A stretch of 38,920 bases of DNA from Cylindrospermum sp. FACHB-282 (GTDB lineage: Bacteria; Cyanobacteriota; Cyanobacteriia; Cyanobacteriales; Nostocaceae), in NCBI RefSeq assembly GCF_014697195.1, contig NZ_JACJRJ010000053.1, forward strand, positions 1 through 38,920, read 5' to 3'. Of this stretch, positions 1 through 38,920 are shown piece by piece. A program made the position numbers and the translations under genes. The notes beneath the pieces were generated by a model, which did not search any database, had not been told where the DNA came from, and saw only the letters and a program-made list of their open reading frames with translations. How positions within the stretch are numbered: position 1 is the stretch's first letter; each line of letters begins with the position of its first letter.

Positions 1-820
1 GCTGACTTATTAACAGGTTTCAGTGATGTGGATGCGGGTGATATCCTCTCAGTTACCAACTTAACTGCGACTAACGGTGCATTGGTAAATAACAACAATG
101 GGACTTATACCTTCACCCCAACTGCCAACTTTAATGGTGCAGTTAATCTCACCTACGATGTCACCGATGGCACAGCAACCCTAGCTGGACAAACTCAGAC
201 TTTCTCTGTCACCCCCGTTAACGATGCGCCAACAGGTTCACCAACTGGCATTTTAAGCAACACAGCCGAAGATATTGCCATCAATATTACTGCGGCTGAC
301 TTATTAACAGGTTTCAGTGATGTGGATGCGGGTGATATCCTTTCAGTTACCAACTTAACTGCGACTAACGGTGCATTGGTAAATAACAACAATGGGACTT
401 ATACCTTTAACCCAACTGCCAACTTTAATGGTGCAGTTAATCTCACCTACGATGTCACTGATGGCACGGCAACCTTAACTGGACAAACTCAGACTTTCTC
501 TGTCACCCCCGTTAACGATGCGCCAACAGGTTCACCCACTGCAACCTTAAGCAACACACCAGAAGATACTGCCATCAATATTACTGCGGCTGACTTATTA
601 ACAGGTTTCAGTGATGTGGATGCGGGTGATATCCTCTCAGTTACCAACTTAACTGCGACTAACGGTGCATTGGTAAATAACAACAATGGGACTTATACCT
701 TTAACCCAACTGCCAACTTTAATGGTGCAGTTAATCTCACCTACGATGTCACTGATGGCACAGCAACCTTAACTGGACAAACTCAGACTTTCTCCGTCAC
801 CCCCGTTAATGATGCGCCTG
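1..820 (+). repeat. 294-bp coding tandem repeats
   Basis: The string GCTGACTTATTAACAGG recurs at 1, 295 and 589, giving an exact 294-bp (98-codon) period. The units differ at only a handful of mostly synonymous bases. They encode the cadherin-like repeats of the surrounding gene; the array presumably continues upstream of the window. Confidence 0.95.
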
Positions 821-1638
821 TTGCTGTTGATGACAGTGCTTCCACATTCTTTGGTACTACCGTCAACATCGCAGTTAGTAGCCTACTAGCTAATGATACC
901 GATATCGATAGCACCTCGTTGAGCATTACTGGTGTCAGCGGTGCTACTCACGGTACTGCCGTCCTGAATAATAACGGCACAGCCAGCAACACCGCAGATG
1001 ATTTTGTTTCCTTTACGCCAAATCTTCTGTTTTCTGGTAATGCCAGCTTTAACTACACCCTCAGCGATGGTAGCCTGACTGATACTGCTACGGTGACTGT
1101 GGCTGTCGGTGTGAACCTTTCTGGCACTAATTTTGCTGATAACCTGTTTGGCACTAGCGGTAACGACATCATCAACGGTGGTAATGGCAACGATACCATC
1201 ACCGGCGGCGCTGGTGACGATAACCTTTACGGTGGTAATGGTAACGACACCTTGTATGGAGACGGCTTCATGGATGGCGGCGCGGGTAACGATACCCTCT
1301 ACGGGGGTGCCGGCAGCGATCGCCTCTACGGGGGTGCCGGCAGCGATCGCCTCTACGGTGGTAATGGTAAAGACCTGTTGTATGGCGGTATTGGCAGCGA
1401 TACCCTCACTGGTGACAATGGTAACGATACATTTGCCTTTGCTGCCGGGGAAGGTACTGATACCATTACTGATTTCGACAAGGGTCACGATTTGATTGGA
1501 CTGTATGGTGGTTTAAGCTTTGGGCAATTAAGTTTCTCAGGTAGCAATATTCTGGTGACTTCTACGAATGAAATTTTGGCAACGCTGACTGGTGTTAATA
1601 CTACGACCCTGACTGCTGCTAATTTCGTAAACCTCTAG
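1..1638 (+). CDS. Secreted cadherin-like/RTX repeat protein, 3' part
   Basis: The reading frame is open from base 1, so the N-terminus lies outside the window; 545 codons plus stop are seen. In order the protein shows about 2.8 copies of a 98-residue cadherin/Ig-like repeat (hallmarks NDAP, GTYTFxPTANFNG, YDVTDG), then a divergent cadherin-like domain beginning DAPVAVDDSA near codon 274. About ten RTX nonapeptides (GGxGxDxLY type) follow at codons 375-480, and the protein ends in a short beta-rich tail with no C-terminal anchor. RTX repeats bind calcium outside the cell and such proteins normally leave by a type I (ABC/MFP/TolC) system using a C-terminal signal, so I infer a large secreted adhesin or matrix protein. 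The RTX block is interrupted by a DGFMDGG insertion. No type I exporter gene is adjacent. The domain call is secure; the role is inferred. Confidence 0.85.
   Translation, partial: ADLLTGFSDVDAGDILSVTNLTATNGALVNNNNGTYTFTPTANFNGAVNLTYDVTDGTATLAGQTQTFSVTPVNDAPTGSPTGILSNTAEDIAINITAADLLTGFSDVDAGDILSVTNLTATNGALVNNNNGTYTFNPTANFNGAVNLTYDVTDGTATLTGQTQTFSVTPVNDAPTGSPTATLSNTPEDTAINITAADLLTGFSDVDAGDILSVTNLTATNGALVNNNNGTYTFNPTANFNGAVNLTYDVTDGTATLTGQTQTFSVTPVNDAPVAVDDSASTFFGTTVNIAVSSLLANDTDIDSTSLSITGVSGATHGTAVLNNNGTASNTADDFVSFTPNLLFSGNASFNYTLSDGSLTDTATVTVAVGVNLSGTNFADNLFGTSGNDIINGGNGNDTITGGAGDDNLYGGNGNDTLYGDGFMDGGAGNDTLYGGAGSDRLYGGAGSDRLYGGNGKDLLYGGIGSDTLTGDNGNDTFAFAAGEGTDTITDFDKGHDLIGLYGGLSFGQLSFSGSNILVTSTNEILATLTGVNTTTLTAANFVNL
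1297..1350 (+). repeat. 27-bp exact tandem duplication carrying HIP1
   Basis: Bases 1297-1323 and 1324-1350 are identical and each contains one GCGATCGC octamer. The unit encodes nine residues (LYGGAGSDR), one RTX turn, so the duplication preserves frame and fold. Confidence 0.9.
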
Positions 1639-1664
1639 TCTTACAGACCTTTTAGGTTCTTGGT

Positions 1665-1722
1665 GATGCGATGGTCGTTCGCGTAGCGTCTCGAAGAGAA
1701 GACCCGCCTTCGGCGATCGCAT
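1665..1722. repeat. Small dispersed hairpin repeat next to HIP1
   Basis: The outer arms ATGCGAT (1666-1672) and ATCGCAT (1716-1722) can pair. Between them lies a GC-rich core with a short inner hairpin, TCTC-gaa-GAGA. The right end overlaps a HIP1 octamer. This matches the general form of the small dispersed repeats known from Nostoc-type genomes; the exact family cannot be assigned by eye. Confidence 0.6.
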
Positions 1723-1907
1723 TTCTGCATCAGTGATTTGTGTCGTTGTGTAACCTGAGCCGTAATCGTCTATTTGGGTACTCCAAGGGTACTCCAATAT
1801 CATATTGAGGCATTCACCTAAAGTCAGATCTAAATTTATCAGTAGAGTGATGCTCAAGGGTACCGTTAGACTTTAATCTAGTACAGGTGAACCACCATCA
1901 ATAGAGA

Positions 1908-3350
1908 ATGTCTGATTTAATTCTGTTTTGGCATCGCCGCGATTTACGCATTGCTGACAATACCGGACTAGCTGCGGCACAACGCCAGAGTCCAAAAGTG
2001 GTAGGTGTGTTTTGCCTTGATCCTGATATTCTGGAGCGGGATGATATAGCGCCAGCGAGAGTAACTTATATGCTGGGCTGTTTGCAGGGGCTAGAAGAGC
2101 GATATATTCAAGCTGGTAGCCAATTGTTAATTCTTCATGGGCCGCCGGTGGTAGCGATTCCAGATTTAGCCGAGGCATTGAAAGCTAAGGCTGTATTTTG
2201 GAATTGGGATGTGGAGCCTTACGCCCAAAAACGCGATCGCATTATAATTAATTCTCTAACGGAAAAAGGCATCCAGTTTCTGAACCAAAACTGGGATCAA
2301 ATCCTCCACTCACCAGAAGAAATTTTTAGTGGTGCGAAAACTCCTTACACCGTTTATACCCCCTTCTGGAAAAATTGGAGTAGTAAACCAAAGGCAAAAC
2401 CAGTAAAAACACTGGAAAATGCTGAGGGATTAACCGCAGATGAACAGGAAATCGCCAAACAAGCAGGAGCAATAAAATTACCCTCCGCCAAAGATTTAGG
2501 ATTTATCTGGGATGGAGAATTGATTATTCCCCCAGGAGAGGCAGCAGCGCAAGAACGTTTACAGGCATTTACCAATAATGCCATTACTGAATACCAAGAA
2601 CAGCGCAATTTTCCAGCAGTAGACGGCACATCAGAACTGAGTGCAGCTTTAAAATTTGGGGTTATTGGCATTCGTACCGTTTGGCAAGCCACAATAGAGG
2701 CATTAGACAACAGCCGCAGTCAAGAAACAGAAGCCAGTATCCGCACATGGCAACAGGAATTAGCTTGGCGGGAGTTTTATCAACACGCAATGTATCACTT
2801 CCCAGAATTAGCCGAAGGTGCTTATCGGGAAACGTTTAAAAGCTTCCCTTGGGAAAACAATCAAGAACATTTTCAAGCTTGGTGCGAAGGTAGAACCGGC
2901 TTTCCCATCGTTGATGCAGCCATGCGCCAGTTAAATGAAATCGGCTGGATGCACAATCGTTGTCGAATGATTGTCGCCAGTTTCCTCACCAAAGACTTGC
3001 AGATAAATCCCCAGTGGGGAGAAAAATATTTTATGCAGAAGTTAATTGACGGAGACTTATCTGCTAATAATGGCGGTTGGCAATGGAGTGCTTCCAGTGG
3101 CATGGATCCTAAACCATTGCGAATTTTTAACCCAGCCAGTCAAGCCCAAAAGTTCGATCCAGATGGGGAATATATCCGGCAATGGGTCTCAGAATTGCGC
3201 TCTGTGGATACAGAATATTTAGTAACTGGTAAAATTCCCCCGTTAGAGCTTCATGCTATTGGTTATCCTCAACCCATTGTGGATCATAAAATAAAGCAAG
3301 CTTTGTTTAAGGAGATTTATCAACAGCAAAAGGGTGTTAATTTGCCTTGA
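1908..3350 (+). CDS. phr: Deoxyribodipyrimidine photolyase (class I CPD type)
   Basis: This 480-residue enzyme splits cyclobutane pyrimidine dimers in UV-damaged DNA using blue or near-UV light, FADH- and an antenna pigment. The N-terminal alpha/beta antenna domain starts with [15 protein letters not shown]. The FAD domain carries [18 protein letters not shown] from residue 325, GWMHNRCRM shortly after, and [15 protein letters not shown] near 387-401, which holds conserved FAD and substrate contacts. Length and sequence fit the cyanobacterial photolyase that uses 8-HDF as antenna (Anacystis nidulans type), though the pigment is an inference. The ATG at 1908 opens directly on the conserved N-terminus; only a weak purine-rich stretch precedes it. 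It appears monocistronic. A cryptochrome role is less likely because the dimer-binding region is intact. Confidence 0.93.
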
Positions 3351-3591
3351 CGACTTTGCAGATGAGCTCTCGCTAACAAGTCGGCAGAGCCGATGACACT
3401 AACTTCAACGGGGGAACCCTGGCAACGCAGTGTCTCCCTGTTGCTTGTCTAGCAGTGTTTATACCCTGATTTCTAGTCATGATTCCAACATCACTTACCT
3501 AATTTAATCTGTCTTTGGGCAGATAATTGCATAATTTCTCAGCAACTGGCTGATACCTTAAAAGTAAAATAAATTTTTAAAGGGCAAGCAA

Positions 3592-3855
3592 GTGACACAT
3601 TTAATAAAAAAAGATATCGACACCTTTATTTATCCTCCTAGTCTCTATTGCAATAATCCCACACCAGAAAATATTGCTTTTAACACCCAATTACAAAAAT
3701 TAGCCGCAGAAATTGCTTACATCAGTGGCTTAGAAGCATCTGGGTTAATCTCTCCTGACGAGGCTTACAAAGAAGTTAAGGCTCTGTGGAAACAATTTCA
3801 ACAATTCAAAAAAGGAATTGATGGGAAACCAGTAGAACGGTTAAAATGTGCTTAA
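3592..3855 (+). CDS. Small conserved-looking hypothetical protein
   Basis: An 87-residue ORF with a GTG start preceded by AAAGGGCAAG, an acceptable ribosome site. The protein is soluble and mostly helical: after a short N-terminal stretch rich in Tyr, Pro and Asn (FIYPPSLYCNNPTPENIAFN) comes a helix-loop-helix with LAAEIAYISGLEASGLISPDEAYKEVKALWK split over residues 37-67. It resembles short uncharacterised cyanobacterial proteins, but I cannot assign a family or function. It is isolated, with the photolyase 240 bp upstream. An AT-rich stretch with AAAAGTAAAATAAATTT lies about 25-45 bp before the start and could hold a -10 element. Confidence 0.7.
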   Translation: MTHLIKKDIDTFIYPPSLYCNNPTPENIAFNTQLQKLAAEIAYISGLEASGLISPDEAYKEVKALWKQFQQFKKGIDGKPVERLKCA

Positions 3856-4027
3856 TAAAACTTGTTTAACAAAAAGTCTAGGTATGGGATAGCTGTTAGC
3901 TCCCTTTTCGTTTTTGGGTACAGTGCTAAATCTCGCTATTGCTGTCTTATATTCAATAAAGGTAATTTATGACAGTTATCAAATGAAGCACGAAAATATA
4001 AACGAAGGAGTCAGAATTTAGAAGATA

Positions 4028-4117
4028 TTATTGAAGTACGACATCTTCAACACTATCACCCGTGTTATCAATCTTGAACTGATAAAAAACATTTGGGTCG
4101 AAGGGACTAGTAGTCTG
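4028..4117 (-). pseudogene. Decayed gene fragment, DUF4331-like
   Basis: On the minus strand, a 29-codon open stretch between two in-frame stops reads SPFDPNVFYQFKIDNTGDS followed by VEDVVLQ. The pattern F-x-P-[NV]-x-Y-x-F-x-I-D-N-x-G-D-x-x-E-D is what I know from DUF4331 proteins of cyanobacteria and other bacteria. There is no start codon and it is far shorter than the family (several hundred residues). I infer a relic of a longer gene. Family assignment is moderate. Confidence 0.45.
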
Positions 4118-4158
4118 TCAAATAAATTTTGACGGATAAAGAAACGTAGACCGGAGGG

Positions 4159-4177
4159 CGTGCCGCAGGCTACCGCA
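4159..4177 (+). repeat. 19-nt dispersed repeat, inverted copy at 17601-17619
   Basis: CGTGCCGCAGGCTACCGCA at 4159-4177 occurs as its exact reverse complement at 17601-17619. Both copies are intergenic. This is part of a small dispersed repeat family; the flanks differ. Confidence 0.8.
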
Positions 4178-4434
4178 AACTTTCAACTGATAGAAAAGAG
4201 GTGATACTTCTCCTCAGTTATCCTCATATTTGCCCTTATTGAGGTGTTTTTTCCCTACTGTTGAACGCGGAAATAGCCAGTTGATTTGTGTACTTTTTAA
4301 AAGGCTATGGCTGTTACCAAAGACCTAAATTTTCTAGCGCCAGAGTTTTTGATTTGGGATTTTCTAGGGAGTTAAACTAAGCTTAGTTGTCTTAATAGGA
4401 CTTACTCCAAACCGTAGAAAATCCAGCCTAATGG

Positions 4435-4899
4435 CTATTGCTCAGACTCGCCTGATTCACTCCAATATCCAGCTTTTGCAAAGAGGTCAAAAATCTTAAA
4501 AGCTGTTTGCCTAAGTGGATCATTTAAATCATCTGAAATCAAATCAAATCTGTTTTCACCGAATGCCAACAAATTGGCAGTGTCCGGGTCGATACCGTTA
4601 TCCAAGAATTCACCGAATGCTACAGCATAAGGATGCTCATCGATGGTGTCATGTGTGGTTAAAAACTCCTCTCCCGTGAAGGCTGGATATTTTTTATCAT
4701 CATCTTGATTCCATTGAGCAAGGTACTCTTCCACTGGAATATCGTTGACACTTCCAATCTCATTAAATTTGATATCCGCAAATAATTGGTCACAAAGATA
4801 AAGAGTTGACATGGTAGAAAATTTGTGAATTTTAGGCTTTTTAATAACGGCAGTATCAGGCTTTAAAAATCTTGCAGGATAGTCGCCAACAGTCGCCAT
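4435..4899 (-). CDS. Hypothetical acidic protein
   Basis: Up to 154 residues. The N-terminal 29 residues are basic and less protein-like, so translation may really begin at the second Met (MSTLYLCDQLF, ATG at 4812) giving about 125 residues; neither start has a clear ribosome site. The body is acidic and aromatic-rich (EYLAQWNQDDDKKYPAFTG, LISDDLNDPLRQTAFKIFD) with no signal peptide or membrane segment. I do not recognise a family. It is isolated between two decayed gene fragments, so it may be part of a degenerating accessory patch, but its own frame is intact. Confidence 0.5.
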   Translation of the reverse strand: MATVGDYPARFLKPDTAVIKKPKIHKFSTMSTLYLCDQLFADIKFNEIGSVNDIPVEEYLAQWNQDDDKKYPAFTGEEFLTTHDTIDEHPYAVAFGEFLDNGIDPDTANLLAFGENRFDLISDDLNDPLRQTAFKIFDLFAKAGYWSESGESEQ

Positions 4900-5023
4900 G
4901 AATTACGTAGGCGAACACGCTAGAAAATTTTCTTTACCTATGCTCTCTTTTCAATTCATGTTGCTGACTACTTTTATTTCATTGATGCCAGATGTTTTTA
5001 ATTTTTAGTTTTAAGTTGATTAA

Positions 5024-5185
5024 TCAACTACCAGCCTTTGGTAATGGTGGTGTAGGCTGCTTGTCAAGGAATGCATAGGGCACAAGCTGATCATCACCCG
5101 GTAGTCCCTTTTCTTTTAGCAGGACTAATAATACAGTGCGGAAAACCGCTGCGTGGGAAGCCTCTACGGGGAGAATAGTTGCTCC
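5024..5185 (-). pseudogene. C-terminal remnant of ferritin-like domain protein
   Basis: The minus-strand frame ending at the TGA of 5024-5026 encodes 53 residues, including ILPVEASHAAVFRTVLL, VLLKEKGLPGDDQLVPYAFL and DKQPTPPLP. A V-E-x-x-H-A-A-x-x-R-x-x-L helix followed by a Pro-rich tail is typical of the last helix of Ferritin-like (PF13668-type) proteins. Upstream of about 5185 the frame continues open but loses any resemblance, and a short hairpin-like stretch (CTTCCCACAGAGTGGGAG on the minus strand) sits at the break. The four-helix core is missing, so I call it a 5'-truncated relic. The family call is by motif only. Confidence 0.55.
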
Positions 5186-5454
5186 CACTCTGTGGGAAGA
5201 TGATTTGTGAATTTTCCGTATTGGACATAAATTTTTTCCTTGGCAAACACATAATTAACTATTCTCCTTACTTAAGTACGGATTAGGAGTTAATTTGGAT
5301 TGCATAATGAGATAACATTATCCCAAAACATCCAATTGACAATGTCAGCCGTATTCTTTAAGTGAAGATGAGTCAGACTTTGCCATTTGCCAAACGCCCA
5401 AAATGCTATGACACAAAAAATCAAGTTGCTTCTGCCCCTCTCTGACTGAGCAAA

Positions 5455-6042
5455 ATGCATCCTGACTCTCCTAACAACAAACCTGACTTAAAAGAATCAA
5501 CTGATGCAGCGCTGTTTCAAGCTCTCACAGCCAGAGATGCCTCCGCTTTGGCAACCCTTTACGATCGCTATGCCAATTTGGTCTATGGGTTAGCTTTGAA
5601 GATATTGCGCGATCCTCAAGCGGCTGAAGACCTGACTCAAGAAGTCTTTCTGGCATTATGGCGGCATCCTAACTACAATCCTGCCCGTGGTTCTTTGAGT
5701 AGCTTTTTGATCACTCTGACACGTTCGCGGGCGATTGATAAACTCCGCTCTCGTGGTGCTTCTTTAAAGTTTTTAGACCGCTGGTCTCAACAGATGTCTA
5801 GTCAACCTCCTACTAATAACCCTTTTGAGCAAGTCTCTATAGAAGAACGTTCCCAGAAAGTGCGTAGCGCATTGGCTCAACTACCAGAAAATCAGCGTCA
5901 AGTATTAGCTATGGCTTATTACGAAGGGCTAAGTCAAACGGAGATTGCACAACGCTTAGAGGCACCTTTGGGAACTGTCAAAACGCGGGCAAGACAAGGC
6001 TTAATCAAGCTGAAAAGAATTTTGCAAGACTGGATTAATTAG
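5455..6042 (+). CDS. ECF-type RNA polymerase sigma factor
   Basis: A 195-residue group 4 (ECF) sigma factor that would direct RNA polymerase to a stress regulon. Region 2 (residues about 34-100) reads LYDRYANLVYGLALKILRD, then PQAAEDLTQEVFLALWRHP. Region 4 (about 140-193) reads LPENQRQVLAMAYYEGLSQT, then EIAQRLEAPLGTVKTRARQG, a clear helix-turn-helix that binds -35 elements. The length is normal for ECF factors with only these two regions. The anti-sigma gene follows after 14 bp, the standard regulator pair. It resembles cyanobacterial SigG-type or SigK-like factors, but the exact orthologue is not certain, so no symbol is given. The ATG lies 6 bp after a TGA; no strong ribosome site is visible. 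A TTGACA sits at 5336-5341 without a convincing -10. Confidence 0.92.
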   Translation: MHPDSPNNKPDLKESTDAALFQALTARDASALATLYDRYANLVYGLALKILRDPQAAEDLTQEVFLALWRHPNYNPARGSLSSFLITLTRSRAIDKLRSRGASLKFLDRWSQQMSSQPPTNNPFEQVSIEERSQKVRSALAQLPENQRQVLAMAYYEGLSQTEIAQRLEAPLGTVKTRARQGLIKLKRILQDWIN

Positions 6043-6056
6043 CTGATGATGATGTC

Positions 6057-6800
6057 ATGACTGATTCCTTTTCATCTGAATACCTAGAAGAATTAATTGC
6101 GGGTTATGTCCTCGACGAACTCGACTCAGAAGAAGCTGAAGAGTTAGAAAGGCTGATTGCACAAAACCCAGCAATTATCAAGGAAATTGCTCAATTACAG
6201 GAAGTCATGGCACTCTTACCATACGAGATTCCTGAAGTACAGCCTTCGCCTCAACTGCGCTCGAAAATTCTGGCTGTGGCTCAAGCCAATGAAATCCCTG
6301 TTGCTTCAAAAAAGCGCTTTTCCTTGCCTTGGGGACAGATTATCGCCGCTCTAGTGGCTTTAGGTCTGGGGCTAGACGGCTATCGTTTGCGGCAAGAGTT
6401 GCAACTTACCCAAGCTCAACTTGCTCATCAAGCAGAAATTATTGCTCTATTACAGCAGCCTAATTCTCGACTGGTTGCTCTCAAAGGCGTGGATGCGAAC
6501 ACTGCTTCGGGAAGTATTATCCTTGCTCCCAATAAACAGAAGTTCGTAATTGTTGCGGAAAATCTCTCTCGGTTACCTGAGAATGAAATTTATCGGCTTT
6601 GGGCAGTAGTTGGTGACAAAAAAATTGCTTGTGGACAGTTTAATGCTAGTTTGACAAGAACAGTTTTTGACAGCTTTCCTATTCCTAGTAATGTTTGCAG
6701 CTTAGATAAAGCAACCCTAGTGGTGACAAAAGAACCAGTACCTTCTCCTCCTCAACCTGTTGGCTCTCCTGTACTAATTGGTAAACATCAGGATTCTTAA
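6057..6800 (+). CDS. Anti-sigma factor, RskA-like
   Basis: A 247-residue protein encoded 14 bp after the ECF sigma gene, clearly the same transcript. Residues 1-65 form the helical anti-sigma domain (ELIAGYVLDELDSEEAEELE, then RLIAQNPAIIKEIAQLQ). The Zn-binding HxxxCxxC motif of ZAS proteins is absent, as in RskA-type anti-sigmas. A hydrophobic segment (IIAALVALGLGLDGY, near residues 94-108) is a probable single membrane span, followed by a short coiled coil (LRQELQLTQAQLAHQAEIIALL). Residues 145-240 match the extracytoplasmic RskA C-terminal beta domain (FVIVAENLSRLPENEIYRLW, AVVGDKKIACGQF). It should hold the sigma factor at the membrane until a signal, often proteolysis, releases it; the signal is unknown. 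Confidence 0.85.
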   Translation: MTDSFSSEYLEELIAGYVLDELDSEEAEELERLIAQNPAIIKEIAQLQEVMALLPYEIPEVQPSPQLRSKILAVAQANEIPVASKKRFSLPWGQIIAALVALGLGLDGYRLRQELQLTQAQLAHQAEIIALLQQPNSRLVALKGVDANTASGSIILAPNKQKFVIVAENLSRLPENEIYRLWAVVGDKKIACGQFNASLTRTVFDSFPIPSNVCSLDKATLVVTKEPVPSPPQPVGSPVLIGKHQDS

Positions 6801-6820
6801 ACAATTAAAAATTCAAAATT

Positions 6821-6909
6821 AAATCATTCGTGTACAATCAATCAGATTCTCGACTTCTTAGAGAAGTCGGGAATCTAAGCTTTTTTGAATAAAATAGGAT
6901 TGCGATATA
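6821..6909. mobile_element. Degenerate copy of MITE-like palindromic element
   Basis: A 14-bp hairpin (6845-6858 with 6862-6875, one mismatch) is flanked by AAATCATTCGTGTAC on the left and AAAATAGGATTGCGATATA on the right. All three parts, in the same order, match the complete element at 12204-12306; here the outermost left terminal repeat is missing. It lies between the anti-sigma gene and the large membrane gene and may also act as a transcription terminator for the sigma operon. Confidence 0.65.
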
Positions 6910-7079
6910 AAGTTTTTCATATTTTTACCAAAACTTGAATAAAGTCAATTGTGCCAGTTGAGTATTGATCATGTCGGCTAAAAATTAACATCAGTCAGCC
7001 GAATAAGTGGCACATTTTACGCCAAAATATACCTTAATTAAACCCATTATTTAAGTATCTACTTATACTGCTGCGGCTT

Positions 7080-10000
7080 ATGTCATCACCCCTTGACCGT
7101 CCGCTGACACTTCAAATTAAGCTGCCATCTTCCCATCCTCAGTTATTAGAAGGACTGGATAGGTTACTGCGCTTGGGTTTGATATCTGATGCCCAAGTTA
7201 GGAAAATATGTCGGGAGCATCTCACTTGTCACGTGGCGTTTAAATCTCTGGCTGCACCTAAACCCCAGGCAATGGTTGCCACTTCTGACCCTGTAGAGGC
7301 GTTGCCTGTTGCAGCTGTTGCGCCAGCTAAACGACCTTCTGAGACGCCAGTAAAGCCAGGGTCACCCAGTTTCGTCTCCTCGATGTTGCAGTCGTTGGTG
7401 GCGGAATTGAGTGTGCGCTGGTTGCTGTTTTTAGGTTTATTTTTGGTGGTGCTGTCTTCTGGGGTGCTGGCGGCGAGTCAGTGGGAAAGGTTCCCCCCGG
7501 CTGGACAATATGGGGTTTTACTGGCTTATTCTTTGAGTTTTTGGGGTTTCAGCTTTTGGGCGGATAGGCAAAATAATCTGAGGTTGACGGCGCAGACATT
7601 GTTGATTGTGGCACTGTTGTTGGTACCAATCAATTTTTGGGCGATGGATAGCTTCCGGTTGTGGCAAAATCCTGTGAATTGGATTGTCATGGCGATCGCA
7701 ACTCTTATCCTCTCCTGGATGACAATTTCACTCTGCAACAACCGCACAGTGAGAACTAATTCCCCTGTTGGTAAATTACCGCTGGTAAATATTCTAGGGC
7801 TGAGTTATCTGCAATGGGGTTGGAATTTATCAGGATTTCCCTTGATTGCTGTTTATTTGGCAATGATAGGGACAACCATCATCACTGTTTATCAAAATCA
7901 AAATTTACCCAACTCCCAAGAAAATCAAGGTACACAGCGGAATCGATTAAATATAAGTTTATCCGCTACAGTAATTATTTATGCTCTGCTAGTGCTGCTG
8001 GTACGGGCGATTTTTGTGGCGGGGGTAGATGTTACTCAGTTAGGTTTAGCTGTTGGTATTTGTGGTTGGTTGGTGACTTGGTTAGCCCAGAAGAACCTCA
8101 CCTCTAGCGCCTCCACCCAAGCAGGGAGCGGGGTAGAAAATGGAATTAGTTCAAATTCTTCACCCACCCCTGATTTAATCGGGGAAAGACTCGGCGGAAT
8201 TTTGCTTTTTTTGGGTTGGGTGGTTTCGGTGATAACTCAACCTTTGCAAGCAATAGTTGTAAGTGGGTTGGGTTTGTGGGTTTGCAGTCGTCGCTTACAG
8301 CGGGATAGTTTACAGAATGATTTAGCGGCAATTTTCTTTATTGGCCTACAGACGATTTGGCTGGGTTGGCGGTTAGTACCTGCTGAATTACAGCAAGCTG
8401 GGATTGCCATTGGCACCAATCTCACTAATTCGCAAAATGCACCTTGGGCGTTGTTGGGTATCGCTTTATTTCCCTACATAATATTGATGGTGGCGCTAAC
8501 AGATCGCCTACATCGCACCCAAAAACGAGAATTAGCTATTTTTGGCGAACAGTTAACGCTGTTGTTGGGGGTTTGTTTAACAAGCATCGCTTTAATTAAT
8601 CCCACATTGCGATCGCTTAATCTGCTATTTTCTACCATCACTTTAGCGATCGTTACGCAACGCCGTCCCGCTTCACCTCCTCCTCTGGTATACCTGACTC
8701 ACATCACAGGAGTATTGACACTTGGTGCGATGATCAATTGGCTGTTACCAACCCTAAGTAGAGAAATTTGGGCGAGTATTTTGTTAGTCGTCATGTTGGC
8801 AGAATGGGGATTTAGCCTTGGGGAAGGACTATGGCGGCGTAGTGCTTGGTATATCGGTTTAGCACTTGCTACCGTTAATTTTGCTCTCTTGCTGGGAAAT
8901 ACAGAAATAACCTGGAATCGCGTTATTTATATCCAAAACTATTGGGCAATTATTTGGCTGATTACACCTTTAGCCCTCACCGGTTTAGCTAGTCGCACAA
9001 CATTCCAACGCACTACCAATAGTTATTTGAGTCTTTTGGCTGTGGGAGTTGCCCAGTTACTAACTTTATTTTCCCCAGGAACCAGATTAATTGGTTTGGG
9101 TGTAGCTGTGGTGGTGATGTTCTTGAATACGCGCTATTTAAGGAACCAAACATCTGCGGTAATTACCATCGGTTACTCTTTGAGTTTCATCGGGGCGCTG
9201 CTGTGGATGTTGGTGCCACAGTTAGGGTTAGCGGGTTGGTTTGTTGTCCTTGCTTTGGCTATTTTAAGTTTATGGTTAGGGGCTACTGCATTAATCAGGC
9301 AAGGTAGTGAATTAGCCGTAATTTATGCAGCAGCTAGTGATAAATGGGCGATCGCATTATGTAGCTTAGAGTTATTAACCCTGACACTGCACTCAGTCCT
9401 ACTTTACCAAGGGTTTGCTACTACCGGAATTGTCTACTTAATCGCCACAGCAATCACCTTGGGGGCGATTATCTATCGCAGTTGGCGAAAATCGACAAAC
9501 CGAGCATTTTACAGCATTGGTTGGTGTTTAGAGTTGTTAGTTGCCCAAGGGTTAGGATTTGGGGAATACTCAATTATTAGAATAGCGATCGCCAATATTG
9601 CCCTAGGTTTAACAACGCAGTTTTTTGGAGAATGGTGGCGACGACGATACCAACTAGAAAGCCTGCCCAATAGCTTCCACATTTTACCGCTGATCTATGG
9701 TGCCTTCAGTGTCTTACTGCGGTTTACCACCTTTACCGACTGGACAGGTTTTTGCACCCTAGGCGTAGCTTTAATTATCATTGGCGTAGGGCGACGCCGC
9801 GAAAGCTTCAAACCCCTGCTTTACCTGGGAATGATTGGCGTCTCAATTTCCGCCTATGAACTTCTATTTTATCAAATGTCCCAAGCCACAGGCGGCGCAA
9901 TCGGCGATGGATTGATTGCCATGTCGGCTTTGGGAACTAGTATCATGTATGCCTACCGCATCTTGTCCCCTTGGCTAATCAGCTATTTCCGTCTCACACC

Positions 10001-11015
10001 CCAAGAACTCAAAAGCATCGCCCATCTACACTGGGCTTGGAGTAGTAGCTTATTCATCGCCGCCATTACAGTAAACATCCAAAGCAGCCATTATGTAGGG
10101 TTGACAACTGGAGTATTTTTGATTCGTTATGCTTTATGGCAGGGAAGACAAAATACAACTAATGCCCCAGAAGAAAGAGTTTGGGAATTAACAATCGATG
10201 AAATCTGGGTTTACCTAGGTTTGATAGAAGCAGGTGTTCTCGGTATTTATTTGCAGGGTTTGCCTATAGGGCGTGTGTTTGCTCAACAGTTACTACCTTG
10301 GAATGCTGCGATCGCCTGCTTAGTCGCCTACTTCCTCTACATCCTACCTTGGCAACGTTTAGGTTGGTCAAAAACACCTTGGCAAAGAGCCGCATACATC
10401 CTGCCACTAATCATATTATGGCAAACCGCACTACAAATTAACCCCATCGCCTTAATCATCACAGCAGTATATTACATCTTTCTCGCCAAGGGAGCAGCAC
10501 AATTCCGGTTTACCTATCTCAGCGTAGCCTTGATTAATTGGGCATTATTTTCCTGGTTTTATAATTTTTTACGCTTGACTGATCCTTTGTGGTACATCAC
10601 ACCCATCGGCTTATCACTGCTATATATTGCCCAAGTAGATCCCCAATTGACACCACGAGAATCTAAAGACAGTCGCCATAGTCTGAGAATGTTTAGTAGC
10701 GGCTTAATTTGTGCCTGGGCAATATTATTTCATCAAAACGCAGCTTGGATACCCGGAATTTTCAGCCTCATCGCCATTTTTGCCGGATTAGCCTTGCGAG
10801 TACGGGCTTTTCTCTACGTTGGCACAGCCACCTTCTTCATCACCAGTATTTATCAAATGGTGTTATTCAGCTTCCAATATTCCTTTCTAAAATGGATTGT
10901 TGGCTTGCTAGTCGGCATCCTACTAATTTACATCGCCGCCAACTTTGAAACCCGTCGCGCCCAAATAAGTATCCTACTCCGCAACGCCAGTGAGGAATTT
11001 CAGCAATGGCAATAG
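7080..11015 (+). CDS. Very large polytopic membrane protein of unknown function
   Basis: 1311 residues. The first ~100 are soluble and probably cytoplasmic: an amphipathic N-terminal module (LLEGLDRLLRLGLISDAQVR), then an Ala/Pro-rich linker. From about residue 110 to 1290 the chain is almost continuous hydrophobic helices (for example LSVRWLLFLGLFLVVLSS and LLVGILLIYIAANFE), I estimate more than 30 spans with short loops and few charged motifs. The LLRLGLISDAQ module recalls the N-terminus of DUF2157-type membrane proteins, a weak link. It has no recognisable transporter, kinase or glycosyltransferase motif. ATG 7080 is the first start in a long open frame; no clear ribosome site is visible. 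Codon use and HIP1 content are ordinary for the genome, so it looks native. It is co-directional with the sigma/anti-sigma pair but separated by 280 bp with a hairpin. Confidence 0.85.
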   Translation: MSSPLDRPLTLQIKLPSSHPQLLEGLDRLLRLGLISDAQVRKICREHLTCHVAFKSLAAPKPQAMVATSDPVEALPVAAVAPAKRPSETPVKPGSPSFVSSMLQSLVAELSVRWLLFLGLFLVVLSSGVLAASQWERFPPAGQYGVLLAYSLSFWGFSFWADRQNNLRLTAQTLLIVALLLVPINFWAMDSFRLWQNPVNWIVMAIATLILSWMTISLCNNRTVRTNSPVGKLPLVNILGLSYLQWGWNLSGFPLIAVYLAMIGTTIITVYQNQNLPNSQENQGTQRNRLNISLSATVIIYALLVLLVRAIFVAGVDVTQLGLAVGICGWLVTWLAQKNLTSSASTQAGSGVENGISSNSSPTPDLIGERLGGILLFLGWVVSVITQPLQAIVVSGLGLWVCSRRLQRDSLQNDLAAIFFIGLQTIWLGWRLVPAELQQAGIAIGTNLTNSQNAPWALLGIALFPYIILMVALTDRLHRTQKRELAIFGEQLTLLLGVCLTSIALINPTLRSLNLLFSTITLAIVTQRRPASPPPLVYLTHITGVLTLGAMINWLLPTLSREIWASILLVVMLAEWGFSLGEGLWRRSAWYIGLALATVNFALLLGNTEITWNRVIYIQNYWAIIWLITPLALTGLASRTTFQRTTNSYLSLLAVGVAQLLTLFSPGTRLIGLGVAVVVMFLNTRYLRNQTSAVITIGYSLSFIGALLWMLVPQLGLAGWFVVLALAILSLWLGATALIRQGSELAVIYAAASDKWAIALCSLELLTLTLHSVLLYQGFATTGIVYLIATAITLGAIIYRSWRKSTNRAFYSIGWCLELLVAQGLGFGEYSIIRIAIANIALGLTTQFFGEWWRRRYQLESLPNSFHILPLIYGAFSVLLRFTTFTDWTGFCTLGVALIIIGVGRRRESFKPLLYLGMIGVSISAYELLFYQMSQATGGAIGDGLIAMSALGTSIMYAYRILSPWLISYFRLTPQELKSIAHLHWAWSSSLFIAAITVNIQSSHYVGLTTGVFLIRYALWQGRQNTTNAPEERVWELTIDEIWVYLGLIEAGVLGIYLQGLPIGRVFAQQLLPWNAAIACLVAYFLYILPWQRLGWSKTPWQRAAYILPLIILWQTALQINPIALIITAVYYIFLAKGAAQFRFTYLSVALINWALFSWFYNFLRLTDPLWYITPIGLSLLYIAQVDPQLTPRESKDSRHSLRMFSSGLICAWAILFHQNAAWIPGIFSLIAIFAGLALRVRAFLYVGTATFFITSIYQMVLFSFQYSFLKWIVGLLVGILLIYIAANFETRRAQISILLRNASEEFQQWQ

Positions 11016-11170
11016 ATAGATGGGCAGACTAAACATTATATCAAGTCCGGTTAAAGACTGATCATTAAGACCGCACTTTGCAGGAGGAAAGAGGGTTTTC
11101 TGGTTTTTGCACAGACGCAGGAATTATAACTAATTAAGGAACTTCCCAATAATAAAACATCCCAAATTTT

Positions 11171-11201
11171 CTTGTTTGTGGGGTGGGCTTCTAGCCCGCC
11201 C
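11171..11201. repeat. GC-rich dispersed repeat (copy 1)
   Basis: A GTGGGGTGGGC-TTCTA-GCCCGCCC imperfect palindrome. A related reverse-orientation copy lies at 20039-20065 (GGGCGGGC-AGGAT-GCCCACCCCAC), and a looser one lies at 23719-23740. All are intergenic. This is typical cyanobacterial intergenic repeat material; it could form RNA stems that end transcription of the large membrane gene upstream. Confidence 0.65.
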
Positions 11202-11217
11202 AGTTTATAGGTTGGGG

Positions 11218-11334
11218 GTGATACAGGCTTATGAAAGTGCTTTGAGTCAGCAGTTGTTGTATCCGGCTTGTGGGGAAGTCCATAAGATTTTGCAGCGGCT
11301 GAAAGGTAAGGAGAAAAAGGGTTCTGGGGGTTGA
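11218..11334 (+). pseudogene. Possible gene remnant or small ORF
   Basis: A 38-codon frame starting at GTG 11218 reads VIQAYESALSQQLLYPACGE, then VHKILQRLKGKEKKGSGG, and stops at 11332-11334. The sequence looks like the C-terminal end of a real helical protein (amphipathic, with a low-complexity Lys/Gly tail) rather than random translation. It is preceded directly by a dispersed repeat and has no ribosome site, so I infer a 5'-truncated relic. Family not recognised. Confidence 0.3.
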
Positions 11335-11541
11335 GGGTGGATTTTTGGGGAGAAAAAATGCCTGTAACTCGAAAAATTCACAAATTGGGGTGGGGAACCG
11401 TCTATTTATAAAGATGTGGGCAGAAAAACTTTTAATTTTTGTTCCCACTCCCATGATAGTGGATTGGGCTAAATCCCACTGATTGAAGGTAGTAATTTGC
11501 TAGATCAAAACAATTTGTATAAAACTCAAGGTACGAAGATA

Positions 11542-12012
11542 ATGCAAAAATTGCAAAGAGTAATTATTGGACTGCTGTTAACTGTTTTCTTAGCTATTGG
11601 TTTCAGCACACCAGTATACGCGCAATCACAAAACCCACTAGCACCCGCAGGTTATCTATTCAGGATCAATGTCTCCACTGAGCAGAGAGCCATCAACTTT
11701 TACCATGATATCCTGGGTATGACCAAGGATACTGAGAAGAGCGTCTGTTCTCCAGAGTATTGTTGGCTGGAGTTCTTTGCCCCTAACAAGGAAGATGTGA
11801 GGATTGCAACCCAAATCAGCTCTACTACAGGAACGGGGAAGGCAGTAATAACAATAGTTGTCGACGATGTAAACAATGCTAAAGCGTATTTGGAATCTAG
11901 CGGAATTTCTGTAAGCGAAATTCAAGAACCTGGTAAAAAAGTGCGGTTAGCATTTTTTAACGATTTTGATGGCAACAGATTAGCTATTCGTGATGAGAAA
12001 GGCCGAATTTAA
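11542..12012 (+). CDS. Exported single-domain VOC (glyoxalase-fold) protein
   Basis: I start at ATG 11542 rather than TTG 11497: the ATG has a purine-rich upstream stretch (AAGGTACGAAGATA) and opens straight into a signal peptide, giving 156 residues. The N-terminus (MQKLQRVIIGLLLTVFLAIG, then FSTPVYA) ends in an AxA-like cleavage site before QSQ, so the protein is expected in the periplasm or thylakoid lumen. The rest is one vicinal-oxygen-chelate unit pair: LFRINVSTEQRAINFYHDIL, then ITIVVDDVNNAKAYLESSGI and FFNDFDGNRLAIRD at the end. The usual N-terminal metal His of glyoxalase I is replaced (RINVS), so catalytic activity is uncertain; it may be a binding protein. No functional partner is adjacent. 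Confidence 0.75.
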   Translation: MQKLQRVIIGLLLTVFLAIGFSTPVYAQSQNPLAPAGYLFRINVSTEQRAINFYHDILGMTKDTEKSVCSPEYCWLEFFAPNKEDVRIATQISSTTGTGKAVITIVVDDVNNAKAYLESSGISVSEIQEPGKKVRLAFFNDFDGNRLAIRDEKGRI

Positions 12013-12203
12013 ACTATAGCTCTTCTGTCACTCTCCGAAAACATTTGCCATTTCTGAATTCTAGAGCTTTTATCTACCAAGCGATTGCACAATTTCTTTC
12101 TAAGAATAAATACAACACCCATTTTTTTCTAATAGGATAGGTTGGATTGATTGGTTGATAAGGCTTTCAGAAATTGCCCTCCTGGAAAGTGACAAAAGAG
12201 GGC

Positions 12204-12306
12204 TATAGCAGTCCTAAATCATTTGTGAACACAAAGATACCCGACTTCTCTAAGAAGTCGGGTATCTGACTCACTTTAGGTTCACAAATCAAATAGGATT
12301 GCTATA
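12204..12306. mobile_element. MITE-like nested palindromic element, full copy
   Basis: This 103-bp element has 27-nt imperfect terminal inverted repeats (12204-12230 and 12280-12306, about 22 of 27 paired; ends TATAGCARTCCTA). Centred inside is a perfect 14-bp hairpin (12236-12249 with 12253-12266, 3-nt loop, core CCGACTTCT). Both ends carry TA dinucleotides, as in elements moved by IS630/Tc1-type transposases. It encodes no protein. A degenerate relative lies at 6821-6909. It sits immediately upstream of the truncated xisH-like fragment. Confidence 0.75.
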
Positions 12307-12360
12307 TGTCTAATTAACAATATCGAAAAACAACAGCGAAAGTCGTGACGGTTTTTGTGA

Positions 12361-12516
12361 ATACTTTCGCTATTAACAGTTCCGGTAGATGTTTATGATG
12401 AGTTTTTTAATCGGAAGTTTATTCAAAGAATTATTGGCGACTATCAACTAAAATTACTAATTTTTAACCCAGATCAAGAGGAGATTGTTATATGGAGAGA
12501 CTATAGGGCAGGATGA
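12361..12516 (+). pseudogene. C-terminal remnant of xisH-like gene
   Basis: A 51-codon frame bounded by an in-frame stop at 12358-12360 reads LSLLTVPVDVYDEFFNRKF, then IQRIIGDYQLKLLIFNPDQE and EIVIWRDYRAG. It matches the C-terminal third of XisH, the fdxN-element excision controlling factor of Anabaena (hallmarks VPVDxYxxFF, YQLKLxxxxPxxExIxxW). The usual length is about 140 residues, so the 5' two thirds are gone. The usual downstream partner xisI is not found. The MITE-like element ends 52 bp upstream of the remnant. Confidence 0.7.
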
Positions 12517-12525
12517 TTATGTTTA

Positions 12526-12702
12526 TTATTTCTGTTTCAACACCAGCAAGGTGATATCATCATAAACATTGTGTTCGCCAATATGCGATGCCTGGGTTGG
12601 GCGTAGCCATCGCACATCTTCTATAATCTATTGCCTAATTTGATTCACTGAGTATTGCCAATTTTGGCTGTTCACCTCACACAGCCGCTCTAAACCATTG
12701 AT
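12526..12702 (-). pseudogene. C-terminal remnant of SpoIIE/PP2C-type phosphatase
   Basis: The minus strand reads NGLERLCEVNSQNWQYSVNQ, IRQ, an in-frame TAG (12628-12630), IIEDVR, seven foreign codons, then SHIGEHNVYDDITLLVLKQK and TAA at 12526-12528. GLERL...DDITLLVLK is the signature end of SpoIIE/RsbU-like serine phosphatases. Only the last ~55 codons remain; the sequence is cut by the end of the epimerase gene at 12702. The frame is broken by one stop and by an in-frame small repeat insertion. It is convergent with the xisH-like relic, whose stop lies 10 bp away. Confidence 0.7.
12585..12613. repeat. Small repeat inserted inside a HIP1 octamer
   Basis: The ends GCGATG and CATCGC flank a core related to other small dispersed repeats. 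On the minus strand, removing 21 nt restores GCGATCGC and the phosphatase reading DVRSHIGEH. So the element appears to have entered a HIP1 site in coding sequence, in frame, adding WLRPTQA. Confidence 0.65.
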
Positions 12703-13649
12703 CAAGCATAGAACTTCTTCACCCACTGCCATTCCTGCATCAAACCATCTCTCAGCGATACTTGCGGTTGATATCCCAGAATTTGCCCCGCTTTAGAGAT
12801 ATCAGCAGCGGTGTGACGAGCATCTCCCATCGCCTTTTCTATATAATTTCTTTTAATGGGTTTGCCAACGATTTCTGCCATTGTATCCAGAACTTCTGCT
12901 AAAACCACCCTGCTACCACCGCCAATATTGAAGATTTGCCCCACTGCTGCGGGTGTGGTGGCGGCTAAATTGGCAGCGATCAGATCACTAACAAATGTAA
13001 AATCCCGCGTTTGCAGTCCATCACCATAAATAGGAATCGCTTCATCGTCCAAAACAGCGCGAAAAAATTTATGAAACGCCATATCTGGACGTTGTCGGGG
13101 GCCATAAACTGTGAAATAACGCAATGACACACAGGGCACACCAAAGTTTTTATGATAAAGTCCACACAAACCTTCAGCTGCTAGCTTAGTAATACCGTAA
13201 GGAGAAACTGGTATGGGGGTAATTCCTTCGTGGGTGGGTAATGTTTCCGCATCCCCATATACACTAGATGAAGAGGCAAATACTAAACTTTTCAGGTGTT
13301 GAGCATCTTTGGCTGCTTCTAACAAAACTTGTGTAGCGTTAATGTTCTGTTCGGTATAGGTGCGAAATCCTTGACCCCAACTCGCTCTTACTCCCGCTTG
13401 TGCTGCCTGATGATAAACTACCTCAACATCTTTTAGGAGTGTTTGCCAATCTAAAAATTGAATATTTCCCTCAATTAATGTAAATCCTGGTAAACAGTTT
13501 AAATAGGCAATATTTTTTCGCTTAAATATAGGATCGTAGTAATCGTTAAATTCATCAATGCCGATTACTTCTTCTCCCTGTTCTAATAGTTTTTCCACAA
13601 GATGAGAACCAATGAACCCTGCGGCTCCGGTAACTATAATTTTAGCCAT
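12702..13649 (-). CDS. NAD-dependent sugar-nucleotide epimerase/dehydratase
   Basis: A 315-residue extended short-chain dehydrogenase that acts on UDP-sugars in the cytoplasm. The Rossmann motif GAAGFIGSHL starts at residue 8. Further motifs are the acid/Asp anchor IGIDEFNDYYDP, the catalytic SSSSVYGD with Ser, and YGITK (the YxxxK pair). Substrate-binding segments are RYFTVYGPRQRPDMA and IYGDGLQTRDFTFVSD. The YYDP and GPRQRPDM signatures are those of UDP-glucuronate 4-epimerases and related GalE-like enzymes, so a C4 epimerase making precursors for polysaccharide is the best reading; substrate is inferred. Length is normal. The next gene on the left is only a decayed phosphatase end. Upstream of the ATG, AAACATCGGAGAA gives a GGAG ribosome site. 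Confidence 0.88.
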   Translation of the reverse strand: MAKIIVTGAAGFIGSHLVEKLLEQGEEVIGIDEFNDYYDPIFKRKNIAYLNCLPGFTLIEGNIQFLDWQTLLKDVEVVYHQAAQAGVRASWGQGFRTYTEQNINATQVLLEAAKDAQHLKSLVFASSSSVYGDAETLPTHEGITPIPVSPYGITKLAAEGLCGLYHKNFGVPCVSLRYFTVYGPRQRPDMAFHKFFRAVLDDEAIPIYGDGLQTRDFTFVSDLIAANLAATTPAAVGQIFNIGGGSRVVLAEVLDTMAEIVGKPIKRNYIEKAMGDARHTAADISKAGQILGYQPQVSLRDGLMQEWQWVKKFYA

Positions 13650-13965
13650 TTCTCCGATGTTTTTGATATTTTATGCATTTGAATATTCATAGGCTAATAC
13701 TAGATACCAATAATTGCTATTACTTCATAGTGATTTTTAACTTAACCAGTTTAAGGCTAAAAAAACATAGTAACTACTGGAAAATTGGAATTAATTAGCG
13801 GAAAGTTCAGTTTTTTATTAATGTCAACTATAAATGTACTAAATTACTGAGGTCAATGCTAAAAGCAAATTCAGCCTAAACATAGTAGCAAAAGCTGGTA
13901 GCCAGCGGAGCAGCTGTAATTAAACTTAGAAATCTGGTGATGGGCTTGCATAAGCAGGAGGATTA
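13650..13965. other. Intergenic region between divergent genes
   Basis: 316 bp between the start of the minus-strand epimerase and the purD leader. AT-rich, so promoters for both directions should lie here. I see no hairpin terminator and no coding remnant. Confidence 0.5.
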
Positions 13966-14031
13966 GTGAAAAAATTGATCTGCGAGTCACAGCATTCTCG
14001 CTTCGCAAGGGACGCAAGAGGAAATAAGTGA
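13966..14031 (+). CDS. Possible 21-codon leader ORF overlapping purD start
   Basis: GTG at 13966 is preceded four bases upstream by a full Shine-Dalgarno AGGAGG (13956-13961). The frame runs MKKLICESQHSRFARDARGNK and stops with TGA at 14029-14031, overlapping the purD GTG (14028-14030) as GTGA. This is the geometry of translational coupling. The middle includes CTCGCTTCGCAAGGGACGC, which looks like dispersed repeat sequence, so chance is not excluded. Confidence 0.3.
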   Translation: MKKLICESQHSRFARDARGNK

Positions 14032-15314
14032 AAGTTTTAGTTGTAGGTAATGGAGGGCGCGAACACGCTCTGGCATGGAAACTGCTACAATCCAAGGAAA
14101 TTGAGCAGGTTATTTGTGTGCCAGGAAATGGGGGTACGGCAACCATGGAACGTTGCCAAAACTTGCCCCTAGCGGTAGATGACTTTGAGGGCATAAGCCA
14201 AGTTGCTCTGGAATATGGCATCTCTCTGGTGATAGTTGGGCCAGAGGTGCCCTTAGCAAAGGGAATTACAGACTATCTCCAAGTCCTGGGACTGATGGTG
14301 TTTGGCCCAGTCAGGGTGGGAGCGCAAATTGAAGCGAGTAAGGCTTGGGCCAAAGCCTTGATGCAGGAAGCAGGAATTCCCACAGCACGGGCGGCGGTAT
14401 TTACGGAGGCAGCAGCAGCAAAGTCCTATGTGAAAACCCAGGGAGCGCCAATTGTTGTCAAGGCTGATGGGTTGGCGGCTGGTAAGGGTGTGACAGTTGC
14501 TGAAACCCTGGCACAGGCAGAGATTGCTATTGATGCCATTTTCCAGGGGCAGTTTGGCAGTGCGGGAAATTTTGTGGTTATTGAAGAATGTTTGATTGGA
14601 CAAGAGGTTTCGGTTTTAGCCTTGACTGATGGGTTAACAATTCGACCTTTGTTGCCTGCTCAGGATCATAAGCGGATTGGTGAGGGGGATACGGGAGAAA
14701 ATACTGGGGGGATGGGAGTCTATGCCCCAGCGCCTATTGCGACACCTGAGTTGATGGCACGTGTGCAAACAGAAGTATTAGAAAGAGCGATCGCCACTTT
14801 AAGAACTAGGGGCATTGACTACCGGGGTGTTTTGTATGCTGGGTTGATGATTGCACCCGATGGCGATTTTAAAGTTTTAGAATTTAACTGTCGTTTTGGC
14901 GATCCGGAAACCCAAGTGATTCTGCCGCTATTGGCAACACCTCTAGAAGATTTAATCTTGGCCTGTGTACAGCAGCGGTTAGGAGAAATGCCCCCTATTA
15001 CTTGGAAAGGGGGGGCTGCTGCCACTGTGGTTGCTGCCTCCGGTGGTTATCCTGGGGAATACGAGAAAGGCAAGGTGATTACTGGCGTTGAGGATGCAGA
15101 GGCAGCAGGAGCAACTGTATTTCATGCTGGCACGAAGTTGAACCAGCAAAACCAAGCGGTGACAGATGGGGGCAGAGTTTTAAATGTCACGGGAACTGGT
15201 GCCAATTTTGAGCAAGCGATCGCTCAAGCTTATGCTGGAATCAAATATATTCAGTTTGAAGGGATGTATTACCGTAGAGATATCGGTCACAGAGTCCTGA
15301 GTCCTCAGTCCTGA
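14028..15314 (+). CDS. purD: Phosphoribosylamine-glycine ligase (GARS)
   Basis: A 428-residue ATP-grasp enzyme catalysing the second step of purine synthesis: phosphoribosylamine + glycine + ATP to GAR. The N-terminal domain begins MKVLVVGNGGREHALAWKLL with the PurD signature GNGGREHA. The ATP-grasp core carries PIVVKADGLAAGKGVTVAE near residues 143-161, GENTGGMGVYAPAP, and the metal/ATP ligands in LEFNCRFGDPETQ. The length is typical. The GTG start is supported by AAGAGGAAA four to twelve bases upstream and by the family N-terminus. In many cyanobacteria purD precedes the nblS kinase gene, as here; the 150-bp gap makes co-transcription possible but unproven. Confidence 0.97.
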   Translation: MKVLVVGNGGREHALAWKLLQSKEIEQVICVPGNGGTATMERCQNLPLAVDDFEGISQVALEYGISLVIVGPEVPLAKGITDYLQVLGLMVFGPVRVGAQIEASKAWAKALMQEAGIPTARAAVFTEAAAAKSYVKTQGAPIVVKADGLAAGKGVTVAETLAQAEIAIDAIFQGQFGSAGNFVVIEECLIGQEVSVLALTDGLTIRPLLPAQDHKRIGEGDTGENTGGMGVYAPAPIATPELMARVQTEVLERAIATLRTRGIDYRGVLYAGLMIAPDGDFKVLEFNCRFGDPETQVILPLLATPLEDLILACVQQRLGEMPPITWKGGAAATVVAASGGYPGEYEKGKVITGVEDAEAAGATVFHAGTKLNQQNQAVTDGGRVLNVTGTGANFEQAIAQAYAGIKYIQFEGMYYRRDIGHRVLSPQS

Positions 15315-15464
15315 GTTCTGTTAGCGGTAGCGGGGCGTTTAGCCCGTCCTGAGTTATCCCAACTCCCCAACTCCCGATTTCCCCCCTAACATATTTATCA
15401 AATTAACTGTTAATTTTTTAGTTGTTGGGGTTGACAAAAAAAACTACTAACAACTGTATTGAAA

Positions 15465-17438
15465 ATGCTGGCTTTTTTAACAACAATCAGAGAAGCGTTT
15501 GCCTACGGCGTGTCGAAAACACTCGCCAATTGGTGGTCGGAGTTCACTCTCCAAACCAAGCTTTTGGCTGTGGCAACTTTAGTAGTTTCGTTGGTGATGA
15601 GCGGTCTCACTTTCTGGGCGGTGAATACAATTCAGCAAGATGCACGTCTGAATGACACCCGCTTCGGTCGTGACCTAGGACTGTTGCTAGCTGCTAATGT
15701 AGCTCCGCTAATTGCTGAGAATAATCTCACTGAGGTAGCCCAATTTTCCCAACGCTTCTACAGCAGCACCTCAAGCGTGCGTTATATGCTCTATGCTGAT
15801 CAAACAGGGAAAATATTTTTTGGTATTCCTTTTTGGGAAGCGGAAGTTGAAAACTCCCTGACTATTCAGCGGCGAATACAACTACCAGAAGATTACCCTG
15901 GTGATGGGGAAAAGCCGATGGTGCGGCAACATCTAACCCCAGATGGGGTAGTCACCGATGTGTTTGTTCCCCTGATCGTCGATAAAAAATATTTAGGTGT
16001 GTTGGCGATCGGCATCAACCCCAACCAGACATCAGTTATCTCCACCAATTTCACCCGTGATGTCACCATCGCCGTTTTCATCACGATCTGGGTAATGGTG
16101 ATTTTGGCAGGAGTAATTAACGCTTTAACGATCACCAAACCAATTAAAGAGCTACTGGTGGGAGTTAAACAAATTGCCGCAGGGAATTTTCAGCAGCGAA
16201 TTGACTTACCCCTAGGAGGCGAACTGGGAGAGTTGATTTTAAGCTTTAATGACATGGCACAGCGCTTAGAAAGTTATGACGAGCAAAATATTGAGGAAAT
16301 TACAGCAGAAAAAGCCAAGTTAGAAACTCTCGTTTCCACCATCGCCGACGGTGCTGTACTGATCGACAACAATATGCAGGTGATTTTAGTCAACCCGACA
16401 GCGCGGCGAATTTTTGGCTGGGAAGGGGTGGATGTGGTAGGTAGCAATGTGTTGCATCACTTGCCTTCCTCAGTGCAAATGGAAATCACCCGCCCTTTAT
16501 ATGAAATGGCCGCAGGCGATCGCGAAAGTGCCGAGTTTCGCATCCCAATTAACCAACCAGCCCAGCGCACACTCCGCATTCTCTTGACTACAGTACTCAA
16601 CCTGCAACGGGAGAGCATCAAAGGCATTGCCATCACCGTCCAAGATATCACCCGTGAGGTCGAACTCAACGAGGCAAAAAGCCAATTTATCAGCAACGTT
16701 TCTCACGAACTACGAACGCCTCTATTTAACATCAAAACCTATATCGAAACCCTGCACGATTACGGCGAAGACTTGCGTGTAGAAGAACGGCAGGAATTTC
16801 TCCAAACTGTCAACCATGAAACTGATCGCCTAACCCGCTTAGTTAACGATGTTTTGGATTTATCAAAACTCGAATCTGGTCGCAACTACAACTTCGATGG
16901 GGTGGATTTGTCCCAAGCGATCGAGCAAACACTCCGTACTTACCAACTCAATGCTAAGGATAAAGGCATTGAACTGATTCAGGAACTTGCCCCTAACTTG
17001 CCCCTAGTCGTCGGTAATTATGATTTATTGGTACAAGTATTTGGCAATCTGATTGGGAATTCTCTAAAATTCACTCAGGCAGGGGGCAAAGTAGCGATTC
17101 GCGCTTACCAACTAGATCCCAAACCCAAGGCTCATAATCAACCCTCGATTGTGCGGATTGAAATCGCTGATACGGGAATTGGCATTGCTCCAGAAGACCA
17201 ACAGTCAATTTTTGACCGCTTCTTCCGTGTAGAAAACCGAGTTCATACCCTGGAAGGCACTGGTTTGGGTCTATCCATTGTCAGAAATATCATCGACAGA
17301 CATCACAGTAAAGTCAATTTGGTGAGTGAAGTCGGCATCGGCACCACTTTTTGGTTCGACTTAGACGTGTTTAATGAACAAGTAATCCCAAAGACGGTTG
17401 AATTTACTGCGGAAACACCGAAAATACCCGCAGTGTAA
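15465..17438 (+). CDS. nblS: NblS/Hik33-type membrane sensor histidine kinase
   Basis: 657 residues from ATG 15465 (TTG 15459 is two codons upstream in frame; no ribosome site decides). Order: TM1 about 34-54; periplasmic sensor 55-199; TM2 about 200-222; HAMP 222-275 (TKPIKELLVGVKQIAAGNFQ); PAS 280-390 (GAVLIDNNMQVILVNPTARR); HisKA with His414 in SHELRTPLFN; HATPase with N-box NLIGNSLKFT near 528, G1 ADTGIGI near 568 and G2 GTGLGLSI near 598. This complete architecture, the length and the position after purD identify the essential cyanobacterial kinase NblS (Hik33/DspA), which controls high-light, cold, nutrient-stress and phycobilisome-degradation genes through RpaB. All catalytic residues are intact. 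Confidence 0.92.
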   Translation: MLAFLTTIREAFAYGVSKTLANWWSEFTLQTKLLAVATLVVSLVMSGLTFWAVNTIQQDARLNDTRFGRDLGLLLAANVAPLIAENNLTEVAQFSQRFYSSTSSVRYMLYADQTGKIFFGIPFWEAEVENSLTIQRRIQLPEDYPGDGEKPMVRQHLTPDGVVTDVFVPLIVDKKYLGVLAIGINPNQTSVISTNFTRDVTIAVFITIWVMVILAGVINALTITKPIKELLVGVKQIAAGNFQQRIDLPLGGELGELILSFNDMAQRLESYDEQNIEEITAEKAKLETLVSTIADGAVLIDNNMQVILVNPTARRIFGWEGVDVVGSNVLHHLPSSVQMEITRPLYEMAAGDRESAEFRIPINQPAQRTLRILLTTVLNLQRESIKGIAITVQDITREVELNEAKSQFISNVSHELRTPLFNIKTYIETLHDYGEDLRVEERQEFLQTVNHETDRLTRLVNDVLDLSKLESGRNYNFDGVDLSQAIEQTLRTYQLNAKDKGIELIQELAPNLPLVVGNYDLLVQVFGNLIGNSLKFTQAGGKVAIRAYQLDPKPKAHNQPSIVRIEIADTGIGIAPEDQQSIFDRFFRVENRVHTLEGTGLGLSIVRNIIDRHHSKVNLVSEVGIGTTFWFDLDVFNEQVIPKTVEFTAETPKIPAV

Positions 17439-17822
17439 AAATATCTCCCGCCTATTTGGGTAACCTAATATAGCGCTGATATCTTGGCTGCACCCAACTG
17501 AGAGCCGCGATCACCCGACAATCCTATAATTTGCATACCATCACAGGACTTACGCCAGAACTCTCTCAAACCCTTCTTCCCACCTGTCCTTTGCTTCCTT
17601 TGCGGTAGCCTGCGGCACGACAATCTCTCTTTAGTTACCTGCTCCATCCCCTACTGGGAAAGGGTTTAAAGAGAGATTTTTTAATTCTTAATTTGTAATT
17701 GTTTAACAGCTTTGGTTGCTAACTCTGACAAACAAAGCAAGCCATTTGTAGATATCCGCTCCAAAGAGTTGACAAACATACTTGCTGCTGGTTGGTAAAA
17801 TAATTATCAAACTCACATTTTG
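17439..17822. other. Intergenic region made of dispersed repeats
   Basis: 384 bp between the convergent kinase and zinc-ribbon genes. It holds the 27-nt repeat at 17517-17543, an AGGACTTACGCC motif at 17545, the 19-nt repeat at 17601-17619, and a pair AATCTCTCTTTA (17621) / TAAAGAGAGATTTT (17667) able to form a long-range stem. No coding potential is convincing. Confidence 0.6.
17517..17543 (-). repeat. 27-nt dispersed repeat, copy at 20078-20104
   Basis: The reverse complement of 17517-17543 (TGATGGTATGCAAATTATAG then GATTGTC) matches 20078-20104 with a single difference (CAA versus CAC). The two copies are inverted relative to each other, bracketing the zinc-ribbon and coiled-coil genes. 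Confidence 0.8.
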
Positions 17823-18194
17823 TCAAGATGTTGACAGCGCAATCAGCAAACAAACTAATAATAAAGCTAGTAGCAGTAATAAGGCCTGATGGTGCTTGAG
17901 CCAGGTTTTCACAGTCGCACCAAAGCTGCTGGCATGTCGCTGCTGTTGCAACTCTAATTTGGTCTCTTCTATATTTTGGTAGAGAGTACAGTCTTTGGCG
18001 TAGGGGCGTTGGGGAAAGTTACAGGTATCATCAAAGTGATAAGTGCAGGAGTTACACAGATACCCGTCCTTAGTGGCGCGATGCAAGGGAATTCCGGGAT
18101 GTCCATAAGCTTTGAGAGTTATACGGCAATTAGGGCAAGTAATAGCCTGACTGTCAATGAGTTGATGGCAACGGGAACAAGATACAGTAGCCAA
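17823..18194 (-). CDS. Zinc-ribbon protein with C-terminal membrane anchor
   Basis: 123 residues. The N-terminus has a zinc ribbon with CSRCHQLIDSQAITCPNC (Cys pairs at 6/9 and 20/23). A second Cys cluster follows (YLCNSCTYHFDDTCNFPQRP, then DCTLY, residues ~46-73), which may bind another metal. A short linker leads to a C-terminal hydrophobic helix (ALLLLLALLLVCLLIAL, about 103-120) with only STS after it, so the protein should be tail-anchored with the zinc domain in the cytoplasm. The family resembles uncharacterised cyanobacterial zinc-ribbon proteins; function unknown. It is transcribed toward the nblS-like gene and is probably monocistronic. Confidence 0.75.
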   Translation of the reverse strand: MATVSCSRCHQLIDSQAITCPNCRITLKAYGHPGIPLHRATKDGYLCNSCTYHFDDTCNFPQRPYAKDCTLYQNIEETKLELQQQRHASSFGATVKTWLKHHQALLLLLALLLVCLLIALSTS

Positions 18195-18960
18195 AACCTG
18201 AAGGTTATAGGTAAGTAACTATTTTATTCTAGCCATTTACAAGCAAAAAAAGATTCGCCGAATTCAAAATCACCAAAATTCAGAGTCTCGCGGAGCTAGG
18301 AGCTAATACCATTTCGGATTTTGGATTTTAGATTTTGGATTGGAAACCGCTTGGTGTATCTGGGTTTTCTCTGTCTATCTGTCGCCATCATTTTTCTTTC
18401 TTGGTATAACGCTAACAGCATCCACCAACCCTCAGATTTCTCTCAAAATGAAAAATTTACGGCGTTGAATACCAGATAACTCGGAAAAACAGAGGATTTC
18501 TAAAATTTGGTGCATAATTCCTAGACATATAGGTGAAATATTGATCAGCATATTCGCAACTTAGTTGAAGGCATCGCCTCTCTGTTTGCGACTTGAGATT
18601 ATTGAAAACTCTCAAGTGAATAATTAGGCTTTAACAAACACTCTCAAATATTAAGGGTGCTTAATAGTTTATGACAAATCAAATATCAAAATTATTGTGT
18701 CAGCCTTTTGTGAGACGCAAAAACTACTTTCGGCTACTTTTCAGAAAGTTGAGCAAATTTTGCTTTTTTTTGCTCAATCCCTTGCCTAAAGTAGCAATAA
18801 AAGCTATAGGAGATTTTGTTGAACCCCATCACCATATCTTTAGCTAAAAATCAGTGCTGTAGTGATGTAGCTAATCAATATCAGTCTCTAGTTATATTGA
18901 TTATCCTGGCACTAAACTTTAATTTATTAAATATGCATTTTAAAATTAGGGGATTTATAA
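18195..18960. other. Long intergenic region
   Basis: 766 bp between divergent genes. It includes tandem GGATTTTGGATTTTAGATTTTGG-type short repeats (about 18318-18341) and a stem ACTTGAG/CTCAAGT (about 18591-18618). A further stem TTGAGCAAA (18749-18757) / TTTGCTCAA (18769-18777) is present. A TTG-started 49-codon frame at 18819-18968, with ATAGGAGA upstream, overlaps the next gene; its hydrophobic segment SLVILIILALNFNLL is suggestive but unproven. No RNA gene was recognised. Confidence 0.5.
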
Positions 18961-19800
18961 ATGATTAAATACACAGACAAAGAAATAGTATATCAATTAA
19001 ATACATTATTTGATAAAATCAATATGGGCATTCTTGCTGCCGAACAGGTTTTAAAGAAAACCCAGCAAGTAAATTCAGCAGTAGAAGTTCAAGTAGATAA
19101 GGCTGATCTAATTAAATTAGAAATCGCAGGCATTGCTGCTCATACTCAAGATGTTGAGAAAGATATTCAGCACTGGTATTTTGAAATTCAAAATATTCAT
19201 AATCATATCGTCAAAACATTATCAGAAATCACTAATGCAGAAAATATAGCTAATTTACATCAAGAATTACAATCTGCCATTGAAAAAATCAGTGATTTTC
19301 AAGAGAAGCTAGCAGATATAGATAAAAAATTACCAATATTTGACACCCAATGGAATCAAGATATAAACTCAGTTCAACAATTAGCATCTCAAGTAGAAAT
19401 AGACAAAAAAGAAGTAACTGAATTAGCTCAACAGCTAGAAATTAGAGTCAACCAAGTTATGCAGCTACAATCAGATATGAAACAACTGCTGAACACACAA
19501 TCTCACTTAGAAACCATCAATTTAGAATTATTTAATTTGGTAAAAGAAGTTAAAGCCGATAAAGAAGCGCTGCAAAGAATAAAAACAAATGTAGATAGTA
19601 TTAGTGTTACAGCAGATAATTCTCTATGGGAGCTACGCGGAGAAATTGAACACCTGCGGGAACACATTGATTATAATTGCAGAGAACTAGGATGTAGGCT
19701 GCAAACACAACTAAAAAACCAACAACGCCTCGATAATTGGTTATTTAGCGTCACATTTAGCGTTGCTTTTTTAGCAGTTACCTGGATACTGGGACGTTAG
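18961..19800 (+). CDS. Coiled-coil protein with C-terminal membrane anchor
   Basis: 279 residues of unknown family. Residues 1-250 are almost entirely helical and rich in Lys, Glu, Gln, Ile and Leu with heptad-like spacing (for example LHQELQSAIEKISDFQEKLA, and VTELAQQLEIRVNQVMQLQ), predicting a long coiled coil. The last ~22 residues (WLFSVTFSVAFLAVTWILG) are a single hydrophobic helix ending GR, so the rod should be anchored by its C-terminus and project into the cytoplasm. ATG 18961 follows TTAGGGGATTTATAA, a workable ribosome site. There is no HIP1 and the coding sequence is AT-rich. A structural or tethering role is possible; t-SNARE/MCP-like coiled coils look superficially similar but the MCP hairpin signature is missing. 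Confidence 0.75.
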   Translation: MIKYTDKEIVYQLNTLFDKINMGILAAEQVLKKTQQVNSAVEVQVDKADLIKLEIAGIAAHTQDVEKDIQHWYFEIQNIHNHIVKTLSEITNAENIANLHQELQSAIEKISDFQEKLADIDKKLPIFDTQWNQDINSVQQLASQVEIDKKEVTELAQQLEIRVNQVMQLQSDMKQLLNTQSHLETINLELFNLVKEVKADKEALQRIKTNVDSISVTADNSLWELRGEIEHLREHIDYNCRELGCRLQTQLKNQQRLDNWLFSVTFSVAFLAVTWILGR

Positions 19801-19993
19801 TTAGCGAGATTTGCTCATTCGTTGCAACTTTTTTCAATAATTCCCGTTCCAGAATTCGCTCATCATTATTAAAATCTAGAATGGATGCTGTCACCTCTGC
19901 AATATCTGTCAGCGGTTGAATCAAAGCTTCATCAAGTCGAAGGTTTTCTCCCCAAAATTCTCTACATAGGTTGAAAAATCCGACAAGCTTCAA
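19778..19993 (-). CDS. Small hypothetical protein, convergent, possibly truncated
   Basis: 71 codons from TTG 19993, or a fragment: an in-frame TGA lies just upstream and there is no ribosome site. The sequence (NLCREFWGENLRLDEALIQP, LTDIAEVTASILDFNNDERI, LERELLKKVA) is amphipathic and protein-like, resembling the C-terminal helices of a larger protein. Its 3' end overlaps the coiled-coil gene's end by 23 bp. Family not recognised. Confidence 0.35.
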   Translation of the reverse strand: MKLVGFFNLCREFWGENLRLDEALIQPLTDIAEVTASILDFNNDERILERELLKKVATNEQISLTNVPVSR

Positions 19994-20038
19994 TACAGTT
20001 CAGATAATAAGCTGTTGGGCTTTTAATTTGAACATCAA

Positions 20039-20065
20039 GGGCGGGCAGGATGCCCACCCCACAAG
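20039..20065. repeat. GC-rich dispersed repeat (copy 2)
   Basis: GGGCGGGC-AGGAT-GCCCACCCCACAAG, an inverted relative of the repeat at 11171-11201. It is intergenic. Confidence 0.65.
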
Positions 20066-20077
20066 AGTTAGATTAAA

Positions 20078-20104
20078 TGATGGTATGCACATTATAGGAT
20101 TGTC
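20078..20104 (+). repeat. 27-nt dispersed repeat, inverted partner of 17517-17543
   Basis: TGATGGTATGCACATTATAG followed by GATTGTC; one mismatch to the other copy. Confidence 0.8.
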
Positions 20105-20130
20105 AGCTTATCCCCCACGAGTTAACCTAC

Positions 20131-20301
20131 TAGGACTTATGCACCGCAAAAATTTAGCCTCTTTTTAGGCTTTTTTGATAATTTTTTGAAGCACCTTTTT
20201 ACCCATCTTACTAGTAGGGTGGGTTCCCTAACCCACGAATGAGGATGTTTAATGACACAAACCATACCCCATATTTGCTATTTCCTGTCAGTTAAGTCCT
20301 A
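20131..20301. mobile_element. Candidate MITE with short inverted ends
   Basis: 171 bp bounded by TAGGACTTA (20131-20139) and TAAGTCCTA (20293-20301), a perfect 9-bp inverted pair. AGGACTTA also occurs at about 4399 and 17545, so it is a recurrent motif in this genome. Inside is a GTGGGTTCCCTAACCCAC hairpin. There is no coding capacity. The assignment as a mobile element is tentative. Confidence 0.3.
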
Positions 20302-20412
20302 CCCCATTGAAAATGGCGCAAATAAATCAATGAAATTAGCCCCCCTTTTTAAGCGGGTTGGAGGCATCTTCGAGAAGTAAACAAGCTAACCAAACCGGGA
20401 TAATTTTGGATG

Positions 20413-23400
20413 CTATTTTTCTTGCTTTTCTAATTCTGCTAATTTCTTGTTAGCAAAATCGCGCACTATCTCATCTGGGTCATTTTCTACCCTATTGCGC
20501 AACAGTGGTAGAGTTTGGGAATGCTTGGGATATTGCTTGATGATTATCTCAAGTGCAACTCGCCGAGGATTGTTGTTCAAAGGACTATGACTATCCTCAA
20601 AGGGGTCATTGACAGCACAATTGTAGAACAATTCAAACATTTCCGGCTCATCTTTAAAACCCCGCGCTAATTCTTGGACTGCTCTACTTCGCACATCGCT
20701 ATCATCAGAGGTAGCGCATTGTTTAAGGATGGGTAAAGTGTCAGGGTCATCTTTGAAACCCCGCGCTAATTCTTCCACTGCTGTACCTCGCACAATCCCA
20801 GAATCATCAGAGGTAGCGCATTGTTTAAGGATGGGTAAAGTGTCAGGGTCATCTTTGAAACCCCGCGCTAATTCTTGCACTGCTGTACCTCGCACAATCC
20901 AATTATCACCAGAGGTGGCAAGTTGTTTGAGGAAGGGTAAAATGTCAGCGTCATCTTTGAAACCCCGCGCTAACTCTCGCACTGCTGTAAGTCGCACAAT
21001 CCCAGAATCATCGGAGGTAGCGCGTTGTTTAAGGAAGGGTAAAATGTCAGCGTCATCTTTGAAACCCCGCGCTAACTCTCGCACTGCTGTAAGTCGCACA
21101 ATCCCAGAATCATCGGAGGTAGCGCGTTGTTTGAGGATGGGTAAAGTGTCAGCGTCATCTTTGAAACCCCGCGCTAATTCTTGCACTGCTGTAAGTCGCA
21201 CAATCCCAGAATCATCGGAGGTAGCGCGTTGTTTGAGGATGGGTAAAGTGTCAGCGTCATCTTTGAAACCCCGTGCTAATTCTTGGACTGCTGTACTTCG
21301 CACAAACTCATTATCATCAGAGGTAGCGCGTTGTTTTAGCCAAGATTTTGTCTTTGGGTCATCTTTCCAAGTGGTTGCAACTGTGGTGATTGCTTGAGTG
21401 CGAATCTTCTGGACTAATTTTTTTTCTTCATCTCGATAAAAGTCATAATAGTAATTGATGTCATATTTAGTTAAATCTTTTAGCGCATCAAGTAACTTAT
21501 CAGATGTTGACTTAATTGCCTGGCTATTTCTCACTTCTAGAAGACATTCAGCCGCTAAAAAGAGGTTGATGAACTTTTCCTCTTCTCCATTTTGAGATAT
21601 TAAATAATCTATAATCTCTCCAGCAAATATTGGTTCAACCATTCCCGCAATTAATCGCAAAACTTCATGCCAAGATTCATCTTGCCAATGTTTGCCAAAA
21701 ACTTCTTGCTTGAGTTTTTCAATTGAAAGCGTTTGCGTTTCTTTAAATTGCCAAATAAACTCACAAGCACAGAAATATTCTAAAAATGTCCGATGAACAA
21801 AAGCATAGCAATCTGCACCTACAAAACACAAGATAAAGTTGCGAGTCCGTAATTGATTAATCATTACTTTTGCAACTTCTCTGGGTTTATCAACTTCTGA
21901 TTTTTTGAGAGAATCAATCAGAACTTTTTCTAAATCACTTCTACTAATTAAGTTGCCAGATAACCCTTGATCATTTGCCTGCATTTTGTAGGCTACCTGA
22001 CGCAGGATCGCTTGTTTATCTTTGTAATCAATAATTTTTGAGTCTATTCTAGCATCTTCCACTAAAGCGCGTTCCACATCCCATTGATGTAGCAGTACCC
22101 GCGATGCTTGGTTATAAAGTTCTGGTCTATCTCTTGGTAATTCTTGGTGACGGTTTAGAATTGCCATCATTGTTAATAACAGGGGATTTCCTGCAAGTTC
22201 CTTAATAGATTTTGAGGTATTAATTGCCCTTTGCAATCGCTCCTGTTTTTTAAATTTATCTGCCTCATCACTGAAGGTTAAATCATGCCAGCGGGTGATA
22301 AAATCTTGAATTTGTTCTGTCTCTAAATCTTGCAGCATGAAGTGACTAAACTCGGCATCTCGCAACCGTTGTGGTTTGTAGCCAATGACGCGAGAAGTCA
22401 CAATTACCCGCGCATTAGGGTACTCGTTAGTAAAGCGATGAATAGCTGTAATTACATCTTCTCGCTTCCCTGGATCAAAAACTTCATCTAAGCCGTCAAA
22501 CATCACCAAAGCGTTACCAACTTTTAGCTGTTCATGTAATTGATGTTGATTGAGATGATGAATTGCACCACTGCATTGATGGAAAAATTCTAGGAAGTTT
22601 TTACAATGTCCCTCTTCTCGATTTCGCATATAAGTTCGTAATTCGATTAATAAGGGTATTGGCTGAGAAATTACATTGTTGAGAGGTGATTCTGCCCAAT
22701 TCAAAGCCAGGAATTGCAACAAGGTAGATTTGCCTGAACCGGGATCTCCCAAAATCACTATATATTTATAACTTCGCTTATCATTAATAATATCTAAAAC
22801 TAGGCGGATTGGCTGTTCAAAATAAACTCGTTTGTGGCGTTCTAACTCTTCTAACTTAATTTCTGCTTCTAATTGGTCACTTTCTCGCAGGCGTTTTTGG
22901 TGTTCTTTGGGTATTTCGTGGACTTGTGGCAATAATTCACGGATTTCTCGCACATTTTGAGCGACGAATATTCGCCATAGTTTCAATTCGTTATATGCAG
23001 AACCATTTGTATCTAAACTATCTAATTTGATGTTGCTGTAGCACTCTTTAATTCCTTCTTGATATTTCTCTAAGTCAAAATTAGGTATTATTCCGGCAAT
23101 TGCCTTAGTGTTTTGCTGAATTACTTCTAAGTTTTGGGAATCTAGTATAGCGCGTAAATCCTCAGATTCGCGGATAATGGCTTTAACTTTACTGAGATAT
23201 GGCTTAGAAACTTGTTTCCAGTTAAAATCTTCTGGCAGTGATAATAATTTAAGCTGATTCCAGATAGTTGCTAATTTGCCATAATCTATGTTTTGGTAAT
23301 CTTCTTTAAAGGCGCTTCCCAATACCTCTTGAACAGATTTATCTTTGAGAAATTGCTTTAACGGTTTGGTGTAGTTTTTTAATTCTGCTTCGGGAACATC

Positions 23401-23625
23401 TGCAACTTCTAACTGCTGCTGTACTAGTTGCAAAAATTCTTTCAGTGCTTTACCCGCAGCAATTTCTATAGGTTTCTTTTTGGGTAGTAAAACATTGTTG
23501 AGTGAGCCTTTTAATAAATCTTTAGCCCAATCTTTAGCGGTATCTTTGGCTAAGTCTTCTAAAATGGGCTTAAAAACAAATCCGACAGCCTGAGTAACTC
23601 CCCAAACGAATAACCAGTCAACCAT
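20413..23625 (-). CDS. NACHT-domain NTPase with C-terminal HEAT repeats
   Basis: 1070 residues, a STAND-class ATPase. Residues 1-270 form a helical N-terminal region (FKPILEDLAKDTAKDWAKDL and onward) as seen in many bacterial NACHT proteins. The NACHT core has Walker A GDPGSGKST with Lys299, Walker B LVMFDGLDEV with Asp377, Asp380 and Glu381, VIVTSR after it, and helical winged segments (ELAGNPLLLTMMAILNR; FVHRTFLEYFCACEF). Residues ~742-995 are seven to eight 34-residue HEAT-like repeats, followed by a divergent repeat. Bacterial NACHT proteins (bNACHT, Avs) are established antiphage sensors in which the C-terminal repeats bind the trigger; defence is therefore a reasonable inference, not shown. 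No fused nuclease or TIR effector is visible, so output would rely on the N-terminal helices. The gene lies in a HIP1-poor segment. Confidence 0.88.
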   Translation of the reverse strand: MVDWLFVWGVTQAVGFVFKPILEDLAKDTAKDWAKDLLKGSLNNVLLPKKKPIEIAAGKALKEFLQLVQQQLEVADVPEAELKNYTKPLKQFLKDKSVQEVLGSAFKEDYQNIDYGKLATIWNQLKLLSLPEDFNWKQVSKPYLSKVKAIIRESEDLRAILDSQNLEVIQQNTKAIAGIIPNFDLEKYQEGIKECYSNIKLDSLDTNGSAYNELKLWRIFVAQNVREIRELLPQVHEIPKEHQKRLRESDQLEAEIKLEELERHKRVYFEQPIRLVLDIINDKRSYKYIVILGDPGSGKSTLLQFLALNWAESPLNNVISQPIPLLIELRTYMRNREEGHCKNFLEFFHQCSGAIHHLNQHQLHEQLKVGNALVMFDGLDEVFDPGKREDVITAIHRFTNEYPNARVIVTSRVIGYKPQRLRDAEFSHFMLQDLETEQIQDFITRWHDLTFSDEADKFKKQERLQRAINTSKSIKELAGNPLLLTMMAILNRHQELPRDRPELYNQASRVLLHQWDVERALVEDARIDSKIIDYKDKQAILRQVAYKMQANDQGLSGNLISRSDLEKVLIDSLKKSEVDKPREVAKVMINQLRTRNFILCFVGADCYAFVHRTFLEYFCACEFIWQFKETQTLSIEKLKQEVFGKHWQDESWHEVLRLIAGMVEPIFAGEIIDYLISQNGEEEKFINLFLAAECLLEVRNSQAIKSTSDKLLDALKDLTKYDINYYYDFYRDEEKKLVQKIRTQAITTVATTWKDDPKTKSWLKQRATSDDNEFVRSTAVQELARGFKDDADTLPILKQRATSDDSGIVRLTAVQELARGFKDDADTLPILKQRATSDDSGIVRLTAVRELARGFKDDADILPFLKQRATSDDSGIVRLTAVRELARGFKDDADILPFLKQLATSGDNWIVRGTAVQELARGFKDDPDTLPILKQCATSDDSGIVRGTAVEELARGFKDDPDTLPILKQCATSDDSDVRSRAVQELARGFKDEPEMFELFYNCAVNDPFEDSHSPLNNNPRRVALEIIIKQYPKHSQTLPLLRNRVENDPDEIVRDFANKKLAELEKQEK
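20640..21370 (-). repeat. 102-bp tandem coding repeats (HEAT units)
   Basis: The CTTTGAAACCCCG motif recurs at 20751, 20853, 20955, 21057, 21159 and 21261, an exact 102-bp period, with degenerate flanking units at 20652 and 21363. The units are nearly identical in DNA (KDDADTLPILKQRATSDDSG type, then IVRLTAVQELARG), implying recent expansion or gene conversion. Confidence 0.95.
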
Positions 23626-23743
23626 AATACTCGTGTCTGCTAACTTTGTAACTACGAGTATAACTAACTACTTGGTTTAGTTGATTATTCTTTTTTTAGA
23701 GTTATTAAATGATCATGTAGGGCGGGCATCTTGCCTGCCATTA

Positions 23744-23762
23744 AACAGGCGAGACGCCTGTT
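23744..23762. terminator. Hairpin downstream of folA
   Basis: AACAGGCG (23744-23751), loop AGA, CGCCTGTT (23755-23762): a perfect 8-bp GC-rich stem between folA (minus) and the NACHT gene (minus). There is no strong U tract, so it may be a repeat-derived attenuating hairpin rather than a full terminator. Confidence 0.45.
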
Positions 23763-23846
23763 CTGGGGTTGAATGTGGGATATTTTTCGTAATCTGGACA
23801 TAGCCTTTTACATCAGGTATGGGGAAGTTTCCGCTTGTCTAAGGTT

Positions 23847-24374
23847 CTAAAGAATTCGTTTGTAAGTTTCATATCTAAAGCCTGGTTGAGGTTCTAGGTT
23901 TACCATTTCAAACTGATTACCAATCAGGAATTCGTATTCAGGGAAAAAGGTATCGCCTTCAAAATCTCCGTCTACTAAAGTGAGTTCCCAGGTATGTGCT
24001 AAAGTCAATGTCTGGCTATAAATAGAAGCACCGCCTACAATAAAAGCCTGTGGATGATGGCTAACTTTCTGCAAGGCTTCTGAAATGGAAGTTACAAATA
24101 GCAAATTAGATGAGTATTGAAGCTGTAATTCGGCAATTTCATCTTCAGGGGTGGAAGCAGAAACAACCACATTGAAGCACTGATGTATGGGGCGCTTTTC
24201 AAGGTCATATTCCCAAGTTTTTCGCCCCATGATTACGGCGTGACCGATGATTAAATTCACAAATCTCTGAGAATCTGCGGGAATGCTCCAAGGTAACTTG
24301 CCATCTTTTCCCATGACTCGATTTGACGCAGCTAGAGCAGCAATGAGGATGATCTCAGGCTGGTTCATGATCAT
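23847..24374 (-). CDS. folA: Dihydrofolate reductase
   Basis: 175 residues (or 173 from the second ATG). The enzyme reduces dihydrofolate to tetrahydrofolate with NADPH. Visible motifs: ILIAALAASNRVMGKDGKLP with the WSIPADSQRF active-site helix (the acidic residue is Asp in PADS), VIMGRKTWE for NADPH, FIVGGASIYSQTL (the GGxxIY motif), and TFFPEYEF near the end. The length is normal. The ATG at 24374 overlaps the TGA of an upstream small ORF as ATGA, and AGGA lies five bases before it. Many cyanobacteria lack an obvious folA, so its presence beside accessory genes in the HIP1-poor stretch is worth noting. Confidence 0.92.
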   Translation of the reverse strand: MIMNQPEIILIAALAASNRVMGKDGKLPWSIPADSQRFVNLIIGHAVIMGRKTWEYDLEKRPIHQCFNVVVSASTPEDEIAELQLQYSSNLLFVTSISEALQKVSHHPQAFIVGGASIYSQTLTLAHTWELTLVDGDFEGDTFFPEYEFLIGNQFEMVNLEPQPGFRYETYKRIL

Positions 24375-24532
24375 TTTTTTCCTGTTTGAAGGTTGGTAGC
24401 TACTTTACCCAGGAGTCCCGGATAGTGAGCCGGCGCTTTTGTCCAAATCTGTGTATTCTTCTGGATAAACTTTTCCTGCTGTTTGGGGGTAAGTTTAAAT
24501 TTGAGTAGTTCGATTGGTACTTGCTTGGATAC
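24371..24532 (-). pseudogene. Truncated small ORF overlapping folA start
   Basis: The minus frame reads VSKQVPIELLKFKLTPKQQE, KFIQKNTQIWTKAPAHYPGL, LGKVATNLQTGKK and TGA (24371-24373). The pattern IELLKFKL-P-x-x-x-E-K-F-I-x-K-[D/N]-x-x-I-W-T-x-x-x-x-x-Y-P-G-x-L-G-K is that of the cyanobacterial TIGR03792 family of unknown function, which normally continues for 40 or more residues. No ATG, GTG or TTG opens this copy: the frame is open upstream to a TAG near 24573. Its C-terminal half is replaced by a short unrelated tail. So it is probably a relic, or a coupled leader to folA if an unusual start is used. Confidence 0.5.
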
Positions 24533-24656
24533 CCTGTTTTCCCAAATTTGCCAGAATAGAGCTGTAGGCTAGAATAACCACGCTTCCAGCATACCCTGAT
24601 TGGGTAGATTGATCAGTAAAGATCCGCTGGTTGGCCACAAGTAAGAGGAAGGGAGT

Positions 24657-24980
24657 ATGGACAGCAACAACTGGTTGCAGCAGATAATGATGCTGGGTAT
24701 TGGTACAACGTCTTTGGTTGCAGACAAACTGCGCCAAGTGGGTGATGAATTGGTTAAGGATGGTAAGCTTAATCCTGAGCAAGCCAAGGCGGTAATGGAT
24801 GATATTGCACAGCAGTTAAAGTTGGAGCAAGGAGCCTGGGAAGAGCAAATGCAACGGCAAATGCGGAATATGATGCAGGATTTGGGGGTGGCTCGCCAGT
24901 CTGAAGTGGATGAGCTGCGGGGTAGAATTGACCGTTTAGAGCGTCAAGTGCGGGATTTAGAGAATAAGCTTTGGCGTTGA
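24657..24980 (+). CDS. Phasin-like small helical protein
   Basis: 107 residues. Order: an N-terminal amphipathic/hydrophobic segment (WLQQIMMLGIGTTSLVADKL), a helix-turn (VKDGKLNPEQAKAVMDDIAQ), then a C-terminal coiled coil (SEVDELRGRIDRLERQVRDL). This layout is that of the phasin/PhaF-like proteins annotated in cyanobacteria, which coat polyhydroxyalkanoate granules or act as small scaffold proteins; no PHA genes are nearby, so the role is not established. ATG 24657 has a good ribosome site (AAGAGGAAGGGAGT). Next downstream, the FKBP gene is separated by 79 bp with a palindrome. Confidence 0.75.
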   Translation: MDSNNWLQQIMMLGIGTTSLVADKLRQVGDELVKDGKLNPEQAKAVMDDIAQQLKLEQGAWEEQMQRQMRNMMQDLGVARQSEVDELRGRIDRLERQVRDLENKLWR

Positions 24981-25016
24981 AATGTTGTTTGTGATTTAAA
25001 CTAAAATGTGTCCTGT

Positions 25017-25033
25017 TGGTAATAGTATTACCA
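25017..25033. promoter_or_regulatory. 17-bp perfect palindrome upstream of FKBP gene
   Basis: TGGTAATA-G-TATTACCA, arms of eight bases with a one-base centre, 27 bp before the TTG start. The one-base spacer fits a dimeric protein-binding operator better than an RNA hairpin. The regulator is unknown. Confidence 0.4.
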
Positions 25034-25059
25034 TACTACCTAAGTAGAGAGGGCTGATT

Positions 25060-25581
25060 TTGAAATCAATTTTACTCAGCGTGGCGTTCATGCTGGTTTG
25101 TGTTGTGGCTTTGGTGTTGGCGCAAGTAGGCGGTAAACAGGATACTGCTATTGCTGCTAAGTTGACTCAAACTCCACCAGCAGTCACTACTGTCATTGAA
25201 AACAATACCCTGATAGCGAGCAATATTATGTCTGATGTGAATGTCGTAACTACCCCTTCTGGATTGAAGTATATTGAGTTAGCAAAGGGGACGGGAGCGA
25301 CTCCTCAAAAAGGACAAACGGTTGTGGTTCACTACGTTGGTACTCTAGAAGATGGTACTAAGTTTGATAGTTCACGCGATCGCCGCCAACCCTTCGAGTT
25401 TAAAATTGGTATCGGACAGGTGATCAAGGGCTGGGATGAAGGTCTGAGCACGATGAAAATAGGCGATCGCCGTCAGTTAATTATCCCCCCAGATTTAGGT
25501 TATGGCCCTCGTGGTGCTGGTGGCGTAATTCCACCCAACGCTACCTTGGTGTTTGATGTCGAATTGCTAGAGATCAAATAA
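25060..25581 (+). CDS. FKBP-type peptidyl-prolyl isomerase, exported
   Basis: 173 residues starting at TTG 25060, preceded by AGAGAGGG. The N-terminus ([20 protein letters not shown]) is a signal peptide or anchor, so the enzyme should work in the periplasm or lumen on proline-containing folding intermediates. After a ~40-residue linker, residues ~65-173 form a single FKBP domain: [93 protein letters not shown]. The conserved Tyr, Asp, Phe, Ile-Trp and Tyr residues of the active site are all present. It is convergent with dnaB. Confidence 0.95.
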
Positions 25582-25592
25582 ATTTCGGTAAT

Positions 25593-25631
25593 GGGTAATT
25601 GGTAATAGGTAATAGTTTTATCCAATTACCC
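25593..25631. terminator. Bidirectional hairpin between FKBP and dnaB genes
   Basis: GGGTAATTGG (25593-25602) pairs perfectly with CCAATTACCC (25622-25631), with a 19-nt loop of TAATAGG-type repeats. It sits exactly between the convergent stops at 25581 and 25641, so it can serve both transcripts. Confidence 0.6.
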
Positions 25632-25640
25632 GTTATTGCT

Positions 25641-28283
25641 TTAATAATTATTTGGTCGGGCTAGATTTTTGAACTTTGTAAACTGTGGATCGAATAAAAG
25701 TTTAATGGTTCCCGTCGGGCCGTTACGGTGTTTAACCACATTTACTTCTGCAATTCCGCGTTCGGGTGTATCTGGTGTGTAATATTCATCGCGGTATAAC
25801 ATGATTACCAAATCCGCATCTTGTTCTATTGAGTTATGGACTATGATGTTATTCGCAATAAAATTATGCAAGCTAGGAACTGTTAAATCGTAAACTTCTT
25901 CTTGACCATCAGGCTCGATTGAGATAATTTCATCCCAGTAAATATCGCTGTTGGACAAGATAGCCATATCATTTGATTGGACAGCTTCTGCTACTCTTAA
26001 AGCACGTTCTCGACTTAAGTTGCACTTATAAAGAGTTGTTCCACAATATGCTGTTCCAATAGCTGCTTGCATTTGTCGTGTTGTAATACCAGCTAACTGC
26101 ATTGCGGGAATAGCGTACATCTTCCAAACTTCTGTTGGTATTACATCTCTATTAGTATTAGCAACACAAGTTTTAATATGCTCCACAATTTCTCCCATCG
26201 ACTGGCACTTGTAGCTTCCTATAGCACCAATTTGTTGAGCAAATAATTCGATATCAGATTTACCTGTTATGACTACGTGGTATTGATTTCGACCTTTGCC
26301 GGATTGTGGAACCATTTTTAACCGAGCGTTAATGCCAAGCCTTAACAGAAGCGATTGTACATCTGCTGCTAACTTCTCACTACTGCTGGCATAGTAGGCA
26401 ATAGGACGTAACCTTTTACCTGAAACTAGCTTAATAGAACCATCAGTACTCCATAAATGGCGCAGGAAAAGAGCAATTGCTTCTTGGGGTTGTTCAAAAA
26501 CTTGGACTGGGATAAATTTTTCGTAAGACCTCAAGCCAAATGCGTCCATAGAATCTAGCCATTGAGCAACTGGATTTCTAGTATTACGACCCAGAGGTAG
26601 ACTGGAAGCAAGATAAACCTGATACCAATTTCTTTCTTTGTTAACCCGTGGGGAGATAGCGTTACCAAATACTTCTAGAGAAAGACAGGTAACTATGTTA
26701 GCCAAATCCTCTTCTCTCGTTGTGTATTGGATGGCATGACGAGGTAAAGTACATCCATCTCCAATCAAATGTCCAAGAAGTGCTAATTGGGGATGAGTCA
26801 TTGTTTGACAAGCAGAACTGCCAATATGGCGAGGAATTGCTAACCTGTTACCTTCTTTTAATTCATCTAGTCGTTTCCATCCTTTGATAGTTAAGAATTT
26901 ATGATTTCCAGTGGCTCTAATAGAGCGACCTAGACGAGTTTTAAGCTTAAAGACAGGTTTTTTACCAGTTGAAAAAGCATGATTTACAGTAGCAGGTTCA
27001 AGCTTTAATGTTTCTTCATTCAATGCCCAGACTTCAAAACCAGATTTACCTACCAACTCTTTAATTGGAACTCGCTTTCCACTACTTGCAATTGTTACTA
27101 AACTATCACCTGTTAAACAACCAGATTCGCGCAAATCAGATAAGATCGGGCGTTTATTGGTGCGTGCTTCCACTCCTCGACTTAACTGAGATAGAGCAAT
27201 AATGGGAACAGATAATTCACGGGCTAAACCTTTGAGTTGACGCGTAATTTTTGATAATTCTTGAACGCGATTATCACCGGCTCCTTCCATTAATTGCAAG
27301 TAATCTATGACAATTAATCCCAATTCCATTCCCTGTTCTGCTTGCAGTCGCCGTGCTTGACTACGCATTTGGTTAACTGTAATATTCGCTGTGTCATCAA
27401 TATAAATTGGCATCTCTGAGAGCATACCAATAGCACGACTTAACGGTTCCCATTGAGTTTGGCTAAGGCGTCCACTCCGCAGATAACTACTTTCAATTTG
27501 CGCCTCGCTAGCTAATAAACGTTGCACTAATTGCTCTTTTGACATTTCTAAACTAAAAATAGCAACTGGGAATTTATAACCTGCAGCAATATTATGAGCG
27601 ACGTTCAAGCAGAAGGCCGTTTTCCCCATTGATGGCCTAGCAGCAACGATAATCAAATCAGAACGCTGAAAGCCGCCGGTCATAGCATCTAAATCATAAA
27701 AGCCGCAGGGAATACCTGGTAGGGCGATACCTTGATTTCGAGCTTCAATATCTTGGAAATTATTAATCAGGGTATCGGCGATGTGAACTAAGCCTGATTG
27801 GGGACGTTCTTGGGTGACGCCAAAAACTTTCTGTTCTGCTTGGTCGAGGACAATTGGTAACTCGGTTTCTGTTTCGTAACCGAGATGGACAATTTCGCCA
27901 CCGGCTTTAATTAACCGCCTTCGCAGGTATTTTTCCATCACTAACCCTGCTAAGGCGTCGATGTTAACTGCTGAAACGGTTCTTTCTACTAGAGTTGCTA
28001 ATTTATTTATGCCGCCAATGAGGGTAAGCTTATCGTTGTCAGCTAGCCAACTGGTGACTGCGAGTAAGTCTGTGGGTTTACCTTGGGTGTGAAGGCGTAG
28101 GGCTGCTTGATAGATTTGTTTGTGAGCGCTAATGTAAAAAGCTTCTGGAACTAGGCGATCGCTAATTCGACCTACTGCTTCTGGATCTAGTAAAATTCCC
28201 CCCAAAATCGCTTCTTCTGCCTCAATGTTTTGGGGTGGGAGGCGATCGCTACCATTGCCTTTAAAACTCAGTTCTTCAGCCAT
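25641..28283 (-). CDS. dnaB: Replicative DNA helicase DnaB with intein
   Basis: 880 residues before splicing; 451 after removal of the 429-residue intein, the normal DnaB size. The helicase unwinds DNA at the replication fork as a hexamer. The N-terminal domain starts LPPQNIEAEEAILGGILLDP. The RecA-like core has Walker A ARPSMGKTAF near 212-221, GLIVIDYLQLM (Walker B), and IALSQLSRGVEAR; the insertion is after SDLRESG. The C-extein resumes SIEQDADLVIMLYRDEYY, then VVKHRNGPTGTIKLLFDPQF. All helicase motifs are intact once spliced. It lies 174 bp downstream of rplI, a conserved neighbourhood; a stem at 28408-28440 separates the two. Confidence 0.97.
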   Translation of the reverse strand: MAEELSFKGNGSDRLPPQNIEAEEAILGGILLDPEAVGRISDRLVPEAFYISAHKQIYQAALRLHTQGKPTDLLAVTSWLADNDKLTLIGGINKLATLVERTVSAVNIDALAGLVMEKYLRRRLIKAGGEIVHLGYETETELPIVLDQAEQKVFGVTQERPQSGLVHIADTLINNFQDIEARNQGIALPGIPCGFYDLDAMTGGFQRSDLIIVAARPSMGKTAFCLNVAHNIAAGYKFPVAIFSLEMSKEQLVQRLLASEAQIESSYLRSGRLSQTQWEPLSRAIGMLSEMPIYIDDTANITVNQMRSQARRLQAEQGMELGLIVIDYLQLMEGAGDNRVQELSKITRQLKGLARELSVPIIALSQLSRGVEARTNKRPILSDLRESGCLTGDSLVTIASSGKRVPIKELVGKSGFEVWALNEETLKLEPATVNHAFSTGKKPVFKLKTRLGRSIRATGNHKFLTIKGWKRLDELKEGNRLAIPRHIGSSACQTMTHPQLALLGHLIGDGCTLPRHAIQYTTREEDLANIVTCLSLEVFGNAISPRVNKERNWYQVYLASSLPLGRNTRNPVAQWLDSMDAFGLRSYEKFIPVQVFEQPQEAIALFLRHLWSTDGSIKLVSGKRLRPIAYYASSSEKLAADVQSLLLRLGINARLKMVPQSGKGRNQYHVVITGKSDIELFAQQIGAIGSYKCQSMGEIVEHIKTCVANTNRDVIPTEVWKMYAIPAMQLAGITTRQMQAAIGTAYCGTTLYKCNLSRERALRVAEAVQSNDMAILSNSDIYWDEIISIEPDGQEEVYDLTVPSLHNFIANNIIVHNSIEQDADLVIMLYRDEYYTPDTPERGIAEVNVVKHRNGPTGTIKLLFDPQFTKFKNLARPNNY
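25833..27119 (-). other. Full-length DnaB intein with LAGLIDADG endonuclease
   Basis: 429 residues (389-817 of the precursor). Cys1 begins CLTGDSLVTIASSGKRVPI; block B is RSIRATGNHKFLTI. The two dodecapeptide blocks of the homing endonuclease are LLGHLIGDGC and LRHLWSTDGS. The C-terminus is LTVPSLHNFIANNIIVHN followed by Ser+1. The insertion point (RESG / SIEQDAD) and exact length equal those of the well-studied Synechocystis DnaB intein, so splicing is expected. Nucleophiles Cys1, penultimate His, Asn429 and Ser+1 are all present; acid residues in both endonuclease blocks (D) are retained, so the nuclease may be active. Confidence 0.95.
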
Positions 28284-28407
28284 AAGCGATTTTAAATTTG
28301 CGATTTTGGATTAGCCCTTGGGGTACTTCACTCTTATAGTCCAAAATCGACTTGAAGATGCTATCTAGGGTATTTTCTTAGTCACAATTTCCCCAAAAAG
28401 AGCAAGC

Positions 28408-28440
28408 ACCACAGATAAACAGCAATGATTCATCTGTGGT
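28408..28440. terminator. Stem-loop between rplI and dnaB
   Basis: ACCACAGAT (28408-28416) and ATCTGTGGT (28432-28440), a perfect 9-bp stem, 18 bp after the rplI stop on the minus strand. Minus-strand sequence beyond it has CTTTTTG. It is likely a terminator or attenuator between the two genes. Confidence 0.55.
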
Positions 28441-28457
28441 GGCAGACTAAGCAGTAG

Positions 28458-28916
28458 TTAGCTAGGGACGACTTCAATATCGATTTGTGCCACTACGTCA
28501 GAATACAGCTTAATTTCGGCTTTGTATGTACCCAGGTGGTTGATATCGGGGATAGTAATGCCACGGCGATCAACTTCTTGACCGGTAGCTGCCTGAATTG
28601 CCTCGGCAATATCTTGGGTAGTGACTGTACCAAAAATAGCTTCATTTTCACCAACTTGCTTGGCAATTTTCAAGCTGCCAACTTTTTCCAGAGCTGCTTT
28701 TTGTTCTTCAGCTTGTTTTCTGAGTTCTAATTGCCGCAGACGCTCTTGCTCACGGCGGCGTTCTACTTGCTTAAGAATACCGGGAGTGGCATGAGTTGCC
28801 AATTTTTGGGGAATCAGATAATTACGAGCATAGCCGGGAGCTACTTCCACTAAGTCGCCAGATTTGCCCAGCTTGCCGATATCCTGATTTAAAACTAACT
28901 GTACGCGCTTCACCAT
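28458..28916 (-). CDS. rplI: 50S ribosomal protein L9
   Basis: 152 residues. The N-terminal domain ([36 protein letters not shown]) carries the L9 signature, then comes the long connecting helix rich in Arg, Glu and Gln, and the C-terminal RNA-binding domain ([40 protein letters not shown]). L9 binds 23S rRNA domain V and spans the subunit surface. The length is normal. dnaB follows downstream, a frequent bacterial order. Confidence 0.98.
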
Positions 28917-29084
28917 CTTTTTTCGTTTTTCCTGTAAAATCTCATTAACTTGGGTGGTCAGCAGGATAGCTTGCCTGGACTGCGACTATATCCCAAAGCT
29001 AAGATTTTAGCGAAAAGGTGGGGGCGATCGCAACTATTAGCGGCAGAAAAATCATCTCATCCTCTGGGGAATTATCACCACCGG

Positions 29085-29858
29085 CTAAAATCTGTCTTTC
29101 ATTCCCCGAATCCTAGCAAAGGTTTGTACTGGATCGTTACTGTTGGCAGCTAATTGTAATGATGGTTGCTCCCACCTTAAAAATGGATTCGTGCGCTTTT
29201 CCACACCCAACAGAGAGGGAACCGTAGCTTCTTGGCGATCGCGACAAGCCTTAACTTGATCGTAGCGTTTTTGTAAATCTGCGTTGTCACCATCCACGGT
29301 GAGGGCAAATTGCAGATTTTTTAAAGTGTATTCATGGGCGCACCAAACGCGGGTATCATCGGGGAAAGCGCGGAGTTTAGCGAGGGAGTCTACCATTTGT
29401 GTTGGCGTTCCTTCAAATAAACGACCGCAACCGCCTGCAAACAGAGTATCACCGCAGAATAACTCCCCTGTCTCCCTGGCTTGTTCTGGAGGAAAGTAGT
29501 AAGCGATGTGAGCGCGGGTATGTCCGGGAACGAAAACAATTTCCCCTGGGCGATCGCCAAACTCAATGCGATCGCCTTGTTGCAAAAATACCTGCTGTCC
29601 GGGAATTCTTCCCCGATCCTCGACACCACCATAAACTGTCACTTGGGGAAAATGTTCCATTAGCTGCTGATTACCACCCACATGGTCATGATGATGGTGC
29701 GTGTTAAAAATTGCTACCAACTCAGCTTTGAGTTGTGCAAGTTGTTGTAAGACTGGTTCAGCCACCGCTGGATCGACAACAGCAGCAATATTTTGCTTGG
29801 CATCGTACAGCAAAAATATATAGTTGTCTGAGAGTGCCTCAAGACGGATTACCTGCAT
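29085..29858 (-). CDS. gloB: Hydroxyacylglutathione hydrolase (glyoxalase II)
   Basis: 257 residues of metallo-beta-lactamase fold that hydrolyse S-lactoylglutathione to lactate and glutathione, the second step of methylglyoxal detoxification. The metal-binding motif [10 protein letters not shown] begins near residue 53. Further ligands are in [14 protein letters not shown] (His), [18 protein letters not shown] (Asp) and [15 protein letters not shown] (His), and the C-terminal glutathione-binding helical domain ends [11 protein letters not shown]...[11 protein letters not shown]. The ATG follows ATAAGGGAGACAAATGTA, a strong ribosome site. It is divergent from the glycan cluster. Confidence 0.97.
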
Positions 29859-30225
29859 TACATTTGTCTCCCTTATAAGTAGATATTTGGTATTAATAAA
29901 TATGCTTTCTACGTGAAATTTCGCTAGACGAACTAGCCAATATGGCGTTAACTTTATTTAGGCTTTTATTGCAGCTTTTGATCTAAGGGTAAGCGAAAAT
30001 CTTCGCTTTACCATATTTCATGACAAATTCGATGTTGATTCATTATTGACATTCAGTTGCAATTTTCAAGATAAGAAAGAGCATATCTTAAAACCATTTC
30101 GTGTTTTATAAAACCTTAGTTACTTAAATAATAACACTGACTTTGTTTTCCTAGTACTTGAAATTCTCATGCCTGAATTTTCAATTGCTTATCCCTACCT
30201 TCTCAACAAGAAGAGTATTTAATCA
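29859..30225. promoter_or_regulatory. Divergent regulatory region before the glycan cluster
   Basis: 367 bp, AT-rich. It holds an imperfect stem GGTAAGCGAA (29988-29997) / TTCGCTTTACC (30002-30012, one bulge). A candidate promoter for the glycan genes is TTGACA at 30046-30051 with GATAAG at 30070-30075 (18-bp spacer). A run of repeated AT boxes follows. The first gene has AGAAGAG 8-14 bp before its ATG. The sites are predictions by eye. Confidence 0.35.
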
Positions 30226-31269
30226 ATGACTCCACTTGTTACGATAATTGTTACCTGTTTTAATCAAGCTAGCTACTTAGAACGCTCGGTTAAAAGCGTA
30301 CTATCACAAACATTTACTGACCTTGAATGTATTATGGTAGATGATGGTTCTACTGATAACACTCAAGAAGTTGTCAAGCAATTAATGAATCTAGATTCAA
30401 GAGTAAGCTACTTCTATAAAGAAAATGGCGGAGTGTCTTCAAGTCGTAATTTTGGCATTAAACAGGCACAAGGCAAATGGATTCAGTTTCTAGATGGAGA
30501 TGATTGGATTCACGAAAATAAAATAAAATTTCAATTAGATCATCTAAGTGACTTGCATGACGAAAACAATACTGTTTTTTATACAGATTATGAACGGGTA
30601 TTCATAGACAGAGAACAACAAATCATCAACAGACAGGAGAATATAGTTGGTTCTTTGTCAACAGACCAATTGATAGAGCGATTACTCATCCCTGATTTTT
30701 TAGCTGATTCTCCATTTCCCTTACTTCAGCAATGTCTATTGATGAGTAGAGATATTCTTAATAAAAAGTTATTTGATGAGAATTTGAAAGCTCTGCAAGA
30801 TAGAGATTTTACAGTAGACATTTTACTTTTAGGGGCGAATTTTGTATACACCTCGTTAATCGGAGCATATTATACAAAACATCAGTCTAATAGAACTAAT
30901 AACTGGCCTTACATGAAAGCTTATTACATTTTGCTCTACGAGACGGTGTCCAGTAAGCATCATGATTTGATCCCTTTATGCCAAGTAGGGATAGATTTTT
31001 TAATTAAAGAGGCAATTAGAGAAAAAGAGCCAGAAAATTTTGCTCGGCTAATTAAAATTTTTTCCCCTCCTTTGTATTTGTTAAATAAAAAAATCAAAAT
31101 TAATCATAGCTCTATACTCAAGTTGATTTATCAAACTAGGTTAATTATTCCCAGCTTTGTACTCTATGAAAAATATCGAGGCCCCCGCTCTCAAAAAATC
31201 ATATCTATTTTTTCCTACTTCATCAATTTTTTCAAAAGACCAAATAACAGTTATATCAGTAGTGACTAA
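30226..31269 (+). CDS. Family 2 glycosyltransferase
   Basis: 347 residues. The GT-A fold is clear: LVTIIVTCFNQASYLERSVK, VLSQTFTDLECIMVDDGSTD, NGGVSSSRNFGIKQAQGKWI, QFLDGDDWI with the DxD-type metal site at Asp90-Asp93. It should transfer a sugar from a nucleotide donor to a growing glycan at the inner face of the membrane. The C-terminal 130 residues are basic and amphipathic (PPLYLLNKKIKINHSSILKL), suggesting peripheral membrane contact. It is the first gene of the cluster; the next starts 12 bp downstream. Donor and acceptor are unknown. Codon use is AT-rich like the rest of the cluster. Confidence 0.93.
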   Translation: MTPLVTIIVTCFNQASYLERSVKSVLSQTFTDLECIMVDDGSTDNTQEVVKQLMNLDSRVSYFYKENGGVSSSRNFGIKQAQGKWIQFLDGDDWIHENKIKFQLDHLSDLHDENNTVFYTDYERVFIDREQQIINRQENIVGSLSTDQLIERLLIPDFLADSPFPLLQQCLLMSRDILNKKLFDENLKALQDRDFTVDILLLGANFVYTSLIGAYYTKHQSNRTNNWPYMKAYYILLYETVSSKHHDLIPLCQVGIDFLIKEAIREKEPENFARLIKIFSPPLYLLNKKIKINHSSILKLIYQTRLIIPSFVLYEKYRGPRSQKIISIFSYFINFFKRPNNSYISSD

Positions 31270-31281
31270 AGCAACTAATAT

Positions 31282-32439
31282 ATGAAAGGAAAAGTTTCGT
31301 TAGTTGTGAGTGACTTGTCTGGAGGAGGCTCAGTTCGAGCCTATTTACTGGCTCAAGTCCTAAAAAAAATCGATTATGACGTAGAGGTTGTAGGCTTTTT
31401 ATTTGGTCAGGAATTGTATGCCATTCCTCCTGTAGGTATACCAGTAGTAGCTATTGATGGCAAAAACTATCCTGAGTTTTTTAGATCAGCTAAAAATCTT
31501 TGGCAAAAACTAGATGGCGATATTATTTATGCGATAAAACCTAAACCAACAAGTTTTGGTGTATCTCTACTACATAAATTAACCACCCGTCGTCCTTTGC
31601 TTTTAGATATGGACGACTGGGAACTTAGCTGGCACGGAGGTTTTGAATGGAAGTATCGTCCCAGTCTAAAGCAGTTTGCCAGGGACATTCTTAAGCAGGA
31701 TGGTGTATTGAGATTTCCCGATCATCCACTTTATCTCCAATGGATAGAAAGTTTAGTATCTCGTGCCAATGGGATTACGATAGATACTCAGTTTCTTCAA
31801 GACCGCTTTGGCGGTGTTTATGTGCCTAATGGCAAAGATACTGCGATGTTCGACCCTGACAAATATAATCCTAATGTCAGCAGAGAGGATTATGGTCTGG
31901 CGAACTATCGAATTCTGATGTTTCCTGGAGCACCAAGACCTCACAAAGGGGTTGAAGATGTTTTAATAGCCTTAGATCAGTTGAATCAGCAAGATTTAAG
32001 ACTAGTAATTGTGGGTGGTAGTCCTTACGATGATTATGATGATCGGTTAATTGAAAAATGGGGGCGTTGGATCATCAAATTACCAAAGTGTCCTGTAGAG
32101 GTTATGCCTGAGGTTGTAGCAGCTGCTCACATTGTGGTTGTTCCCCAGCGAGATAACGTAATTGCTCGCGCCCAATTTCCTCTAAAGTTGACAGATGGGA
32201 TGGCAATGGCTAAACCTGTTTTATCAACGCGAGTGGGAGATATTCCCGAAATTTTAGCAGAAACTGGTTATCTAGTTGATCCTGGTTGTCCCGAACAAAT
32301 TGCTGCACAAATTCAACTAATTTTTGCAGATTTAGAGCAAGCAGAGGAGCGAGGTAAAAAGGCTAGAAAAAGATGTGTAGAAAAATATAGCTTAGAGGCT
32401 ATGGCATCTACCCTATCTGAGTTAATTTCCAGTTTGTGA
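31282..32439 (+). CDS. Family 4-type glycosyltransferase
   Basis: 385 residues with a GT-B fold. The N-terminal Rossmann domain begins VSLVVSDLSGGGSVRAYLLA. The donor-binding half has RILMFPGAPRPHKGVEDVLI (GT4-like G-x-x-x-x-x-K-G), LVIVGGSPYDDYDDR, VVPQRDNVIARAQFPLKLTD, GMAMAKPVLSTRVGDIPEIL and a final E-ILAETGYLVDPG. The EX7E pattern typical of GT4 is altered here (ARAQFPLKLTDGMA), so it is a divergent member. It is 12 bp after the GT2 gene and in the same direction. It likely extends the same glycan. No signal peptide or membrane span. Confidence 0.88.
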   Translation: MKGKVSLVVSDLSGGGSVRAYLLAQVLKKIDYDVEVVGFLFGQELYAIPPVGIPVVAIDGKNYPEFFRSAKNLWQKLDGDIIYAIKPKPTSFGVSLLHKLTTRRPLLLDMDDWELSWHGGFEWKYRPSLKQFARDILKQDGVLRFPDHPLYLQWIESLVSRANGITIDTQFLQDRFGGVYVPNGKDTAMFDPDKYNPNVSREDYGLANYRILMFPGAPRPHKGVEDVLIALDQLNQQDLRLVIVGGSPYDDYDDRLIEKWGRWIIKLPKCPVEVMPEVVAAAHIVVVPQRDNVIARAQFPLKLTDGMAMAKPVLSTRVGDIPEILAETGYLVDPGCPEQIAAQIQLIFADLEQAEERGKKARKRCVEKYSLEAMASTLSELISSL

Positions 32440-32563
32440 GTTTTAGTGGTGCATTATTTTCAATCTATTATTAAATAGGTAGGCCTAATTAATCTGACTT
32501 TTTCCTGCCACTATAAAATTATGAATCATGTTAAAAATTAGCTAATTATAATCTCAATCTCCA

Positions 32564-34810
32564 ATGTCTAACAGCAAACTACTACTTAAATTTGCTAAAC
32601 CTTATCCATGCAGGATATTCTTCACAATCTTGTTTGGATTTTCTGGTGCTTTGTTTAACGGTGTGGGTACAACCCTGATTGTGCCAATAATTCTGCAAAT
32701 TGTGGGTCAACCTGTAGATTTAACAGGCGCTCCGCCAATTATTAAAGCTCTTGTATCTCCCTTTGATCATGTTCCAGAAAGTTACCGCCTAGCGGTGATG
32801 GCTGCATCAATTGTATTTACAATTCTTTTAAAGAATTTAGCTAGCTATGTCGGTACCTTGGTGTCAAGTTCTTTAACGCGAACGCTGACATCAGATATGC
32901 GAGAAGCAGGCTTGAAGTTGTTACTAGAAATTGACATAGATTATTACACCAAGATGAAAGTTGGTGATCTAATCAACAGCCTTGGTGGCGAAATTAGTCG
33001 TGCTGCTAGTGCCATAGGTGGTTTGATCAAACTAATTATCCTAGCAATTACGATTTTAGTTTTTGTGGCTTTGTTGCTGTCAATTTCCTGGCAGTTGACC
33101 ATTGTGACTACAGCTTTGTTATCTTTGGTCACCTTAGTAAATCAGTATGCAATTTACCGTTCAAGAGATTTTGGTGTACAGCTTTCGGAGATGTCTAAAG
33201 CTTATTCCATTTCTGTGTTAGAAATGCTCAATGGAATTCGCCTAGTCAAGTCAAATGGGAATGAAGACAGAGAATATCAACGGATTACAAAACTAATTCG
33301 CGACAGAGAGAGAGCAGATTTTCAATCTCAGATGAATTCTGAGGTGATTACACCACTCAGCGAAGTGACGGGGGTTATAGCCTTAATACTAATTGTATTT
33401 TTGGGTCGCGCCTTATTTGCCGACCAGATTGCTTCAGTCTCAGCCGTTTTGATTACATATTTATTGTTGTTACTGCGACTACTACCGTTTATTTCTCAGT
33501 TAAATAGTATTCGCAGTAGCTTTGCCAATACTTCTTCTAGTGTGAATATTGTTGCTGAATTTTTACGAAAGGATAATAAGCCGTTCATGGGAAGCGGTAT
33601 GATTCCTTATCAGAAATTACAGCAGGGAGTACATTTTAATCACCTTTCTTTTTCCTATCCTAATCATCAAAACATAGTACTTCGGGATGTAGATTTATAT
33701 TTACCACGGGGTACTACACTGGCTTTGGTGGGTAGTTCTGGTGCTGGTAAATCGACAATGGCAGACCTTTTGCCCAGATTTTATGACCCCACATCTGGCT
33801 GTATTACCATAGATGGAATAGATTTGCGGGAGTTCGATTTAAAATCCCTACGTCAGGCGATGGGAATTGTCAGTCAAGATACGTTTCTCTTTAATGACTC
33901 GGTAGCCAACAATATTGGCTATGGGAGACCAGATTCCACTGATGATCAAATTCTTACAGCAGCCAAGCGAGCAAACGCCTATGAGTTTATTAGCAAATTA
34001 CCCCAGGGATTTGACACCATCATTGGCGATCGCGGTGTCATGTTATCTGGTGGACAAAGGCAAAGAATTGCGATCGCCCGGGCACTGCTCCAAAATCCGG
34101 AAATTCTGATTTTAGATGAAGCTACCAGCGCTTTAGATACGGTTTCCGAACGCTTAGTACAAGCTGCACTTGATGACCTAAGTCGCGATCGCACAACCCT
34201 AATCATTGCTCACCGTCTATCTACAGTCCAAAAAGCCGATCAAATCGCCGTCTTAGATCAAGGAAGTGTAGTAGAGATTGGCACCCATCATCAACTTTTA
34301 CAAAAGGGTGGTTACTACTCACGCCTTTACTCCATGCAATTTGCTGACCATTCTGAAGTTTCCACCAGACGAAATCCCAACTTTAACCGGATTTCTCACG
34401 AACTACGGACACGGCTTAACTCAATGATTGGTTTCCTCGGATTATTAGTTGATGATATGGTAGACAATTCCCAAGAGCGGCAGGAATTAATTGACGAATC
34501 ATACAATTCAGCCTTAAAAGTTCTCAACGCCATTGATGTCTTGGACGATGTAGTTAACCTGAGAATGACCTGGCAATTATCCTCAGATATAGACCAAAAT
34601 CACAATGGAACTAGCCAGCATCAAAACTTTAGTCAAATTTCTGATGAGTTTCGCCTACGTCTCGATCCTCTCCTTAACTCTCTGCGCTTGTTAGCCGATA
34701 AATTAGAATCCAGACCCCAAGAACAAAATCAATTAATTGCAGAAGCTTATCACTCTGCTATTTACCTGCTAGATACATTAAAGCTTTTTGAGCATAGAGT
34801 TTACTTCTAG
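32564..34810 (+). CDS. ABC exporter with tandem HisKA-like C-terminal extension
   Basis: 748 residues. Residues 1-330 are a six-helix type I exporter domain (IFFTILFGFSGALFNGVGTT and onward). Residues ~355-595 are the ATPase: Walker A GSSGAGKST (Gly390-Thr398, Lys396), Q-loop VSQDTFLF, signature LSGGQRQR from Leu494, Walker B ILILDEAT with Asp518/Glu519, H-loop His550. This half matches MsbA/HepA-like polysaccharide or lipid exporters of ~600 residues. The extra ~150 residues contain two 59-residue copies of a histidine-kinase DHp-like domain (606-664 and 688-746) with no HATPase domain. Between a GT4 and a GT10 gene, it is the presumed flippase for the cluster's glycan. The exporter call is firm; the HisKA call rests on the SHELRT...LNS motif and repeat alignment. 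Confidence 0.93.
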   Translation: MSNSKLLLKFAKPYPCRIFFTILFGFSGALFNGVGTTLIVPIILQIVGQPVDLTGAPPIIKALVSPFDHVPESYRLAVMAASIVFTILLKNLASYVGTLVSSSLTRTLTSDMREAGLKLLLEIDIDYYTKMKVGDLINSLGGEISRAASAIGGLIKLIILAITILVFVALLLSISWQLTIVTTALLSLVTLVNQYAIYRSRDFGVQLSEMSKAYSISVLEMLNGIRLVKSNGNEDREYQRITKLIRDRERADFQSQMNSEVITPLSEVTGVIALILIVFLGRALFADQIASVSAVLITYLLLLLRLLPFISQLNSIRSSFANTSSSVNIVAEFLRKDNKPFMGSGMIPYQKLQQGVHFNHLSFSYPNHQNIVLRDVDLYLPRGTTLALVGSSGAGKSTMADLLPRFYDPTSGCITIDGIDLREFDLKSLRQAMGIVSQDTFLFNDSVANNIGYGRPDSTDDQILTAAKRANAYEFISKLPQGFDTIIGDRGVMLSGGQRQRIAIARALLQNPEILILDEATSALDTVSERLVQAALDDLSRDRTTLIIAHRLSTVQKADQIAVLDQGSVVEIGTHHQLLQKGGYYSRLYSMQFADHSEVSTRRNPNFNRISHELRTRLNSMIGFLGLLVDDMVDNSQERQELIDESYNSALKVLNAIDVLDDVVNLRMTWQLSSDIDQNHNGTSQHQNFSQISDEFRLRLDPLLNSLRLLADKLESRPQEQNQLIAEAYHSAIYLLDTLKLFEHRVYF
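34379..34801 (+). other. Two HisKA-like repeats fused to ABC exporter
   Basis: Copy A (residues 606-664) begins NFNRISHELRTRLNSMIGFL with His612 at the phospho-acceptor place; the usual Pro of HELRTPLN is Arg. Copy B (688-746) begins NFSQISDEFRLRLDPLLNSL with Asp694 in place of His. The copies align without gaps over 59 residues (about a third identical, ending Y-x-S-A-x-x-L-[LN]). No N, G1 or G2 ATPase boxes follow; the protein ends seven bases after copy B. Confidence 0.7.
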
Positions 34811-34911
34811 TTAATCCAATTAACAAAGGTCTTTTGATCAAAATATTGGAAAAACTATCATCGAAAACAATGATAAATTAATAAAAACTAACAACTAATA
34901 AATACTTAATT

Positions 34912-35871
34912 ATGACCATCAAAACCGTTGGGATGATTAGCAGCTATTCGGCTCTAGCTAAAAGTGCAGCTTGGCTGTGGCAACAAACCCCAAATCACTT
35001 TGGAATTTGGGATAATATACAAATGCACGCCCTAGAGGAAAAACCAGATTTTCTGGTAATGTATCAGTTTGATTTCCCCCAACCAGCACGACAAAAATCT
35101 TGGTTAGATAGTTTTCGTAAACAGCAGAAAAAACCAGCAGTAGATATCAATTCTCGACTGCGTGGCCTTAGCAAAGAGCGAATTATTTATTTACTCAGAG
35201 AACCGCCATTAGATGAAATTGTTGAAATCAATAAGCATAATTATCAAGAAGCTCAAAAGTATTGTGGTTATGTTTCCGGCCCTGATGATTTGGCCCCCAC
35301 TCCCAACTATATGTCAGCGATTTGGTATCACTCAAATTCCTTTCGGGATTTAAATGAAATGCCATGTACCCAAAAGGTTGCTACCTGTAGTTGGGTGACT
35401 TCGGGAATTAACCGTACAGCCAACCATCGCCAGCGTTTAGACTTTTTGCAGTCTTTGCAATCTAGTGGCTTTAAGTTTGATTTATATGGGCGTAACTTAC
35501 CCGAATGGGCAAAACCTTCCGGAGAATTAGGTAATAAATGGTACGGCATGGCACCGTATTATTATAATTTGGCTATCGAAAACTATGCTGAGAACAATTG
35601 GTATGTGAGTGAGAAACTTTGGGATAGCTTACTTGCCTGGTGTTTGCCAATTTACTATGGTGGCCCAGCAGCTGATAAACTATTGCCACCAGGTAGTTTT
35701 TTGCGGTTGCCTAGTTTGGATGAGAAAGGTATTGCTTACATTCAAGAAGTGACTGCAACACCTGATGCTTGGTATGCTGCTAAGGATGCGATCGCCGAAG
35801 CCCGGCAAATCATCTTACATAAGCTAAATCTGCTTAACTGGTTATCAGACTTTGTTGCTCAAAACTCATAA
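34912..35871 (+). CDS. GT10-family (fucosyltransferase-type) glycosyltransferase
   Basis: 319 residues. The C-terminal half carries the GT10 donor site: YNLAIENYAENNWYVSEKLW, DSLLAWCLPIYYGGPAADKL and LPPGSFLRL (Glu234-Lys in EKLWDSLLAW); this is the alpha-1,3/4-fucosyltransferase core motif that binds GDP-fucose. The N-terminal half (MISSYSALAKSAAWLWQQTP) is the acceptor domain. No signal anchor is present, as usual in bacteria. By family it should add fucose or another GDP-linked deoxysugar to a glycan; the actual donor is unknown. Its stop is four bases before the next ATG, so translation is tightly coupled. Confidence 0.88.
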   Translation: MTIKTVGMISSYSALAKSAAWLWQQTPNHFGIWDNIQMHALEEKPDFLVMYQFDFPQPARQKSWLDSFRKQQKKPAVDINSRLRGLSKERIIYLLREPPLDEIVEINKHNYQEAQKYCGYVSGPDDLAPTPNYMSAIWYHSNSFRDLNEMPCTQKVATCSWVTSGINRTANHRQRLDFLQSLQSSGFKFDLYGRNLPEWAKPSGELGNKWYGMAPYYYNLAIENYAENNWYVSEKLWDSLLAWCLPIYYGGPAADKLLPPGSFLRLPSLDEKGIAYIQEVTATPDAWYAAKDAIAEARQIILHKLNLLNWLSDFVAQNS

Positions 35872-35875
35872 ATTT

Positions 35876-36859
35876 ATGAATGGTATTTGTACCCTTGCCA
35901 ACGATTATGTTTTCGATCAATTGGTGGCTTTGCTCAACAGTATTGATGTGATCTTAGGTGCTGAAACCCCAGTCTGTATTTATCCTTTTGATGACCAGAC
36001 ACAGCGGATTGCTGAGGAAATAGCTACGCGCCCTAATGTATTTTTTTACGATGATCAAGAATCCATCAATCGCTGGGATCAATTTATGCTGGCAGCAGCA
36101 CCAGATAGATTGAATCGCAGCAAATCCCGCCTTTATGGTGCTCACCGCCGTTTTTGTGCCTTTGACGGGCCTTTTGATAAGTTTATCTATTTAGATGCAG
36201 ACACCCTGGTGATGAACTCACTAGCAGCAGTGTTTGAAAAGCTAGAATCTTATGATTTCATTGTCTACGATTTCCAATTTAAAGATGTTAGTAAAATCTA
36301 TAATGTTAATTCGCTAAAATTACTAGAAGTTTTCCCTCAACAACGCATTAATTCAGAAATATTTTGTTCAGGATTTTATGGCGCAAAACGGGGGCTTTTT
36401 AACCCAAATCAAAGAGATTTACTGATATCTCATTTACAAACTGGTGAAACAGAAATTTTGTATGGCGGCGCTGGAGAACAACCGCTGCTCAACTACATGG
36501 TAATGAGGTCTAATCTTGCTAGTTATAACTTTGCCCAGCAACTGCCAGATACAGAAATAACGGGATGTTCTGCCACCTCAAAGCATTTTGAAGAACGAGA
36601 TCACATTCTTTATGACAAGGGTAATCGCCTAACTTATATCCATTATATTGGCATTCCTCCTAACATCAATCAAGCAGTGTGTGCTGGAGAGAATATTGAG
36701 TTTCCCTATCGGGATTTATTTCTTTACTATCGTTACCTGCATGAACCAGATAAGCGTCCAGTTTTTAAAAATCCTCCTCAGCCTTATGACGCTCCACCAC
36801 CGACAGCGAATTTACTCACAAGAGCTTTGCGTAAATTAAAATTAATTAAACAAGGATAA
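35876..36859 (+). CDS. DxD glycosyltransferase-like protein, paralog 1
   Basis: I start at ATG 35876 (MNGICTLANDYVFDQLVALL), because paralog 3 begins the same way; an earlier in-frame start would overlap the GT10 gene. 327 residues. A GT-A/GT8-like nucleotide-sugar site is seen: FDGPFDKFIYLDADTLVMNS with Asp107-x-Asp109, later FCSGFYGAKRG, GGAGEQPLLNYMV, and HYIGIPP near the C-terminus. It resembles an uncharacterised cyanobacterial family often found in tandem in glycan loci. It probably transfers a sugar to the same glycan as its neighbours. No membrane span. The next gene begins three bases after the stop. Confidence 0.82.
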   Translation: MNGICTLANDYVFDQLVALLNSIDVILGAETPVCIYPFDDQTQRIAEEIATRPNVFFYDDQESINRWDQFMLAAAPDRLNRSKSRLYGAHRRFCAFDGPFDKFIYLDADTLVMNSLAAVFEKLESYDFIVYDFQFKDVSKIYNVNSLKLLEVFPQQRINSEIFCSGFYGAKRGLFNPNQRDLLISHLQTGETEILYGGAGEQPLLNYMVMRSNLASYNFAQQLPDTEITGCSATSKHFEERDHILYDKGNRLTYIHYIGIPPNINQAVCAGENIEFPYRDLFLYYRYLHEPDKRPVFKNPPQPYDAPPPTANLLTRALRKLKLIKQG

Positions 36860-36862
36860 TTT

Positions 36863-37753
36863 ATGATTCGGGGAATTTATATTGTAGCCAATGATCGCGT
36901 CATCGAGAATGCGATCGCCTTACTAAATAGTATTCGTTACTATGACCAAGAAGTTCTGATTTATCTCATCCCTTTTAATGAAAATTATCACAAAGTTGCT
37001 GATAAAATTACTACCTTACACAACGTACAAATTTTCCCAGATTTAGAACTGATTGAGAAATTCACTCTTTCCATAGGCGAAATTTTTGATCGAGATTTCC
37101 TCGCCTTACCCAACAAAATGCGTAAACTGGTAGCATGGTTTGGGCCTTTAGATGAATTTATTTATATTGATACTGATATTGTCGTTTTTGAAAAAATCGC
37201 CGACAATTTAGACAAACTTACAGAAGTTGATTTTTTCTGTTGTGATTATCATCATGCCAATGACAAGCTAAGAAATATCTTTTCACCCTTGGTAAGAGAG
37301 CAGCAAATTTTTACAGATGCCCAACTAGAAGACGTTTTTAATAGTGGCTTTTGGGCTTCCAGAAAAGGAACTATTACCGAACAACAGATGGATGAAGCTT
37401 TGCGCGAATGTGCTACCCATCGTGAATACTTTGATTTTTCTGAAGGAGTTACAGACCAACCGATTCTTAATTATCTCGTTCTCAAGTTAATTGCCAAACG
37501 TGGTAATCTCGTCAAAATTCCTGGGGGAGGCCCTGGTAGTTGGGCAGGTTCGCGCAATTTCCAACAGCAAGGGTACACTCTCTATGACCGAGGGCAGCCA
37601 CTAAAATATCTCCACTGGGCGGGGACAAAAATGAAAATTGGTAGCCCCTATTGGCAATTATGGGAACACTATCGCTATCTCCATCAGGGTAAATTCGCCA
37701 TCATCCCAAAACTTACTCGTCGTTTATTTCCCTTTGTTGTGGCCCGCAATTAA
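36863..37753 (+). CDS. DxD glycosyltransferase-like protein, paralog 2
   Basis: 296 residues, ATG preceded by ACAAGGATAATTT. It shares the plan of paralogs 1 and 3 but is more diverged: GIYIVANDRVIENAIALLNS at the start, FGPLDEFIYIDTDIVVFEKI with Asp103-x-Asp105, then VFNSGFWASRKG, GVTDQPILNYLVLKL and LHWAGTKM near the end. The retained start motif, DxD, QPxLNYxV and H-x-A/I-G order makes common ancestry clear. A different sugar specificity is likely. No signal peptide. Confidence 0.82.
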   Translation: MIRGIYIVANDRVIENAIALLNSIRYYDQEVLIYLIPFNENYHKVADKITTLHNVQIFPDLELIEKFTLSIGEIFDRDFLALPNKMRKLVAWFGPLDEFIYIDTDIVVFEKIADNLDKLTEVDFFCCDYHHANDKLRNIFSPLVREQQIFTDAQLEDVFNSGFWASRKGTITEQQMDEALRECATHREYFDFSEGVTDQPILNYLVLKLIAKRGNLVKIPGGGPGSWAGSRNFQQQGYTLYDRGQPLKYLHWAGTKMKIGSPYWQLWEHYRYLHQGKFAIIPKLTRRLFPFVVARN

Positions 37754-37769
37754 TATCAGGAGTATTCCC

Positions 37770-38798
37770 ATGATTGATGGTATTTACACCCTAGCTAATG
37801 ATGTTGTCTATGACCAACTAGTTGCGTTGCTCAACAGTATAGAAGCTAATGCTGGTAGAAAAATTCCTGTTTGTATAATTCCATATAATGACCGGCTAGA
37901 TAAAGTAAAGGCAGAGATTGCAACTAGAAAGAATGTCACCTTATTTGAAGACGCTACTTCCATAGCTCGCTGGGAGGAGTTTGGCTCTCGTATCTGGAAC
38001 GCTCACCCAAGAGCATTAAAACTGTGGCAAGAATATGGCTTACCAGCGAATTATCGTATAGAAAGACATCGCAAACTTTGCTGTCTGGATGGTCCCTTTG
38101 ACAAGTTTATCTTCTTTGACGGAGATACGCTATTGATGAAATCACTAGATGATGTTTATCAGAAGTTGGAAAAATATGATTGGGTCACGAATGACTTTCA
38201 ATATAAATCGGATTTGAATTATATTTTTGACTGGTCAGAAGACAAACTAGGGGAAATTTTTACTGAAAAAAACATCGGCAATAGTATTTTTTGTTCTGGT
38301 TGGTTTGCTTCTAAAAAGCATATTTTCGATGATGCTACATTAGCAAACTTATTAGAAAAATTAGAAGCAGGTGAAGCTGATGTCTTGGCGTGGGCAGATT
38401 CTGATCAAACGGTTATCAACTATTTGGTTTTACGAAGCGGAATTTCTTATTATAACTACGCCTATAACGGTGAATCGACTGGTTGCCATTGGGCTTCAAA
38501 ATTTGATGTTGTAGATAATATTCTTTACGACCAAGGGGAACCCATAACCTATATTCACTATATGAGTATATCTTCATCAGACTTTGCGCGCCTTTGTGGG
38601 GGTGAAGATGTTAATATTCCTTATCGTGACGTTTTTCTATATTATCGCTACTTAAAATCCCCAGCAAACCGCCCTCAAAGGTTTACACGCCCAAGCCAGC
38701 TAACGCTGCTACAAAATTATACTAAACGTTTTTTTAACCAAAAAGTTAGTAATATTAAACTGAAGTATCGGAACTTCAAGAATAGAATTAATCAATAA
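37770..38798 (+). CDS. DxD glycosyltransferase-like protein, paralog 3
   Basis: 342 residues from ATG 37770, chosen because ATCAGGAGTATTCCC gives a strong ribosome site and the N-terminus (MIDGIYTLANDVVYDQLVAL, LNSI) matches paralog 1; a longer frame from 37638 would overlap paralog 2 by 116 bp. Motifs: LDGPFDKFIFFDGDTLLMKS with Asp117-x-Asp119, NSIFCSGWFASKKHIF, DQTVINYLVLRSG, ITYIHYMSI. It is closer to paralog 1 than to paralog 2. Its basic C-terminal tail (NYTKRFFNQKVSNIKLKYRN) could contact membrane. It is the last gene before the window end; the cluster may continue. Confidence 0.82.
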   Translation: MIDGIYTLANDVVYDQLVALLNSIEANAGRKIPVCIIPYNDRLDKVKAEIATRKNVTLFEDATSIARWEEFGSRIWNAHPRALKLWQEYGLPANYRIERHRKLCCLDGPFDKFIFFDGDTLLMKSLDDVYQKLEKYDWVTNDFQYKSDLNYIFDWSEDKLGEIFTEKNIGNSIFCSGWFASKKHIFDDATLANLLEKLEAGEADVLAWADSDQTVINYLVLRSGISYYNYAYNGESTGCHWASKFDVVDNILYDQGEPITYIHYMSISSSDFARLCGGEDVNIPYRDVFLYYRYLKSPANRPQRFTRPSQLTLLQNYTKRFFNQKVSNIKLKYRNFKNRINQ

Positions 38799-38920
38799 AG
38801 CTGGTTCTTCAGTACCTGTTATGCTAAACTATTAAATTTAAAGATTAAAAAATGTAATTAAGTGTATCAAATTATTTTTATAAGCCTTACTGCACTTGAC
38901 ATGTAAGGAATATTTATTGT

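Follow-up and report, generated by a model that had tools for sequence, protein, structure and literature searches.

A histidine-kinase-like DHp tail on a cyanobacterial ABC exporter, and its possible role as a helical clamp

C-terminal accessory elements as such are already known among ABC transporters. According to the accessible portions of the literature, the C-terminal helix of BmrA, the zipper-like motif of TmrAB and the regulatory domain of MalK all lie behind the NBD and matter either for activity or for the steadiness of the NBD pair. Removal of the entire C-terminal helix of BmrA abolishes both ATPase and transport activity; the final part of this helix is flexible and dispensable, most mutants dimerise like the wild type, and the essential part seems to act mainly via contacts for ATP handling, not via dimer formation (accessible part of PMC11774805). 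On that text, the mode of action of the BmrA helix makes it a partial precedent for a dimer clamp. The zipper-like C-terminus of TmrAB stabilises the NBD dimer (accessible part of PMC7756269). These elements consist of a short helix, a zipper-like motif or another domain, and in the accessible portions of their descriptions none is presented as derived from a kinase DHp. The literature also describes two-component machinery that is physically joined to an ABC transporter, namely BceAB-BceS (accessible part of PMC8534201), in which BceS is a separate kinase that senses through the transporter, whereas the exporter reported here carries an ATPase-less kinase fragment within the transporter chain. 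A full-text literature search, with most subscription papers lying outside its scope, found no description of an ABC exporter fused to a DHp tail, and no such fusion was found in the accessible parts of PMC1183210 and PMC4594306. What is new in the present case is an ABC exporter whose C-terminal accessory element appears to come from a disabled kinase dimerisation domain.

The window, that is, the whole stretch of DNA analysed, comprises 38,920 nucleotides from Cylindrospermum sp. FACHB-282, a cyanobacterium with a genome of 6.1 Mb whose closest named relatives are Nostoc species. It contains an ORF of 748 amino acids (32564-34810) in which ABC_membrane is followed by ABC_tran and then by a C-terminal tail. 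This ORF and its neighbours are laid out as follows:

30226-31269, plus strand: upstream GT2-like glycosyltransferase (Pfam)
31282-32439, plus strand: upstream GT1-like glycosyltransferase (Pfam)
32564-34339, plus strand: ABC exporter core, an MsbA/HepA-like half transporter (TMD at about residues 1-340, NBD at about residues 341-592)
34340-34375, plus strand: short linker leading from the NBD into the tail (about residues 593-604; pLDDT below 50 at 596-603 in the full-length model)
34376-34585, plus strand: hairpin 1, a pseudo-DHp (HisKA-like) with His612 and with Arg617 at the site of the H-box proline (PF00512, predicted helices)
34604-34801, plus strand: hairpin 2, a divergent copy with Asp694 at the His position (repeat score, hhalign, predicted helices)
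34912-35871, plus strand: downstream GT10 (fucosyltransferase family), the next ORF after the exporter (Pfam)
34912-38798, plus strand: downstream block made up of the GT10 gene and three mutually similar genes without a Pfam family

The preliminary description of this DNA had placed a complete MsbA/HepA-like exporter in front of the tail, and the exporter part is indeed complete, with ABC_membrane (79 bits) and ABC_tran (118.3 bits) both above their Pfam cut-offs in a single chain, as in type IV (MsbA-like) ABC exporters. The common TMD-NBD half-transporter layout is shared with the MsbA and HepA exporters, which are also the top NCBIfam models, both stopping at residues 593-595. The scores of the HepA model (NF045513, 580.8 bits against a cut-off of 725) and of the MsbA lipid A exporter model (TIGR02203, 456.7 bits against 602) lie below the equivalog level, so the exporter is a relative of both and a member of neither. 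In the same genome, the next two most similar exporters have cores 37-38% identical to this one and are tail-free, with 599 and 619 codons.

The stretch 34379-34801, singled out at the outset, corresponds to residues 606-746 of this ORF. SHELRT begins at residue 611 and SDEFRL at residue 693, which bears out the placement of His612 in the first repeat and Asp694 in the second. The repeats had been given as gapless and 59 residues long; they are gapless, but the repeat is somewhat longer, with 23 identities over 67 residues when the tail is shifted by 82. Its ungapped BLOSUM62 score is 115, whereas 2000 shuffled versions of the tail reach 56 at most. The absence of a HATPase domain was likewise confirmed, since a Pfam scan found none in the exporter ORF, which ends at 34810 and is followed by the GT10-family gene; the protein thus lacks the HATPase_c after the DHp by which a histidine kinase is recognised. 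A split gene or a frameshifted HATPase was considered and ruled out, because the ORF is open and the next one encodes a glycosyltransferase that is kept in synteny.

On sequence evidence, the tail is a true relative of HisKA/DHp by descent, as had been proposed. When the last 156 residues are scanned alone, PF00512 matches hairpin 1 with 34.4 bits (E 2.4e-8, cut-off 26.9); the full-length protein yields 24.9 bits, under that cut-off, and hairpin 2 receives no Pfam call. Of 59 two-hairpin tails, 58 show the match at E<=0.01; of 15 single-hairpin tails, 14 show it at E<=0.1, and one of the latter, taken as a detailed example, scores 17 bits and lies under the cut-off. Alignment by hhalign to the DHp segments of 19 kinases encoded in this genome, chosen by a pattern that includes the H-box proline, gave probabilities of 99.2% for copy 1, 97.2% for copy 2 and 98.9% for a single-hairpin profile built from 30 hairpins, and the profiles of copies 1 and 2 align with each other at 99.5%. 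The top PDB sequence match of the tail profile is the histidine kinase 7n0e (E 3.8e-6); that search also lists unrelated helical proteins at E 0.002 and above, and hairpin 2 by itself is covered by none of its kinase matches. A chance HisKA match is ruled out by the Pfam score of the tail, the alignment to same-genome kinases and the recurrence in relatives. Shared with HisKA/DHp are thus the homology above the Pfam cut-off, the predicted helical hairpins and the core S-x-E-x-R-x(3)-N-x(3)-G, whose S, E, R, N and G are invariant in 26 aligned tails (out of 30 from an unfiltered search); the pattern is unbroken in the two-hairpin tails of that search and shows some exchanges in distant tails. 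Unlike HisKA/DHp, the exporter tail is fused to the NBD of an ABC exporter, has tandem copies and is followed by no HATPase, and it has Tyr for His in many orthologs and no H-box proline.

Closest similarity points to a cyanobacterial GAF-type histidine kinase as the donor. In a hairpin-profile search of 108 genomes, eight further loci were read, seven of them with kinase N and/or G boxes and the eighth (L226) belonging to a further exporter, whose hairpin carries Tyr. The kinases L233 and L236 are among the closest non-exporter DHp sequences found; like L002 from the window's own genome, they are GAF-HisKA-HATPase proteins by domain scan. L233 and L236 have a complete kinase architecture, scoring above cut-off for GAF, HisKA and HATPase_c, and their H-box has both His and Pro; they share with the tail a loop and second-helix pattern, DDMAD..E..EFI..AY.SAL.LLNLI. 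The exporter tail stops about where both kinases run on as DILD.AKIEAG. The hairpin profile also matches short non-exporter frames of about 260-330 codons, among them L003 in the window's genome.

Structure prediction is consistent with the tandem hairpin of the preliminary description. A single-chain AlphaFold2 model of the tail alone has four long predicted helices (mean pLDDT 82.6, pTM 0.75), compatible with a four-helix bundle. The weak full-length model (mean pLDDT 66.9, pTM 0.39) places helices at 605-629 and 636-674 (hairpin 1, the same in the tail-only model) and at 681-711 and 718-747 (hairpin 2). A Foldseek search with the tail model returned generic bundles, with no match at E<=0.001; its top two ranks are poor receptor alignments, and the best sensible match is 6egc, a designed single-chain four-helix bundle (E 0.11, TM 0.59/0.65, rmsd 4.1).

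In the H-box motif a proline stands five residues C-terminal to the acceptor His, whose position lies exposed in kinases. A conserved phospho-acceptor His, as expected of HisKA, is not found in the exporter tails. Among the best 30 of 33 long matches obtained when 386 genomes of the phylum were searched at protein level, an unfiltered set that includes the window, 14 have His at this position, 15 have Tyr and one has Asp. A further set, the best 80 of 125, was fetched with the pattern S[HY]E[ILM]RT[RQ][LM]N, which admits only H or Y at this site. The 30 unfiltered and 79 motif-fetched loci (L050, at a contig end, was left out) make up 109 tails, which read H77 Y31 D1, counts that are biased at these positions by the fetch pattern and by the motif S.E.R...N...G required for residue extraction, which all 30 unfiltered tails passed. 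There is overlap between the sets: L048 is the same protein as L192, the tails of L048 and L049 are identical, and seven other tails are present in both; the 101 distinct tails read H74 Y26 D1. A loose motif was used to read the site in 34 tails from orthologs that are for the most part more distant, giving Y31 H1 R1 F1. The H-box proline is absent from all 109 tails (Q57 R51 E1) and is also missing from the 34. At the matching position of hairpin 2, D is found in 34 of 109 tails, with V, E, I, S, N, Y and others in the rest, and the earlier idea of an Asp copy acting as inactive partner proves too specific.

By parsimony, the acceptor site has changed repeatedly. A quick core tree of 83 rows has many open forks and draws on a set whose fetch pattern favours H or Y; 64 of its rows carry His, including entire Nostoc clades, and the H label requires 9 changes, 5 of them forced by well-supported branches. 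A rooted quick core tree of 80 rows, which uses the same genome's two tail-free paralogs as outgroup, has many open forks too and is flagged for meeting long branches, requires 11 changes by Fitch parsimony and puts Tyr at the root, which argues against an ancestral His that was lost later; the two-hairpin ancestor comes out as H or Y. Because tail and core disagree in some relatives, the changes were also mapped on a tree of the 101 distinct tails with the acceptor column omitted, where 10 are still needed, at least 5 (H) or at least 6 (Y) of them forced, so an artefact of core-tree mapping is discarded. Tyr is present even in L085 (Anabaena sp. UHCC 0187) and L097 (an uncultured cyanobacterium), which adjoin the window clade on the core tree, and His is therefore not conserved among exporters with the same tail. 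The acceptor codons in 108 tails are CAY or TAY except for one GAC, meaning that every H/Y flip amounts to one transition. Judged from these residues, with an acceptor that is Tyr, His or rarely something else and an H-box proline that is gone, the tail has very probably given up phosphotransfer. The site is nevertheless not random, being H or Y in 108 of 109 tails (pattern-biased) and in 29 of the 30 unfiltered ones, and Y in 31 of the 34 distant ones. A purely structural role does not fully account for this near-exclusive choice, and the site may thus have a function in contacts or as a switch.

The number of hairpins varies among relatives. At E<=5.9e-166 there are 77 orthologous rows, and in 72 of them the frame has at least 669 codons, enough for a hairpin. 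Thirty of the 77 rows aside, 39 of the remaining 47 were fetched and read (L198 yielded no frame): 30 carry one hairpin, L189 and L192 (group f20) carry two, L193-L197 carry none, and the f20 paralogs L190 and L191 show one clear Tyr hairpin within a longer tail. This longer tail, of about 265-270 residues in L190 (893 codons) and L191 (877 codons), consists of an extra region of unassigned type, the Tyr-type hairpin and a further stretch. The single-hairpin tail of L182 shows a short duplication of the H-box start, SHELRTRL and then SYEVRTRL, by which His and Tyr versions come to stand next to each other; its in-register acceptor residue is Y. Two of the five tail-free exporters adjoin a GT10-like gene, and the absence of the tail from 5 of 39 orthologs, two of them beside GT10, indicates that it is dispensable for some. 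A tail encoded as a separate gene was looked for by eye in the forward-strand ORFs of at least 60 codons within 1.15-1.26 kb after the five tail-free exporters, and no hairpin was found there.

In six close pairs, dN/dS is 0.16-0.52 for hairpin 1, 0.54-1.14 for hairpin 2 and 0.14-0.15 for the core; by this measure hairpin 1 is under purifying selection and hairpin 2 is loosely constrained. For two farther pairs (with L085 and L097), in which tail dS is 1.7 or saturated, hairpin 2 gave 0.10 in one case and no value in the other. Tail dS in the six close pairs is about half of core dS (0.18-0.31 versus 0.42-0.51). Compared with the window, L052-L055, L059 and L060 have a core identity of 73-74% and a tail identity of 77-79%, and L085 and L097 have 80% in the core and 49% in the tail. 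Such discordance between tail (34376-34807) and core (32564-34339) suggests that tails have been swapped by recombination. The simplest course that would explain the sequences is that one Tyr hairpin was captured early and was later duplicated in the window group and, separately or jointly, in f20, with occasional loss.

The surroundings of the exporter are conserved. Among the best 80 of 125 loci, 79 have a GT1 homolog upstream of the exporter (one on the opposite strand) and 78 have a GT10 homolog downstream; the three-gene group is represented in 77 (the counts of the three genes are not independent), and a GT2 homolog is found in 10; the synteny queries for these loci included no signalling gene. 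The gap between tail and GT10 measures at least 900 bases in 67 of the 77 loci where both were measured, and two ORFs read within it encode group 1 glycosyltransferases, a gene that the window is without. Given these conserved glycosyltransferases, synteny indicates that the cargo is probably a polysaccharide or glycolipid built by the adjacent enzymes.

Elsewhere in the window, the minus strand carries a DnaB-like replicative helicase (25641-28283) with an intein bearing a LAGLIDADG homing endonuclease domain (Pfam); the dnaB match is split into separate pieces in some relatives' loci, e.g., L101 and L116. Also on the minus strand, at 20413-23625, next to a dihydrofolate reductase gene, lies the gene of a 1070-residue NACHT protein with an NNH2 N-terminal domain and HEAT repeats (Pfam), an NLR-like architecture. 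On the plus strand, an ORF of 1311 residues (7080-11015) without Pfam match at E<=1e-5 stands after a sigma-70-family factor and an RskA-like anti-sigma gene.

The reading that we favour, and to which we give a little better than an even chance, is that the exporter captured the DHp hairpin of a GAF-type kinase, that phosphotransfer was lost, and that the hairpin now works as a helical-bundle clamp near the NBDs. Its homology, acceptor loss and copy-number differences are direct observations, and from them we infer the clamp. A kinase's DHp hairpin would have been joined to the 3' end of a glycan-exporter gene, the captured piece being cut about where the kinase would run on into its ATPase domain; phosphotransfer would then have been abandoned and the helix-packing pattern largely retained. 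Ancestrally, each half-transporter would contribute a single hairpin, and the two hairpins would join into a four-helix bundle below both NBDs, keeping them in register or close together, and a bundle located right behind the NBD could tether or align the NBDs. In the window group, where the hairpin is duplicated, each half may hold a self-contained or an exchangeable four-helix bundle.

The preliminary description had named two options. One of them, a four-helix dimer that joins the two halves of the exporter, may well hold; the other was that a separate histidine kinase phosphorylates His612 in trans and so controls the exporter. The intact S-H-E-L-R-T of the window, including the neighbouring Glu, would suit control by phosphorylation, as would the His in 64 of 83 core-tree rows and in whole Nostoc clades, a set biased to H or Y. 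It fits poorly with the loss of His in close orthologs, with Tyr or Asp in 16 of 30 unfiltered relatives and Tyr in 31 of 34 distant ones, with Tyr as root state by parsimony, with the lack of the H-box Pro in 109 plus 34 tails, and with some ten state changes, at least five of them forced by well-supported branches; any His-based function would be absent from the Tyr species or regained in the His lineages. We regard such control as quite improbable, and the sequences make a structural clamp more likely than a phosphorylation switch. A tail without phosphorylation could still serve as a docking platform, the pseudo-DHp binding a candidate partner (a response regulator, a histidine kinase in a heterodimer, or a glycosyltransferase of the cluster) and thereby tying export to synthesis or to signalling. 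Kinase ATPase domains and response regulators dock onto DHp domains, and both the retention of H or Y at the old acceptor site, with the biases already stated, and the conserved glycosyltransferase surroundings are in keeping with this idea, which seems to us unlikely yet deserving of attention. On a far-fetched reading, the site would be re-purposed, with Tyr as a regulatory phosphosite or ligand contact on a captured DHp bundle that gates the exporter, and with the window group as a natural Tyr/His specificity switch; bacterial tyrosine kinases, known from polysaccharide export, offer an example of a route. Finally, the hairpins might be a neutral remnant, a tolerated C-terminal fusion without a function of its own, as the five tail-free orthologs among 39, the faster evolution of the tail protein relative to the core and a hairpin 2 dN/dS near 1 in some close pairs could suggest. 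The hairpin 1 dN/dS of 0.16-0.52 in six close pairs, a frame with room for a hairpin or more in 72 of the 77 orthologous rows and the five positions invariant over 26 tails speak against a remnant, and we think it rather improbable.

Taken at the strength given here, the clamp reading describes a two-component dimerisation domain that would have left signalling for a transporter, a case well sampled by more than 100 distinct tails. Living species show the states of zero, one and two hairpins, all without the H-box proline and often without the His. For annotation, a HisKA match on such tails need not imply a phosphorelay. Exporter tails of this kind also allow a clear-cut test of the ability of a DHp bundle, on its own, to act as the clamp of an ABC exporter.
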